Below, one piece after another: positions 1 through 48,272 of a stretch of DNA of 48,272 nt. Position numbers and translations under genes: made by a program. The DNA lies in IMG/VR virus record IMGVR_UViG_3300034104_006230, positions 1 to 48,272 of that record. One strand, given 5' to 3'. How positions within the stretch are numbered: the stretch's first letter is position 1; each line of letters starts with the position of its first letter. The notes below the pieces were generated by a model. It saw only the letters and a program-made list of their open reading frames with translations, did not search any database and was not told the DNA's origin. The DNA is from a virus.

Positions 1-485
1 TAATCATTATTGCCCTGGAAATGTGTGATATTATAACTTCCGCTAGTACCAACATGTAATGCGGTATAATCACTACCAGATTCAATTGTTGCTGTACCTA
101 TTACAGCAAACCCTGACACGTATAATGAATTATTAGCAAAAAGACCATTAGCATTAACACTTCCGGTTACTAAAATAGATCCAGTAAATTTATGTGTATC
201 ACCTAAATCATTACCAAATACGGATGAACCGCTCACGTTTTGAATCACCACATTTGTTATTGATGAACTAACAACATATTGGTGCGCGGTTAATGATCCG
301 CTAACAGTTAAACTACCTTTAATTGTTTGATCCCCGTTAAAAACGTGAGAACCACTGTCAACAAGCACATCTCTAAGACTTTGAAGTGTTGCTTTATATG
401 TTGTGCCGCTTAGAACAACTGGGGTTACCCCTGTTAAACTTGGGGCTAGCGAACTTGATAATTGTGAAATTTTTAATCCTGGCAT
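1..485 (-). CDS. Tail-fibre-like structural protein, partial (C-terminus outside window)
   Basis: An open reading frame on the minus strand starts with ATG at 485 (protein begins MPGLKISQLSSS) and runs off the left edge without a stop. About 160 residues are visible. They contain recurring short beta-strand units of the type GSLTVSG, GSILVTG and GSVNANG, a pattern common in tail-fibre or fibre-adaptor proteins of marine T4-like phages. No enzymatic motif is visible. The octamer TATTTATT lies 3 nt upstream of the start. It follows the 499-1968 gene on the same strand, so both may belong to a tail-fibre group. The role is inferred from repeat style only. Confidence 0.6.
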   Translation of the reverse strand, partial: MPGLKISQLSSSLAPSLTGVTPVVLSGTTYKATLQSLRDVLVDSGSHVFNGDQTIKGSLTVSGSLTAHQYVVSSSITNVVIQNVSGSSVFGNDLGDTHKFTGSILVTGSVNANGLFANNSLYVSGFAVIGTATIESGSDYTALHVGTSGSYNITHFQGNND

Positions 486-488
486 TTA

Positions 489-496
489 AATAAATA
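489..496 (-). promoter_or_regulatory. Candidate late promoter TATTTATT
   Basis: On the minus strand TATTTATT ends 3 nt before the ATG (485) of the fibre-like gene, inside the short gap after the 499 stop. Confidence 0.4.
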
Positions 497-498
497 TT

Positions 499-1968
499 TT
501 AAAATATTGTCATATTATTATCTTCTGTTATTATATAATCACCATCCTCAGCTAGCAAACCATCTGTTACATATGAAATAATATCATCATCGCAATCAAT
601 GCCGCATATAAAGAAATCGTAATTGTTTAATCTTGTCAAAAAGTTATGTCTTACATGTACATAATCTAATGGTTCTTCAAAATATTTTATTGATTTTATG
701 TTAAAACAACATACACCCCTGTGATTTATATCCATTTGCTGAGAACCTCCCCAGGATTGGATAAACGGTTGAGACCCTCTGTTTGAGGCAACAACCTCTT
801 CCCAGTTTTCTTTTTTATATATTGGTCTACCATTCAAATATATTTTTAAGGTACCAAGTCTTCTTTGTCTTTCATCTGCCCACTTTTTATTTAAAAACTC
901 GTAGTTTTCTTCATAAGTGGCAATTTGGTTACTTGTTACCGCTGTAACTACGGTATCTCTATAATCTTCAATTTTCCAACCCAGTTGGTCATTCCAACCA
1001 CCATGATTTTCCACATCACAATCGGTGTAATGTTTGTATCTATCAAACACAATAGTTATGTTAAAATCCTTTGTTTCTCCTGTTGTACACAATTGAGGTG
1101 TAATATCTGATTCTACATAATAACTTTCAGTATAACCATTATTAGTATCACAATATCCAGAATATCTAGTGGCGGTCCACATTATTTTTCTATCTGAAGT
1201 AAAACCAAAAGATAGACTATTGTCGCCAATACTTGAATAATCGCTAGGCCCACCGGAACCAAAGTAATAAAATTTTCCACCCTGAGACCAAGGCAAGGAC
1301 TCTCTATTAAAAATAAAATCTAAAGTCCATCCTTTTTCAGTTCTTCTTTTTATAATTGGTGAAGAACATTCGTTTGGTTCTGGTTGTATAAATTGGTACG
1401 CCCATGGTTTTACACCATATTTCGGGGTGATTCCACAACATGCGGTAGGTCTTTGTAACTTACCCACACATTTATAATAGAAATACTCATCAACAAAGCT
1501 TGAAATAATATCAGCCTGATCAGTACCCATATTTAAATCGATGAATATTGGATTATTATATCCAGTTATTCTCATGTAATGTAACTTACCGTTATTATCA
1601 TTGAATAAGTAAACATCATTATTTAAAATTTGATATTTGTGGTAAAAACTTAGACCATCACAAAAAGCATCAAAACTTATAGTTGTTGAAAACCCAGAAT
1701 AGGGATATGATGCATTATTTACCCTATTATCATACTCGGATAAGGTAATTGTTGTCCTAACACAATCAAAATCCTCCAAACTATCGTTTATTTTAAGTGT
1801 AGAGTAGGTTATCGGGCGAGATAAGTCTAAAACGTCTTCGTTATAGTCATCTACGACTTTTGTTATCTCATAATCATAAAATTCTGAAGTATCTAGCTTG
1901 GAATCCAGTTTAGTCCCATAAAACTTTAAAATATTCTGGCTGTTCATATGTAGATAAATATCTTTCAT
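499..1968 (-). CDS. Putative virion protein with LamG/concanavalin-like region
   Basis: A 489-residue protein without signal peptide. Residues about 205-430 read like a LamG/concanavalin-type beta sandwich: a WTLDFIFNRES strand, a GGKFYYFGSGG segment, a central FNITIVFDRYKHY strand and a LKIYLNGRPIYK hairpin, the usual form of the LamG 'expresses a length or name on a ligand' strands. The N-terminal 200 residues and the acidic C-terminus (several DD and ED pairs) are not recognised. Next to a fibre-like gene on the same strand, it could be a carbohydrate-binding tail or fibre component. Fold and role are inferences from strand patterns; a structure prediction would test them. Confidence 0.5.
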   Translation of the reverse strand: MKDIYLHMNSQNILKFYGTKLDSKLDTSEFYDYEITKVVDDYNEDVLDLSRPITYSTLKINDSLEDFDCVRTTITLSEYDNRVNNASYPYSGFSTTISFDAFCDGLSFYHKYQILNNDVYLFNDNNGKLHYMRITGYNNPIFIDLNMGTDQADIISSFVDEYFYYKCVGKLQRPTACCGITPKYGVKPWAYQFIQPEPNECSSPIIKRRTEKGWTLDFIFNRESLPWSQGGKFYYFGSGGPSDYSSIGDNSLSFGFTSDRKIMWTATRYSGYCDTNNGYTESYYVESDITPQLCTTGETKDFNITIVFDRYKHYTDCDVENHGGWNDQLGWKIEDYRDTVVTAVTSNQIATYEENYEFLNKKWADERQRRLGTLKIYLNGRPIYKKENWEEVVASNRGSQPFIQSWGGSQQMDINHRGVCCFNIKSIKYFEEPLDYVHVRHNFLTRLNNYDFFICGIDCDDDIISYVTDGLLAEDGDYIITEDNNMTIF

Positions 1969-1977
1969 AGGATTTGA

Positions 1978-1985
1978 TATTTATA
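1978..1985 (+). promoter_or_regulatory. Candidate late promoter TATTTATA
   Basis: TATTTATA lies 15 nt before the ATG at 2001. The opposite strand reads TATAAATA, the T4 late-promoter octamer, upstream of the divergent gene starting at 1968, so this site could serve either direction. Confidence 0.45.
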
Positions 1986-2000
1986 TAAAAAACCATTTAG

Positions 2001-2729
2001 ATGAATAATTTTATTAAACAAGTGATTGAAGAGAAGTTTGCATCAAAAGCGCAACAAAGATTTTTCTATGCTCAAGCCGGTGAAGGCGGTAAAAAGGGTA
2101 AGAAATGGTCAAAATGGGCTAAAGAATTTTCTGCTGATACAGATTTTAAAAAAATACCAGAAAAAGTAGAAGAAGATGAAATTGAGGAAATCGTTGACGA
2201 TAAAGGTAATATTAAAAGAAGCGACGTTCCTTTAGCAATAAAAAAGAGCACAATAGGTTCAAAGAAAAGAACAGACAAGGTTGTAAAGACTGGTGCTGGG
2301 GCGATGGGGGTTCATGGTGTTCACGGTACACACACCACTTTAAAATATTGGGCGGAATCTGACATGAGTGGCGCTCTAGGGTATGATGATACACTTGGTG
2401 AAGATGCGACGTATGATGAAGCATATGAGCACTTTACGAAAAAATTAGGTTTAAGTGACGAAGAGGCTAAAGAAAGATTAAAAGCTCTTGGATATATTCC
2501 AGGTGAAAAAGATTTAGTTAGACTTGTTGAAAACCCTAAAAAATATATGAATGATTATATTGAAAGTGTTTTGGTTAAAAAAACGGACGATAAAGATGTT
2601 TTAACTAAAGATGAAGATAAGTCGGAATTAAATCCACTTATTAAAAAACAAGTCGATTCCTTGAAAAAATCATTAAAAAGTAATAATATATCTATAGATA
2701 AGATCATAAATCATTTAAAAAGTGAATAG
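2001..2729 (+). CDS. Hypothetical charged protein with KAQQRFF motif
   Basis: 242 residues, rich in Lys, Glu and Asp. Near the N-terminus is SKAQQRFFYAQA, a short motif that recurs at the start of many small phage proteins (similar to the SKAQ-type DUF3008 motif). A Gly/His-rich patch (GAMGVHGVHGTH) sits near residue 100, followed by a helical stretch with EEAKERLKALGYIPGE. No enzyme family is recognised. It is the first gene of a compact plus-strand run and overlaps the next gene by 8 nt, implying co-expression. A virion or assembly role is plausible but unproven. Confidence 0.6.
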   Translation: MNNFIKQVIEEKFASKAQQRFFYAQAGEGGKKGKKWSKWAKEFSADTDFKKIPEKVEEDEIEEIVDDKGNIKRSDVPLAIKKSTIGSKKRTDKVVKTGAGAMGVHGVHGTHTTLKYWAESDMSGALGYDDTLGEDATYDEAYEHFTKKLGLSDEEAKERLKALGYIPGEKDLVRLVENPKKYMNDYIESVLVKKTDDKDVLTKDEDKSELNPLIKKQVDSLKKSLKSNNISIDKIINHLKSE

Positions 2730-3216
2730 TCAATTAAAAGACAATGTGTATGATGTTCCAAATGATGTTTTGGAAAAAATTAATTCAGTTTTATCTTCAG
2801 TAACTGATGAGTCAACTCATGGTGTACAAAGAGCAAAAAGACTTTGTTCTGAAAAGAAGGTAACATATGGCCAATTAAAAAGAATTATACAAGATATAAA
2901 AACAATAGATAAGGAAAACGATAATTTAAGATATCAACTGTATGGTGGTGAATTGATGGAAAAGTGGGCAAATACGTTTTTAGATGGTCAAAGAAGTTTA
3001 GTTAAATCAAAAAAACAGTCAACACAAAAAATAAACAATTTGACAGGAATGAATGGAATGAGAAAAAATCCATTTCTTGGTACCCATAAAAAATCTGAAG
3101 AGAAACCAACTTATACAAATTTTTTAAAATCTAATTCAGATAAAAGTTCTATCTCAACAATAACTTCAACAGGTATTTTCGAAGAGGTTGAAAGAATAAA
3201 AAAATTAATGTTATAA
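2722..3216 (+). CDS. Hypothetical helical protein
   Basis: 164 residues, overlapping the upstream gene by 8 nt and ending 3 nt before the next. The first 100 residues are predicted mostly helical and amphipathic (VLEKINSVLSSV, QLKRIIQDIKTID); the C-terminal third is Ser/Lys-rich and probably disordered. There is no signal peptide, membrane segment or recognised motif. Tight packing in the 2001-4876 run suggests a virion or assembly role shared with its neighbours. Function unknown. Confidence 0.6.
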   Translation: MNSQLKDNVYDVPNDVLEKINSVLSSVTDESTHGVQRAKRLCSEKKVTYGQLKRIIQDIKTIDKENDNLRYQLYGGELMEKWANTFLDGQRSLVKSKKQSTQKINNLTGMNGMRKNPFLGTHKKSEEKPTYTNFLKSNSDKSSISTITSTGIFEEVERIKKLML

Positions 3217-3219
3217 ATT

Positions 3220-3873
3220 ATGCCAACACAATTAGAAATAATAGCAGAAAAACAAAGACAAGATCATCTTTCTAGAAATGCCTATATAGAAAAAAATGGT
3301 TATGCGTCAACACATGAAAACGCATTATCAACTGGTGACGATAAGGGTAAAGGTGAAACAGATAAAATCGGTTCATCTACTGATATTCAAACTAGAATGA
3401 GTAATCTTGTTAAAAATACATATTCTGGAGAAAACTCTTATGGTATAAACAATCCAAATGCATTATCTGATGGTGATGAAAGAGGAAAAGGTGAAACAAT
3501 CACAATAGGTTCAAAAACCGACATTAATACTAGAACTGAATTATTATCTAGAAACATATATAGTAACACGAAAGGATATGGTGTAAACAATCCAAACGCA
3601 ATTTCAGATGGTGATGAAAAAGGTAAGGGAGATAATAATGGAAAGGTTGGATCATTAACTGACATTAATACAAGAACAGAATTAATAAACAAAAATGTTT
3701 ATAATGGTGATAACGGTTATTCAAGTATTCACCCAAATGCATTATCTGATGGTGATGTAAAAGGTAAAGGTGATGTTAATACACAAGTTGGTTCTTCAGT
3801 AGATATTAATAATAGAATTGATTCAATCGCAAGAAACAAATACGGGGAAGCTAAAAAGTATCCAGATTTTTAA
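3220..3873 (+). CDS. Tandem-repeat protein (four about 46-residue repeats)
   Basis: 217 residues built from four near-identical repeats of 46-47 residues. Each carries NA(L/I)SxGD followed by KGKG and then a G-S-x-(T/V)-D-I-x-x-R segment; the NA(L/I)S units start near residues 34, 80, 126 and 173. A short helical N-terminus precedes them and KKYPDF ends the protein. It is hydrophilic and Gly/Asn/Asp-rich, with no cysteine, signal peptide or membrane segment. The regular spacing suggests a repeated structural surface such as an elongated virion component or multivalent binder. No known family is recognised. It ends 1 nt before the next ATG (3875). Confidence 0.65.
   Translation: MPTQLEIIAEKQRQDHLSRNAYIEKNGYASTHENALSTGDDKGKGETDKIGSSTDIQTRMSNLVKNTYSGENSYGINNPNALSDGDERGKGETITIGSKTDINTRTELLSRNIYSNTKGYGVNNPNAISDGDEKGKGDNNGKVGSLTDINTRTELINKNVYNGDNGYSSIHPNALSDGDVKGKGDVNTQVGSSVDINNRIDSIARNKYGEAKKYPDF
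3277..3834 (+). repeat. In-gene tandem repeats, about 138-141 bp period
   Basis: Four coding repeats, with NALS/NAIS units spaced 46, 46 and 47 codons apart. The DNA copies have diverged at many third positions, so the repeat is preserved mainly at protein level. Confidence 0.7.
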
Positions 3874-3874
3874 T

Positions 3875-4876
3875 ATGAAATTAGAAGAAATAATTGAAGA
3901 ACAATACGATTCAATTTTAAAAACCAGTAAAAATAGACCATTGGTAGATGCTATTGTTAATAGACATCCCATTACCTTCTATTATACTGGGCCAAGAAAG
4001 CCTAAAAAGAAAAGTGTTAAAGCTGGTTACCGTGTTAAAGCCGAGGCGGTTGCTCTTGGAGCAAATAAACATACAGGTAATTTGGTTTTAAGAGCTTATA
4101 TTGATGATCCGTCAAAATCTAAAAGAGGTACACCTACTAGAGTTGGAAAAGAAAAATCGAACTATGGTTGGAGAACATTTTTAGTTGCTAGAATGACAAA
4201 TATTCAAGTTGCTAAAGATGAAACTTTTAATGTAATTAGAGACAAATATAACGGTGGTAAAGATGATGCATCTATGAGCATGACGTATGTGAAAACAGAT
4301 TTTTCAACTACCCCACCAAAGCCAAAAATTGGAGATACAAAAAAACCGGATAAAAAACCTACAGCAGAACCGGAAAAACCAAAACCACCAACAATTACAA
4401 AACAAGCTAGAAATGTTGATGCTGAGTTGAGAAAGTTTGACGATGATTTAGCAACTGTTGAAAAAGAAATTCAAACAGCTTTAGCTTCGTATAAAGAAAA
4501 TAAAGGTACCCCAGAGGAAAAGAAATTTATTGAGCAATTAAAAGTTCTTGGTGATAAAAAGAAAGAATTATTAAATAAAGTTGCTGATACAATCACAACT
4601 ATTGGTCAAGATGTTAAGCCAGAAGATAAAGCGAAAATTAGTAATTTTACTAGAAGGGTTTCAGCTAAGAAAAATGATCCAGAAACGCTTATCCCATTAC
4701 CGACGGAAAAACCAAGCAAAACACCTAACGAGAAAGATAAAACCCCAGAAGTAAAAGATAAAAAATTACCACAGGTACCTAAAAAAGAAAAACCATCTGA
4801 TGATCCTGATGATAATCGTTATGATTTAAATGAAAACTTTGTGAATCGTGTAAAAAAACTTATTTCATACTTTTAA
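3875..4876 (+). CDS. WYL-like domain protein with disordered K/P-rich tail
   Basis: 333 residues from ATG 3875, which follows the previous stop by 1 nt; an in-frame codon at 3818 would overlap that gene and is less likely. Residues about 20-115 resemble a WYL domain: a helix, then HPITFYYTG, a basic insert, YRVKAEAVALGANKHTG, NLVLRAYI, and WRTFLVARMTNIQV matching the usual R-T-F-x-x-x-R-I-x-x-I end. WYL domains bind nucleic acid or nucleotide-like ligands in bacterial regulators and defence proteins. No helix-turn-helix precedes it. The rest is Lys/Pro/Glu-rich and disordered, with a coiled coil around residues 180-260. Genomic position among putative virion genes suggests it could be packaged. 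The WYL match is by eye. Confidence 0.55.
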   Translation: MKLEEIIEEQYDSILKTSKNRPLVDAIVNRHPITFYYTGPRKPKKKSVKAGYRVKAEAVALGANKHTGNLVLRAYIDDPSKSKRGTPTRVGKEKSNYGWRTFLVARMTNIQVAKDETFNVIRDKYNGGKDDASMSMTYVKTDFSTTPPKPKIGDTKKPDKKPTAEPEKPKPPTITKQARNVDAELRKFDDDLATVEKEIQTALASYKENKGTPEEKKFIEQLKVLGDKKKELLNKVADTITTIGQDVKPEDKAKISNFTRRVSAKKNDPETLIPLPTEKPSKTPNEKDKTPEVKDKKLPQVPKKEKPSDDPDDNRYDLNENFVNRVKKLISYF

Positions 4877-4902
4877 CTTTATTTTAATCAAACAAACAAA
4901 TA

Positions 4903-4910
4903 TATTTATA
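4903..4910 (+). promoter_or_regulatory. Candidate late promoter TATTTATA
   Basis: TATTTATA ends 5 nt before the ATG at 4916. This is the spacing expected between a T4-type late element and its transcription start, so the mRNA may be leaderless. Confidence 0.5.
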
Positions 4911-4915
4911 ATATT

Positions 4916-5467
4916 ATGGAAAACGGTAGAATATCAGAAAACGATTTAATGCACAAATTAGTGCAAGCTAAAAAAGTAATGAACAAAGTTGATGGTGGGG
5001 ATTTTGAAAGAGGGCACATCAATGAAAATATTTTAAAGAGTGCGCCGGAAGATATCGCGCCACAAGCACCTTCTGCCACCAGACCAATGGCTTCACCTAG
5101 TGTTGATAAAATACATCAATCAAAATTACCAGATGCAATAAAAACTGCAATGATTAATAATCCAATACCACAAATTTCATTAAATGAAACCCTAGATATG
5201 GACTTTGTTAAAGGTGCAAAAAAATTAATGGAAAGAGAAGGTTTAGCAAAACCAGCACCACAACAAAAGCAAACATCAGCAGGAGGAAATGTTGACATGA
5301 ACGCAATAGCCGTTTTAATTGAAAATACTGTTCGTAAGGTTATGGATGAAAAATTAAACCAAATCCTAACTGCACAGCAAACAACTTCAATAAACGAAAA
5401 TCTCGTGTTAAAAGTTGGCGACTCTATTTTTAAGGGTAAGATCACTGGCGTAAACAAAGCCAAGTAA
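4916..5467 (+). CDS. Hypothetical protein, Pro/Ala-rich, possible virion component
   Basis: 183 residues. Residues 1-50 are helical and charged; the middle (about 45-125) is Pro/Ala/Gln-rich and likely disordered. The C-terminal part has a helix (NAIAVLIENTVRKVMDEKL) followed by a compact beta segment (NLVLKVGDSIFKGKITGVNKAK). This helix plus short beta-tail layout is seen in small unannotated proteins of marine T4-like phages. There is no catalytic motif or signal peptide. It has its own upstream late-promoter-like octamer. Function not known. Confidence 0.6.
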   Translation: MENGRISENDLMHKLVQAKKVMNKVDGGDFERGHINENILKSAPEDIAPQAPSATRPMASPSVDKIHQSKLPDAIKTAMINNPIPQISLNETLDMDFVKGAKKLMEREGLAKPAPQQKQTSAGGNVDMNAIAVLIENTVRKVMDEKLNQILTAQQTTSINENLVLKVGDSIFKGKITGVNKAK

Positions 5468-5518
5468 CATTCACTTTTATTTTTTATTTTCTTATAATAG
5501 ACATATAAGATTAAAAAC

Positions 5519-6745
5519 ATGTCTAAAATAAGAGTATTAGCGATTCCATCTGATAGCCACGGTGTTGGTAAGTACAGAGTACTAGATCCATTTAAATTTA
5601 TTGGTAATAAACATTCTGATGAAATTCATGTAGATATTGTGATGAATTTAGAAGATAATGATAGCGTATTTGATAATTACGATGTTGTTGTTTTCCATAG
5701 TTTTATTCACATGGCACCACATGAAAGAAATCTAGAAAGAATTGAATGGTTAAAGAAACGAGGAATTAAGGTTGTGATGGATATCGATGATTTTTGGAAT
5801 GTAGACCAAAGACATCCAATGTATGAACAAATTAAAAAACAAAACATAGCAGAAAAGAAAGTTTTATTTTTAAAAGCTGCTGATTATGTTACATGTACTA
5901 CCGATTTTTTTGCAAATGAAATAAAAAAACGATTAGGCGTAAAAAATGTGTTTGTTTTCCCCAATGCTGTTGATGAAACAGAACCACAATTTCAATCAAA
6001 CCCAATAAAATCAGATAAGGTTAGATTCGGTTGGTTAGGTGGTTCGTCTCACTTATATGATATCGAATTAATGAAAAGTGGTATTGAATTTATTCAAAAT
6101 CAATACAAAGACAAATCACAATTTGTTTTATGTGGTTTTGATTTACGAGGTAGTGTTCATGAAATCGATAGAGCTACAGGTAATGTGACTCAAAGACCAA
6201 TTTTACCACATGAAACCGTTTGGTCAAAATATGAAAGTATTTTTACATCTGGATATAAAGTTTTAGAACCTGACCATAAAAATTTCTTATTATCATATGT
6301 TCAATCAGATTATCCTACCATGGATGTTCCATACTTAAGAAGGTGGACACAAGATATAAACAAATACGCATTGAATTACAATTATTTCGATGTATCCTTA
6401 GCCCCCCTTGTTGATTCATACTTTAATTCATGTAAATCTCAACTAAAAGTTATTGAGGCCGGATTTCATAAAAAAGCAATAATTGCTAGTGAAAATATGC
6501 CATATACATTAGATTTAGTTTCTGCAGTTGATGAGGGTAAATTCAAAGATGGCGGAAACGCTCTAGTAGTGTCAACGAGAAAAAATCACAAAGACTGGGC
6601 TAAACATATGAAAAGATTAATTGATAACCCTAACATGATTGAAGATCTAGGTAATAGATTGTACGAGACTGTTAAAGACAAATATGCACTAAAAAACGTT
6701 TGCGCTGACCGCGTTCAATTTCTCAAATCCATAGTAAATAAATAG
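5519..6745 (+). CDS. Glycosyltransferase, GT-B (GT4-like)
   Basis: 408 residues with a GT-B layout. The N-terminal Rossmann half starts with KIRVLAIPSDSHGVGKYRV, a Gly-rich loop, and contains the VVMDIDDFW segment. The second half starts at about residue 170 with VRFGWLGGSSHLYD and has the donor-binding region ending in LKVIEAGFHKKAIIASENMPY, where the Glu is the usual GT4 donor-site Glu. Such enzymes transfer a sugar from a nucleotide-sugar. Two more glycosyltransferase-like genes lie at 9927 and 10991. They may decorate virion proteins or alter host surface glycans; substrate cannot be read from the sequence. Confidence 0.8.
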   Translation: MSKIRVLAIPSDSHGVGKYRVLDPFKFIGNKHSDEIHVDIVMNLEDNDSVFDNYDVVVFHSFIHMAPHERNLERIEWLKKRGIKVVMDIDDFWNVDQRHPMYEQIKKQNIAEKKVLFLKAADYVTCTTDFFANEIKKRLGVKNVFVFPNAVDETEPQFQSNPIKSDKVRFGWLGGSSHLYDIELMKSGIEFIQNQYKDKSQFVLCGFDLRGSVHEIDRATGNVTQRPILPHETVWSKYESIFTSGYKVLEPDHKNFLLSYVQSDYPTMDVPYLRRWTQDINKYALNYNYFDVSLAPLVDSYFNSCKSQLKVIEAGFHKKAIIASENMPYTLDLVSAVDEGKFKDGGNALVVSTRKNHKDWAKHMKRLIDNPNMIEDLGNRLYETVKDKYALKNVCADRVQFLKSIVNK

Positions 6746-6804
6746 TTTTTGGTTTTTTGGAAAAAAATGTCTATATTAGTTTATAACATTAAAATCAAAA
6801 AATT

Positions 6805-7035
6805 ATGTATTACTTAGTAACAATCGGTTATGAGACCGAACAAATGGACAGAGAGGGTAACCCTAGAATTAAAAAAGTAAAATACGTCCTTCAGGCGGAA
6901 TCTGTTGAAGAAGCGACATTAGTTGCTAGCAAATATAGATCTGGCGACATCAGAGGAAGTGAAAGTTTAAGTATAGTAAAAATGCCCATTGAATGTGTAA
7001 TAGACGCGAAAAACACGCCGGAATATTACAAATAA
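6805..7035 (+). CDS. DUF4494-like small protein
   Basis: 76 residues. The pattern YYLVTIGYE, then KKVKYVLQAESVEEATLVA, then a C-terminal strand with IVKMPIECVI resembles DUF4494, a small family found largely in Bacteroidota and their phages (aligned YEK, E-Y-L-V-D-A-x-S-F-T-E-A-E positions). Function of the family is unknown. The gene ends 1 nt before the next ATG and probably shares its transcript. The match is by recollection of the family pattern and supports a Bacteroidota host. Confidence 0.6.
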   Translation: MYYLVTIGYETEQMDREGNPRIKKVKYVLQAESVEEATLVASKYRSGDIRGSESLSIVKMPIECVIDAKNTPEYYK

Positions 7036-7036
7036 A

Positions 7037-7606
7037 ATGATTTCGAAAGAAAAAATTGAGAAAAATAGAAATAAGTTTATAGAGGTAAATGAAACTTACT
7101 CTATTTTTACAAAAGAGTTGGAAGAGTTTCTGGGTGATGATTTTTATCATTGCCCAGCTTCTCCTTCTCTCGATTTATACGGAGCTTATCCGGGTGGGTT
7201 ATTGGATCATCTTTTAAAGGTTTGCAAATATTCACTTTACATAAATGACATTCTACCCGAAAAAATAAAATTAGAAAAAAACAAAATAATAAAAACTGTT
7301 TTTTTATCTCAAATAGGAAAAGTCTTCTTATTTAAACCAAATCAAAGCGAATGGCATAGAATTAATCAAGGTAAAATGTATGTATACCAAACAGAAGGTA
7401 TGACAGCAATGAAACCAGGTGAAAGAAGTGCTTATTATGCTTTAAAATATGGTTGTAATTTAATGGAAGATGAATATCAGTCAATAATTAATACTGATAA
7501 AGACTCTGATGATAAAATGGCAAAGTGGCATTCATCAATGTTGTCACAGATATTAAAACACGGTTTTGAGTTAGCATTAATAGAAGAAAAATATGGAAAC
7601 AAATAG
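7037..7606 (+). CDS. Degenerate HD-domain protein
   Basis: 189 residues resembling HD-domain proteins of the YhaM/phosphohydrolase type. Residues 50-62 read AYPGGLLDHLLKV, the classical 'Y-P-G-G-L-L-x-H' first metal-ligand helix with H58. The second helix, which should carry the His-Asp doublet before IGK, instead reads FLSQIGKVF, so Ser91-Gln92 replace His-Asp. Metal-dependent hydrolysis is therefore doubtful; it may be a binding or structural derivative. It overlaps the dUTPase gene by 14 nt, so the two are co-expressed. HD fold likely, activity unlikely. Confidence 0.65.
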   Translation: MISKEKIEKNRNKFIEVNETYSIFTKELEEFLGDDFYHCPASPSLDLYGAYPGGLLDHLLKVCKYSLYINDILPEKIKLEKNKIIKTVFLSQIGKVFLFKPNQSEWHRINQGKMYVYQTEGMTAMKPGERSAYYALKYGCNLMEDEYQSIINTDKDSDDKMAKWHSSMLSQILKHGFELALIEEKYGNK

Positions 7607-8210
7607 CAATTTTTTGAACATTTTAGAAAAACTTAAAGAGTATGAATCTCTATTATCTACAGACGAAAATGCAGATTTAGATGAAACGCTAGTTAATGAA
7701 ATAAACCAAACGTTAGATGAATTAAATGAAGAAGTTTACACAGCTCAAGCAAAAGAATTTTCCTCTTTTTTCGTTAAATTCATAAATAAATCTACAAACG
7801 AAGACCCTAAATTTGCCTATGAGGGAGATAGTGGTTTTGATTTAAGGGCTGATATAGAAGAACCTATTATCATACAACCATTTAAGAGAGTTTTAGTACC
7901 AACAGGCTTATATTTTGAGTTAGTTAAAGGTATTGAGATACAAGTTAGACCAAGAAGTGGTTTGGCGGTAAAACACGGTATAACTGTGTTAAATAGCCCA
8001 GGAACTGTTGATAGCCATTATAGAGGTGAAATTAAAGTTCCGTTAATAAATCTAGGTGATGAACCATTTAAGATTGAAAAGGGTGACAGGATCGCACAAG
8101 GTGTAGTTGCTCCTGTATTTGGTGAAGGTAAAATTCAATTAGTTAAAACGGACGAATTAAGCGACACATCTAGAGGTGAGGGTGGGTTTAATTCTAGTGG
8201 TATTAAGTGA
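7593..8210 (+). CDS. dut: Deoxyuridine 5'-triphosphate nucleotidohydrolase (dUTPase)
   Basis: Hydrolyses dUTP to dUMP and pyrophosphate, keeping uracil out of DNA and feeding dTMP synthesis. All five trimeric dUTPase motifs are present: DSGFDLRA (79-86), RPRSGLA (119-125), the SPGTVDSHYRGEIKVP region (135-150) with the catalytic Asp140, KGDRIAQ (163-169), and the C-terminal arm RGEGGFNSSG (194-203). An extra N-terminal stretch of about 55 acidic, helical residues is longer than in typical dUTPases of about 145 residues and could mediate oligomer or partner contacts. The start overlaps the HD-like gene by 14 nt. Confidence 0.95.
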   Translation: METNSNFLNILEKLKEYESLLSTDENADLDETLVNEINQTLDELNEEVYTAQAKEFSSFFVKFINKSTNEDPKFAYEGDSGFDLRADIEEPIIIQPFKRVLVPTGLYFELVKGIEIQVRPRSGLAVKHGITVLNSPGTVDSHYRGEIKVPLINLGDEPFKIEKGDRIAQGVVAPVFGEGKIQLVKTDELSDTSRGEGGFNSSGIK

Positions 8211-8218
8211 TATTTATA
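8211..8218 (+). promoter_or_regulatory. Candidate late promoter TATTTATA
   Basis: TATTTATA directly follows the dut stop codon and lies 37 nt before the TTG start of the phoH-like gene. Confidence 0.35.
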
Positions 8219-8255
8219 AGGGTGAAAATAACCGTTAAAATTAAAAATTAAAGTT

Positions 8256-8969
8256 TTGATAAAATCGAAAAGTAAAACCGCTGTTTTAGAAGAAAGAAAA
8301 ACACCACATAAGCAAAGAATTAAGGAATTAATTAAAAGACCAAAAGAGAAATTTTTAACACAATCACAAGAAGAATACTGGAGGATATTAGGTGAAAACC
8401 AGATAACATTATGTTTTGGCCCGGCTGGGGTTGGTAAGTCTTATATAGCAATGAAAAGAGCTATTGATTTACTTTATGATGACGATAACAAATACGAAAA
8501 GATTATTATTGTTAGACCAGCTGTAGAAGCAGAAGAAAAATTAGGTTCACTTCCAGGTGGTTTAGAAGAAAAATTAGATCCATACATTTATCCATCATAT
8601 TATCTTTTAAATAAGATTATTGGAAAAGAGGCGAGAGAAAGAATGAAAGATGAGGGGTATATTGAAGTTGCTGCATTAGCTTATATGAGAGGATGGAACG
8701 TAGATAATACAATATTAGTTTTTGAGGAAGCACAAAACGCAACACCAGCACAAATAAAATTATTATTAACAAGAATTGGTTTTAATTCAAAGTTTTTTCT
8801 ATCTGGTGATTTAGAACAATCAGATAAATTCAAAGATAAAACTAAAACTGGTCTTTACGATGCAAAGAAAAGATTAGAAAATGTTAGAGGAATTGGAATT
8901 TTTGAATTTGGAAATGAAGACATCGTTAGAAACCCAATTATCGGCGAAATCTTGAAGAGATACGAGTAA
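8256..8969 (+). CDS. phoH: PhoH-like ATPase
   Basis: 237 residues of the PhoH/P-loop family, very common in phages. Walker A is FGPAGVGKS with Lys61; Walker B is ILVFEEAQN, followed by the family segment TPAQIKLLLTRIGFNSKFFLSGDLEQSD. PhoH proteins are ATPases related to the helicase half of PhoH2 and are linked to RNA metabolism; their phage role is unsettled. The start is assigned to TTG at 8256 because the next ATG codons fall at or after the P-loop; the preceding sequence is A-rich with no Shine-Dalgarno. The N-terminal 35 residues are basic. Confidence 0.9.
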   Translation: MIKSKSKTAVLEERKTPHKQRIKELIKRPKEKFLTQSQEEYWRILGENQITLCFGPAGVGKSYIAMKRAIDLLYDDDNKYEKIIIVRPAVEAEEKLGSLPGGLEEKLDPYIYPSYYLLNKIIGKEARERMKDEGYIEVAALAYMRGWNVDNTILVFEEAQNATPAQIKLLLTRIGFNSKFFLSGDLEQSDKFKDKTKTGLYDAKKRLENVRGIGIFEFGNEDIVRNPIIGEILKRYE

Positions 8970-9012
8970 TTACCCATTTACTTTATTAAATTTAAACCCT
9001 ATCTTTTGAAAT

Positions 9013-9654
9013 ATGAACATATATATTTCAATTGATGGGGTTTTACGTAATTTCATAAATCGATTTCATTATCATTATGAAAATGCATACATCGATGTTG
9101 ATGTAGAGGCGAGCGAAGATAAGTTTGATTACAAAGTAATCGAACCCATAACAAATCTAGATCTATCAGATCATTTTCTTTTTCAATCAAAAGAACAGAG
9201 AGACTTTTTTCAGTACATTGAATATCCAATGGAACTTTATGGACACTCTCCGGTGAGTTATAACAATGTCTATAACGAACTCAATAAATTTGTATATGAC
9301 TATAAAGACCATAATGTTACTATTGTTGGTCTAGACGAGTTAGGTAAAGCAAGACCTGCAACACTATTCTTTTTATCAAGAAGTGGATTCATGGTAAATA
9401 ATATCAAATTTATTCTAAGTAAAGATTTAGAAAAAGAATGGGAAAATGTTGATGTTTGGATAAGTGATTCAGAAAAAATATTACAACAAAAACCTAAAGA
9501 TAAAGAATTTATATTCTTTAAAACGCAATATAACCAACACTTTACTTATGAGAAAACAATCAATAAATTAAGTGATGTAACTTTTGATAATAATAATATA
9601 TTGATCGATACTAATAAAAATGAAAAATTAATAACTGATGGCGGAATTTTATAA
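9013..9654 (+). CDS. HAD-like protein with altered nucleophile motif
   Basis: 213 residues. The N-terminus reads IYISIDGVLRNF, matching HAD motif I (D-x-D-G-V) except that the nucleophile Asp is Ser6; Asp8 remains. The segment NVTIVGLDELGKARPATLFFLSRSGF could supply motif II/III and VDVWISDSEKIL resembles the late Asp-containing motif. Loss of the nucleophile makes phosphatase activity unlikely. Similar proteins with the same change occur, as I recall, in marine T4-like phages. It overlaps the next gene by 17 nt. Assignment to the HAD fold is moderately sure; function unknown. Confidence 0.55.
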   Translation: MNIYISIDGVLRNFINRFHYHYENAYIDVDVEASEDKFDYKVIEPITNLDLSDHFLFQSKEQRDFFQYIEYPMELYGHSPVSYNNVYNELNKFVYDYKDHNVTIVGLDELGKARPATLFFLSRSGFMVNNIKFILSKDLEKEWENVDVWISDSEKILQQKPKDKEFIFFKTQYNQHFTYEKTINKLSDVTFDNNNILIDTNKNEKLITDGGIL

Positions 9655-9922
9655 CAAAAACTATTACATCGATATCGATGGGATGATAGAAAAATGTCGA
9701 ACAGGTGGTACCCTTCAAGATGAAGAAGGTAAAGACGTTATGGAAATAAATGTTTTCAAATACGAACTTTTAAAAATGATGATAGATCGAGTTCTTGGTG
9801 AAATGGATGATATTGAAGATGATGATGTCCTTTCTTCATTTAAACCAAGTTCAAGTTCATTATCATTTAATCTTGCATTTAACACCCTAATTCAATACGG
9901 AATAATAAACGAAGAAATATAA
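9638..9922 (+). CDS. Hypothetical small protein with YIDIDG start
   Basis: 94 residues overlapping the upstream HAD-like gene by 17 nt and ending 4 nt before the next. Its N-terminus (YYIDIDGMIEKC) looks like HAD motif I with the Asp-x-Asp that the upstream gene has lost, but the rest is a short acidic helical domain (VLGEMDDIEDDDVL) too small for a HAD catalytic core. The resemblance may be chance. The C-terminus has a predicted helical pair. Function unknown. Confidence 0.6.
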   Translation: MAEFYNKNYYIDIDGMIEKCRTGGTLQDEEGKDVMEINVFKYELLKMMIDRVLGEMDDIEDDDVLSSFKPSSSSLSFNLAFNTLIQYGIINEEI

Positions 9923-9926
9923 AAAA

Positions 9927-10994
9927 ATGAGTGAAAAATTAAAAAACATCGAAAAACTACAAGACGCATTATTGAGGTTAGAAACAAAAGAAAATAAAAT
10001 CTATTTCTTATGTTACGATACCAGAGGCGCAGCTAAAGCTTCAGTTAAACACATATATGATATGGCGTTTTTCCTTAAAGAGGCTGGAATGGATAGTAAT
10101 ATATTGGTAGAAGACGCGAACTATGCTGGTGTGTCTAGCTGGTTAGATGAAAAATACAGTCAAATACCTGTTGTTTCAATTAAGGATAATAAAGTTGAAA
10201 TGTCTATTGATGATGTATTAGTAATACCTGAACAGTATTCTAACGTTTTACAACAATTATCTAACATTAGATGTACTAAAATTATGTTTGTACAACAGAA
10301 AGAATATATGTATGATTCATTACCAATCGGTAGTCGTTGGATAGATTATGGTATTGAAAAAATTATTACCACAACAAATGCTGCTAAAAAATACATAGCA
10401 GAATATTTTCCAGAATCGTTGGTGTTTGTTATACCACCGGTTATTGAGGATTATTTTACAAAATCAGAAAAATCTCAAAAACCATATATTGCGATTAGTG
10501 TAAGAGACCGTGTTAAACACAGAAAACTTATTTCTGAATTTTATTTAAAATACCCACAATTAAGATGGGTTACTTTTAAAGATATGGTACAAATGTCAAA
10601 TAAAGAATTTGCAGATTCATTAAAAGAATGTTTAGTATCATTATGGTTAGATGATGATAGTACTTTTGGTACTTTCCCATTAGAATCGATGAAATGTAAT
10701 GTACCAATTGTTGGTAAAATTCCATCAACAGAGCCTGATTGGTTAAGTGAAAATGGTATTTGGACATATGATGAAAATAAGTTAGTTGAATTACTAGGAA
10801 CATACACTTTAGCTTGGTTGGAGGGTGCTGGAATTACTGATGAAGTAAAAGACAAAATGAAAGAAACCTTAACACCATATGATAAAGAGATAACAAAAAA
10901 TAATGTTATTAACATATTTGAATCATTCAATTCAAAAAGAATTGAAACAATAACAAAAGCGTTGGAAAAATTAAAAGAAGAAGAAACAGTATGA
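9927..10994 (+). CDS. Glycosyltransferase-like protein (GT-B, GT4-like)
   Basis: 355 residues. The first half has a Rossmann-like start (KIYFLCYDTRGAAKASVKHIYDMAFFLKEAG, seen as short matching pieces) and a central strand-loop with IIPP-type VFVIPPVIEDYF. The second half contains FGTFPLESMKCNVPIVG, the typical E-x-x-x-x-x-x-x-E-like donor region of GT4 enzymes (Glu in PLESMK, then P-I-V-G). It overlaps the next gene by 4 nt (ATGA), implying translational coupling with a GT2-like partner. Probably modifies a glycan together with it; acceptor unknown. Confidence 0.7.
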   Translation: MSEKLKNIEKLQDALLRLETKENKIYFLCYDTRGAAKASVKHIYDMAFFLKEAGMDSNILVEDANYAGVSSWLDEKYSQIPVVSIKDNKVEMSIDDVLVIPEQYSNVLQQLSNIRCTKIMFVQQKEYMYDSLPIGSRWIDYGIEKIITTTNAAKKYIAEYFPESLVFVIPPVIEDYFTKSEKSQKPYIAISVRDRVKHRKLISEFYLKYPQLRWVTFKDMVQMSNKEFADSLKECLVSLWLDDDSTFGTFPLESMKCNVPIVGKIPSTEPDWLSENGIWTYDENKLVELLGTYTLAWLEGAGITDEVKDKMKETLTPYDKEITKNNVINIFESFNSKRIETITKALEKLKEEETV

Positions 10995-11776
10995 AAAATA
11001 TCACAGTAATATTACCCGTTCACAAAATCGATGAAGATTATAAAGACATGTTGCAATACTCTGTCGAATCAGTTAAACAATTTTACAATGATGTAAAATT
11101 ATTAGTTGTAGCACCAAATAGTTTAAAAAACGATCTAAGTAAAATTGATTTAGGTCAAAAACTAGAAATTAGTTATCACTACCATACCAGTGATACTGAT
11201 TTTTGTTCACAAATAAATGAAGGTGCAAAAATATGTGAAACAGAATGGTTTTCAATTCTTGAAATTGATGACGAATACCAAAAAGTTTGGTTACCTAGTT
11301 TAAATCAATATATGATAGAAAATCCGGAAGCAGAAGTTTTCTTACCTATTGTAAAAGATATCGACGAAAAGGGAAATTTCACAAATTTCACAAATGAATC
11401 TGTTTGGGCGTATGGATTTTCTGAAGTTCAAGGAGAATTGGATAATGAAGTGTTATTAGAATATCAAAGTTACCAAATAAGTGGTGGTCTTTATAAAACT
11501 AAGAAATTTTTAGAAGTTGGTGGTCTAAAGTCAAATATAAAATTAACATTTGGTTACGAACTTTTATTAAGATTAACGCATAATGGTTCAAAAATTGTTG
11601 TAATTCCTAGACTTGGTTATAGACATGTCAATTTAAGAGAAGATTCTCTTTTTTGGAAATATAAAAATGATGATACATTGAAATTGGGTGAAAAGGAAGC
11701 TAAATTTTGGATCGACACCGCAAAAAAAGAATTTTTCTTCACAAATAAACGAGAAGTAAATTATAATGAAAATTAA
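10991..11776 (+). CDS. Glycosyltransferase family 2-like (GT-A)
   Basis: 261 residues starting MKNITVILPVHK, the usual GT2 opening strand. It has a nucleotide-binding region, a DxD-like metal site in SILEIDDEYQK, and a later ISGGLYKTKKFLEVGGL segment typical of the acceptor region of GT2 enzymes. It is translationally coupled to the preceding GT-B gene (ATGA overlap) and to the sigma-like gene after it (TAATG overlap). It likely acts with its neighbour on one glycan. Sugar and acceptor cannot be read from the sequence. Confidence 0.8.
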   Translation: MKNITVILPVHKIDEDYKDMLQYSVESVKQFYNDVKLLVVAPNSLKNDLSKIDLGQKLEISYHYHTSDTDFCSQINEGAKICETEWFSILEIDDEYQKVWLPSLNQYMIENPEAEVFLPIVKDIDEKGNFTNFTNESVWAYGFSEVQGELDNEVLLEYQSYQISGGLYKTKKFLEVGGLKSNIKLTFGYELLLRLTHNGSKIVVIPRLGYRHVNLREDSLFWKYKNDDTLKLGEKEAKFWIDTAKKEFFFTNKREVNYNEN

Positions 11777-12474
11777 TGCCAAGAAAACGAACCCAAAAAG
11801 TTTATTTTGGGGAGGATCAAGAAAAGGCGGTAGTTAGATACTTAGAAAGTTCAGACGAAGCAGAAAGAAACAAGATATTCAACGAATATTTACGAGAACC
11901 CCTAGTAATAATGGTAGAAAGTATTATAAGAAGATATAAGCTTTACCGAAAAGATTTTGAATTTGAGGATTTACACACAGATACAATGTCTTTTTTGATT
12001 ACTAAAATTAATAAATTTGATCACACAAAAAACCATAAAGCTTATTCATACTTTGGAACCATATGTAAGAATTACTTAATGGGGGCTATTCAAAAAGATA
12101 CTAAAGAGACAAATAGAAGTATTTCATATGAAGATATATCAGAAGACATTGAAAGTAGGTTAGACTTTTCGTACACAATAGATGATTATCATGTTGATTA
12201 CTCTAACGTTATTATAACGCTTACAAACAAATTAGAAGACTTTGTTGAAACAGAAGAATTAACAGACAATGAGAAGAAATTAGGGTATGCCCTCTTAGAG
12301 ATTTTTAGCAACTTTGACTCAATTTTTCAAATAGGTGATGGAAACAAGTTTAATAAAAATCTAATATTACTATCATTAAGAGAAATGACCTCGTTATCCA
12401 CTAAAGAAATACGTGTATCATTAAAAAGATATAAGACATTATATGATGGGATATTAGGGGGATTTTTAGAATAA
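11776..12474 (+). CDS. gp55: Late-transcription sigma factor, gp55-like
   Basis: 232 residues resembling T4 gp55, the small sigma-70-family factor that directs host RNA polymerase to late promoters. The region KAYSYFGTICKNYLMGAIQKD (as short blocks) with the preceding FDHTKNH matches sigma region 2, the core-binding and -10 recognition helices; the acidic segment before it and the C-terminal helices LSLREMTSLSTKEIRVSLKRYK are consistent with a reduced sigma-like tail. There is no complete region 4. It overlaps the GT2 gene by 1 nt. Candidate targets are the TATTTATA sites found across the window. Confidence 0.75.
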   Translation: MPRKRTQKVYFGEDQEKAVVRYLESSDEAERNKIFNEYLREPLVIMVESIIRRYKLYRKDFEFEDLHTDTMSFLITKINKFDHTKNHKAYSYFGTICKNYLMGAIQKDTKETNRSISYEDISEDIESRLDFSYTIDDYHVDYSNVIITLTNKLEDFVETEELTDNEKKLGYALLEIFSNFDSIFQIGDGNKFNKNLILLSLREMTSLSTKEIRVSLKRYKTLYDGILGGFLE

Positions 12475-12477
12475 ATC

Positions 12478-12485
12478 TATTTATT
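12478..12485 (+). promoter_or_regulatory. Candidate late promoter TATTTATT
   Basis: TATTTATT ends 4 nt before the ATG at 12490, at the head of the tail/baseplate gene run. Confidence 0.4.
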
Positions 12486-12489
12486 ATTT

Positions 12490-12858
12490 ATGAGACCACC
12501 AAGAAAAACATTATCATTAGACACCGACTCAGCTCTGGCGCTAATGCAAGAAATCTACCATGATATTGTAGAACAGAAAAACACGGCTACATTAATAATG
12601 AAAAAGATGCTTTCTTTTATGAAAGAATCTGAAGATATGTCAGTAATTGGACCAGTAATTAAGGAACAACAAAAGATCCTTAACGAGTGTACTGAAAAGA
12701 AAATATCACTGGTTAAAATACAAAATGCTTTAATTCAGAAAGGTGCTACATCAGATAAATTTGCACCAGGTAAGTTGACACTAACAGATGAAGACAGAGA
12801 ATTGTTAGAAAAGCTTATGGATGATGATAAAGATAAAGGACAAAAATTCGAATTGTAA
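12490..12858 (+). CDS. Hypothetical helical protein
   Basis: 122 residues, almost entirely helical, with heptad-like spacing between residues 15 and 90 and an acidic C-terminus (EKLMDDDKDKG). No motif, cysteine or membrane segment. It overlaps the following large gene by 1 nt (TAATG), so it is likely translated with it and may be a partner or chaperone for that protein. Small helical genes next to large tail genes are common in T4-like phages, but nothing here names a function. Confidence 0.6.
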   Translation: MRPPRKTLSLDTDSALALMQEIYHDIVEQKNTATLIMKKMLSFMKESEDMSVIGPVIKEQQKILNECTEKKISLVKIQNALIQKGATSDKFAPGKLTLTDEDRELLEKLMDDDKDKGQKFEL

Positions 12859-14753
12859 TGTACGATTTAAAAGAAAAACAAGCTCAGGTTAAATCAAAGC
12901 TTAAAGCCATCCAAATTGCTAATAACTTAAAAACAAGTGGGGTGGAAAAATTAGGTCAATTTGATGATACTATTGAAAATCTACAAAAACAACTTGGTAG
13001 TACTATTGATGGGTTTGGTGACAAACTCAAACAAAAACTACCTAACACTGAGAATTTATTTGAAAAAATAACAAAAGATTTAGAAGGAATCTTACCTAAG
13101 AAAAATAACGAAAGTTTATTAAGAACAACAACAAGAGACGCAGTTAGACGCACATCAGCACTTATTAAACCAATTTTTCTAAGTAATATTAGAAAATTAT
13201 TTTTTGCGAACGATAGTGATTTTGGTTGCGGTAAACAAACTTTAATGCCATATAGTGGATTAACTATTTCACCAAAAGAATTCGACCCACTTGATATTTT
13301 ACAAACTAGTCCTTTCGATAATTTAGGTAAAATTTCTTATGAAGGACAACAGTTTAGTAATAAAATAAAAATGAATAGGGTTTTTTATGATACATTTACC
13401 ACTAGTCCATATAACTTTGTTTCGGAAGATGAAACAGAGTTATTTGAAATGAATTGGAATTCAGGTATTCAAAAATTTCAAATAACTGGTATAGATACAA
13501 CTACAGTAACTGTTGATAAATTCATAACTAATTATTATGAATCAATAGAATTCCCTAGTTTAACCGACGTTGTTAAAAATACATTTAATTTTATTATACC
13601 GGTTGGTGATATTGTAACTGTAACCCCTGGTGGGAAAAGTAATCCAGCATTTGATTCCGCATTAAATAAACTAATGAAAACAATAGATAAAATTACGGGA
13701 TATTGTGGAGACCCAGTTTCAGACTTAAAACAAAATCCAACAGATCAGTTTTCAGAAAGAGAAGTTGATGTTTCAACATTCTTTGATTTTGATGAAGTTG
13801 AAGGTATTGATTTAGATGATGAAAGTAGAAGATTAAATAAAGTATTAAGATTTACAGATTGTAATAATTTTGATATTCCAATGAATCAAAAAATCGTTGA
13901 GGATTTTGCATTTTACGCATCAACCAAAAATGAAGTCGAGGTTTTTAAAGCGTTTGATAATGCTTTAACTAAAACAGCTAAAGATGCTGCTAGTAAAAAT
14001 TTATCAATCCCATTTCCTAATTTTTTACTTAATTTAAATTTAAACTCTTTAAAGAATTTACCTAAAGCATTACTTTCAGTAGTAATAACACCTAAATTCT
14101 TATTTCCAATTGTAGTTTTATGGAAAATGCTTAAAGAAGCTTCCGTTAACGCGTTTATTAGTGTTAAAACAATTATGAAAAATATTTCAAAATTCTTACA
14201 CAACACATTAAAAGATATATGGAATAAATTCTTAGAGATATTCTGGAAATTAATTAAACCACAAATTTTATTAATAATTAAAGATCTTATTAAGAGAATC
14301 ACAAAAAATTCTAAATCAAGATTAAAAACTATTATTCTTGCTTTAATAGATATATTAAGTATGATTATACCATTTGTTGGTATCAAAAGTTGTGAAGATT
14401 TCTACAACGCAATATTACAAGTATTAAATCTAATAAGGGTTGGTGTTAGTCAAAAAATTAATGGGTTATTATTACAATTAAGTAAGAGATTACCAGGGTA
14501 TAGTGAAGATAGGGCAATAGCAAATGCTGCACAATTATTAGAAGCAAATGGTATACCAACAGGTGATCTTTTTGGTCAAGAAAATAATGTTATGTCATTT
14601 GTTTCATCTATTTTAAAAGGGCATCAAAAAGAAATGGATGAGAATTCATTTGTACAAGTTAGCTTAGATTATGCTCAAATACCGGTAGCACCATTAGGCG
14701 GCGCCGCAATAATACCTCCAGGGTTATTAAAAGCACATGGTAAATTAACATAA
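12858..14753 (+). CDS. Large putative tail/baseplate protein with hydrophobic helices
   Basis: 631 residues. Residues 1-80 are helical and charged; about 130-290 appear beta-rich; about 395-545 contain several long hydrophobic or amphipathic helices (FLFPIVVLWKMLKEA, ILLIIKDLIKRI, IILALIDILSMIIPFVGI); the end is Gly/Pro-rich. Such hydrophobic helices occur in tape-measure and in membrane-penetrating tail proteins, but at 631 residues it is short for a tape measure in a T4-size tail. It lies between a small helical gene and the gp5-like hub gene, so a baseplate or tail-tip role is the best guess. Confidence 0.5.
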   Translation: MYDLKEKQAQVKSKLKAIQIANNLKTSGVEKLGQFDDTIENLQKQLGSTIDGFGDKLKQKLPNTENLFEKITKDLEGILPKKNNESLLRTTTRDAVRRTSALIKPIFLSNIRKLFFANDSDFGCGKQTLMPYSGLTISPKEFDPLDILQTSPFDNLGKISYEGQQFSNKIKMNRVFYDTFTTSPYNFVSEDETELFEMNWNSGIQKFQITGIDTTTVTVDKFITNYYESIEFPSLTDVVKNTFNFIIPVGDIVTVTPGGKSNPAFDSALNKLMKTIDKITGYCGDPVSDLKQNPTDQFSEREVDVSTFFDFDEVEGIDLDDESRRLNKVLRFTDCNNFDIPMNQKIVEDFAFYASTKNEVEVFKAFDNALTKTAKDAASKNLSIPFPNFLLNLNLNSLKNLPKALLSVVITPKFLFPIVVLWKMLKEASVNAFISVKTIMKNISKFLHNTLKDIWNKFLEIFWKLIKPQILLIIKDLIKRITKNSKSRLKTIILALIDILSMIIPFVGIKSCEDFYNAILQVLNLIRVGVSQKINGLLLQLSKRLPGYSEDRAIANAAQLLEANGIPTGDLFGQENNVMSFVSSILKGHQKEMDENSFVQVSLDYAQIPVAPLGGAAIIPPGLLKAHGKLT

Positions 14754-14754
14754 T

Positions 14755-14952
14755 ATGGATAAAGAAAAGTATATTGAAATTGCAACTGATTATGAAAATA
14801 GAAGCAATAAAGAACTAGTAGAAGCTAGAGATTTTTTTATTGGTGAATTTGATGAATTAAAAATGGTAATAATAGACTTAACTAGAAAATTAGAAGCGGT
14901 AGAAACATTATATAATAAAATTAACAGCGAATTAAACAAAAGGTATAAATGA
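14755..14952 (+). CDS. Small coiled-coil protein
   Basis: 65 residues, one continuous charged helix with heptad-like Leu/Ile spacing (LKMVIIDLTRKLEAVETLYNK in part). It overlaps the next gene's start by 4 nt (ATGA), implying coupled translation with the gp5-like hub protein. No enzymatic motif. It could be a small hub or assembly partner. Function unknown. Confidence 0.55.
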   Translation: MDKEKYIEIATDYENRSNKELVEARDFFIGEFDELKMVIIDLTRKLEAVETLYNKINSELNKRYK

Positions 14953-16439
14953 AAATAATTGATATTGGTATTTGTATTGATAACAAAGATCCTAGAGGCT
15001 TTGGTAGAATTAGAGCTAGAAACTCTGAAGAACAAGATAGTACTAGAGCAAATGCAATACCTATTTGGGAACAATGGACCAAAGATGATCCATTTGTATA
15101 TTCACCATTTATACCAAATCACATTAATGTTATACCACAAAATGAACAAGCGGTAAAAATTATTAGATATGACGATAGTAAAGGATTACAAAACCAAGAA
15201 TATATTGCTGGTCCATTTACAACACCACATAACTTCACATATCAAAATGAATTATCACAATTAACCGAAACATCATTAGGACAAAGAGGTGAAAAAACAC
15301 CAGCAATAAAATCATTTACTGGTGAAAGAAAGATTTTTGATGATGGGTACCTAAGGCCAGAATCTGTTGGTAGTTTACCAAAAATAGAAGATATAGGAAT
15401 AAACGGTAATTACGGTTCAGATATTATCTTAACAGAACATGGGGTACAATTAAGAGCTGGTATTTTGGTTCATAAAAACAATGCAACCAAAAAACAAAAA
15501 GAAGACTTGGAAGCATATCCAATGTATTCACAACAACATTCTAAACTATCTTTAAAAAAGTTTCCAAGTACTAAAAAATTAGACAGACAAATAATTGAGG
15601 AAACAACAATTCCTAGTATAGATATAAAACATGTTTTTGAATATGATGTGGACAGTTTAGTTTCAGCAACAACAATTACATATACATTATATAGAATTGA
15701 AAGAAATGAGGGTGATAAATACAAATCTGATGTTTTTAGTATTAATACTGAATTAGGCAGCGAAACAACTAAGCTTATACATAGTGAAACTGTTAACCTT
15801 TCTCCAGGGACAAACGATGTTAAATTACAAGAAGCGTACGTTCAAATTAGAGACTTTATATCTAAATTAGACACTGATAAAATGATCAATATAGTACCCG
15901 GATTAAATGACGAGTATGCTCACCCATTTTATTTTAGACCTAAAAACACTTTAAGAGCAAAACCAAATTCAAATTCATTTTTACAAAATATAACACATTT
16001 AGATAAAACAAATGGTTTTGGGTTTTTATATAGTGAAAGTTCCCCAGACGTACAACCTGTAGTAAAAAAAGTTGAAAGACCTTACTTAAAAAAAGTTAGT
16101 GAAAAGGATCAAACCTTTGCTGCATTAACAGCTGATAAAATTTTATATTTATCGACAAGTTCATTGGGCGCCGATGGTAAACAAATACCATTTCCGGGAT
16201 TAGATAAGTATGAATATAGTGAAGAAGATTATATTATGAGAATAATGCCAAATACCTTTTCAATGGTTAGAGGCGAAAAATTAATAGAGACACTTGAATT
16301 AATTACATTAATACTATTAAATCACGTACACGGAATAGTAACCCCACCAAAATATTCCCAGTCTGTAATCGATGAACTCAGAAAACAAATATCAAGAGCA
16401 AAATTAGATATGATCAATAGTTCGATTAGAATAAATTAA
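14949..16439 (+). CDS. Baseplate hub OB-fold protein, gp5-like
   Basis: 496 residues. The first 90 residues match the OB-fold of gp5/VgrG-type baseplate proteins: a leading strand IIDIGICIDNKDPRGFGRIRAR, given here as the key D-P-x-x-x-G-R-I-R core, then IPIWEQW, and IPNHINVIPQNEQAVKII as the strand that closes the barrel. No lysozyme domain is seen, so it would be a hub without peptidoglycan-cleaving activity. The remainder contains beta-rich and linker regions and ends with a helix. Position after putative tail genes supports a baseplate role. Function by OB-fold resemblance only. Confidence 0.6.
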   Translation: MKIIDIGICIDNKDPRGFGRIRARNSEEQDSTRANAIPIWEQWTKDDPFVYSPFIPNHINVIPQNEQAVKIIRYDDSKGLQNQEYIAGPFTTPHNFTYQNELSQLTETSLGQRGEKTPAIKSFTGERKIFDDGYLRPESVGSLPKIEDIGINGNYGSDIILTEHGVQLRAGILVHKNNATKKQKEDLEAYPMYSQQHSKLSLKKFPSTKKLDRQIIEETTIPSIDIKHVFEYDVDSLVSATTITYTLYRIERNEGDKYKSDVFSINTELGSETTKLIHSETVNLSPGTNDVKLQEAYVQIRDFISKLDTDKMINIVPGLNDEYAHPFYFRPKNTLRAKPNSNSFLQNITHLDKTNGFGFLYSESSPDVQPVVKKVERPYLKKVSEKDQTFAALTADKILYLSTSSLGADGKQIPFPGLDKYEYSEEDYIMRIMPNTFSMVRGEKLIETLELITLILLNHVHGIVTPPKYSQSVIDELRKQISRAKLDMINSSIRIN

Positions 16440-16444
16440 TATGA

Positions 16445-16452
16445 TATTTATT
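16445..16452 (+). promoter_or_regulatory. Candidate late promoter TATTTATT
   Basis: TATTTATT ends 10 nt before the ATG at 16463. Confidence 0.35.
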
Positions 16453-16462
16453 AAATAAAAAG

Positions 16463-17836
16463 ATGTCATATTTTCGTTCATATTTTGAGAAAAATAACAC
16501 CATATTAAAGGATTCACAGGTTAACACTTCAAAGAATCCTAATACTGAACTCATATACGGATCAACATTTTCAAAATTCCTATTTAAAGTGGATTTTACC
16601 GATCTTAAACAAAAGGTAGATTCTGGTGAATTTGTTGTTACAACCGGTACGACGCATACGTTACACCTAACAAACACAATATTCGGTGACGAAACCTTAC
16701 TTAGACAAAAAAACGGTAGAGGTAGAGATAGAACAACGTCATTTGACATAATTGTATTCAAAATAAACGAATTTTGGGATGAAGGTGTTGGTTTTGATTA
16801 TGAAGACCAAATATTTGATTTTACTGACGGAAATAACACATTTGATGAAAGACCTTCAAACTGGTTTAATAGAACTACATTAAATGGCTGGACTAGTCAG
16901 GGGGTTTATACAACATCACCTACTATAATTAAAACTATTCATTTTGATAATGGTAATGAAGATATCCACGCAGATATTACAGAATATGTAAACGGGGTTA
17001 TTGTTTCTGGAAATACCGATCATGGATTAGGATTGGCTTTTGCTGTTTTATATCAAGATATTGAAGCTGAAGTAGACCAATCCGTTGCATTTTTTACAAA
17101 ATATACACAAACATTCTTTGAGCCATTTGTTGAGACCTTTTTTGATGACAAAATTGATGACAACAGACAAAACTTTATTGAAAAAACGACACAAAATCTT
17201 TATTTATATGTTACAAAAGGTACAAATTTCTATGATTTAGATAATTTACCTACAGTGGATATTACCGATGCTGCTGGTAATGTTATTATCGGTTTAGGTA
17301 ATCTACCAGCAACAAAAGTAAAAAGAGGAGTGTATAAAATCACATTTGGTTTAGATGGTGTGCTATGTGATGGAAAAAGATTTTATTATGACAAATGGAA
17401 AGGAGTGAGCTTAGATGGTGTGTCTATAAACGATATTACACAAAAATTTGTACCAAAACCATATACATCAAAATTCTCTGTTGGAGAAAACGAAACAAAC
17501 CTCCAAAGATATTCTGTTCAATTTTATGGTATTAAATTAAATGAAAAAATTAAAAGTGGTGAAACTAGAAAGATTGTTACCACATTTAGATCCATTGATA
17601 CACCTAAAAATGTCCTATTAGATGAGGTATTTTATAGAGTTTATATTAGAGAGGGTAAAACAAATGTTAATGTTTTTGACTGGACACAAATGGATAAAAC
17701 AAATGAAAATTCATTTATGTTGGATACCTCTTATTTAATTCCTAGAGAGTATTATCTGGAAATTAAAGGTAAAATGCATAATGAATACATTTACTATAAT
17801 GATGTAATAAAATTTGAGATCGTCTCTGAAAAATAA
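16463..17836 (+). CDS. Putative virion protein with DNRLRE-like beta domain
   Basis: 457 residues. Residues about 25-220 have the layout of a DNRLRE/carbohydrate-binding-like beta sandwich: SKFLFKVDF near the start, a strand with HTLHLTNTIFG, FKINEFWDEGVGF (the usual 'W-x-E-G' stretch), a Trp-containing loop, DIHADITEYVNGV, and DHGLGLAFAVLY near the end. The C-terminal half has further strands and no catalytic motif. Proteins of this kind are extracellular or virion surface parts. It stands alone between two promoter-like octamers in the tail region, so a tail or collar component is likely. The domain call is by pattern. Confidence 0.5.
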   Translation: MSYFRSYFEKNNTILKDSQVNTSKNPNTELIYGSTFSKFLFKVDFTDLKQKVDSGEFVVTTGTTHTLHLTNTIFGDETLLRQKNGRGRDRTTSFDIIVFKINEFWDEGVGFDYEDQIFDFTDGNNTFDERPSNWFNRTTLNGWTSQGVYTTSPTIIKTIHFDNGNEDIHADITEYVNGVIVSGNTDHGLGLAFAVLYQDIEAEVDQSVAFFTKYTQTFFEPFVETFFDDKIDDNRQNFIEKTTQNLYLYVTKGTNFYDLDNLPTVDITDAAGNVIIGLGNLPATKVKRGVYKITFGLDGVLCDGKRFYYDKWKGVSLDGVSINDITQKFVPKPYTSKFSVGENETNLQRYSVQFYGIKLNEKIKSGETRKIVTTFRSIDTPKNVLLDEVFYRVYIREGKTNVNVFDWTQMDKTNENSFMLDTSYLIPREYYLEIKGKMHNEYIYYNDVIKFEIVSEK

Positions 17837-17839
17837 AAC

Positions 17840-17847
17840 TATTTATA
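17840..17847 (+). promoter_or_regulatory. Candidate late promoter TATTTATA
   Basis: TATTTATA ends 4 nt before the ATG at 17852; a leaderless transcript is possible. Confidence 0.45.
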
Positions 17848-17851
17848 AATT

Positions 17852-18307
17852 ATGAACATAAAGAATATTGTAAAGAAACACCTATTAGAAGCATTAGAAG
17901 AAGAAGGTCAAAAACCAGAAAATTATATGTTTTTTGGAAATGTAGAACAAATGGCTAGACAATGTAAACTTTTAATGCAAGAAGATCATACTAGAATCGA
18001 TTCAATTTTAAAAGAACACGACTGGGCACAAGATCATATTGCTGAAGCTAAAAGTTTGTTAGATCAAGTTTTTGATTTTTTAATGAATGAAACAAGCGAT
18101 CCGAATTCAGAAACTAATGAAACTTATTTAAATGAGGAATATCAAATAGACGAAAGTAAAAATTGTCCAACAGACCCAGCAAAATGGGCAGCGTCAAAAG
18201 CAAAAGCTAAAGGAAAATTCAAAGTATATCCTTCTGCATATGCAAATGGTTTTGCTGCGAAAGATTATAAATCAAAAGGTGGTAAATGGAAAAAATGTAA
18301 AAAATAA
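17852..18307 (+). CDS. Small protein with C-terminal VYPSAYANG module
   Basis: 151 residues. The N-terminal 95 residues are helical. The C-terminal 45 residues form a small basic module: NCPTDPAKWAASKAKAK, then FKVYPSAYANGFAAKDYK, and KGGKWKKCKK, with one Cys at each end. This module recurs as a short domain in many marine T4-like phages and giant viruses (I associate it with DUF5872, by memory). Its role is unknown; the lysine content suggests nucleic-acid or acidic-protein binding. The next gene carries other small Cys-containing modules. Confidence 0.6.
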   Translation: MNIKNIVKKHLLEALEEEGQKPENYMFFGNVEQMARQCKLLMQEDHTRIDSILKEHDWAQDHIAEAKSLLDQVFDFLMNETSDPNSETNETYLNEEYQIDESKNCPTDPAKWAASKAKAKGKFKVYPSAYANGFAAKDYKSKGGKWKKCKK

Positions 18308-18311
18308 CATC

Positions 18312-19061
18312 ATGAAGATACTTGTGAGTGAAGAAGATTTAAATTATATAGAAGAGTCAATATCAAGTGGTAAAATCCTTAAGGAAGACCTTAGAAGATG
18401 GTTTAAAGAGAAGTGGGTAGACGTATCTAAGAAAGTTGATGGTAAACATCCACCATGTGGCAGAAAGGATGCTGATGGTAAATCATACCCAAAATGTAGA
18501 CCATCTAAAAAAGTATCAAAAGAAACACCTAAAGTAGCGTCTTCATATGATAAAAAAGAGAAGAAAGCTATGACAGCGCAAAAAAGACGTGCTGAAAAGA
18601 AAGAACCTAAAGCAGGTAAAGGTAATAAGCCAACATTTGCAAGATTTGATGAAAGTATGAATACTAGAAAAGTAATACAAATAACCGAGAGTCAATTTAA
18701 ACGATTATTCGAATATAACGAAGAAGCCCCGGTTATTATCTATGAAGATGAATATGGTTCAATACAAAATACAAATTTTGAATCAACTAATATGCTAAAT
18801 GAGGCCGAGTATCAAGGACGTAAGGTTCAACTTGGAAAAATCATGCAAGGTGATATTAAAAAGTTTAAAGTGTATGTCAAGAATGATAAGGGTAAGGTCG
18901 TTAAAGTAAATTTCGGTTTCGGAGGTAAATCTGCGAAAGGAAAAAGGATGGTCATTAAGAAAAACAATCCAGAAAGACGTAAATCGTTTAGAGCTAGACA
19001 TAATTGTAGCAACCCTGGTCCACGTTGGAAGCCAAGATACTGGGCTTGTAGAACTTGGTAA
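18312..19061 (+). CDS. Protein with two small conserved phage modules (Cys/Arg-rich)
   Basis: 249 residues from ATG 18312, chosen because it follows the previous stop by 4 nt; an earlier in-frame codon at 18240 would overlap that gene. Residues about 25-85 carry RRWFKEKWVDVSKKVDG, HPPCGRKDADGKSYPKCRP and TAQKRRAEKK, resembling the DUF6321-type module of cyanophages and other marine phages. The C-terminal about 60 residues carry FKVYVKNDKGKVVKV and a NPERRKSFRARHNC / PRYWACRTW ending with two Cys, another recurring phage module. The middle is disordered with internal ITESQFKRLFE helices. Role unknown; likely virion or assembly. Confidence 0.6.
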   Translation: MKILVSEEDLNYIEESISSGKILKEDLRRWFKEKWVDVSKKVDGKHPPCGRKDADGKSYPKCRPSKKVSKETPKVASSYDKKEKKAMTAQKRRAEKKEPKAGKGNKPTFARFDESMNTRKVIQITESQFKRLFEYNEEAPVIIYEDEYGSIQNTNFESTNMLNEAEYQGRKVQLGKIMQGDIKKFKVYVKNDKGKVVKVNFGFGGKSAKGKRMVIKKNNPERRKSFRARHNCSNPGPRWKPRYWACRTW

Positions 19062-19376
19062 TTATAACAACTTTATTTTAGACCAATAGTATAGCATATC
19101 TGAAGCGTATCTATTTAAGCTTTTAGCCTCCTTTTTTTCGATTAATTTTCCTATCTGGACTAAATGGTCACGGCTTCTTAAATCGATCCCTATAAGCCAT
19201 CCTCCGTCCATTTTTTCATGTGTTGTGGGCTTTATGGGAATCACATATTTTCCTTCATCATAAAGTTTAAGCATTTTTACCATTTCGTCTTTTTTCATTT
19301 TACAATCAATACCTCTTTGGTATATCATTTTTTCTAAGACGTCTGTTCGTAATTTGCTATAGTCTATCTGATCCAT
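19062..19376 (-). CDS. SAP-like small protein
   Basis: 104 residues from ATG 19376, preferred over an in-frame codon at 19412 because the latter lies in a palindrome and terminator tract. Residues 7-45 read DYSKLRTDVLEKMIYQRGIDCKMKKDEMVKML in outline, the L-x3-L-x2-RG-x3-x2-K-x-E-x2-x-L pattern of a SAP helix-extension-helix motif, which usually binds DNA. The C-terminal half (KMDGGWLIGIDLRSRDHLVQIG) is not recognised. It is convergent with the 18312 gene, the stop codons abutting, and has its own promoter-like octamer at 19386-19393. Confidence 0.55.
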   Translation of the reverse strand: MDQIDYSKLRTDVLEKMIYQRGIDCKMKKDEMVKMLKLYDEGKYVIPIKPTTHEKMDGGWLIGIDLRSRDHLVQIGKLIEKKEAKSLNRYASDMLYYWSKIKLL

Positions 19377-19385
19377 GGTAACAAA

Positions 19386-19393
19386 AATAAATA
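19386..19393 (-). promoter_or_regulatory. Candidate late promoter TATTTATT
   Basis: On the minus strand TATTTATT lies 9 nt before the ATG of the SAP-like gene. An 18-bp perfect palindrome (19397-19414, centred on GGAATATTCC) sits just upstream and could be an operator. Confidence 0.35.
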
Positions 19394-19410
19394 ATATTTT
19401 GGAATATTCC

Positions 19411-19441
19411 AAAAAACAAAAAACCCCCCGAAATCGGGGGG
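19411..19441 (-). terminator. Intrinsic terminator after major capsid gene
   Basis: A 7-bp G:C-rich stem (CCCCCCG / CGGGGGG, loop AAAT) is followed on the minus strand by TTTTTTGTTTTTT. It lies 24 nt after the major capsid stop codon. Confidence 0.9.
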
Positions 19442-19464
19442 TCTTTTATATTATACAATTAAGA

Positions 19465-21207
19465 TTATCTTAAAGTATCTAAGCTGAATGTGCTCAAGCC
19501 ACTTACGTTGATCACACCGAAGTAACGGTTGTTAACCATTTTCTTCGCGTATCTTGTCATGATACCTTTGATTGGTGTCATGTTAAATGGATTGTACATT
19601 GTTGGTGTTAATTGTAAAGGTACATATGGTGCGTAGATATAACCAGCATCCAATAATGATTTACCTTTGTGACCGATCACAATTTTACCTGCTGGTAAAT
19701 ATGGATCACGGTATACTTGGTAACGACCAGCTAATGAACCTATTTTCTCAATACCCATGTTGTATTGATCTTGCTCAGGAGCAGCATTTGATACGTGGAA
19801 ATATTCTAAATCGTCGAATACTGCAGAAACTTCTGAAGATACTACGATCCAGTTTGCACCACCACGTAAAGTTGTTTTATGGATTTGAGCTGAAATTTGG
19901 TTGATTTTTGTAACCAAAGTTTGGTTCCAGTCTTTCTGAGTGTAACCCATAAATGGTGTTCCACCAGTTGCACCGTATTTCCACTCGTTGTAATCCCACT
20001 TAGCAGTCCAAGCAGCACCTTTTCTCAAGTCACGTAAAATTTCACGGTCAACTTCAGCAGCGATTTGCTCAGATAATAAAGCTGTTAATTCAGCTTCAGC
20101 ATCGATGTTATGGAACGCAGAAACGTCTTGTGCCAATTCTGGAGACCAGCTAGCTCTTAATTTTCTTTCAGTTACAGAAACTGTTACAGAAGAAAGATCG
20201 AAAGAAACCTCACCGATTTCATCTTCAAATTCTAAAGTATCATATACTCTGTAAGTTACTTTGAAGTTAGCTAATGCTAAATCGTTAGCACTGAAATCTG
20301 AAGCAGCAAAGCCACTTGTTGAACTATATGATTCTAAGTCAACGTTAAGGTAAATTAAACCTTCTTCGTCACAGATATCATTGAATCTGTTAAGACCAGA
20401 ACCACCTTTTCTACCATACTCAACAATACCTTTACCATATTTTTGAGTTACAATGTTAAAGTTTTTAACACCGTTGTTAGCAGTTGTGTTACCAGTGATT
20501 TCAACTTGTAGAGATGCTAAGAACTCTTCAGTATCCATTGCATTACCATTAACACCTACTAATTTACCTTGACCGTCTTTTGTGAAACCAGAAAGAACGA
20601 TAATTGCGCTAGATACAGACGCACCACTTAAAGCAGAAGCACTTGTAGTTGCTGCACCGTTTGCAAATGTTACGAAACCATGAGGGTTAACTTCAGCAGT
20701 TGTGAAAGATCCTTTTGAATAATCAAATAAACCTTGATCAGCTGCGTCTGAACCTTCGTAGAAACGATCGTAAAGACTTCTAGCACTTGTAGTACCAGTT
20801 TCATAACCTAATGTAGCAGCGTCACCGTTATTTGGCATACCAAATGGTGCTCTGTGTGCATCAGATTGTCTTTCTTGGATTTTAGGTACGAAGTAGAACA
20901 ATTTACCAATTGGTAAGTTCATAGCTTGTACAGAAACGATGTCATTCGCTAATAATTTAGAGAAAACACGACGGATGATAGGGAATACCACTGTCTCGAA
21001 TGATCCTGAAGAGTCAGAAACTGCTGCTTCATTGATTAAATAAGACGCTTGGTTTTCATACAACTGCGCGATGTTATCTTTTTGATGGCCGTCAAGACCT
21101 TCTAGGAAACCTAAGTCTTCCCATTTTTTAATGGTATCTTCTTTGATAACACGTAAGTGCTTAAGACCGATGTTACCAACCATACCTGATTCTAATAATG
21201 CTCCCAT
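19465..21207 (-). CDS. gp23: Major capsid protein, gp23-like
   Basis: 580 residues, close to T4 gp23 (521) in size and order. The N-terminus with TIKKWEDLGFLEGLDG and NIAQLYENQASYLINEA matches the gp23 pro-sequence style. It is followed by VVFPIIRRVFSKLLANDIVSVQAMNLPIGKLFYFVPK, cited as key pieces, which corresponds to the strongly conserved gp23 LLANDIVSVQ region. An inserted domain (about 150-300) is Gly/Ser/Ala-rich. The end contains a long conserved stretch with GKSLLDAGYIYAPYVPL. It forms the hexamers of the head shell. It follows the scaffold gene and ends in a strong terminator. No late-promoter octamer directly precedes it; transcription probably comes from the scaffold promoter. Confidence 0.95.
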   Translation of the reverse strand: MGALLESGMVGNIGLKHLRVIKEDTIKKWEDLGFLEGLDGHQKDNIAQLYENQASYLINEAAVSDSSGSFETVVFPIIRRVFSKLLANDIVSVQAMNLPIGKLFYFVPKIQERQSDAHRAPFGMPNNGDAATLGYETGTTSARSLYDRFYEGSDAADQGLFDYSKGSFTTAEVNPHGFVTFANGAATTSASALSGASVSSAIIVLSGFTKDGQGKLVGVNGNAMDTEEFLASLQVEITGNTTANNGVKNFNIVTQKYGKGIVEYGRKGGSGLNRFNDICDEEGLIYLNVDLESYSSTSGFAASDFSANDLALANFKVTYRVYDTLEFEDEIGEVSFDLSSVTVSVTERKLRASWSPELAQDVSAFHNIDAEAELTALLSEQIAAEVDREILRDLRKGAAWTAKWDYNEWKYGATGGTPFMGYTQKDWNQTLVTKINQISAQIHKTTLRGGANWIVVSSEVSAVFDDLEYFHVSNAAPEQDQYNMGIEKIGSLAGRYQVYRDPYLPAGKIVIGHKGKSLLDAGYIYAPYVPLQLTPTMYNPFNMTPIKGIMTRYAKKMVNNRYFGVINVSGLSTFSLDTLR

Positions 21208-21240
21208 TTTAGTTTGTTTTATTTGTTTTTTTTTATTTTA

Positions 21241-22419
21241 TTATTTTAATTTACTCATTAAGTCTTTCATTCTTCTGAATTGTGGGTTTTCGTAAGCTTT
21301 TGATTCAGCCAACATTTCTTGTGAAGAAGAACTTGAAGGAGTATTTGCAATTTTCTCAACTACAGACTCTGTTACTGGTTTTTTAGTTTCAAGTTCTGAT
21401 TTGATAGAATTATATAGATTTTTAGATTCGTTTATAGTTGAAATTGAATCAAATCTCTTCAAAATATTCAATTTCTCTTGTTTTGTTGTAGAATTTTCAG
21501 TGAATAAGCGCGTTGCGTAAGCTAGGTTTGCGTTGAACACTGCAACTTCATTAAGCTTTTCTTTGAAAAGAACTAAAGCTTTTTTGTATTCAGCATTTTG
21601 CTTTTTAAGGTTTTCAACTTCTTCGTTCATTGCACCTGCAGCAAATACTTTCTTACTCTTTAATCCAGCTCTATTAGCTTCATTTTTGTCACCATGTGTG
21701 TTCCACTTTGTTCTAGCAGCTTCTGTTGCTTCAATCTCCATAGAATCATCTTCAGCCATTTCTGACTCTTCTTCGTCATCTAATGTGATTTCATAAACAG
21801 TCTCTTCGCCAGACTCTTCTTCTGCAACATCTTCCATAGACTCTTCTTCATTCCAGTCTTCAGAAACTTCAGTTTCTTCTTCCTCTCCTTCAGATTCGTC
21901 TAGTTTAATGATGTACTCATCGTCTTCATCTTTAAGTTCGATATTGTTACCGTCCTTTTTAACAACGATACCGTCTTCGTCAGACATTGCTTTAAACACT
22001 TTTAATACCTCTTCATCAGAAGCATTAGTCATATCAAGCATGTCGTCATCATCTGGTCCGCTCATTGGTGGCATACCGCTCATTGATGGCATGTCATCCG
22101 TTTCAGGAGACTCGTCATCGATGTCTTTTGATGGTTCATCATTTATCGAGGGGATTTCTTCATCATCAGCGTTCTCAGCATCATCTTCATCTTCATCTTC
22201 TGAATCTGGCTGTTCTGACATATCTTCTGATTCCTCTTCTGTAGGTTCCATAGCATCTTCTTCAGTTGCTACTTCTTCCTCTTCTTCTGACTCTTTAAGC
22301 AACTCATTTAGTTCTTGCTTCATTACTGAAGAAAGTATACCTTTTGCATTTTGCTTTACCGCTTCTTCAAGTGTATTAACTTGAAGTAATGCTTGTTCTA
22401 GAATAGATTTTTCGGTCAT
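21241..22419 (-). CDS. gp22: Prohead scaffold/core protein, gp22-like
   Basis: 392 residues from ATG 22419 (MTEKSILEQALLQV); an in-frame ATG at 22452 is possible but lies inside the promoter-like octamer. The middle (about 45-235) is extremely acidic with many Glu/Asp/Ser; the C-terminal part is helical with coiled-coil character (NEEVENLKKQNAEYKKALVLFKEKLNEVAVFNANLAY in pieces), as in T4 gp22. Scaffolds of this type fill the prohead, then are degraded by the gp21 protease. Position between protease and capsid genes is the same as in T4 (order 20-21-22-23). Confidence 0.85.
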   Translation of the reverse strand: MTEKSILEQALLQVNTLEEAVKQNAKGILSSVMKQELNELLKESEEEEEVATEEDAMEPTEEESEDMSEQPDSEDEDEDDAENADDEEIPSINDEPSKDIDDESPETDDMPSMSGMPPMSGPDDDDMLDMTNASDEEVLKVFKAMSDEDGIVVKKDGNNIELKDEDDEYIIKLDESEGEEEETEVSEDWNEEESMEDVAEEESGEETVYEITLDDEEESEMAEDDSMEIEATEAARTKWNTHGDKNEANRAGLKSKKVFAAGAMNEEVENLKKQNAEYKKALVLFKEKLNEVAVFNANLAYATRLFTENSTTKQEKLNILKRFDSISTINESKNLYNSIKSELETKKPVTESVVEKIANTPSSSSSQEMLAESKAYENPQFRRMKDLMSKLK

Positions 22420-22439
22420 CTTTTTTATTTGATTTACTA

Positions 22440-22447
22440 TATAAATA
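22440..22447 (-). promoter_or_regulatory. Candidate late promoter TATTTATA
   Basis: On the minus strand TATTTATA lies 20 nt before the scaffold ATG and could drive scaffold and capsid genes. Confidence 0.5.
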
Positions 22448-22459
22448 TGCACATAATCA

Positions 22460-22489
22460 AAAAAATCTCTTTTTCAATATTGAAAAGAG
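22460..22489 (-). terminator. Intrinsic terminator after prohead protease gene
   Basis: An 11-bp A:T-rich stem (CTCTTTTCAAT / ATTGAAAAAGAG with one bulge) followed on the minus strand by a run of T, between the protease stop and the scaffold promoter. Confidence 0.65.
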
Positions 22490-22510
22490 TGATTTTTTCT
22501 CGTTTTATTA

Positions 22511-23200
22511 TTATTTGCTTAGAAAAGAATCTAACCTCCCCATTAGTTTCTTCATTCTATCTTCAACAATAGGTTTTTCTTCAACAGTTTCGTTGAATTT
22601 ATCCTTATCGCTAATATCTTGAAATACATAAGCTCCGGGAGTAGATGGTGATGATACCAAGTCAAAACAAACCAATTCAAAATCATCTTGAACAATATTT
22701 TGTCCTTTAATTTGTTTTAATGACCCAACACCTCTTGATGAGATACCTAATGTAACACCGTTTAAAATTAACATAGCGGCTTGATCACCCTTACAGCTGA
22801 CAATACCCATTTTTTTCCAACCTGGAGATGTTAATATTTTAATTTTACCCATAAGGGTTTTACCATCCCACCATGTTTCTGTAATTGTGTGAGATACTCT
22901 ATCAAGATCGATAAGAGAAGAAGAAGGGTGATTTAATTCGTTAAGTGCAGACCCCTTTTTTATAATAGTTTGGTATTTTTCATTTTCCCTTTTTAAAAGT
23001 GTCTCAGGGTAAATTCTACCATTCTTATTTGGGGTATCGAATTTTTGTAAAACAGCATACAGAATAAGATCCTGATCGGTGTCCTTATTCTGTATTTCTG
23101 TTATAATATTTTTGTTTTTATAATCTTCGGGTGAGATGTGTCCAGCGTCATATTCTATTAAAATCCCCTTACCCGTTTCATTTGGTCCCAATACTTTCAT
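22511..23200 (-). CDS. gp21: Prohead core protease, gp21-like (peptidase U9/S77)
   Basis: 229 residues of the T4 prohead-protease family, the serine protease that cleaves scaffold and capsid precursors during head maturation. The catalytic His is H91 in ALNELNHP, and the nucleophile Ser lies in the LGISSRGVG segment (S154 or S155). Family context SHTITETWWDGKTLMGKIKIL and FELVCFDLVSSPSTPGA also match. Length is close to T4 gp21 (212). It precedes the gp22-like scaffold gene and has its own promoter-like octamer (23223-23230). Strong call. Confidence 0.93.
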   Translation of the reverse strand: MKVLGPNETGKGILIEYDAGHISPEDYKNKNIITEIQNKDTDQDLILYAVLQKFDTPNKNGRIYPETLLKRENEKYQTIIKKGSALNELNHPSSSLIDLDRVSHTITETWWDGKTLMGKIKILTSPGWKKMGIVSCKGDQAAMLILNGVTLGISSRGVGSLKQIKGQNIVQDDFELVCFDLVSSPSTPGAYVFQDISDKDKFNETVEEKPIVEDRMKKLMGRLDSFLSK

Positions 23201-23222
23201 TTATTGATATATTAATATACCA

Positions 23223-23230
23223 TATAAATA
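23223..23230 (-). promoter_or_regulatory. Candidate late promoter TATTTATA
   Basis: On the minus strand TATTTATA lies 22 nt before the prohead protease ATG. Confidence 0.45.
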
Positions 23231-23244
23231 CAAGCAATTTTGAA

Positions 23245-23673
23245 TCAAATCTTACATTTATTAAAATTAAATAATGTTTTATCTGTTAAACAGTTATCTA
23301 TAGACGTTTGAATAAACGTTTTTAATAAAGTTTTAATGTTTTGTGATTTTACATCGAAAAAAATATCTACAAATAAAGTGACTTCTAGATTCATAAAAGA
23401 CCTTTTATCTGCTTTTATACCTTTTGTCCTAATATCAAGATCTACAATACTTTCTTTTTTGAAATAACTATTAAAATCATATGACCTAATATGCTCTTTT
23501 AAAGTTTTTCGCGCAGACATTATTGTCCTGTCATAATCTAATTCTTCATTTTCAGGCGCCACCCAAGCATTAAATTTTAAATAAATGGTTTTTAAATTTT
23601 TATAATCTACGGTACCATAACCGATTTTTACTTCTTTATAATCCCCTAAAGGAATATATTTTCCAATTTTCAT
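23245..23673 (-). CDS. Hypothetical protein
   Basis: 142 residues with alternating beta strands and helices (IGKYIPLGDYKEVKIGYG; MNLEVTLFVDIFFDV). One Cys pair near the C-terminus. No signal peptide or membrane segment; no recognised motif. It lies between the bS21 gene (opposite strand) and the prohead protease, so head assembly is a reasonable guess from context only. T4 itself has the small genes 67 and 68 near this place, but this protein shows no visible resemblance to them. Confidence 0.55.
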   Translation of the reverse strand: MKIGKYIPLGDYKEVKIGYGTVDYKNLKTIYLKFNAWVAPENEELDYDRTIMSARKTLKEHIRSYDFNSYFKKESIVDLDIRTKGIKADKRSFMNLEVTLFVDIFFDVKSQNIKTLLKTFIQTSIDNCLTDKTLFNFNKCKI

Positions 23674-23753
23674 TAACGTTTACATAATTTTTTTATTTTA
23701 TGGTGTAGTATAATAATAAGAAATAATTTTTAATTTTCCAAAAAATTGGATTA

Positions 23754-23761
23754 TATTTATG
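23754..23761 (+). promoter_or_regulatory. Candidate promoter TATTTATG for bS21 gene
   Basis: TATTTATG (one mismatch to TATTTATA) ends 4 nt before the ATG at 23766. The overlapping TATATTTA also fits the Bacteroidota -7 element TAnnTTTG with one mismatch. No Shine-Dalgarno sequence is visible. Confidence 0.4.
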
Positions 23762-23765
23762 AAAT

Positions 23766-23960
23766 ATGATTATAATTGATTTAAAAAAAGAAAAAAACTT
23801 GGAATCAGCATTAAGAACTTATAAACATAAAGTTCGAAATGTAAAACAAGTTGAGAATTTGAGGGCGAGACAAGAATTTGTTAAACCTTCAGTAAAAAGG
23901 CGCGCTGAGATTTCTAAAGCGATCTATGTTCAACAAAAGAAAAATGGTCTTGATAATTAA
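23766..23960 (+). CDS. rpsU: Ribosomal protein bS21 (phage-encoded)
   Basis: 64 residues, the normal size for bS21. Key features match: a hydrophobic start MIIIDLKKEKNLESALR, the RTYKHKV segment, then LRARQEFVKPSVKRRAEISKAI with the R-R-x-E-(Y/F)-x-x-P-S-x-K-R-R pattern of the family. bS21 sits at the mRNA exit of the small subunit near the anti-Shine-Dalgarno and is readily exchanged, so a phage copy could bias ribosomes to phage mRNAs. It is the only plus-strand gene inside the head block and converges tail-to-tail with the 23957 gene (4-nt overlap). Confidence 0.9.
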   Translation: MIIIDLKKEKNLESALRTYKHKVRNVKQVENLRARQEFVKPSVKRRAEISKAIYVQQKKNGLDN

Positions 23961-23972
23961 TCAAGACCATTT
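23942..23972. terminator. Bidirectional hairpin over two convergent stop codons
   Basis: A perfect 13-bp inverted repeat (arms 23942-23954 and 23960-23972, loop AATTA) covers the last codons and stops of the bS21 gene and the opposite gene. T-rich sequence follows on the minus strand (TTCTTTTGTT) and, less so, on the plus strand. It likely terminates both. Confidence 0.7.
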
Positions 23973-24706
23973 CTTAGTTCTATTAATCTAAAGTAATTTA
24001 ACCTGGAGGCTTCTTTACTATTAACCTCCTCTTTTACCTTATTTAATTTATTATTCATTTCATTATCTGTAGATTCAGTTAAAATAGACTCAATTTTTGA
24101 ATTAATGTTTTCTTTTAATTCGTTTGTTTTTACAATAACATCCTCATTAGTTAAAGACATTATATTTTTAAATTCAGTTTGCTGCTCTTCACTTAATGTA
24201 TTACCATAAAGTACATTAAAATTATTAGCTAAAACCCCATATAACAAATTCTCATTCATTGTGAACGGTACAATATTTTTTTCTTCAGTTGAAGCTTGCT
24301 TCTTTTTTGTTAAATGCTCTATTAATTTTTTTCTAGCAACTACCTTATTTTCAATATTAGATAAAGTATCTTGTGTAAATAATTGATCCAAAGATTCGTA
24401 TAATTCATTACCCTCAGTTTCAACTTCACCTAGTTTCGTGTTTAATTCTTCACAAAAAACTAAAAGCTCATTGTTGATAGATTGGCTATTCAGTAAGTTC
24501 TCAAGACCCTCAACGTATAATTTTGCGGTTTCTTTATCTTCAATGTATTTGTTTTCCATTTCTTCATAAAACAGATACATCTCTTTAAATTTTTTGTTTT
24601 CAGTTATTGATTTAAGAATATTCTTTAGTTCAGTTCTATTCTTTTGTCCGTAAGACTCAGTTAATTTTTTTATTAACTTACTTTTAATGATGCCAATTTT
24701 GCTCAT
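23957..24706 (-). CDS. Hypothetical helical protein between portal and protease
   Basis: 249 residues, predicted almost wholly helical and rich in Glu, Lys, Asn and Leu, with coiled-coil-like segments (ELYESLDQLFTQ, ELKENINSKIESILTES). No Cys-based motif, signal peptide or membrane segment. It starts 2 nt after the portal gene stop, so it is co-transcribed with it. Location downstream of the portal and near the protease fits a prohead core or internal head protein, many of which are helical. This is context, not homology. Confidence 0.55.
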   Translation of the reverse strand: MSKIGIIKSKLIKKLTESYGQKNRTELKNILKSITENKKFKEMYLFYEEMENKYIEDKETAKLYVEGLENLLNSQSINNELLVFCEELNTKLGEVETEGNELYESLDQLFTQDTLSNIENKVVARKKLIEHLTKKKQASTEEKNIVPFTMNENLLYGVLANNFNVLYGNTLSEEQQTEFKNIMSLTNEDVIVKTNELKENINSKIESILTESTDNEMNNKLNKVKEEVNSKEASRLNYFRLIELRNGLD

Positions 24707-24708
24707 TT

Positions 24709-26505
24709 TTATTGATTTAAAATATCTTTTATTTTATTTTCTATTTCATAAATATTCTTCTTAGCTTTCTCAAGATCAAATAAATCTGAAATATCTGTAC
24801 TTTCACCTAAAAGGTTGTTCATTCTAATTTTTCTGGTTTCACTTAATGGTTCACCGCCAGCGTCTCCACCGCCCCCAGATGTTGGTGGTGGCATATCCAT
24901 ACCACCGTCTTCAGCTCCTGCAGCTGCTTCCGCATCAATTTTTTGTCTTTCCTCTTCCGGAATACCATATTTAGAATCAACCTCATCAAATATACCAGAT
25001 CTAGGAATAATTTTAGCGGTGTTAGTTAATTCAGTACCCATTGCTCTCTCTAAACGTTGTTGTTGAAGATCTAGGATAACTTCATTATCACTCATACCTA
25101 AGATATTTTTCTTAGCCCAAGTATGTGACACAGGTAAGATACCAACTTGAGATTGATCTGAAGTGGCATCTTTGTAAAGAGTAACTTTTTCTTTCCATTG
25201 TTCAATCTTTAATAGATCCGCTTGAGACGATGGGTTAGTTAGACCTAATGTAAAGTTTTCTAATTCGTCTTCTAAACCTAAAAGATATAAGTGAATTAAT
25301 GCAATTTTATTTAACTCTTGTATTAATGATTTCTGAACTCTATTGATTGTTCTAGCAAAACGAATATCCATCAATGCTAGATTCTTACCATCACCAACAA
25401 CTTCTTCAAAACCTAAGAACGCTTTAGGAATACGAAGAGCGGCTAATAACTTCTTTTGAATGTATTCAATATCCGCAATCTCGCCTAAGTTTTGTGCACC
25501 AGCTAATGTTTCAATTGGACTAGGTGCTGCTGGATCACGAACAGGTATGAAGTAATCCTGGTCAATGGCCATTTGATTATATCTCATATCAACTTGACCA
25601 TTTCTTTGATCTACTACAGTATCTCTTTTAAATTTACTTGCAACACGTTGTACGTACGCTTCAATATCTTTATCATCCATGTTACCCACAAACACCTTAA
25701 ACACTCTTCTTTCTGGTGCTCTTGATGTTCTATAAATTAACATAGCATCTTCAGCTAAAAGTAATTGTTTCCAAATTCTTCTAACCTTATCTAACATGGA
25801 TGTACCATAAGGAAGTTTTCTATCGTCGCCTAATAATCTAAAGTGAGCAACTTCCCATGATTGGAATTCCATATCCTTATTAGTCCAACTAAAGCGTAAT
25901 TCTCTAATTGGCATTTTTATTTCTCCCTGGTTTGGTGTTCTAGTCTTTGCACCTTCCCATCTTTCTATTTCAATGTTTGGTAATTGTTGACAACCGATAA
26001 CACCTTTTTCTGGATCACTTTTTAAATACACAAAGTTGTCACCATACTTACATAGGTTTCTAGCCCACATTTGTAGGTTAGTGTTAATATCTAATCTATT
26101 TTCGAATAAGTCAGTTAAAATATCTTTAACTCTATTAGACTCAGAATAAACACTTAATATTGTTCCCTTTTCTGATATGGTTGTTGATTCTTCAGAATAA
26201 ATGTCTAATGCTGCTGAGATTTCAGGAGTAAATTCCATTGATTCAAAATCATAATATGCAGCTAATCTATTTGGTTCATAATAAACCGATTGATTGTATA
26301 ACGAATTATCTAATTTCGCCCACTTATCAAAAAGAAACTGAGATTGCTGCGCCTGTAATTTAGCCTTTTCAAATTCAACTGGATCATCAGTTTTCAGCAA
26401 TTCTTCTCTAGAAAAATTAAATGATGGTGGATTTTGGTCACCTCTGTTCTGAAAACCAAATATTTTGGTTAATTTTTGAAAAACGGTCAAGTCTTGATTT
26501 GCCAT
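24709..26505 (-). CDS. gp20: Portal protein, gp20-like
   Basis: 598 residues, close to T4 gp20 (524). Recognisable family pieces include FTPEISAALDIYSEEST near residue 78, MWARNLCKYGDNFVYL, VAHFRLLGDDRKLPYGTSMLDKVRRIWKQLLLAEDAMLIYRTSRAPERRVFKVFVG (in parts), and ILGMSDNEV. The C-terminus has a Gly-rich acidic tail ending in a helix. The portal dodecamer forms the unique vertex that DNA enters and leaves. The gene follows terminase and precedes the protease block, as in T4-like phages. The ATG is 4 nt after a promoter-like octamer. Confidence 0.95.
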   Translation of the reverse strand: MANQDLTVFQKLTKIFGFQNRGDQNPPSFNFSREELLKTDDPVEFEKAKLQAQQSQFLFDKWAKLDNSLYNQSVYYEPNRLAAYYDFESMEFTPEISAALDIYSEESTTISEKGTILSVYSESNRVKDILTDLFENRLDINTNLQMWARNLCKYGDNFVYLKSDPEKGVIGCQQLPNIEIERWEGAKTRTPNQGEIKMPIRELRFSWTNKDMEFQSWEVAHFRLLGDDRKLPYGTSMLDKVRRIWKQLLLAEDAMLIYRTSRAPERRVFKVFVGNMDDKDIEAYVQRVASKFKRDTVVDQRNGQVDMRYNQMAIDQDYFIPVRDPAAPSPIETLAGAQNLGEIADIEYIQKKLLAALRIPKAFLGFEEVVGDGKNLALMDIRFARTINRVQKSLIQELNKIALIHLYLLGLEDELENFTLGLTNPSSQADLLKIEQWKEKVTLYKDATSDQSQVGILPVSHTWAKKNILGMSDNEVILDLQQQRLERAMGTELTNTAKIIPRSGIFDEVDSKYGIPEEERQKIDAEAAAGAEDGGMDMPPPTSGGGGDAGGEPLSETRKIRMNNLLGESTDISDLFDLEKAKKNIYEIENKIKDILNQ

Positions 26506-26509
26506 ACTA

Positions 26510-26517
26510 TATAAATA
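26510..26517 (-). promoter_or_regulatory. Candidate late promoter TATTTATA
   Basis: On the minus strand TATTTATA ends 4 nt before the portal ATG. Confidence 0.5.
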
Positions 26518-26549
26518 CTATTCTATTTAATCTAATTAATTTTTAAGGA

Positions 26550-28340
26550 TTAATCAACCCTTTTTTTTGACCCAAATAACCATGAATATTGTGTATATTG
26601 TTCTTTAGCTGGTTCAGAATTACCACTCTTAGCATATGGTGAACTATCTATCTGCATCATACCAACTTGATCAAAAGATGATCCATATGAATAAACATTA
26701 CTTTGCGGTGCTTCATAAGTTCTTTCAGACATTACCCAAGATTCTAACATTGCTTTATTCTGTTGTTCATTTCTTTTTAATTGTGTAAAAGAAATATCAC
26801 CAGCATACATTGCAATCGCCATACTCATGATTCCGTCATCATGGGCTCCTTTCATGTGGTTAGGCTTACCATTTATGTAAACAAAAGTGTTTAGTTCATT
26901 TAATAATCTATGTGATCTAATAATAAAGTCATGTCTTAATTGTTCTTCAAAACATGATACAATTTGTGTTCTTTTATTATTGAAATTTATACCAGGTATT
27001 TTTTCTAATGCTTTATGGTTATATTCCCACATGTTTTTGGTATTAACACCATCAATAAACAAATCTTTATAATTCATTTCTTGTAATTTTCTTGATGTTG
27101 CAACACCCATACCACCGGTAATATCAATAACAATAAATGCGTTATATAATACCCCCCATTTATATGCAATTGATGCTAAATCGTCTGGCGGTATTTTACC
27201 TATATATTCTAATACTTGTTCTCTATCATCAAAATCAATAATATTAATTGCTGAAAAGTCTTCACTATCACCTCTACTAACGTCAACACCCATAATATAT
27301 CTATGTCCTTCTAATGGTTCTTTCCATTGCCATAAAGTACCTTGCATATATTTCTCATTTGGTGCTTTAACCATTGTCTTAGCGATTTTCTCCATAGTTT
27401 CTGATGGTATAACACTATCACCAGATCCTAAGAAGTCACATTCAAGTTCTTGAGCAATTTTTCTTTTATCATACTTGAATTTTTTTGACATAGACTCAAA
27501 CCAACTTGAATATGGTTGATAACCATCATCCATGTATTGTGCATATTTGGTTAAACTATATTCAGGATCGTCTAATGTTATCTCATCGTCATTGTATTGT
27601 TCTCTATTCAACATGTAATGAACAATATCAGGAACCTTTAACCATTTTAAATCTTTGGTGTAACGAGGATCTTTAAACCATCTTAAATCTGTAATATGAA
27701 AATCGTTAATACCTCTAATAGCTTGTTCATATACACCGTAATAAATTGGGTCATATCCATTTGGTGTTGAAATTAATATAATCTTACCACCGGTAGATAA
27801 TGATGCCATAGATGCAGCCCAAAAGTCTTCTCCGGCCTCAATATATGCGGCCTCATCAAATACAAGTACTGTTGGTGTAAAACCACGAAGAGCGTCAGCA
27901 GATGTTGCTACCGCTTTAACCTCAGAACCATTATTTAACCTAAATCTACTTTCAGAGTTCTTATCTGGGGAAAAACCAACATTAATCCATTCTGGCCACT
28001 GATCTAAAAAATGTCTAACCTTATTAGCCATCTCAATTGCTGTGTCTCTTTTGTTAGCAATAATCAATACTCTTTCAGGATTTTCTGGTTTTGCTAATTG
28101 TAATTTTTTTGATAACCAAGCGGCTGTTACTGTTGTAACACCAGCCTGTCTATATTTTCTAGTAATATTTTCGTTATATGTTTCGTAATCTTTTAACAAT
28201 TGAATTTGATCTGGAAATAATTCCAGCGGAACATATTTCTTCTGAGTATTATCATATGTTTGTAGATAAGTTCTCAAAGCATATGGTGTATCTTTAATAA
28301 CACGAGCATACTCTTTTAGTTGTTCTATTTTGTTGTTCAT
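26550..28340 (-). CDS. gp17: Terminase large subunit, gp17-like
   Basis: 596 residues, near T4 gp17 (610). ATPase half: KYRQAGVTT (62-70) at the Walker A place, TVLVFDEAA (157-165) as Walker B with D162-E163, and a coupling ISTPNG motif at about 190. Nuclease half: YIMGVDVSRGDSEDFSA, FIVIDITGGMG and HDDGIMSMAIA carry the acidic residues of the RNase H-like site. The P-loop has Val where T4 has Lys (RQLGKTT), as in other terminases where a basic residue at the loop start replaces it (here K62 or R64). It packages DNA through the portal and cuts concatemers. Confidence 0.95.
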   Translation of the reverse strand: MNNKIEQLKEYARVIKDTPYALRTYLQTYDNTQKKYVPLELFPDQIQLLKDYETYNENITRKYRQAGVTTVTAAWLSKKLQLAKPENPERVLIIANKRDTAIEMANKVRHFLDQWPEWINVGFSPDKNSESRFRLNNGSEVKAVATSADALRGFTPTVLVFDEAAYIEAGEDFWAASMASLSTGGKIILISTPNGYDPIYYGVYEQAIRGINDFHITDLRWFKDPRYTKDLKWLKVPDIVHYMLNREQYNDDEITLDDPEYSLTKYAQYMDDGYQPYSSWFESMSKKFKYDKRKIAQELECDFLGSGDSVIPSETMEKIAKTMVKAPNEKYMQGTLWQWKEPLEGHRYIMGVDVSRGDSEDFSAINIIDFDDREQVLEYIGKIPPDDLASIAYKWGVLYNAFIVIDITGGMGVATSRKLQEMNYKDLFIDGVNTKNMWEYNHKALEKIPGINFNNKRTQIVSCFEEQLRHDFIIRSHRLLNELNTFVYINGKPNHMKGAHDDGIMSMAIAMYAGDISFTQLKRNEQQNKAMLESWVMSERTYEAPQSNVYSYGSSFDQVGMMQIDSSPYAKSGNSEPAKEQYTQYSWLFGSKKRVD

Positions 28341-28343
28341 ATA

Positions 28344-28351
28344 TATAAATA
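28344..28351 (-). promoter_or_regulatory. Candidate late promoter TATTTATA
   Basis: On the minus strand TATTTATA ends 3 nt before the terminase ATG. Confidence 0.5.
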
Positions 28352-28378
28352 CAAAAAGTGGTCGAATTCGACCACTTT
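28350..28378 (-). terminator. Palindromic intrinsic terminator
   Basis: A perfect 24-bp palindrome (28355-28378, centre GAATTC) is followed on the minus strand by TT-G-TATTT. It lies 20 nt after the stop of the 28399 gene and overlaps the terminase promoter-like element region. Confidence 0.7.
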
Positions 28379-28398
28379 AAATTACTTTTAGTATTATT

Positions 28399-29691
28399 TT
28401 ACTTGTCTGATAGATCGATTCCAAGATCTCCTAAAAAGTCGCTCAAATCATTATCGTCAATATTATCTGAGCTTTTATTCAGTTCTTCATCGAATTGTCT
28501 CATCGATTCTCGATAGTCATAATCATTTATTTCCCCATTAATTATATCATATAAATGTCCCATTAATCTCTTACCTGATTCTGATCTAGATAAAATCTCT
28601 CTAACAAAAACTAAAAATTCTTTAGCTGGTTTAGCTACTATTTTTTGAAAGAATATTAATTGTAAACCAACCTTATCTTCATCAGTTATAGTTTCGTCTG
28701 GAAAACTATCTCTAATAATGTCCCATATCGCAGGACCCAATCTTAAATCCCAAATTTCTTTCTGTAAGGTATCCTCAAGTTCCATAACTTGAGCAGCAAT
28801 ATTTCTATCTTTTGGTTGACCATGCAATGCTGCAATGACTTCATAAGTACCCTTCATCAATTCGTGAACCAATATTGGAAAATTAATTCCGGTTGCAACA
28901 ACTCTTGGTGGTGTTTCATTAGGAAAAACTCTTTCTTTACCGCCAGCCATAGGTGTGCCGCCTCCACCACTTAATCCAAGACCACTATTACCCATTTGCC
29001 ACAACATTGAATCAGCAGATGACATTATCGCACCATATAAAGTTGCGATATTTTCTTCACCCGTAATTTGTATTAATTTTTCTGTAGCATAATTGAACAT
29101 ATAATGACCTTTAGAAGATGCACCAGCCATCATAGCGTTGATCATTCTTCTTTTAGCCCTTTCTAATGTTAGATCCTCTAAATCATCAAGTATTTCTTTA
29201 TCCAACTCAATTTCTTCGGGTTCCATTTCTCCGGGTTCAGACTCTTTAAATCCCTCCGAACTTGGAATTTGAATTGAGGCTTCATAAACAATATCTCCTT
29301 CCTCAACACCAAGTTCCTTCATTACTAATTCAACAGCTAACCTTTCTAATTCTCTCTTGTGTGTTCTTTCAATACCCTCAACTCTTCTTTGTACTTCCAT
29401 CATAGTACTTAAAACACTATTTAAAGTATTCGGTGATAATGTTGGTAATCCAGTATATCTTCTAACCTTTTCAACAATTTGACGATATCTGTTTGATGCT
29501 AATAATTCTTCGAAATTGCTATGCGGTTCCGCTACGTCTTTAGGGAAGTTTACTTTTTTAAAAGAGTGTTGTTTGTTTGCCAAATCACGTTCCACATCAG
29601 GATGCGGTCTGTCCGGCGAGTCATATGTCATCGGCATTTCATTAAGATTTTCTTGTATTCTTAATAATAGCTCTTTTTTTGTAATTTTCAT
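28399..29691 (-). CDS. Hypothetical head-region protein
   Basis: 430 residues. The first 150 residues are helical; an acidic linker (about 165-195) precedes a domain with RAKRRMINAMMAGASSKGHYMF, a Gly-rich loop (GLGLSGGGGTPMAGG) and ATGINFPILVHELMKGTYEVIAALHG. The HELMK segment is not a complete HExxH zinc site. The C-terminus is acidic and ends DLGIDLSDK. It lies upstream of terminase on the same strand and is separated from it by a terminator. I believe related proteins occur in uncultured marine T4-like phages, without known function. Confidence 0.55.
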   Translation of the reverse strand: MKITKKELLLRIQENLNEMPMTYDSPDRPHPDVERDLANKQHSFKKVNFPKDVAEPHSNFEELLASNRYRQIVEKVRRYTGLPTLSPNTLNSVLSTMMEVQRRVEGIERTHKRELERLAVELVMKELGVEEGDIVYEASIQIPSSEGFKESEPGEMEPEEIELDKEILDDLEDLTLERAKRRMINAMMAGASSKGHYMFNYATEKLIQITGEENIATLYGAIMSSADSMLWQMGNSGLGLSGGGGTPMAGGKERVFPNETPPRVVATGINFPILVHELMKGTYEVIAALHGQPKDRNIAAQVMELEDTLQKEIWDLRLGPAIWDIIRDSFPDETITDEDKVGLQLIFFQKIVAKPAKEFLVFVREILSRSESGKRLMGHLYDIINGEINDYDYRESMRQFDEELNKSSDNIDDNDLSDFLGDLGIDLSDK

Positions 29692-29698
29692 AGCCTAA

Positions 29699-30355
29699 TT
29701 ATTCTGCCGCCATTTTCATTGACGTCATTTTTTTTATTTTAGCTTTCGGATCAGGGTTTACTACTGGGTTTTCTTCTGGATTTCTAAACGGACTTCTTCT
29801 TGGGTCTTTTTCTGGTCTATCTACCCCTGGTTTTTCTCTTGGAGGGGCGTCAACATCAGGAGCATCTTTTTCAGGTGCTTCTTTTTCACCAGCGCTAACT
29901 ATACTATCAAAACTCATAAATTCAGGAATTTTAGGCATACCCTTTTCTTCTAATTCAGAAGATTCATTAATTTTTTCTTTAACTAAAGAAACCATATCAC
30001 CTTTTGTAACTAAACTATGGTAATTAGAATTAACTGTATTTTCAACAAACTCATTTAGATTTTTGAAAACAGGTTTTACCTTTTTAGATTTTTTAATTTT
30101 TCCTACAGGAATAACTTCATCTTCTTTAACCTCAATATCGTTTTTATTTACATTTGGATCTTTTAACGCTGTGTTTAATGCAGCAACATCTTTAGGATCT
30201 TTACTATTATAAACAGTTTTTGTTGTTGTTACTGTTTGAGCTTCTTTCAAAACCTTATTTGCAAACTTTTCTAATTGCTTATCATTAAAATTAACTAAGG
30301 TTTTTTCTGAAAATCCTTCAGACATTAGTTTTTGTATTAATTGTGCTCTTCTCAT
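29699..30355 (-). CDS. Hypothetical protein with Pro/charged C-terminus
   Basis: 218 residues. The N-terminal 40 residues are helical (RRAQLIQKLMSEGFSEKTL); the middle is Lys/Val-rich; the last 70 residues are Pro/Asp/Arg-rich and disordered, ending KKMTSMKMAAE. It overlaps the upstream gene by 4 nt and starts the 3' portion of a four-gene minus-strand run (31817 to 28399). No domain is recognised. Its disorder and position suggest a head-assembly or structural role, not an enzyme. Confidence 0.55.
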   Translation of the reverse strand: MRRAQLIQKLMSEGFSEKTLVNFNDKQLEKFANKVLKEAQTVTTTKTVYNSKDPKDVAALNTALKDPNVNKNDIEVKEDEVIPVGKIKKSKKVKPVFKNLNEFVENTVNSNYHSLVTKGDMVSLVKEKINESSELEEKGMPKIPEFMSFDSIVSAGEKEAPEKDAPDVDAPPREKPGVDRPEKDPRRSPFRNPEENPVVNPDPKAKIKKMTSMKMAAE

Positions 30356-30753
30356 TTCAATTTAAATTTTATTTCTTCGTTAATTAATCTAAGCCCTTTG
30401 GTTGCTAATTTAGTTGTAACACTTTCTAATTCTTCAGCAAAATGAAAAGAAACCCTTATCGGTCTTTCTTCAGCCTCCATATCAAAAGCTTCCCATCCTA
30501 AAGCAACAATCCCATCAACAGCGTCGATTACACCAAAATAATCAGAATTTTGTACTAGTTCAAGCTTTAAATCGCAATTTTTTAATAAGCCAACTAAATC
30601 AATATCTTCTATTTCCGGTGGTATTGCTCTACCTGCAGACGGGATTATAAACCACTCTTCTACTAATGTGTCCGGGTCTTTACCAAAGATAAATTCATAT
30701 TGTCTTTGGCCCTTATAGTCTTGACCCAGTTCATTAATATAGAGTAGATACAT
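30352..30753 (-). CDS. Hypothetical conserved-looking phage protein
   Basis: 133 residues, compact alpha/beta: MYLLYINELGQDYKGQRQYEFIFG, a WFIIPSAGRAIPPEI loop, DLVGLLKNCDLKLELVQNSDYFGVIDAVDGIVALGWEAFD in outline, and RVSFHFAEE. The density of such patterned residues suggests a folded, conserved protein, and I believe similar ones occur in marine T4-like phages. No catalytic motif is visible. It shares start/stop overlaps with both neighbours (4 nt with 29699, 1 nt with 30753), so it is co-translated in the operon. Confidence 0.55.
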   Translation of the reverse strand: MYLLYINELGQDYKGQRQYEFIFGKDPDTLVEEWFIIPSAGRAIPPEIEDIDLVGLLKNCDLKLELVQNSDYFGVIDAVDGIVALGWEAFDMEAEERPIRVSFHFAEELESVTTKLATKGLRLINEEIKFKLK

Positions 30754-31817
30754 TATTCAAAATATTTACTTAACGTTGTATTGATACTTTCGTTTATATC
30801 ATTCAATTCAGGGGTGATGTCGAGTTCGATTTCATCATCCTCATCATCATACATTTTAGATGGTCTATTATCTATTCGATAATCATCTGTCGGATCGTAA
30901 TCTAAATGTGTTCTTTCTTCATAAGCCGAATCAACATCTGGGAAATAAACTTCATATTCACCTAAATCTTGCTCTTCCTCTTCAGGAGATTCAAAATTTG
31001 AATTAACTAATTCTTCTAATTTAGAAATTCTTTCTGCTAATTCGTCTTCAGGTGTTGGTGTTGGTTCGTCTTCTGCAGATGGTTCATCACTTGGTGCAGG
31101 TTCTTCGCCAGCCACAGGCTCTTCAGTCTCGTCTCTTTCAAACTTTTTACCAATCTCTTCAATATCGTCCTCTTCTAATTTATCTAAATCAACAGCAGAT
31201 ATAACCATGTTTAAAACATACTTAATATCATCACTTTCCATTTTTGGTTGTTGATCTCTTAGTTCTTGACCAAGCTTTCCAGCAAATTTCTGAATTTCAG
31301 CCATATAGTCAGATCTTTTACCTGCTTCAGGAGCCATTGCTGGTTCTTCTTCTGGCATTTTTGGTTCATCAGCTGGCATTTCTGGCGCTGGTTCTGTACT
31401 ATCAGCCGGTGGTAATGCTGGTGGCATATCATCTACAGCATCTTGAGGCATAGAAGCCTCTTCTTTTGGCTTATTTGGTTTTAAAACATATTTTGTTACT
31501 TCTTCATTCAATTCTCGAGAACTTAACAGCTCAAGTCTTTTCAATGCTTCAGCATATGAAGTGAATCTATTTTTATTCTTCATAAACAATCCACCGATAT
31601 AATCTAAGGCTTGTTCATTTAGTCCTTTTTTCACATAGTAACCATCTTTCTCTCTAACAATACCATAAACACCATTAGAACTTTCTTTTACAAGTTCAGC
31701 ATTTTTAGTTTGTTTCGAAGACGATGATCTTTCGTTATAGTAGGCTAACTCAAGGATTCGTCTAATTTTTTCGTCTCCTTGTAGCTTTTCGCTACCTATA
31801 GGTTTTAAATCTCCCAT
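30753..31817 (-). CDS. Acidic, Pro-rich putative structural protein
   Basis: 354 residues. Residues 1-110 are a charged helical domain (EKIRRILELAYYNER, YIGGLFMKNKNRFTSYAEALKRLELL in part). Residues about 118-260 are Pro/Glu/Ala/Asp-rich; the end is highly acidic (YDDEDDEIELDITPELNDINESINTTL). A helical insert near 165-215 has VLNMVISAVDLDKLEEDDIEEI. Resembles internal head or core proteins in composition. First gene of the minus run that continues to 28399. No sequence-based family. Confidence 0.55.
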   Translation of the reverse strand: MGDLKPIGSEKLQGDEKIRRILELAYYNERSSSSKQTKNAELVKESSNGVYGIVREKDGYYVKKGLNEQALDYIGGLFMKNKNRFTSYAEALKRLELLSSRELNEEVTKYVLKPNKPKEEASMPQDAVDDMPPALPPADSTEPAPEMPADEPKMPEEEPAMAPEAGKRSDYMAEIQKFAGKLGQELRDQQPKMESDDIKYVLNMVISAVDLDKLEEDDIEEIGKKFERDETEEPVAGEEPAPSDEPSAEDEPTPTPEDELAERISKLEELVNSNFESPEEEEQDLGEYEVYFPDVDSAYEERTHLDYDPTDDYRIDNRPSKMYDDEDDEIELDITPELNDINESINTTLSKYFE

Positions 31818-31850
31818 TGTAATAATATTAAAATAAGCTTATTCTTAATC

Positions 31851-31858
31851 AATAAATA
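31851..31858 (-). promoter_or_regulatory. Candidate late promoter TATTTATT
   Basis: On the minus strand TATTTATT lies 33 nt before the ATG at 31817. A 12-bp palindrome (AATAAGCTTATT, 31832-31843) lies between the octamer and the gene. Confidence 0.35.
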
Positions 31859-31889
31859 TCGAATAAAAGGAAAAAAATACAGTTTACAA

Positions 31890-32678
31890 TTATGACAGCG
31901 ATAATTTCTTATCCGAAAGATCTTTTCTTAGGTTCATTAATTTTTCTATATATCCGTTTCTTCTTAATAATTTGAAAGTTAAGTTCTCATACGAGTACTC
32001 CCCACCCCTAATTAACCCACTTTTTCTAAATTTTTTAAGTTTATCCTTTATATTTTTTATCCCATCAGAAACATCGGTATCATTATTATATTGTACAATC
32101 AAATCGTCTATTTTTTTTGTAAAATATTCTCCCTTCTCTAAAATTTTATTTGTGTCAATTGTTTCTTTTTTATTTGATGGTTTTGATATCCATTCGTTGT
32201 TTAGGACTGAATAAACACCAGAGGAAGTGTATTCATCATCAATGTCTTGAACATAGATTTCAACATCAAACCCTTTAATTTTAATATCATTTTTTTCGTT
32301 CCACAAACTTTTTTTAGCATCAAAAAACTCTTTGACTATGTCATTTAATGCTGTTGATTTTAAATTATCCCCCTCATTTAATTCGTCCATATCAACTAGT
32401 ATGTGTAAATCCACATCCGAATATTCTGACCAGTTATAATTAGCCAAAGATCCCATTAAAATAACATCGTGAATAAAAAAATCAACCCCAGCAAAATCAA
32501 TAAAATCATCTGTTATTTCTAACAATCTGTCAAGTACCTCTTTTTTCATTACATAGTTTGATTCCCCACCATCAAATATTTCGGGACACAAACGATCCTT
32601 CATTTCAAATGTGGTGATAATTTTCTTATCAGTTTCCGGATCAGATAATTCTAAAAGTTCGTCTACTAGATTGGTCAT
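31890..32678 (-). CDS. Nucleotidyltransferase-fold protein
   Basis: 262 residues. The motif GSLANYNWSEYSDVDLHILVDM (start G76-S77; Asp88 and Asp90) is the G-S-x-x-x-x-x-x-x-x-x-S-D-x-D signature of pol beta-type nucleotidyltransferases; a third acidic position is Asp138 in KGFDVEIYVQD. All three metal ligands appear present, so it may be active. Substrate unknown (nucleotide transfer to RNA, protein or small molecule). Genes of this kind occur next to structural genes in several T4-like phages. Its ATG overlaps the stop of the KTSC gene by 1 nt. Confidence 0.75.
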   Translation of the reverse strand: MTNLVDELLELSDPETDKKIITTFEMKDRLCPEIFDGGESNYVMKKEVLDRLLEITDDFIDFAGVDFFIHDVILMGSLANYNWSEYSDVDLHILVDMDELNEGDNLKSTALNDIVKEFFDAKKSLWNEKNDIKIKGFDVEIYVQDIDDEYTSSGVYSVLNNEWISKPSNKKETIDTNKILEKGEYFTKKIDDLIVQYNNDTDVSDGIKNIKDKLKKFRKSGLIRGGEYSYENLTFKLLRRNGYIEKLMNLRKDLSDKKLSLS

Positions 32679-32923
32679 TAACTAATTTTTTTAAATTTAT
32701 ATTTGGGTTTTATATTACTGTTTAAAAATGAACCTTGAGAATCACTCATTCTAAATTTAGTGAAAAGCTCCCAAGGAACACCCTCGTATTCATAAATACT
32801 TCCATTATTAAAGACTATTGTCAATAAAGATGTTTCAGTATTATATACTGCTGATTTAATGTTTGTTGATTTTATATCAACTTGAATAACCTTACCTTCG
32901 ATTTTTTCTGAAATTATAGCCAT
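32678..32923 (-). CDS. KTSC-domain protein
   Basis: 81 residues, a single KTSC domain (PF13619-type). The pattern SAVYNTETSLLTIVFNNGSIYEYEGVPWELF (key pieces: Y, L-x-I-x-F, G-x-x-Y-x-Y, V-P) and SDSQGSFLNSNIKPKY match the family consensus of Y, F-x-x-G, Y-x-Y-x-x-V-P, S-x-G-x-x-x-N. KTSC domains are proposed to bind nucleic acid and often sit beside lysyl-tRNA-synthetase-like or helicase modules. It precedes the nucleotidyltransferase-fold gene and overlaps it by 1 nt, suggesting a shared role. Confidence 0.85.
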   Translation of the reverse strand: MAIISEKIEGKVIQVDIKSTNIKSAVYNTETSLLTIVFNNGSIYEYEGVPWELFTKFRMSDSQGSFLNSNIKPKYKFKKIS

Positions 32924-32956
32924 AAACTCTTTTTTATAAAATATATAGTTTTTTAA

Positions 32957-32987
32957 AATAAAAAAAAAGCCCTGATTACAGGGCTTT
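32957..32987 (-). terminator. Intrinsic terminator after hsp20 gene
   Basis: A perfect 9-bp stem (AAAGCCCTG / CAGGGCTTT, loop of 4 nt) followed on the minus strand by a T-rich run. It ends the hsp20 transcript 21 nt after its stop. Confidence 0.9.
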
Positions 32988-33007
32988 CAAATAAAAAAAT
33001 CAAATCA

Positions 33008-33376
33008 TTAGTTTAATGAGATTAATCTTTCTAATGATTTCTTTTTGTCTATAGGTAGTGCTACCTCGAGCACCCCATTTTCAACCTTCCCAACAATGTC
33101 TTTTTCTCTAACATTGTCTGGAATAACGTACGTTTTAGTGAAATTACCGACGAAACTCATTCTTTCGTCCTTTTCCTCTTTCTCAAATGATATTTTTAAA
33201 ACACCATCTTTTATTGAGAGTTTTAGGTCTTCTTTGGTTAAACCAGGTATAGACAAAAACACTTTATATTCGCTTTCATTTTTGCGAATAGTTGATTGTG
33301 GGCTAGCCACTGTTTTAGTTGTGTCAAAAACTTTGTCCACAACATCAAAAAACGGGTCTCTAAATAATGTGATCAT
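33008..33376 (-). CDS. hsp20: Small heat shock protein (Hsp20/alpha-crystallin)
   Basis: 122 residues with a full alpha-crystallin domain: YKVFLSIPGLTKEDLKLSI, DGVLKISFE, FTKTYVIPDNV, and the C-terminal VENGVLEVALP (the family G-V-L motif). Short N-terminal arm (DPFFDVVDKVFD) precedes it. sHsps hold unfolded proteins for refolding. Phage-encoded copies are known in cyanophages. It is divergent from the ClpC-like gene 159 nt away, with shared repeats between them, so both may respond to the same signal. It ends in a strong terminator. Confidence 0.93.
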   Translation of the reverse strand: MITLFRDPFFDVVDKVFDTTKTVASPQSTIRKNESEYKVFLSIPGLTKEDLKLSIKDGVLKISFEKEEKDERMSFVGNFTKTYVIPDNVREKDIVGKVENGVLEVALPIDKKKSLERLISLN

Positions 33377-33401
33377 AATATATAATTTTTTTTATTTACA
33401 T

Positions 33402-33416
33402 TTTACAAATTGTAAA
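33402..33416. promoter_or_regulatory. Operator-like palindrome TTTACAA-A-TTGTAAA
   Basis: Perfect 7-bp arms around one base, 26 nt upstream of the hsp20 start on the minus strand and inside the divergent hsp20/clpC intergenic region. The symmetry and position fit a dimeric repressor site. Confidence 0.4.
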
Positions 33417-33420
33417 CCAA

Positions 33421-33469
33421 ATGTCTAAAACTGACATTTAGACATTCCTTAGACATTTTTTTAGACATT
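33421..33469 (+). repeat. Helically phased TTAGACATT repeats
   Basis: Three direct copies of TTAGACATT at 33438, 33449 and 33461 (spacing 11 and 12 bp, about one helical turn). An inverted ATGTCTAA is at 33421-33428 and a partial GACATT at 33433. They lie between the divergent hsp20 and clpC-like genes and look like a regulator-binding array. Confidence 0.65.
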
Positions 33470-33508
33470 TTGTCAACGCTTATCTTTTTTTTTCTGAAAA
33501 AAAATCCG

Positions 33509-33516
33509 TATGTTTG
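33509..33516 (+). promoter_or_regulatory. Bacteroidota-type -7 element for the clpC-like gene
   Basis: TATGTTTG matches TAnnTTTG, the -7 consensus of Bacteroidota housekeeping promoters, 18 nt before the ATG at 33535. The -33 position has TTTT rather than TTTG, so the promoter may need activation. Confidence 0.5.
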
Positions 33517-33534
33517 CTAATAAATCAAAAAGTT

Positions 33535-35553
33535 ATGCCAGTAGACTTCGAATACGAGGAAAATCAAAGAACAAATCCGAAAAACAGAAAAAGTACAACA
33601 GGTACACCTATTCTAGATAATTTTTCTAGAGACCTAATTAAATTAGCTCAAGAAGGTAAGATTGATCCGGTTGTGGGTAGGGATAAAGAAGTTAAAAGGA
33701 TTGCACAAATTCTTTCAAGAAAGAAAAAAAATAACGCAGTTATCGTTGGGGATGCTGGTGTTGGTAAATCGGCACTAGTTGAGAAATTAGCCCTAATGAT
33801 ATCTAAGGGCGACTGCCCAACCAATCTATTGGACAAGAGGGTTGTTTCCCTTGATTTAACATCTCTTGTTGCTGGTACAAAATATCGCGGACAATTTGAA
33901 GAAAGAATCAAAGCAATCTTACACGAACTTCAAGAAAATCCAGATGTTGTTGTGTTTATTGATGAGTTACACACAATGGTTGGTGCGGGTAATGCTAGTG
34001 GTTCTATGGACGCGGCTAATATTCTAAAACCAGCATTAGCAAGAGGTGAAATTCAATGTATCGGTGCCACAACATTCGATGAGTTTAAAAAACATATTGA
34101 AAAGGATGGTGCTTTAGTTAGACGTTTCCAAAAGATTATTTTGAAAGAACCAACGGAAACTGAAACAATTGAAATTTTAAATAACTTACAAAAATCATAT
34201 GAAGACTATCATAAAGTTACATATGGTGAAGAGGTAGTAGAAACAATTGTAAGATTATCTGGAAGGTATATGACTGATAAACAATTTCCAGATAAAGCAA
34301 TTGATGTTTTAGATGAACTTGGGTCAGAAAAAAGAGTAATAACTAAAGTTCCAGAAATTATCGATAGATTAAAAAAAGAAATCGAGGATATTAGAAATAA
34401 AAAGATCGAAGTTGTTAAAGCACAAGTTTATGAACAAGCAGCAAAACTAAGAGACGAAGAAAAAAAGGTTTTAAAGAAACTCGAAGACGAAAAGAACAAG
34501 TGGTTGGATAAACAAAAAGGTAATTTGATTCCAGTAACTGTTGAAGACGTTTATGATATGGTTTCTAATATTACTGGAATTCCAATAACTAAAATTGATA
34601 ATACCGAGGTAAGTAACTTACTTAATTTGGAAAATGAATTATCAAGTAAAGTGATTGGTCAAGATGATGCAATTTCTATCATATCTAAAGCAATTAGAAG
34701 AAATAGGGTTGGTATCAAAGACAATAAAAAACCTATTGGGTCATTTATCTTCATAGGATCTACCGGTGTTGGTAAAACGTATTTAGCTAAAAGTTTAGCT
34801 CAATTAATATTTGGGTCGGAAGAAAAGGTTATTCGTGTAGACATGAGTGAATACATGGAAAAACATGCAGTGTCTAGATTGATCGGTTCTCCTCCAGGTT
34901 ATGTTGGATATGATGAGGGTGGTCAATTAACTGAAAAAGTTAAAAACAACCCATTCTCAGTTATCTTATTTGATGAAATCGAGAAAGCACATAAAGACGT
35001 GTTTAATATATTACTTCAAATATTAGATGAAGGACACCTTACAGATTCATTCGGTAGAAAAGTTAATTTCACCAACACTTTGATTATTATGACATCTAAT
35101 GTTGGCGCGAAAAAAGTGTCAGAATTCGGTAACGGTGTAGGCTTTTCAACAATGAGTAGTCAAACACAGCAATATGAGGTTAAAAAAACAATGATACAAA
35201 AATCATTGAAGCAGCAATTTAACCCAGAGTTTTTGAATAGAATAGATGATATTATTTTATTTAATTCTTTAAATGAAGAGTCGCTTAAAAAAATTATTGG
35301 CTTGGAAATCAATAAGTTATCAGACAGATTAAAAGAGAAAAAATATCTTGTTTCCTTTGATGATTCTGTTTTGAATGAGATTATTCACAGAAATAAAGAA
35401 GAGGCTTATGGTGCTAGACCAATAAAAAGAATTATACAGTCACTTTGTGAGGACTTTTTAAGTGATCAGATTTTGATGGGTGCGATTAAGGAAAATAAGC
35501 CTGTTAAATTAATTTATAAGGAAAAAATGGTCTTAAAAACGAAAATCATATAG
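33535..35553 (+). CDS. clpC: ClpC-like AAA+ unfoldase lacking the N-domain
   Basis: 672 residues from ATG 33535, preferred over an in-frame TTG at 33514 that overlaps the -7 element. Two AAA+ modules: Walker A GDAGVGKS (K78) and Walker B FIDELH (D143, E144), then Walker A GSTGVGKT (K414) and Walker [11 protein letters not shown] (D480, E481). A short middle region has the UVR-like [13 protein letters not shown]. Normal ClpC has an about 150-residue N-domain, absent here. The V-G-F tripeptide (535-537) after SNVGAKK is where ClpC docks on ClpP. So it could engage host ClpP with altered substrate choice. Arranged opposite hsp20. Confidence 0.92.
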
Positions 35554-35592
35554 TTTTTTACTAAATATTTGAATTTTTATAAAAAACACATA

Positions 35593-35600
35593 TATTTATA
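35593..35600 (+). promoter_or_regulatory. Candidate late promoter TATTTATA
   Basis: TATTTATA in a non-coding stretch, 79 nt before a strong terminator, with no coding sequence between them. It suggests a short transcript from about 35606. Confidence 0.5.
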
Positions 35601-35604
35601 TGCT

Positions 35605-35709
35605 TGAAGGTTCTCTTTGTCGATTACCTTTTCGTTTTTTTCAAAAGTAAGTGGGGTTGAACCCGCCGAAAGACCTATAAACCCCGACATCTTGTTGGGG
35701 TTTTTTATT
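35605..35709 (+). ncRNA. Candidate small RNA or attenuator leader
   Basis: A stretch of about 105 nt bounded by a promoter-like octamer and an intrinsic terminator contains no open reading frame worth calling. GGGGTT (35653-35658) can pair with AACCCC (35680-35685), which is also the 5' arm of the terminator hairpin (paired with GGGGTT at 35697-35702). The two structures exclude each other, so this may be an antiterminator/terminator switch or just a structured small RNA. No known RNA family is recognised, and a tRNA cloverleaf does not form. Confidence 0.4.
35679..35709 (+). terminator. Intrinsic terminator
   Basis: An 11-bp stem (AAACCCCGACA / TGTTGGGGTTT, one G-U pair, 3-nt loop) followed by TTTATTT. 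Confidence 0.9.
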
Positions 35710-35713
35710 TGCA

Positions 35714-35745
35714 TTTGGTTTTTATGTTTTTTTTAGTTATATTTA
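35714..35745 (+). promoter_or_regulatory. Bacteroidota-type promoter for the lipoprotein gene
   Basis: TTTG (35714-35717), 20-nt spacer, then TATATTTA (35738-35745), fitting the TTTG / TAnnTTTG consensus with one mismatch. The start codon is 8 nt downstream, so the leader is very short or absent. Confidence 0.5.
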
Positions 35746-35752
35746 ACATAGT

Positions 35753-35971
35753 ATGAAAAAATATACATTTATTTTTGCTCTTGGTGTAGCACTTACACTA
35801 ACAGCATGTGGTTCAGGATCTGCCACAAAGGAAGCAACAGATTCAACTGCTGCACAAGTTGATACAGCTGCTGTACCTACAGCTGATTCAACGGCAAGCG
35901 TAGTAGAAGCCCCAGTAGCACCAGCTGACCCGGCTAAACCGGAAGCAACTGCAACTGAAGCGGTAAAATAA
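35753..35971 (+). CDS. Small Ala/Thr/Pro-rich lipoprotein
   Basis: 72 residues with a type II signal peptide (MKKYTFIFALGVALTLTAC, lipobox L-T-A-C, lipidated Cys19). The mature 54 residues are Ala/Thr/Pro/Glu-rich and unstructured. Similar Ala-rich small lipoproteins are common in Bacteroidota. In a phage, a short Pro-rich lipoprotein could be an outer spanin, the partner of a membrane protein with a coiled coil; the next gene has a helix and coiled coil but the two are separated by a terminator. The residue after Cys is Gly, so no clear export-to-surface signal (no K/D/E-rich stretch next to Cys). Confidence 0.7.
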   Translation: MKKYTFIFALGVALTLTACGSGSATKEATDSTAAQVDTAAVPTADSTASVVEAPVAPADPAKPEATATEAVK

Positions 35972-35976
35972 GAAAT

Positions 35977-36006
35977 GGGCCAGACAATCTGGCCCTTTTT
36001 ATTTTT
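35977..36006 (+). terminator. Intrinsic terminator after lipoprotein gene
   Basis: An 8-bp stem (GGGCCAGA / TCTGGCCC, loop CAA) followed by TTTTTATTTTT, six nt after the stop codon. Confidence 0.95.
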
Positions 36007-36049
36007 AAACATTCTAAAATAATGTGTAATTTGTTTTTTTGGATTTTTT

Positions 36050-36057
36050 TATTTATT
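36050..36057 (+). promoter_or_regulatory. Candidate late promoter TATTTATT
   Basis: TATTTATT lies 20 nt before the chosen ATG (36078) of the small membrane protein gene. It sits in a T-rich tract, so part of the match may be chance. Confidence 0.25.
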
Positions 36058-36077
36058 TTTATGATATAAACAAGGAA

Positions 36078-36254
36078 ATGAAACAAGAGCCCCAAACAAA
36101 AATCTTATTCATAGCAACCATTATTATGCTTATAATGGTTTTTTTAATTGCAAAACATTACAGAGATGAAGTGTTTGAATTGAAACGAGATATTAAAAAA
36201 TTAGAAATACTTATAGAGAAGCATGGAAGAGACAGTACAAGAATACAAAGGTGA
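36078..36254 (+). CDS. Small single-helix membrane protein
   Basis: 58 residues from ATG 36078; an in-frame TTG at 36039 is less likely and ATG 36061 is out of frame. One transmembrane helix (ILFIATIIMLIMVFLIA, about 9-26) is followed by a charged coiled-coil-like tail (DEVFELKRDIKKLEILIEK). This is the layout of an inner spanin or a small lysis accessory protein. It overlaps the next gene by 32 nt, so expression is coupled with the kinase-like protein. No other family is recognised. Confidence 0.55.
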   Translation: MKQEPQTKILFIATIIMLIMVFLIAKHYRDEVFELKRDIKKLEILIEKHGRDSTRIQR

Positions 36255-36654
36255 TTTAATTTTACTTAGAGGAATACCTGGTTCAGGTAAATCAACTTTA
36301 GGTGATATTATATTACAAACAACTCAGCAACAAAATCCAGATGTTTTGTCTGCTGATAATTTTTTTATTGACGAAAAAGGTAATTACAATTTTGACGCAA
36401 CAAAATTAAAAGAAGCACATAACTTATGTCAGCAAAAATGTGCAGAAAGAATGCGATTAGAATTTTCAAAAATTGTAATTGCTAACACCTTTACTCAAGA
36501 ATGGGAAATGGAACCATATTTTGAGATGGCAAAAAGATACCGATATAGAATTCACACTTTGATTGTGGAGAATAGACATGGTAGTAAAAACATACATGAT
36601 GTACCTGATGATAAATTGGTACAGATGAAAAACAGATTTGAAATTTCCTTGTAA
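36223..36654 (+). CDS. P-loop kinase-like protein (N4BP2/polynucleotide kinase type)
   Basis: 143 residues. Walker A is RGIPGSGKS with K23. VLSADNFF is the conserved lid/active region (Asp in S-A-D-x-F), then KIVIANTFTQEWEMEPYFEMA, and the end has IVENRHGSKNIHDVPDDKLVQMKNRF, a pattern seen in N4BP2-like and phage AAA proteins related to polynucleotide kinases. Predicted to phosphorylate nucleic-acid 5' ends or a similar substrate. The next gene encodes a T4 Rnl1-type RNA ligase, so the pair resembles the T4 Pnkp-Rnl1 tRNA repair route. No separate 3'-phosphatase domain is seen. Confidence 0.7.
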   Translation: MEETVQEYKGDLILLRGIPGSGKSTLGDIILQTTQQQNPDVLSADNFFIDEKGNYNFDATKLKEAHNLCQQKCAERMRLEFSKIVIANTFTQEWEMEPYFEMAKRYRYRIHTLIVENRHGSKNIHDVPDDKLVQMKNRFEISL

Positions 36655-36709
36655 TTGAGTAAGTTTATTAGTTCTTATACAAAAATTTCTCAACCACAAA
36701 AAAACCGTA

Positions 36710-37915
36710 ATGGTATCCTTAAAAGATTTAGAAAAATATTATCAAGATGGTTTGCTATTAAAACAAACACATCCAAAATATGATTTAACTATTTGGAATT
36801 ATTCTCCAAAAGTTCAATATGAAAGATTGTGGGATGAAATCACTATCCAGTGTAGGGGATTAGTAACAAATTCAAATGGTGAAATAGTCGCTAGACCATT
36901 TAAAAAATTCTTCAATTATGAAGAACACAAGCCAGAAGAAATACCAAACGAAAATTTCGAAGTTTATGAAAAGATGGATGGATCATTAGGTATTCTTTTT
37001 TATTATGAAGAAGAATTAACTGATGAAAGAAGATATAACATATGGTTCAATAACAATTATGAAACGGGTATGGAAAGATTCTTTGATCCAAACAATTTAC
37101 CTGATTTTGATAACCCATATTATGAACCAACACCAAAAACTAAGGGTGAATGGATAATTGCTACAAGAGGTTCATTTACATCTCCACAATCAATTAAAGG
37201 TAGAGAACTATTGGAGAAATATGACTACAATAGATTAGCTAAAGATTATACTTACTTGTTTGAGATTATCTACCCAGAAAATAGAATAGTTTGTAACTAT
37301 GATTTTGAAGATTTAATTTTACTTGGTATGATACATACCAAAACCGGTGACGAGGTCAACATACATAACGATGATAATCAAGATATTAGATTAAAAAATC
37401 TAATAAAAAACTTAAACCTCAAAATTGTTACATTATATAAAACATGGGGTGAGGGGTATGATTTACTTAAAGAAGAAATTAGCAACGATAAAGAAGGATA
37501 TGTGATTCGTTTTAAAAACGGATTTAGAATGAAAATAAAAGGTGAAGAATATAAGCGTCTTCATAGAATATTAACCAATATTTCAAATAGGGATATTTGG
37601 GAATATTTGAAAGATTATAAACCTTTTGATGAGATTTTAGATAAAGTACCTGACGAATTTTATGATTGGGTAAAAAACACTGCAGATGCTCTAGTAATAA
37701 AATATGAAGAATTAGAAAAAAAATCGTTAATAGATTTTGCTAGAATTATAAAAAGCTGTAATATTGACGATAGAAAATGTTTTGCATTGGAAGCATTAAA
37801 ATGTAATAACCCTTCCATTTTATTTTCGATGCTAGACAAGAAAGATTATAGAGATATAATCTGGAAAATTATTTACCCAACTTACTCAAAACCCTTTAAA
37901 AAAGATGAAAACTGA
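36710..37915 (+). CDS. rnlA: RNA ligase, T4 Rnl1-type
   Basis: 401 residues, similar to T4 RnlA (374). The nucleotidyl-accepting lysine lies in the motif KMDG (K88, D90, G91) within YEKMDGSLGILFY. Upstream QCRGLVTNSNGEIVARPFKKFFNYEE matches the family stretch that precedes motif I, and EGYVIRFKNGFRMKIKGEEY carries the later ligase motifs (Glu and K-x-K). Joins RNA 3'-OH and 5'-PO4 ends. T4 uses it with Pnkp to repair tRNA cut by host anticodon nuclease; the kinase-like gene just upstream suggests the same here. It overlaps the next gene by 11 nt. Confidence 0.9.
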   Translation: MVSLKDLEKYYQDGLLLKQTHPKYDLTIWNYSPKVQYERLWDEITIQCRGLVTNSNGEIVARPFKKFFNYEEHKPEEIPNENFEVYEKMDGSLGILFYYEEELTDERRYNIWFNNNYETGMERFFDPNNLPDFDNPYYEPTPKTKGEWIIATRGSFTSPQSIKGRELLEKYDYNRLAKDYTYLFEIIYPENRIVCNYDFEDLILLGMIHTKTGDEVNIHNDDNQDIRLKNLIKNLNLKIVTLYKTWGEGYDLLKEEISNDKEGYVIRFKNGFRMKIKGEEYKRLHRILTNISNRDIWEYLKDYKPFDEILDKVPDEFYDWVKNTADALVIKYEELEKKSLIDFARIIKSCNIDDRKCFALEALKCNNPSILFSMLDKKDYRDIIWKIIYPTYSKPFKKDEN

Positions 37916-38246
37916 AAAAGACAAATTCAATGTGTTTGTTAAAGGAAAGTACAAAAACTTTGAAGACTTTCTTGAAAAAAACAAAGAACTTATTTATGGT
38001 GGGGTTATAGATAGTTTTAAAGAACTACTAGGCACTAGAAAAAGAAAAATTAAATACACCGTAAATGCCACAGTAAAGTTGGATACAAATGAAATTGTTG
38101 AGTGGAACACCGAATTTCTGTTACTAAAGAATGAACCGGATATTTTAATTGATCATATAATGCTTCATTATGAAAATATTGAAGATTATGAAAAATGCTC
38201 TGAAATATTAAATTTATATAAAGAGTTGACAAATAATGTGAAATAA
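37905..38246 (+). CDS. Hypothetical protein next to RNA ligase
   Basis: 113 residues, mixed alpha/beta: FNVFVKGKYKNFEDFLEKN, KYTVNATVKLDTNEIVEWNTEFLL, and a helical C-terminus. It overlaps the ligase gene by 11 nt and is followed by a terminator, so it is the last gene of the RNA-repair run. One Cys, no motif. Could be a ligase partner, but this is location only. Confidence 0.55.
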   Translation: MKTEKDKFNVFVKGKYKNFEDFLEKNKELIYGGVIDSFKELLGTRKRKIKYTVNATVKLDTNEIVEWNTEFLLLKNEPDILIDHIMLHYENIEDYEKCSEILNLYKELTNNVK

Positions 38247-38303
38247 TCTATATTAACTTATAAGCGTATAATAGAGGTACGTTTAGTCATTTCTTGCCAA
38301 AAG

Positions 38304-38334
38304 AACCCTCGTTTCTACGAGGGTTTTTATTTTT
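38304..38334 (+). terminator. Intrinsic terminator
   Basis: A perfect 9-bp stem (AACCCTCGT / ACGAGGGTT, loop TTCT) followed by TTTATTTTTG. It closes the plus-strand run of RNA-repair genes. The gap 38247-38431 holds nothing else but an AT-rich stretch with a host-like TATAAT at 38267. Confidence 0.9.
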
Positions 38335-38431
38335 GTACTATATAAAGAATCTCTTGTTATAATCCTACTATTCTTAGTTTTCTGATATTTTTGTTGTATT
38401 TTTCTAATAGTTATATAAAAAAAATACAAAT

Positions 38432-38566
38432 ATGTTAAACTTAATTATATTCATTCTTTTAATTTGCTCATCACTTGGAGCTACTATTTCTAAAACAACA
38501 AAGGAATATGGTGTTAAAAAACAAAGAAGTCACACCGAACCACTAGTAATAGATAAAGAAGTTTAA
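38432..38566 (+). CDS. Small hydrophobic-N-terminal peptide (44 aa)
   Basis: A short open reading frame, ATG 38432 to TAA 38566, encoding MLNLIIFILLICSSLGATIS followed by a basic polar tail of 24 residues. The N-terminus looks like a signal or membrane segment and the ATG is preceded by an A-rich tract. It overlaps the stop of the opposite outer-membrane gene by 4 nt in a tail-to-tail arrangement, as seen for bS21. Coding status is plausible but unproven for so short a gene. Confidence 0.4.
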   Translation: MLNLIIFILLICSSLGATISKTTKEYGVKKQRSHTEPLVIDKEV

Positions 38567-39984
38567 AGTATCATTCTTGATCCAATTAAAAAGTTACTTA
38601 AAAATGGAGACCCTGCTGCGGTATTGCCACTTAATTTATAGTTTACAGTAAACCCAAATCTTTTAGTTATTTTATAATCAAAAGATGATCCAAGTAAAAA
38701 TCCAAAATTTTTATTTACTGTTGATTCTCCAGTAAGACTATTCCAGGAAATTGGCGCAAACATTGTAAACAGTTGTGGGGAAATACTTAATTTCTTATTG
38801 TATTGATAAGGTTTTGTCCAAAACGCAACAACAGATGATGACATATTATGATCATATCCATTGTCCATATTTTTAAGCATTAGATTAATTATACCAACAT
38901 TATATCCAAATACCCCATATTTTGGTGTTGGTTTAATATAGGTATAACCTAGTAAATTCATGTAATTACCATTTAGATATGCAAATGCTGTTGAATAAGA
39001 ATGTATAGCTTTTAACTTACCATTAGCGAAGTCCATTTTGGTATAGCCACCACTAACAATAAATGTTTTTAAATCACTCATAATAACAGTATTTGCGGAA
39101 TAACTCTCATCACCCATTAATGATGATTTAGAAACACCAATAGTTGCTGATTGTAACCATCTACCATCTGGTGATTCTATAACAGATAAATCTGAAGATA
39201 ATAACATTGGATTTGACACCGCAGCTTTTTCTTTTTTCTTTTCTTCCTTTTTCTCTTCTTTCTTTTCTTCTTTTTTCTCTTCTTTAGATTCTTCTTTTTT
39301 CTCTTCTTTAGATTCTTCTTTCTTTTCTTCTTTTTTAGATTCTGATTTTGATTCTTCTTTTTTCTCCTCACTTTTACTTTCTGATTTAGATTCGCTTTTG
39401 CTCTCAGATTTAGATTCTGTCTTAGCTTCTGTCTTAGTCTCAGTTTTACTTTCTGAAGAAGAGCTTGAACCAGAAGATGAAGATGAACCACCAGAACTTT
39501 GTGATGAAGAAGATGATGTACCACTACTAGCCGGTGGCGGAGGTGTTGATGTTGGCGGAGGTGTGCTTGAAGCAGTACTTGCTGCAGCGCTACTAGCTGA
39601 ACTACTAGCCGCTGAACTTGCTGAACTACTTGCTGCAGATGATGCTGCGCTACTAGCCGCCGCAGATGCGGCATTTGTTGCTGTTTGTGCTGCTGCGTTT
39701 GTAACAGCTTGTTGTACAATAGGATTATTGATCACCGGGCATGTAAGAGATTCGTATGTTGCTTTTGTGGTTAACAACCAAGCCTGCACAACACCTGTTT
39801 GTACCTCTAATGGTGAAAATGTCCTTATTTGATTATAAAACGAAACAGTTGCATAACCGTTAATCATTGTTGTAGTGGCCGTTTTTTTCTCACCACTACA
39901 TTTATCTATAAAAGTTTGTGTGTAGGTTTGGCCAAACGAGTTTATCGAAATAAAAATAAAAATAAAAAATAATATTTTTTTCAT
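38563..39984 (-). CDS. Exported beta-barrel-like protein with low-complexity linker
   Basis: 473 residues. Signal peptide MKKILFFIFIFISINSFG, cleavage before Q19, as in many Bacteroidota. Residues 20-95 form a small domain. An Ala/Ser-rich stretch (96-140), Pro-rich 141-151, Ser-rich 153-177 and a Ser/Lys/Glu stretch (178-253) follow. The C-terminal 220 residues have alternating amphipathic strands (KLSISPQLFTMFA, GSSFDYKITKRFGFTVNYKLS, FLIGSRMIL), like an outer-membrane barrel ending in a hydrophobic strand. It shares the KxSPQxFxM and DYKITKRF segments with the 43849 gene. An exported, envelope-located phage protein. Confidence 0.65.
   Translation of the reverse strand: MKKILFFIFIFISINSFGQTYTQTFIDKCSGEKKTATTTMINGYATVSFYNQIRTFSPLEVQTGVVQAWLLTTKATYESLTCPVINNPIVQQAVTNAAAQTATNAASAAASSAASSAASSSASSAASSSASSAAASTASSTPPPTSTPPPPASSGTSSSSSQSSGGSSSSSGSSSSSESKTETKTEAKTESKSESKSESKSESKSEEKKEESKSESKKEEKKEESKEEKKEESKEEKKEEKKEEKKEEKKKEKAAVSNPMLLSSDLSVIESPDGRWLQSATIGVSKSSLMGDESYSANTVIMSDLKTFIVSGGYTKMDFANGKLKAIHSYSTAFAYLNGNYMNLLGYTYIKPTPKYGVFGYNVGIINLMLKNMDNGYDHNMSSSVVAFWTKPYQYNKKLSISPQLFTMFAPISWNSLTGESTVNKNFGFLLGSSFDYKITKRFGFTVNYKLSGNTAAGSPFLSNFLIGSRMIL
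39226..39699 (-). repeat. Low-complexity coding tracts (Ala/Ser, then Ser/Lys/Glu)
   Basis: The coding strand contains near-tandem AAxSS codons followed by SKSE, KKEE and EEKK units; on the plus strand this shows as repeated TTCTTCTTTTTTCTC blocks. The DNA repeats are close to exact over units of 12-24 nt and may slip during replication. Confidence 0.8.
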
Positions 39985-40778
39985 TACTTATTATGTAATC
40001 CAACACTTATTTGATTGAAATTTCTTATTGGATCTCTATCTAATTTTAATGTAAAGAATTTAAAGTCTCTTATTATACCAAATTTAAATGTGGTGAAATT
40101 TGAATTTGATTTTGGAAATGATATACCACCAAGAGCATCTCTACCTTGATATCTTATATTTTCATTACCGAATCCAATCATTCCATGAACACCTAATTTT
40201 CCAAATCTTTTACCACCACCAAGATATAACGTACCTTGTTTAATAAAATCGTTATCACTAACTGGGAAATCAACTATATCAATTCTACCATATGGGTAAT
40301 ACTGATTTTGATCAATGTCATAAGACATTGTGTAATCTAAAATAAAATAACCTTTCTTTCTTCCGGCAGCACCCCAAAAAGATACTTGTTTATTATTTGT
40401 ATAACCAATACCAAAAGAAGTATAAACCGATTCTTTTCTGATTGTATCTCTTTTACCATTTTCATAAACATGAATTACACTTCGTTGTCTCCAGCCCAAA
40501 TCATCATACCAAATATATGGAAACGGTTGATACCAACCCCAGTTTCCCCAATAGTATCCAAATTGATTAGGTCTACCCCAATTTTGAATTCGACCTCTTC
40601 CACGAGGATCTGGTTGAGATGTATTATTTCTCCATCTACTAACATCGTTTCTTTGCGGAACAGATGGGGTTATTCTAGGTGTTTCTACTCGTTGTTGAGG
40701 TGGATTATTTCTCCAAGATGAAACTTGACCAAACATATATGATGGTACAAGTAATAGCGCTAATAGTATATATTTCAT
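39984..40778 (-). CDS. Exported outer-membrane-like protein, Trp/Arg-rich
   Basis: 264 residues. Signal peptide MKYILLALLLVPSYMFG with cleavage before Q18. Residues 18-80 are Pro/Arg/Gln/Asn-rich and contain two similar WRNN boxes (SSWRNNPPQQ and SRWRNNTSQP), followed by an aromatic patch (GYYWGNWGWYQPFPYIWYDD). The C-terminal 160 residues have barrel-like strands (TSFGIGYTNNKQVSFWGAA, GGGKRFGKLGVHGMIGFG, TLKLDRDP). It abuts the 38563 gene (shared base), so it is co-translated. Not a known family by eye. Confidence 0.6.
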   Translation of the reverse strand: MKYILLALLLVPSYMFGQVSSWRNNPPQQRVETPRITPSVPQRNDVSRWRNNTSQPDPRGRGRIQNWGRPNQFGYYWGNWGWYQPFPYIWYDDLGWRQRSVIHVYENGKRDTIRKESVYTSFGIGYTNNKQVSFWGAAGRKKGYFILDYTMSYDIDQNQYYPYGRIDIVDFPVSDNDFIKQGTLYLGGGKRFGKLGVHGMIGFGNENIRYQGRDALGGISFPKSNSNFTTFKFGIIRDFKFFTLKLDRDPIRNFNQISVGLHNK

Positions 40779-40793
40779 ACCTTATTGTTTTAT

Positions 40794-40801
40794 TATAAAT
40801 A
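40794..40801 (-). promoter_or_regulatory. Candidate late promoter TATTTATA
   Basis: On the minus strand TATTTATA lies 15 nt before the ATG at 40778. Confidence 0.45.
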
Positions 40802-40802
40802 T

Positions 40803-40827
40803 AAAAAAAGGAGGTTATTATACCTCC
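40803..40827 (-). terminator. Intrinsic terminator after CsgG-like gene
   Basis: GGAGGT / ACCTCC stem (6 bp, 6-nt loop) followed on the minus strand by TTTTTTTAT. It lies 26 nt after the stop of the CsgG-like gene. Confidence 0.75.
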
Positions 40828-40853
40828 CTTTGAATAAATCTTGTTATTCTGTA

Positions 40854-41573
40854 TTATTTTGTGAATATACCTTTTTTGATCATTCTATCAAGAATGTTGG
40901 CACATGCTATATCTAATGCCTTTTTAGTTGCAATTGATATGGTAGACTGATTAAATTTAATTGGATCAACTGTTGCGTCTGATAATAGTGTTAACTCTCT
41001 ACTTGTTTTAGCTTCACCCAAACCAGATGCCCCGAAGACAATACCTGTTTCGGCATTGGTAAATCTAACTTGTAAACCAATTCTTGTAACCATATTATCT
41101 TTAATTCCGTCCTTTAAGTTGATTGTCTCATCTTCAGAAATAGAATAATCATAACATTCAATAGTTACAAAATACTCAGCTAGATTAATCTTACCTCTAC
41201 CATCTAGTTTATTTTCAGAAATCCCAGCTTGTGATGCTTGGAATTGTTTAACCATTCTATTTTTAATTTCGGTTTTATCTTCAGTAAATTTAAATCTATT
41301 TAAATTCTCTAGATATTCCATTGAGATATTTGCAACACCTAGACCGACTCTTTTTTCTTTTAATTCTGGGTACATTTCATATACTTCATCTGATATACCC
41401 GCTTTTAAAATTTGTATAGGTATTTGTGGACCATCATAATCAAGATATGCTGAAATATCTTTTTTCTTTTCAAAATCAGCTTTATATTCTTCTGTTTTTG
41501 TTTTCCCTATTGTTTGGGCATTTGACGTTATACCGATTAGTATAATCGATAGTAATAGAAATATTTTTTTCAT
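40854..41573 (-). CDS. CsgG-like exported protein
   Basis: 239 residues from ATG 41573 (an upstream in-frame codon at 41621 is not needed). Signal peptide MKKIFLLLSIILIGITSNA, cleavage before Q20. The core resembles CsgG family proteins: RVGLGVANISM, then NRMVKQFQAS, LAEYFVTIECYDYSI, GLQVRFTNAETGIVFGASGLGEA, and a terminal helix LDIACANILDRMI. CsgG forms the outer-membrane curli channel; this protein has no lipobox Cys, which true CsgG needs. A CsgG-fold periplasmic or outer-membrane protein is the best reading. CsgG-like genes are known in some cyanophages. Own octamer at 41588. Confidence 0.55.
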   Translation of the reverse strand: MKKIFLLLSIILIGITSNAQTIGKTKTEEYKADFEKKKDISAYLDYDGPQIPIQILKAGISDEVYEMYPELKEKRVGLGVANISMEYLENLNRFKFTEDKTEIKNRMVKQFQASQAGISENKLDGRGKINLAEYFVTIECYDYSISEDETINLKDGIKDNMVTRIGLQVRFTNAETGIVFGASGLGEAKTSRELTLLSDATVDPIKFNQSTISIATKKALDIACANILDRMIKKGIFTK

Positions 41574-41587
41574 ATGTTTTGTTTTAA

Positions 41588-41595
41588 AATAAATA
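41588..41595 (-). promoter_or_regulatory. Candidate late promoter TATTTATT
   Basis: On the minus strand TATTTATT lies 14 nt before the ATG at 41573. Confidence 0.4.
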
Positions 41596-41597
41596 TA

Positions 41598-41622
41598 AAT
41601 GGGGAATATTAACTTCCCCATT
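41598..41622 (-). terminator. Intrinsic terminator after small membrane gene
   Basis: A perfect 9-bp stem (AATGGGGAA / TTCCCCATT, loop of 7 nt) followed on the minus strand by TATATTTATTTT. It ends the run of holin-like genes just after the 41625 stop and overlaps the following promoter-like octamer. Confidence 0.75.
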
Positions 41623-41624
41623 AT

Positions 41625-41843
41625 TTATTTACTATACCAAATATTTTCTGGATTATTTTTAAACCTACCATCGATCTTCCATGTTATCTCGTTGGCGATT
41701 CTTGCCATTTCTTCATCCTGGTTTGTCGATATTAAAAACACGCCGTATAGTTGGAATGCTAGAGCGAACATGATCCATGCACCAGTTAATGCTAGGAATG
41801 TGTTGAATAATAAATTTTTACCTTTAGTTAATATATTTTTCAT
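41625..41843 (-). CDS. Small single-helix membrane protein
   Basis: 72 residues. One hydrophobic helix (LLFNTFLALTGAWIMFALAFQLYGVFLI in outline, about 10-38), preceded by a basic N-terminus (MKNILTKGKN) and followed by a charged soluble tail ending ENIWYSK. N-in topology expected from the positive-inside rule. It is in a run with two other membrane genes (41866, 42165), a possible lysis group. No family recognised. Confidence 0.55.
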   Translation of the reverse strand: MKNILTKGKNLLFNTFLALTGAWIMFALAFQLYGVFLISTNQDEEMARIANEITWKIDGRFKNNPENIWYSK

Positions 41844-41865
41844 CTTTAATTATAATGTTGTTTTT

Positions 41866-42126
41866 TTACCCCTCCACTTCCTCTTCTTTTTTAACGTTTT
41901 TGTTATTGATCCATTTGTCTACAGATGCAATACCAAACGCCCCAAGAGTGATAACTAAAAAGCCATCAAATATGAATTCGTTTATTACTAATGGTTTACC
42001 CATATAGCCTGTCACCAAATCAACAACTAATGCAATTACCATGCATATAAAAGATGAAAATCCGACTACCGATTTTTCGTTAATAGAGTTGTTGTCATTA
42101 AATAATTCCTTTAAGAAACTTGCCAT
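41866..42126 (-). CDS. Holin-like two-helix membrane protein
   Basis: 86 residues with two transmembrane helices (VVGFSSFICMVIALVVDLVTGYM and FDGFLVITLGAFGIASV, outline), an N-terminal amphipathic segment (FLKELFNDNNSINEKS) and a charged C-terminus (KNVKKEEEVEG). This is the size, topology and charged tail of class II phage holins, and similar FLKELF...N-starting proteins are annotated as holins in other phages. No endolysin gene is seen in this window. Call based on topology and context. Confidence 0.5.
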   Translation of the reverse strand: MASFLKELFNDNNSINEKSVVGFSSFICMVIALVVDLVTGYMGKPLVINEFIFDGFLVITLGAFGIASVDKWINNKNVKKEEEVEG

Positions 42127-42164
42127 GTTTTTAAATTTTGTTTTTAAATTTTGTTTATTTTTAT

Positions 42165-42767
42165 TTATCCTTCCATTGTCATTTCTGCGTAATCATCTCT
42201 GATCTTACCGCACTTCAAACATTCTTCAGTACCATCACCGTCTAAGTCACCCCAAACGTGTTCACACTGTCTGTGTGCGAAATATTCATCGATTTTACCA
42301 TCACCATCGAAATCTAAACCATCCATTACACCATCTCCATCTTCATCGATTTCAACACCTTTCTTTTCAGTAGGTAATTCCGATATTTTAGGTAATGTTA
42401 CTGTTTCTTCGGTCTTCGGTAATACTAATGGTGCAGTTGACATTGGTGTAATTGGGTTATTTGGCATATCTGCAGTATTGCTTAATGATGTACCATCCTC
42501 TTCGTCCATTTTTTGTACTAACATCTTATCTTTGTCTGTATCACTAAACCAGTAATCAATGATTTTACCATAAGAACCAATGAAAGCTCCTAACAATAAT
42601 AAAAGAAGTTCTTTCCATTCACCCTCAATTGCGGATTTATTCAAAATTGCTCCGAATATACCCATTATGATAATCATAAAACCACCTAAAACGATAGCCG
42701 TGATGAACCATCTACGTTTCATCATGTTACTTAATAATTCTTTAAATCCGCTAGCTTGTTGTTCCAT
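42165..42767 (-). CDS. Membrane protein with Ca-binding loops and Cys/His cluster
   Basis: 200 residues. Two N-terminal hydrophobic helices (about 21-42 and 53-70) are followed by WFSDTDKDKMLVQKMDE, a stretch that also follows helices in some phage holin-like proteins. A disordered linker (about 90-138) leads to two adjacent Asp-rich 12-residue loops, DEDGDGVMDGLD (141-152) and DFDGDGKIDEYF (152-163), typical of EF-hand or thrombospondin-type-3 calcium sites. C168-x-H170 and C183-x2-C186 flank a third DLDGDG segment, like a zinc ribbon. An unusual fusion. Confidence 0.6.
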   Translation of the reverse strand: MEQQASGFKELLSNMMKRRWFITAIVLGGFMIIIMGIFGAILNKSAIEGEWKELLLLLLGAFIGSYGKIIDYWFSDTDKDKMLVQKMDEEDGTSLSNTADMPNNPITPMSTAPLVLPKTEETVTLPKISELPTEKKGVEIDEDGDGVMDGLDFDGDGKIDEYFAHRQCEHVWGDLDGDGTEECLKCGKIRDDYAEMTMEG

Positions 42768-42773
42768 ATTATA

Positions 42774-43100
42774 TTACCATTTAGGGGCTTCTTCTTTAAA
42801 TTCGTCGCCTTCTTTTTTCTTAGTTTTAGTTGCAGGTTGTGCTGGCTGAGCTGCCGGTTTTTCAACCACCCTTTCTTTAATAACTGTAGTTCCACCAGCT
42901 TGTTGAGCTTGTTGATTAGAGTTGGTGATATTAATTACCGGTGCGGCTTGTTGTACAGGGGCATCATCTTTTTCACCACCTGTTATTTGGGTTACCCCCC
43001 AAGTACCTAATCCCATTACTGCTGTTGTTGCAACACCAATAATTGTTTTTTTAAGACCTGACCAAGTACCATCATTTGTGTTTTCTACTTCTTCTGACAT
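42774..43100 (-). CDS. Hypothetical membrane protein with disordered tail
   Basis: 108 residues. A single hydrophobic helix (TIIGVATTAVMGLGTWGVTQI, about 19-39) follows an acidic N-terminus; the rest is Gln/Ala/Pro/Lys-rich and disordered, ending KKKEGDEFKEEAPKW. No lipobox. It is 6 nt upstream of the 42165 gene and 18 nt downstream of a lipoprotein gene on the same strand, so it is likely in the same transcript. Possibly a membrane anchor or small spanin-like part, without firm evidence. Confidence 0.55.
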   Translation of the reverse strand: MSEEVENTNDGTWSGLKKTIIGVATTAVMGLGTWGVTQITGGEKDDAPVQQAAPVINITNSNQQAQQAGGTTVIKERVVEKPAAQPAQPATKTKKKEGDEFKEEAPKW

Positions 43101-43117
43101 TGTTTTATATTTAAATT

Positions 43118-43498
43118 TTAGTTTATTTTATTGAAATCTGTTATTCCTAATTGTTTACCATTAGCATCGAATAACCCAATTCTGTATGCTGATGAAGGTA
43201 ATGCGTTAGTATAAACTTTTAATACGTTATCTCCAGCAACAACATTCATAGTCTCTTTAGAAACTACTCTATTTGAGATATCAAATATTCTAATTGTTAC
43301 TGATCCGGCTGTTTCTGTTTTAACATTCATGGCAACCTCAGATGTTACGAAAGCTGTTTGTAATTTAATACCCACAGAACTTGCCATCTTAAGATCTTCA
43401 GATATTGCCTGTGGTGCGGGTAAAATATCGTCTTTATAACATCCACTTAAAATTGTGGATATTAATACAATTAAGAGGGTTTTTTTCATTTTTGCCAT
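43118..43498 (-). CDS. Lipoprotein with Por/T9SS sorting-domain-like fold
   Basis: 126 residues; a second ATG at 43489 (MKKTLLIVLIST) may be the true start. Lipobox L-S-G-C follows the hydrophobic signal. The mature part has a beta-sandwich pattern like a T9SS type-A sorting domain: VTIRIFDISNRVVSKETMNV, then AGDNVLKVYTNALPSSAYRIGLFDANGKQLGI. In type IX secretion this domain is C-terminal on large cargo; here it is a whole lipoprotein. Neighbour 43504 has the same pattern, so they are probable paralogues. Likely outer-membrane facing. Confidence 0.6.
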   Translation of the reverse strand: MAKMKKTLLIVLISTILSGCYKDDILPAPQAISEDLKMASSVGIKLQTAFVTSEVAMNVKTETAGSVTIRIFDISNRVVSKETMNVVAGDNVLKVYTNALPSSAYRIGLFDANGKQLGITDFNKIN

Positions 43499-43503
43499 TT
43501 TTT

Positions 43504-43845
43504 TTACTTTACAATTATTGTTGTCTTTTTTAGTTGGTTTCTACTTCCATCCTCAAGAACTAAATATAAATATCTAACTTGTAGTGATTTGGTATAAATT
43601 TTTTTAATATTCTCGCCACTTTGACCGGCAAATTTTTCCCGGCTTATTACTTGCCCAGTTTCTTTGTCTATTAATGTCAAAAAGTATGTCCCAGCCGACG
43701 GCAAGTCAAAATAAATTGATTGGTTATCAATTACGTTACTTTCACCAACATTAAATATCTTTTCAACAGGTGGTTCTGGTGTTGGTAACTCTGGTTTAGT
43801 ACAACCCCACAGTAAAACAAGTAATACAAATGATATTTTTTTCAT
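43504..43845 (-). CDS. Lipoprotein with T9SS sorting-domain-like fold
   Basis: 113 residues. Signal peptide MKKISFVLLVLLWG with lipobox-like L-W-G-C at Cys15 (Trp at the -2 position is uncommon), then a Pro-rich spacer (TKPELPTPEPP). The C-terminal 80 residues read like the last strands of a T9SS-type sorting domain: GTYFLTLIDKETGQVISREKF, then SGENIKKIYTKSLQVRYLYLVLEDG. Resembles its neighbour 43118 in layout. Cotranscribed with 43849 (3 nt apart). Confidence 0.6.
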   Translation of the reverse strand: MKKISFVLLVLLWGCTKPELPTPEPPVEKIFNVGESNVIDNQSIYFDLPSAGTYFLTLIDKETGQVISREKFAGQSGENIKKIYTKSLQVRYLYLVLEDGSRNQLKKTTIIVK

Positions 43846-43848
43846 ATA

Positions 43849-44742
43849 TTAAAATTGAAAGTTTGTTCCTATCATAAACATTATTGGGTTGGCTTTTTTA
43901 TATCCTACTGATTCTGATAATTTATCCCAAGTCCTATTAAATCTTATATTCGTATTTAAAACAAATCTTTTAGTTATTTTCCAATCCATAGATGTGCCAT
44001 AATATAAATCCAAATTGAAATCATCCATATATCCTAAATCCGATTCAGTGCCATCTTTGAATACTTTGTAGATATCACTCATAGCAAATATTTGTGGAGA
44101 TATATTGACTCTCTTGGTTTTTATTGTATAAGTGTACATTAGCATTCCTTTATATGTGGTTTCTGATGATGACGGCATTTGCGGATAAATTAAATCCAAA
44201 AAGTCACCATTAGCATCTACAGTATATTTTCCTTCCCACTCACCTTGATATACCCCCCAATATGTTTTTGAAGCAATTAGACTATATCCGAATGTTCCAA
44301 ACTTTTTAGTTCTGAATACATCTATGAATGAAAGATTGATATCTTTTTGGAAATCAAAATCCGTTGAATAAAATGTTTGTAAAGTGGTTGTTCTCTTATC
44401 AGTATTTCTACTAAAACCATAACCAACACCATAGTAATTCCATATAGGGTTTATTGATGTTGAGAATGAATGAGTCCATTTACCATTTTGAGATGATTTA
44501 CTATAACCTAAATTTAATGTACTTGAAACTTGTTTTCCAATTATACCGACTGATAAGTTTGAAGACGATAATACATCTTTTGAAAAATCAATATATGATT
44601 GTAGTATTCCTATATCATTCCAGTCATCACTTTCCCCAAATAATTCTTTTGGTGAAAGTTGTAATGTGTCTGGTTTTACAATTTGTGCATTCGTAACAAA
44701 TGTTGTACAAATTAGTGACAATATGATTATTAGTTTTTTCAT
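43849..44742 (-). CDS. Exported beta-barrel-like outer-membrane protein
   Basis: 297 residues. Signal peptide MKKLIIILSLICTTFVTNA with cleavage before Q20. From about residue 60 the sequence alternates aromatic strands and short turns (STLNLGYSKSSQNGKWTHSFSTSINPIW, GVGYGFSRNTDKR, LIASKTYWGVYQG), ending with MFMIGTNFQF, a C-terminal Phe as in many outer-membrane barrels. KRVNISPQIFAMSD and DWKITKRFVLNTNIRF match the SPQxFxM and DYKITKRFGFTVNY segments of the 38563 gene, so the two share a barrel type. Role in the host membrane unknown. Confidence 0.65.
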   Translation of the reverse strand: MKKLIIILSLICTTFVTNAQIVKPDTLQLSPKELFGESDDWNDIGILQSYIDFSKDVLSSSNLSVGIIGKQVSSTLNLGYSKSSQNGKWTHSFSTSINPIWNYYGVGYGFSRNTDKRTTTLQTFYSTDFDFQKDINLSFIDVFRTKKFGTFGYSLIASKTYWGVYQGEWEGKYTVDANGDFLDLIYPQMPSSSETTYKGMLMYTYTIKTKRVNISPQIFAMSDIYKVFKDGTESDLGYMDDFNLDLYYGTSMDWKITKRFVLNTNIRFNRTWDKLSESVGYKKANPIMFMIGTNFQF

Positions 44743-45002
44743 TAGTTTATTTTAATGTATTTTGGTGTTTTCCAAGGGTCTGAATAATATTCACCACTCT
44801 TCCATTTTTTTATTTTAAATCTTGCCATATCTTCGGAATAATAAACAATATTATCATCATACCATTTATCAAACCCAACTTTTCTCATTGGCAAATACAA
44901 TGAATAACCAGTTCCATCATATTGTATTATTTTAATTTTATAACTGGTGGTACAAGATGAAATAATTAAAAACAAAACAAATAGTAATAATATCTTTTTC
45001 AT
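44742..45002 (-). CDS. Small lipoprotein
   Basis: 86 residues. Signal peptide with lipobox I-S-S-C (Cys17) followed by TTSYKIKIIQYDGTGYSLYLPMRKVGF and an aromatic C-terminus (YYSDPWKTPKYIKIN). Short strands suggest a small beta domain. It abuts both neighbours (1-nt overlaps), placing it in one transcript with the cohesin-like protein and the barrel. No family recognised. Confidence 0.65.
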   Translation of the reverse strand: MKKILLLFVLFLIISSCTTSYKIKIIQYDGTGYSLYLPMRKVGFDKWYDDNIVYYSEDMARFKIKKWKSGEYYSDPWKTPKYIKIN

Positions 45003-47287
45003 TAATTTATTTTTATTTTTAATTGTGTACCATTTTTATTCACAGCATCTGTGGTTGATATTGATGTTAATCCCAATAGTCCTTGAATACCAATTTTTGG
45101 TATAAATGTTATTTTATATTCTGTTGTTTTATCTAATAATGTTGATCCATCAGTAATCAACGATCCTAATGTAATGTAATAACCTTTGTTCACCCCAAAA
45201 TTTGTTGGATTACCTTTTGTTATAAAATCAACCTTTTGAAATTCTAAAGCTGTATTATCATAGTTTAATTGAAATTGTGTACCAACTAATTCTTGTTGTA
45301 ATGGATCTACAGATATTGTTATTATAACTTTACCACCAACATTTTCACCCATTAAAGATGCATTAATTTGATTAGAAACTGTATTAGTTGTTAAACTCAT
45401 AGTTCTATATGAATTAGTAGCGACACTACTTACAGTTTGTTGTGCTGAATGGGATAAGTTTACATCACCTAACCAAGTTACACTAATATTATATGTGTTA
45501 TTTAATGATCCCAATGTAAATGGTATAAGGTTACGAGTTGAATTAAATTTAGTCCCCCAATTGCTGGTTGTTATTGCATCATAATCTGATTTATTATATA
45601 ATTTCATCAAATATGTTAATGCTGTGGATTGTGAAAGTGTTTGAACACCTGTTAAATGTTGTAATAATTTGTATGTATCTGCTTCATTGAAGACACCATT
45701 ACCATCTACATCCGCATTTAAATATTGAATACCATTTGTTAACCCTAATCCTGTTTGATTTCCAAATATTCCATTATCCGCCAATTCTTTAAACGCTAAA
45801 AACACATCTGTTACCGTTACAATACTACTATATAATGTGTTTAATTCCGTTTGATTTGAATGTGTTAATTCCATCCCATGTGGTTTATACCCCATTATTG
45901 GTGAGAAAGTAAATTCAGCTCTCGTTCCATACCAACCATCTTGTAATCTTAATTGAGATTGAAATGTTGATGAGGTTATTTTACTTGTCAAATTACCAGG
46001 CATTATATAAGTTTTCCAAAAACCACTTACATTATTAACAGTAACCGGCCCATCGTATATATCAAATAATTTAATCGATGTTACATTATTTGGAGACACT
46101 CCTGTTCCATCAAATTCTCTTTCGTCTATTAGTAATTGATGCCCACCTAAATTTGCATCATATGGATTTATTATTGCCCATTCAACCTGCCCAGCAGATG
46201 TTGTAGCTCTAATCCCACCATTTGAAACTTTTGCAGTATCTAATAAACTTGTCAAATCCACCTTACCCAAACCACTTAATTGTCTAGCCGTTCCGTTTAC
46301 TATATTCCAAGTATTATTTGTATATGTGTATCCTTTTGCCGAAAATTTAGTTTCATCAACATTACCACCAAAATCAACATTGAATGATGCTCTTAATACT
46401 TCTCCATTTGAGTGAGTTACACTATTAGTATAGAATTCAGTAAATGTTGCATCATCGGGGTTAGTCCAAGTTCCAAATTCAACTACATAAGCACAACTAA
46501 AGTTATTAGGTAAATCATTCCATTGAGAACCACCACCCCATTTTGTTACTGCGTAATCTTCATTACCACTATTGTTTGGTTCACCACCTGCCCAGTTATT
46601 GTATTGACCTACTATGTTTCCGTTTGTTTGTCCGTTTGATGTTTTGATTAAAGTTCCTGCTTCAGGTCCTGCATCAATTCTCCATTGTCCTTCAACTGCT
46701 TCATCCGTTAATGCAAACCAAATACTAGCTTGCGGAACATTGGCAAATATAAAAGCATCTTCCGAAGCAGATGTTATCGTTACCAAATAACCTTGCTGAC
46801 CTTTGAATGTTTGTTGAGATGATAGTGTTCTTGCATTTGTATAAGTTGCTCCGCTTGATATTGGTCTATAAAAGTGTCCATTAACACCATTGTAAAAATA
46901 ACCAACAGGATTTACAGTTGCTGCAACTGATAATTGAACATTACCAACCACTGAACCTGTGTTTATTTTTAATGATGCTAATGCAGTATTAATATCTGCC
47001 ATCGTTCCCAATACCACTAAACGAGTTTTATTACCCGTTAGTGTAAATCCACTTGCTGCAATTAATCCTCGTGTATCGTTAAGGTAAAAGGTGGTATTTG
47101 TCGATGGATTTATTAAACTGATTGATGCCAGTAAGGTGGATGTCGCACTAAATCCACTCAATACAAATCCACTTCCATCTTGTGCAGTTGTGGATGGTAT
47201 AAACGATTTAGAGTCCGGGGCAGATACACTCTGTCCGAACCCTAAAAATGAGATTAGTAAAAAACATATTACTAATAATTTCTTCAT
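45002..47287 (-). CDS. Exported protein with C-type lectin, dockerin-like and cohesin-like parts
   Basis: 761 residues from ATG 47287 (the TTG at 47296 overlaps the upstream stop). Signal peptide ends LGFG before Q19. Residues about 127-273 are a C-type lectin-like domain: TYTNARTLSS, SIWFALTDEAVEGQWRI, WAGGEPNNSGNEDYAV, WNDLPNNFSCAYVVEF. About 490-548 is dockerin-like: VTVTDVFLAF and a calcium loop DVDGNGVFNEAD (526-537), then LLQHLTG. About 637-761 is cohesin-like: VGGKVIITISV, GTQFQLNYDNTALEFQKV. A cohesin-like and a dockerin-like part in one phage protein is unusual. Adhesion or surface assembly is a plausible role. Confidence 0.65.
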   Translation of the reverse strand: MKKLLVICFLLISFLGFGQSVSAPDSKSFIPSTTAQDGSGFVLSGFSATSTLLASISLINPSTNTTFYLNDTRGLIAASGFTLTGNKTRLVVLGTMADINTALASLKINTGSVVGNVQLSVAATVNPVGYFYNGVNGHFYRPISSGATYTNARTLSSQQTFKGQQGYLVTITSASEDAFIFANVPQASIWFALTDEAVEGQWRIDAGPEAGTLIKTSNGQTNGNIVGQYNNWAGGEPNNSGNEDYAVTKWGGGSQWNDLPNNFSCAYVVEFGTWTNPDDATFTEFYTNSVTHSNGEVLRASFNVDFGGNVDETKFSAKGYTYTNNTWNIVNGTARQLSGLGKVDLTSLLDTAKVSNGGIRATTSAGQVEWAIINPYDANLGGHQLLIDEREFDGTGVSPNNVTSIKLFDIYDGPVTVNNVSGFWKTYIMPGNLTSKITSSTFQSQLRLQDGWYGTRAEFTFSPIMGYKPHGMELTHSNQTELNTLYSSIVTVTDVFLAFKELADNGIFGNQTGLGLTNGIQYLNADVDGNGVFNEADTYKLLQHLTGVQTLSQSTALTYLMKLYNKSDYDAITTSNWGTKFNSTRNLIPFTLGSLNNTYNISVTWLGDVNLSHSAQQTVSSVATNSYRTMSLTTNTVSNQINASLMGENVGGKVIITISVDPLQQELVGTQFQLNYDNTALEFQKVDFITKGNPTNFGVNKGYYITLGSLITDGSTLLDKTTEYKITFIPKIGIQGLLGLTSISTTDAVNKNGTQLKIKIN

Positions 47288-47288
47288 A

Positions 47289-48272
47289 TTACTCAACGAT
47301 TAAATCAACTTTATTTCCCTTCGCATCAACAGCATCAGATAAAACAAAGTAGAATAAACCGGCAGTATTTGTTAAAGTTGTTTTTGGTGTAAAAATTAAT
47401 TTATACGGTGTACCAATTTTAATTCTTGCAGCTTTAGTTTGATCAATAGAACCAAATGTTAATCTGCTACCTTCATGTGTTGTGAAGTTAGTTATTGTTG
47501 ATCCCGCGTCAAATATTACATTATCCAAACTTAATTTTGAATCATCATAATTCATAATAACTTGCAAGCCCGCCAATTCTGCTTTTGTTAAAGTTGTTGT
47601 TAACACCACTTTACCATTTTCTAATGTTGATGACACACCTAGTTTAGCAGTTTCAACAGCTTCTGTTTTATAAGCCATAGATGTTGACATACTCATATTT
47701 TTTATTGTGTTCACCTCACCATTCACTGAATTAGTATATAATCCAGAACTTATTCTACTAGCAATTACAGCAGGATCGGAAGAGTGTGACCAGTTTAAAT
47801 CACCACCCCAAGCAAATACTGCATGTACTTCTTTTATTGGTGTATCAATTAATACTCTATTCTTAACCACACCATCTAACCAACTTTGATTTAATAAACC
47901 ACTATACCATCTTACTGATGTTGAGGTTGATGTTGGGATCATCGCTGTTGATGACATATTTTGCCCCATCACATGTGCAAATAACGCGTATGAATCCGCT
48001 TCACCAAATGTATTTCCACTAAGTGAGACTTTACCAACTTTCTTTTCTAACGCTGGTAATGTAAAGAAATTTGCGGTCCCGCTAATATCTGTTTGTGAAT
48101 GTCCTAAAAATGCTTTATACGCATCTGATACCGTCACAATATTATTCATCCAAGCTTTAGTAAACGCCGCTCCAACAAATACACCAACCGAATCACCTAC
48201 TTTAACCTGTGTTGTGAAAAGAGCCTCACCACTAGCATCTAATGGTAATTGTGCGATAGGTGTTTGTGTCCA
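47289..48272 (-). CDS. Second dockerin/cohesin-like exported-type protein, partial (start outside window)
   Basis: Open on the minus strand to the right edge; the first visible codon is TGG at 48272 and 327 residues are seen. It parallels the 45002 gene: NIVTVSDAYKAFLGH and FGEADSYALFAHVMG correspond to VTVTDVFLAF and FNEADTYKLLQHLTG; VFAWGGDLNWSHSS corresponds to VTWLGDVNLSHSA; and GLQVIMNYDDSKLSLDNVIF corresponds to GTQFQLNYDNTALEFQKV. The Asp-rich calcium loop has decayed to VSLSGNTFGEAD, so calcium binding is doubtful. Tandem duplication is likely. It ends 1 nt before the ATG at 47287. The N-terminal part, perhaps with a lectin domain, is off the window. Confidence 0.6.
   Translation of the reverse strand, partial: WTQTPIAQLPLDASGEALFTTQVKVGDSVGVFVGAAFTKAWMNNIVTVSDAYKAFLGHSQTDISGTANFFTLPALEKKVGKVSLSGNTFGEADSYALFAHVMGQNMSSTAMIPTSTSTSVRWYSGLLNQSWLDGVVKNRVLIDTPIKEVHAVFAWGGDLNWSHSSDPAVIASRISSGLYTNSVNGEVNTIKNMSMSTSMAYKTEAVETAKLGVSSTLENGKVVLTTTLTKAELAGLQVIMNYDDSKLSLDNVIFDAGSTITNFTTHEGSRLTFGSIDQTKAARIKIGTPYKLIFTPKTTLTNTAGLFYFVLSDAVDAKGNKVDLIVE

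Follow-up and report, generated by a model that had tools for sequence, protein, structure and literature searches.

Why does a phage encode a ribosomal protein in the middle of its head genes and on the opposite strand, and what might this protein do to the ribosomes of its host? Among the ribosomal proteins encoded by viruses, bS21 is the most common one. The locus that raises the question lies in a virus record of 48,272 bases, which was analysed at its full length and is called the window here.

A bS21 gene facing against the head block

A first, sequence-only reading of the window had described the gene as a full-length bS21 with a conserved core, and this was confirmed by profile and structure matches. 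The encoded protein matches Pfam Ribosomal_S21 (PF01165; E=1.3e-10, 41.3 bits vs. a cut-off of 27) over the entire model (positions 2–54 of 55), it also matches PHROG 21469 'ribosomal protein S21', and its top match among solved structures is bS21 of Flavobacterium johnsoniae (7JIL chain z, residues 1–63). It contains the PSVKRR core and retains Tyr54, a position that is aromatic in nearly all colinear relatives (Y in 69/72, H in 2/72). The core KPSV..R....KA.Y is almost invariant in phage and host bS21 alike, and the divergence between both is mostly found in residues 5–30, i.e., in the N-terminal helix, with the C-terminal core and Tyr54 being kept. F. johnsoniae bS21 shares family, length, start residue, Tyr54 and C-terminal core with the phage protein but differs in the N-terminal helix and the C-terminal tail. 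Among named phages no nucleotide match to the window was found. In the same attempt to find named relatives bS21 matched only unannotated huge-phage or metagenome records with less than 60% identity, and the best named match of the terminase large subunit (terL) reaches 29%, in Microcystis and Flavobacterium phages.

The gene occupies a gap of approximately 283 bp. The genes on both sides are on the minus strand and have no known function, and the head block to which they belong is T4-like, with the order terL, portal, 249-aa gene, bS21 (on the plus strand), 142-aa gene, protease, 403-aa gene and major capsid protein (MCP) gene (Table 1). It was correctly noticed before that bS21 stands alone on the plus strand between portal and protease; one small gene of unknown function lies on each side. 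Although opposite in strand to the head block the gene is intergenic, and the only coding overlap are 4 bp formed by the stop codons of bS21 and the 249-aa gene. This arrangement, with bS21 on the opposite strand of the terL/portal/protease/MCP block and flanked by two hypothetical genes, is identical in the window and in 80/80 nearest viral loci, wherever their sequence extends. In further loci bS21 is present in 133/149, and 14 of these 149 loci end before or near the bS21 site.

Table 1. Features of the bS21 locus and of the surrounding head genes in the window.
Feature	Position	Strand	Basis
Major capsid protein (Gp23)	19465..21207	-	Pfam
Prohead protease (Peptidase_S77)	22511..23200	-	Pfam
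Gene of unknown function, 142 aa, divergent from bS21	23245..23673	-	
TTTG-N20-TATTATTA, possible promoter for the 142-aa gene	23712..23745	-	similar to TTTG/TAnnTTTG, the sigma pattern of Bacteroidota
Late-promoter-like element TATATTTATG, core TATTTAT at 23754-23760	23752..23761	+	conserved, oriented; promoter function inferred
bS21 (rpsU homologue), 64 aa; ATG at 23766, stop ends at 23960	23766..23960	+	Pfam, PHROG, PDB match
Hairpin of a bidirectional terminator, stem of 13-15 bp, covering the stop codons of both genes	23940..23974		hairpin analysis, relatives
249-aa gene of unknown function, ending in ...RNGLD, convergent with bS21	23957..24706	-	
Portal protein (Portal_T4)	24709..26505	-	Pfam
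Terminase large subunit (terL)	26550..28340	-	profile matches

Such a locus is known. For jumbo myoviruses of freshwater Bacteroidetes (clades a–e) it was shown that bS21 lies 'on the reverse strand' within the block of terL, portal, protease and MCP, with a hypothetical gene on either side, that Tyr54 is conserved and that bS21 is transcribed highly and late alongside the structural genes; a substitution of the host protein in the ribosome by phage bS21 was proposed (Chen et al., 2022; PMC9723584). The window adds one more phage to this group. It is alike in bS21 placement, aromatic Tyr54, host phylum and jumbo relatives and nothing fundamental differs; the genomes of Chen et al. have sizes of approximately 293–331 kb and the record analysed here has 48 kb, with related contigs reaching 251 and 287 kb. 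Gene, position, orientation, host phylum and late expression were thus already published, and replacement of host bS21 by phage bS21 is not new either, as it is the hypothesis of that study. What is added here is modest regulatory detail, i.e., the Shine-Dalgarno (SD) contrast, an oriented element shared with structural genes, a dual-coding terminator and one loss of the gene.

Start signals, late element and terminator

The absence of an SD from the phage gene and its contrast to the host rpsU had been noticed from the window alone; the former was borne out and the latter turned out far stronger in the wider comparison. No SD core is present in the 20 nt upstream of bS21 in the window, and none was found before any of 56 selected genes of the window. 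The motifs GGAGG, AGGAG, GGAG, GAGG and AGGA within 22 nt of the bS21 start were found in 0/88 distinct phage upstream regions, whereas 46/47 bacterial rpsU loci, retrieved with an identical query, carry GGAGG in that interval, often as AAAGGAGG, the only exception being a Prolixibacteraceae. The phage bS21 gene obeys the SD-less rule of its own genome, and it is the host rpsU that is the exception within the host. F. johnsoniae autoregulates its bS21: bS21-deficient ribosomes recognise the extended SD of rpsU, starting faster on this SD-bearing mRNA and slower on SD-less mRNAs (McNutt et al., 2023; PMC9976891). This extended SD, typical of autoregulated Bacteroidota rpsU (most Flavobacteriales), was not found in phage bS21 genes. 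As SD-less genes are the rule throughout this phage, the missing SD of bS21 need not have been selected for an escape from host feedback. The comparison of phage and host rpsU in this respect is not reported in the accessible text of Chen et al. (2022; PMC9723584) or McNutt et al. (2023; PMC9976891). The contrast between nearly every sampled bacterial rpsU and no phage copy offers a direct and cheap test in F. johnsoniae.

Next to the lack of an SD, a late-like octamer had been pointed out before the start codon, and it is found as TATTTATG (23754–23761) exactly 4 nt ahead of the ATG. Counted in 60 nt upstream in distinct sequences and compared with shuffles, TA[TC]TTAT precedes bS21 of close relatives in 37/38 cases (shuffle mean 4.8, maximum 9), the portal gene in 79/79 (10.8), terL in 68/70 (5.4), the protease gene in 69/69 (5.7) and the 403-aa gene in 62/68 (4.9), and upstream of these genes the reverse orientation almost never occurs. 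The element is absent upstream of the genes at 28399–30753 and in all 66 distinct upstreams of the major capsid gene, which may be read from the upstream 403-aa gene or via another promoter. In the wider bS21 set it is present in 67/88 upstreams (within 16 nt in 60/88), showing that more distant phages vary. By position and orientation TA[TC]TTAT is probably a late promoter. In the accessible main text of Chen et al. (2022; PMC9723584), which contains no mention of promoters, a late element shared with the structural genes is not described.

The T4 late consensus TATAAATA was tried as late element and rejected, being not enriched in the window (12 vs. 10.8 expected); in contrast to T4-type late promoters, TA[TC]TTAT is found at the similar place instead. 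By bare count TATATTTA is not enriched in the window either, so that the motif becomes visible only when its place and direction with respect to start codons are considered. At -48 of the 249-aa gene a further occurrence was disregarded as it falls inside the portal coding sequence, and a scan for sigma-70-type promoters gave fewer matches than shuffles and was uninformative.

In bS21, portal and terL the element mostly begins 11–13 nt before the ATG. In the window it lies approximately 4–6 nt before the ATG of the portal gene (26506–26520), terL (28341–28352), a plus-strand gene (17839–17851) and bS21 (23752–23761). This short spacing suggests that late mRNAs could be near-leaderless; for bS21 the start is fixed by homology and a transcript from the late element would therefore carry almost no leader. 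At 23752–23780 the window has an additional ATG, out of frame and 7 nt ahead of the bS21 start, opening a reading frame of six codons that overlaps this start and is found in the window copy and not in most relatives. On the other strand, the TTTTTGG and TTAT-T boxes before the 142-aa gene are conserved in 78/92 relatives. A second box, TATATTTG, at -25 to -27 of bS21 is found in 26/38 distinct upstreams (relatives L010–L062 and others); it matches the -7 pattern of Bacteroidota, TAnnTTTG, perfectly and is missing from the window's own copy.

At its 3′-end the gene shares the terminator with its convergent neighbor, and similar hairpins are found at the equivalent place in most relatives. bS21 takes its NGL end from the left arm of the hairpin, whose right arm, on the other strand, supplies that of the 249-aa protein, the tails in the window being ...KNGLDN and ...RNGLD, respectively. 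Both tails change together between phages (AATGGACTT/AATGGACTT, AACGGTCTT/AACGGTCTT and KDGL/KDGL among relatives L010–L081). The NGL codons of both genes are identical in 20/32 cases compared to a mean of 11.5 and a maximum of 19 for shuffled partners, a test that is only moderately decisive as these codons vary little. Moreover, if bS21 has no NGL-type tail the hairpin is absent (median score 6 vs. 16; shuffle median 6, 95th percentile 10). In some phages that have no hairpin the neighbor still has an NGL-type tail, and the tail of the neighbor may thus have come first. The conserved C termini of phage bS21 were suggested to be important for ribosome substitution (Chen et al., 2022; PMC9723584). 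Since the terminator encodes the NGL tail, its conservation need not reflect ribosome binding, and the terminator is a sufficient alternative explanation. This is a warning that the conserved tail of phage bS21 could be set by a constraint at the DNA level. A dual-coding terminator is not described in the accessible main text of Chen et al. (2022; PMC9723584), which does not mention terminators.

Descent, selection and one loss

Searches based on bS21, portal and protease yielded 214 loci, with the same contigs viewed several times, and these resulted in 93 distinct bS21 proteins. The comparison with host rpsU that the sequence-only reading had proposed places the phage proteins in one clade apart from the bacterial ones: in a tree of 92 phage rows and 32 bacterial bS21 a single branch with a support of 100 splits both, the 64 columns being too few to resolve anything beyond this split. 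The median pairwise dN/dS of phage bS21 is 0.13 and, as judged from these comparisons, the protein is under purifying selection.

Only one contig, IMGVR_UViG_3300046787_000722 (L147 and, in a second view, L242), covers the site and has no bS21. It has the protease, 142-aa, 249-aa and portal genes, the bS21 site comprises only 108 bp, and the strand of bS21 has no TA[TC]TTAT there. The portal tree places this contig within the group of bS21-bearing phages to which the window belongs (28 rows, support 100), making a loss the simpler reading. The gene is therefore either dispensable or located elsewhere in that phage; the contig has only 12 kb. At the empty site (L147:8571–8680) the 249-aa gene ends in a terminator, GGTCTAGA..TCTAGACC followed by T8.

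These data bear on two alternatives that do not involve the ribosome of the host. The clean loss in one lineage and the self-contained cassette on the opposite strand would fit a passenger gene without benefit, comparable to a moron; as every other locus that spans the site has retained bS21, with the low dN/dS given above, this is highly improbable. A basic peptide that is packaged into the virion or acts in head assembly would explain the constant place in the head block, and packaging was raised by Chen et al. (2022; PMC9723584). However, the family core and Tyr54 are held by purifying selection, and the opposite strand, the own promoter-like element and the terminator argue against membership in the head operon, so that we consider also such a role improbable.

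A possible role of phage bS21 in the host ribosome

As a whole, the locus is best explained by a vertically kept phage bS21 that is expressed from a late cassette, enters the 30S subunit, keeps the anti-SD occluded and escapes host feedback, an explanation to which we give about an even chance. The gene would have been acquired once from a Bacteroidota host and inherited vertically since then, forming a self-contained late cassette with its own late promoter and a shared terminator that faces against the head operon. Late in infection, phage bS21 would take the place of host bS21 in the 30S subunits, whereby we infer both entry and timing. With Tyr54 and the C-terminal core being kept, the anti-SD would stay tucked away and the ribosome would be competent for SD-less mRNAs; the phage's own mRNAs, which are SD-less, would be suited to such bS21-replete ribosomes. 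The host rpsU is translated mainly by bS21-deficient ribosomes via its SD. As the phage gene is without that SD, phage bS21 could be made free of host feedback. As ribosomes fill with phage bS21, host rpsU would no longer be translated and the pool would shift to the phage protein. That the feedback loop of the host is in this way turned against the host, converting the pool to phage bS21 so that the host protein need not be destroyed, is a tentative idea and remains somewhat doubtful.

Viral bS21 is widespread, and for the bS21 of pelagiphage HTVC008M, likewise encoded by a myovirus, entry into E. coli ribosomes was shown (Mizuno et al., 2019; PMC6375957). These ribosomes had approximately 5% activity in vitro, which by analogy would speak against the explanation given above, albeit across phyla. 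The host of HTVC008M does not belong to the Bacteroidota and its bS21 is of alphaproteobacterial origin (PMC6375957), suggesting an acquisition independent of that in the window.

The sequence-only reading had also supposed that phage bS21 could change which mRNAs start. In its simplest form this does not hold, since Tyr54, which stacks on the anti-SD, is kept and occlusion of the anti-SD is probably preserved. Chen et al. (2022; PMC9723584) put forward a specialised ribosome, in which the diverged N-terminal helix, located at the mRNA entry, would favor phage over host mRNAs late in infection. The divergence in residues 5–30 with a kept C-terminal core and Tyr54, a pattern that they likewise describe, and the late co-expression of bS21 with the structural genes are in line with this model, and a helix that is unlike those of the hosts at many positions would fit selectivity more than plain replenishment. 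However, no mRNA feature is known that such a ribosome could recognise, phage and host mRNAs are both SD-less, and the N-terminal positions may differ by mere descent. We regard selectivity as less likely, and a plain replacement of host bS21 that keeps the anti-SD occluded as the preferred explanation.

Finally, the window encodes further proteins of interest. A double AAA ATPase resembling ClpA/ClpB is found at 33514–35553 (plus strand); Clp genes were noted near phage bS21 (Chen et al., 2022; PMC9723584), and removal of host bS21 by a phage protease was the subject of speculation (McNutt et al., 2023; PMC9976891). A protein of the T4 RNA ligase 1 family (PF09511) is encoded at 36710–37915 (plus strand), and a protein of 764 aa at 45002–47296 (minus strand) has C-type lectin and weak cohesin matches and is possibly a tail or adhesion protein.

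Follow-up and report, generated by a model that had tools for sequence, protein, structure and literature searches.

The locus and its export signals

The DNA analysed here (the window), a virus record of 48,272 bases, belongs to a T4-like phage and harbors a late-sigma-like gene (position 11776) and genes of the Gp23 capsid protein (19465), maturation protease (22511), portal (24709) and terminase (26550). Between position 38563 and its right edge lies a block of 13 minus-strand genes, lettered so that transcription proceeds through M, L, K, J, I, H, G, F, E, D, C, B and A; M is incomplete. Clear Sec-type signals with n-, h- and c-regions are present at the start of eight complete genes of the block (A, B, C, H, I, J, K and L), and lipoboxes are found in three of these (H, I and K). 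An earlier note on this DNA had reported at least eight minus-strand proteins with signal peptides, three of them lipoproteins, and all of them are present where it had placed them; its reading of the signal ends as FGQ (A, B and L) or NAQ (C and J) was borne out as well.

The signal calls are based on a simple hydrophobicity rule and on reading of the n-, h- and c-regions. By the hydrophobicity rule, 10 of 12 block genes start with a hydrophobic N-terminus vs. none of the 41 genes elsewhere in the window (Fisher p 3e-9), hence the block is not a chance cluster. The conservation counts given below refer mostly to 160 loci fetched from related phages, among which some contigs are counted twice and optional members and inserts occur.

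Predicted outer-membrane barrels and lipoproteins

Protein J (43849..44742, minus strand), whose signal ends in NAQ, is predicted with modest confidence to be an outer-membrane beta-barrel. Its AF2 model is of low confidence overall (mean pLDDT 59, ca. 70–80 in the barrel part), and the Foldseek matches with E < 0.001 all belong to barrel proteins of the outer membrane or to BAM complexes. The assignment of J as a partner barrel of the PorP/SprF type was rejected, since the matches point only to outer-membrane barrels in general. Protein A (38563..39984, minus strand; signal ending in FGQ) comprises an N-terminal domain with two Cys, a linker and a C-terminal barrel, the latter being a paralogue of J (profile–profile comparison: 97.8% probability, E 1.2e-12, 206 columns). 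Thus, the SPQxF and DxKITKRF segments noticed earlier in two barrel-like proteins reflect true homology. The linker of A is of low complexity, Ala/Ser followed by Lys/Glu, and its longest run spans 72–240 residues in the relatives (median 166). The Trp/Arg-rich exported protein singled out in the same note corresponds to B (39984..40778, minus strand; signal ending in FGQ), which combines a Trp/Arg/Pro-rich segment with a probable small barrel; B is found in 69 of the 160 loci and is probably a third outer-membrane barrel beside J and A.

The lipoproteins H (43118..43489, minus strand) and I (43504..43845, minus strand) harbor a T9SS-CTD-like and an Ig/CTD-like domain, respectively, and are paralogous (profile comparison 99.2%, E 6e-20); their lipobox Cys is invariant in the alignments of I (25 rows) and H (27 rows). 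The third lipoprotein, K (44742..45002, minus strand), is a small lipobox-bearing protein encountered in only 4 of the 160 loci. A Por_Secre_tail match was obtained for 23 of the 27 rows of the H family (best 4e-4), and comparison of H with the T9SS sorting domain gave 89% (E 2e-6); judging from these sequence comparisons, the likeness of the H domain to the T9SS CTD is remote. Matches of H in the PDB were designed proteins covering only its first half and were taken as chance. In Capnocytophaga, the lipoprotein export signal (LES) C-X-K-(D/E)2-X directs lipoproteins to the surface (PMC5080379). An exact LES follows the lipobox in the window H (C-YKDD) and is present in 41 of 110 H relatives; I of the window has only a partial one (CTKPE).

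Lectin- and cohesin-type proteins

The exported protein L (45002..47287, minus strand; signal ending in FGQ) carries a C-type lectin domain (Pfam Lectin_C, E 1.4e-5, above the cut-off) and a C-terminal cohesin-like domain, whose Pfam Cohesin score of 22.9 bits falls just under the cut-off of 24.1 (E 1.1e-4); relatives of L exceed this cut-off. Its neighbor M (47289..48272, minus strand, 5′ end beyond the window) is an exported cohesin-type protein of ca. 547 aa in the relatives, where it starts with the signal MKKALSLCIFLLVAMTSFGQ (full-length example L036:6038-7681); the cohesin match of M is weak (E 0.011). Accordingly, the cohesin half of the earlier description of these two proteins as cohesin/dockerin-like can be retained, and the dockerin half comes down to D-x-D/N-G motifs with no profile match. 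The lectin domain of L had been overlooked, as had the neighboring membrane proteins D–G.

The lectin domain of L contains the EPN...WND pair, which mediates the binding of Ca2+ and mannose-type sugars in known lectins. The motif EPN...W[NG]D is found in 42 of 59 distinct L relatives and is absent in 17. No outer-membrane secretion signal was identified in L and M of the window, and no T9SS sorting domain scored above the curated cut-off in its L, M, H and I; likewise, none of 10 large contigs of related phages harbors a true T9SS sorting domain.

Membrane proteins and the CsgG-fold protein

Four minus-strand genes of the block encode proteins with transmembrane (TM) segments. G (42774..43100; 135 of the 160 loci) features one N-terminal TM, a long polar tail and an invariant C-terminal Trp, and F (42165..42767; 127 of the 160 loci) features two TM, followed by DxDGDG repeats and a CxxC-type tail. 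E (41866..42126) is small and holin-like, with two TM, and is replaced in many relatives by an 82-aa protein of another family. The holin-like proteins of the block showed no match to any holin family. D (41625..41843) has a single TM, and some relatives carry a D-like segment as an N-terminal fusion to C2.

The exported protein C (40854..41573, minus strand; signal ending in NAQ) is predicted to fold like CsgG: in the comparison of its AF2 model (pLDDT 73) with the PDB, CsgG chains are the top matches (4uv2, E 2.8e-7; 6l7a, TM 0.47/0.48), followed by PelC. The ATG at 41621 yields an upstream extension of C overlapping a hairpin. The suggestion that C is CsgG-like therefore stands by fold and fails by sequence family: no member of the C family matches Pfam CsgG (PF03783), and the C profile gave no significant result against CsgG-family proteins retrieved from one phylum (that of G015, see below). 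The signal of C is of the non-lipoprotein type, lacking Cys and, hence, a CsgG-type lipobox, and its loops at the positions of the CsgG pore hairpins look short and charged when compared by eye with CsgG. On account of the missing Pfam match, the missing lipobox and these loops, C was not filed as CsgG. No Pfam match to CsgA, CsgB, CsgE or CsgF was obtained among the block proteins scanned (all except D, G and K), nor were there any matches in the PDB sequence search with the C and J profiles.

In the relatives, a second exported or membrane-anchored protein, C2, is encoded just upstream of M, i.e., beyond the window. A CsgG/TraT-like fold is suspected for C2; its profile gave nothing significant against C or CsgG-family profiles.

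Conservation and distribution of the block

The synteny search proposed in the earlier note was productive: the order C2-M-L-J-I-H-G-F-(E or its 82-aa substitute)-(D)-C-(B)-A recurs across the 160 loci and is kept in most of them, the adjacent pairs G-F, I-H, J-I and M-L being found 121, 110, 94 and 92 times, respectively. In ca. 70 loci, the A or B end is bordered, as in the window, by the phage genes gp37905, RNA ligase and Clp, which leaves no junction at 38 kb. A chimera with a bacterial contig was rejected, since the gene order and neighbors are found again in numerous independent contigs, one of them being a second record (L082) that contains a near-identical stretch.

The search with C returned at least 489 viral relatives and, among 84,980 prokaryote genomes, a single match residing on a phage-like contig (L162) of the MAG G015, within surroundings representing the same kind of module. 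J was found in 78 viral contigs (55–92% identity, mostly 78–92%) and in none of 118 genomes sampled from the phylum to which G015 belongs, although the alignment used on these genomes did detect J in a phage contig; J was not found in named phages. The near-total absence of C and J from the cellular genomes searched suggests that the gene reservoir is most likely viral and, on this sequence evidence, the families of the block look phage-specific. The median identity was 86% for C, the most conserved member of the block, 85% for J and 76% for the adjoining Clp ATPase.

In all 11 phage contigs searched for both, C and G are either both present or both absent. C was detected in 7 of 14 terminase-bearing contigs, and the prevalence of the module is hard to state because the contigs are fragments. 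In a 287-kb relative contig, C, J and G were all not found, so the module is either dispensable or missing from that assembly.

In the relatives, diverse further genes are inserted in the module or next to it: a TonB-dependent receptor whose Plug and barrel domains exceed the Pfam cut-offs (22 loci), adjoined by a beta-helix-like lipoprotein in 17 loci; a GH19 endolysin (30 loci, in 15 of which it immediately precedes C2); a class 3 lipase (27 loci); an LpxH-like phosphoesterase with a glycosyltransferase (17 loci); FeoA (34 loci); and an exported nuclease (20 loci). This variety of envelope-related inserts supports the view of the module as a spot where these phages gather envelope functions. 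Overall, ca. 12 genes for envelope and surface proteins form a tightly conserved block in a widespread group of T4-like viruses of Bacteroidota; the proteins are probably produced late and probably serve to remodel the surface of the infected cell.

Promoter motif and timing of expression

The motif TATTTATA occurs 12 times in the window; eight of these occurrences are correctly oriented and precede a start by no more than 60 nt, with 0.4 expected. The start-proximal sites include those of the protease, portal, terminase and B. Upstream of B, an intrinsic terminator is followed by TATTTATA (40794..40831, minus strand), and the terminase is likewise preceded by the motif directly after a hairpin terminator; upstream of C, a hairpin is followed by the shortened motif TATATTTATT (41598..41622, minus strand). 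In relatives, TATTTATA also turns up ahead of H; this occurrence was disregarded, as it is part of the I gene itself (YLYL codons). The promoter ahead of the C2–M or M-to-D part lies beyond the window, and in the relatives, TATTTATA is rarely found before C2 (7 of 95). Since the motif is common to B/C and the structural genes, and the genome encodes a late-sigma-like gene, late expression is the simplest reading for C, B and A, and the promoter pattern suggests it for at least these three.

A shorter module in a cultured phage

A partial, shorter version of the module is present in Flavobacterium phage immuto (NC_055915, 160 kb; host Flavobacterium sp. LMO8). There, gp13 is a lectin-domain protein matching L, gp15 is a cohesin protein with a C-terminal T9SS type A sorting domain (TIGR04183 9e-12, above the cut-off) and gp14 is located between them; gp16, gp17 (54% identity) and gp18 are homologues of G, C and A, respectively, and gp19 is C2-like, as judged by eye. 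Homologues of J, H, I, B, E and F were not seen from gp13 to gp19. These genes adjoin DNA-metabolism genes rather than structural genes, and the record annotates them mostly as hypothetical and proposes no function. The cohesin protein of L162 likewise has a C-terminal sorting domain of this type (TIGR04183 2e-7, above the cut-off); in both cases, this domain directly links the module to the cell surface. As immuto is available in culture, the role of the module is directly testable.

Possible functions of the module

The reading we favor, with a probability of roughly 0.45, is that the block represents a phage-owned envelope module that acts late, assembles across the host envelope and displays proteins of the lectin and cohesin types at the surface of the cell. 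According to this scheme, G, F, E and D would reside in the inner membrane, C and perhaps C2 would act in the periplasm, and J, A and B would form outer-membrane barrels, with A spanning into the periplasm via its long linker. H and I would be flipped to the surface by the lipoprotein export pathway of the host and, together with the barrels, would anchor the adhesin-like L and M. The infected or lysing cell would probably use these to bind glycans, so as to stick to neighbors or surfaces, or to mask receptors. We infer here the assembly of a complex, the surface placement of L and M and the purpose of the module. The conserved gene order, the co-occurrence of C and G, and the conservation of C and J above that of the Clp ATPase speak in favor of this display, as do the lectin domain of L with EPN...WND, the exact LES of H and the T9SS domain in immuto and L162. 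At the same time, it is weakened by the lack of an outer-membrane secretion signal in L and M of the window, by the L relatives devoid of EPN...WND (17 of 59), by the 287-kb relative without C, J and G, and by the rarity of the motif before C2. A bolder version, in which the module is a trans-envelope apparatus of phage origin, unlike the described secretion or exclusion systems, and its late lectin/cohesin display controls what the cell adheres to before and during lysis, is more doubtful.

Alternatively, the block might be an elaborate lysis or release module, in which holin-like E/F with G, the barrels and the CsgG-fold proteins join or open both membranes and A, by virtue of its barrel and a linker as long as the periplasm, acts like a spanin. 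The endolysin genes beside the module in some relatives favor a role in lysis, and the class 3 lipase, the small TM proteins adjoining in most loci and the presence of the late-type motif are in line with it; moreover, a gate role in lysis has been proposed for the phage CsgGF of Melnitz (PMC9004378). However, the block of the window harbors no endolysin and hence no endolysin–holin–spanin unit, lysis does not need lectin, cohesin or surface-lipoprotein parts, and the TonB-dependent receptor and FeoA genes of the relatives fit it poorly, so this explanation seems unlikely, albeit worth considering. The latter two genes would rather suit a block increasing outer-membrane import of nutrients during infection, but they are optional and absent from the window, and the core parts match no transporter, which renders this option improbable.

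Surface-directed lipoproteins and barrels are a common means of blocking adsorption or DNA entry. The module might use its surface lipoproteins and adhesins to exclude superinfecting phages or to mask receptors; in pelagimyophages, other surface genes have been suggested to help avoid superinfection (PMC7029224). Yet genes for exclusion mostly come singly and act early, the high conservation of J and C sets them apart from arms-race genes, and the motif shared with the structural genes, as a late-type promoter pattern, counts against early exclusion; this possibility is quite unlikely. Thus, from the coordinated envelope modification envisaged in the earlier note, the phage-owned coordinated set stands, given the synteny and since no bacterial source was found, and early superinfection exclusion is disfavored. 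Neither of the refuting findings named in that note turned up, as no junction is present near 38 kb and the proteins carry export signals. Finally, the proteins could be virion or tail-fiber parts merely resembling exported ones, considering that L and M are large, adhesin-like and oriented as the head genes are; the presence of unambiguous Sec signals and lipoboxes throughout the families, along with the location of the immuto set among DNA-metabolism genes away from structural genes, makes this highly improbable.

Phages usually spend one or a few genes on the host envelope. Here, ca. 12 envelope genes are kept in a nearly fixed order across the compared loci, and almost none of them were found in bacterial genomes. 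If the late display of lectin- and cohesin-type proteins does take place, infected Bacteroidota would be coated with viral adhesins, which bears on aggregation, biofilm and the spread of viruses in water.

Comparison with known systems

Pelagimyophages and the methylophage Melnitz encode a curli-type (type VIII) csgF/csgG operon (PMC7029224, PMC9004378), and in 2020 the role of CsgG in pelagimyophages was still described as a mystery (PMC7029224). The block resembles these cases as a T4-like phage operon combining an exported CsgG-fold protein and uncharacterised neighbors, with no curli subunits seen. At the same time, C differs from their CsgG by the absence of a lipobox and of a Pfam CsgG match and apparently by the lack of TM hairpins, and the block differs from their operon by barrels, lectin/cohesin proteins and surface lipoproteins, with no CsgF, E, A or B seen among the block proteins scanned.

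The Bacteroidetes “Cryophage” carries T9SS cargo proteins (PMC7468147), comparable with the Bacteroidota phage proteins bearing T9SS type A sorting domains (immuto gp15 and its L162 counterpart). Still, the Cryophage cargo is encoded by single variable genes, whereas the domain of immuto and L162 is found within a conserved multi-gene module, and the window’s own group possesses just a remote CTD-like lipoprotein domain. Immuto offers a further parallel, in that homologues of the lectin and cohesin proteins, G, C, A and probably C2 are clustered in both. The joint encoding of a barrel and LES-type lipoproteins is also reminiscent of the SusCD-type surface complexes of Bacteroidota, but no SusD match was obtained, and the core barrels J and A were not matched as TonB receptors.

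In the titles, abstracts and passages covered, including those on phage TonB receptors and cohesin/lectin phage genes, no description of this gene set was found. Within the same literature, CsgG and T9SS cargo are already known singly in phages, and no described phage system was found to have the full set. A phage envelope operon with a CsgG-fold protein is of a known kind, and the block adds a further case of CsgG-fold genes in T4-like phages; its core fits none of the families tested and leans towards being new.

Exported and Membrane Proteins of the Module

Membrane protein G (window 42774-43100, minus strand), in which a polar tail is followed by an invariant C-terminal tryptophan, co-occurs with the exported CsgG-fold protein C in the contigs tested. 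In two related loci, the cohesin proteins, i.e., gp15 of Flavobacterium phage immuto (L081:12691-13422) and a protein of L162 (6310-8238), carry a bona fide sorting domain of T9SS type A at the C-terminus; both of these proteins belong to phage modules.

The module interior of other relatives (L003, L004, L006, L045, L055, and L119, among others) harbors a phage-encoded TonB-dependent receptor. Its plug and barrel domains score above the Pfam cut-offs, and a 400-aa lipoprotein, which reads as a beta-helix, adjoins it in 17 loci. Further insertions in the module of relatives include genes for a class 3 lipase (e.g., L009:13246-13989), an LpxH-like phosphoesterase (e.g., L066:14950-15663), and FeoA (e.g., L159:9672-9905).

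Other Genes and the Upstream Motif

Elsewhere in the window, glycosyltransferase-like genes (5519-6745 and 9927-11776) lie amid plus-strand phage genes, and the small heat-shock protein Hsp20 forms a divergent pair with a Clp-type AAA+ unfoldase (33008-35553). The Ala/Ser/Val-rich 89-aa ORF between the Clp and kinase genes (35743-36012, minus strand) may not be a true gene.

The TATTTATA motif is located directly upstream of genes at window positions 1985, 4910, 8218, 17847, 23223, 26510, 28344, and 40794, at some of which it is immediately preceded by a terminator hairpin. This motif is probably the late promoter of the window's phage group. Read on the opposite strand, it matches the T4 late promoter, TATAAATA.
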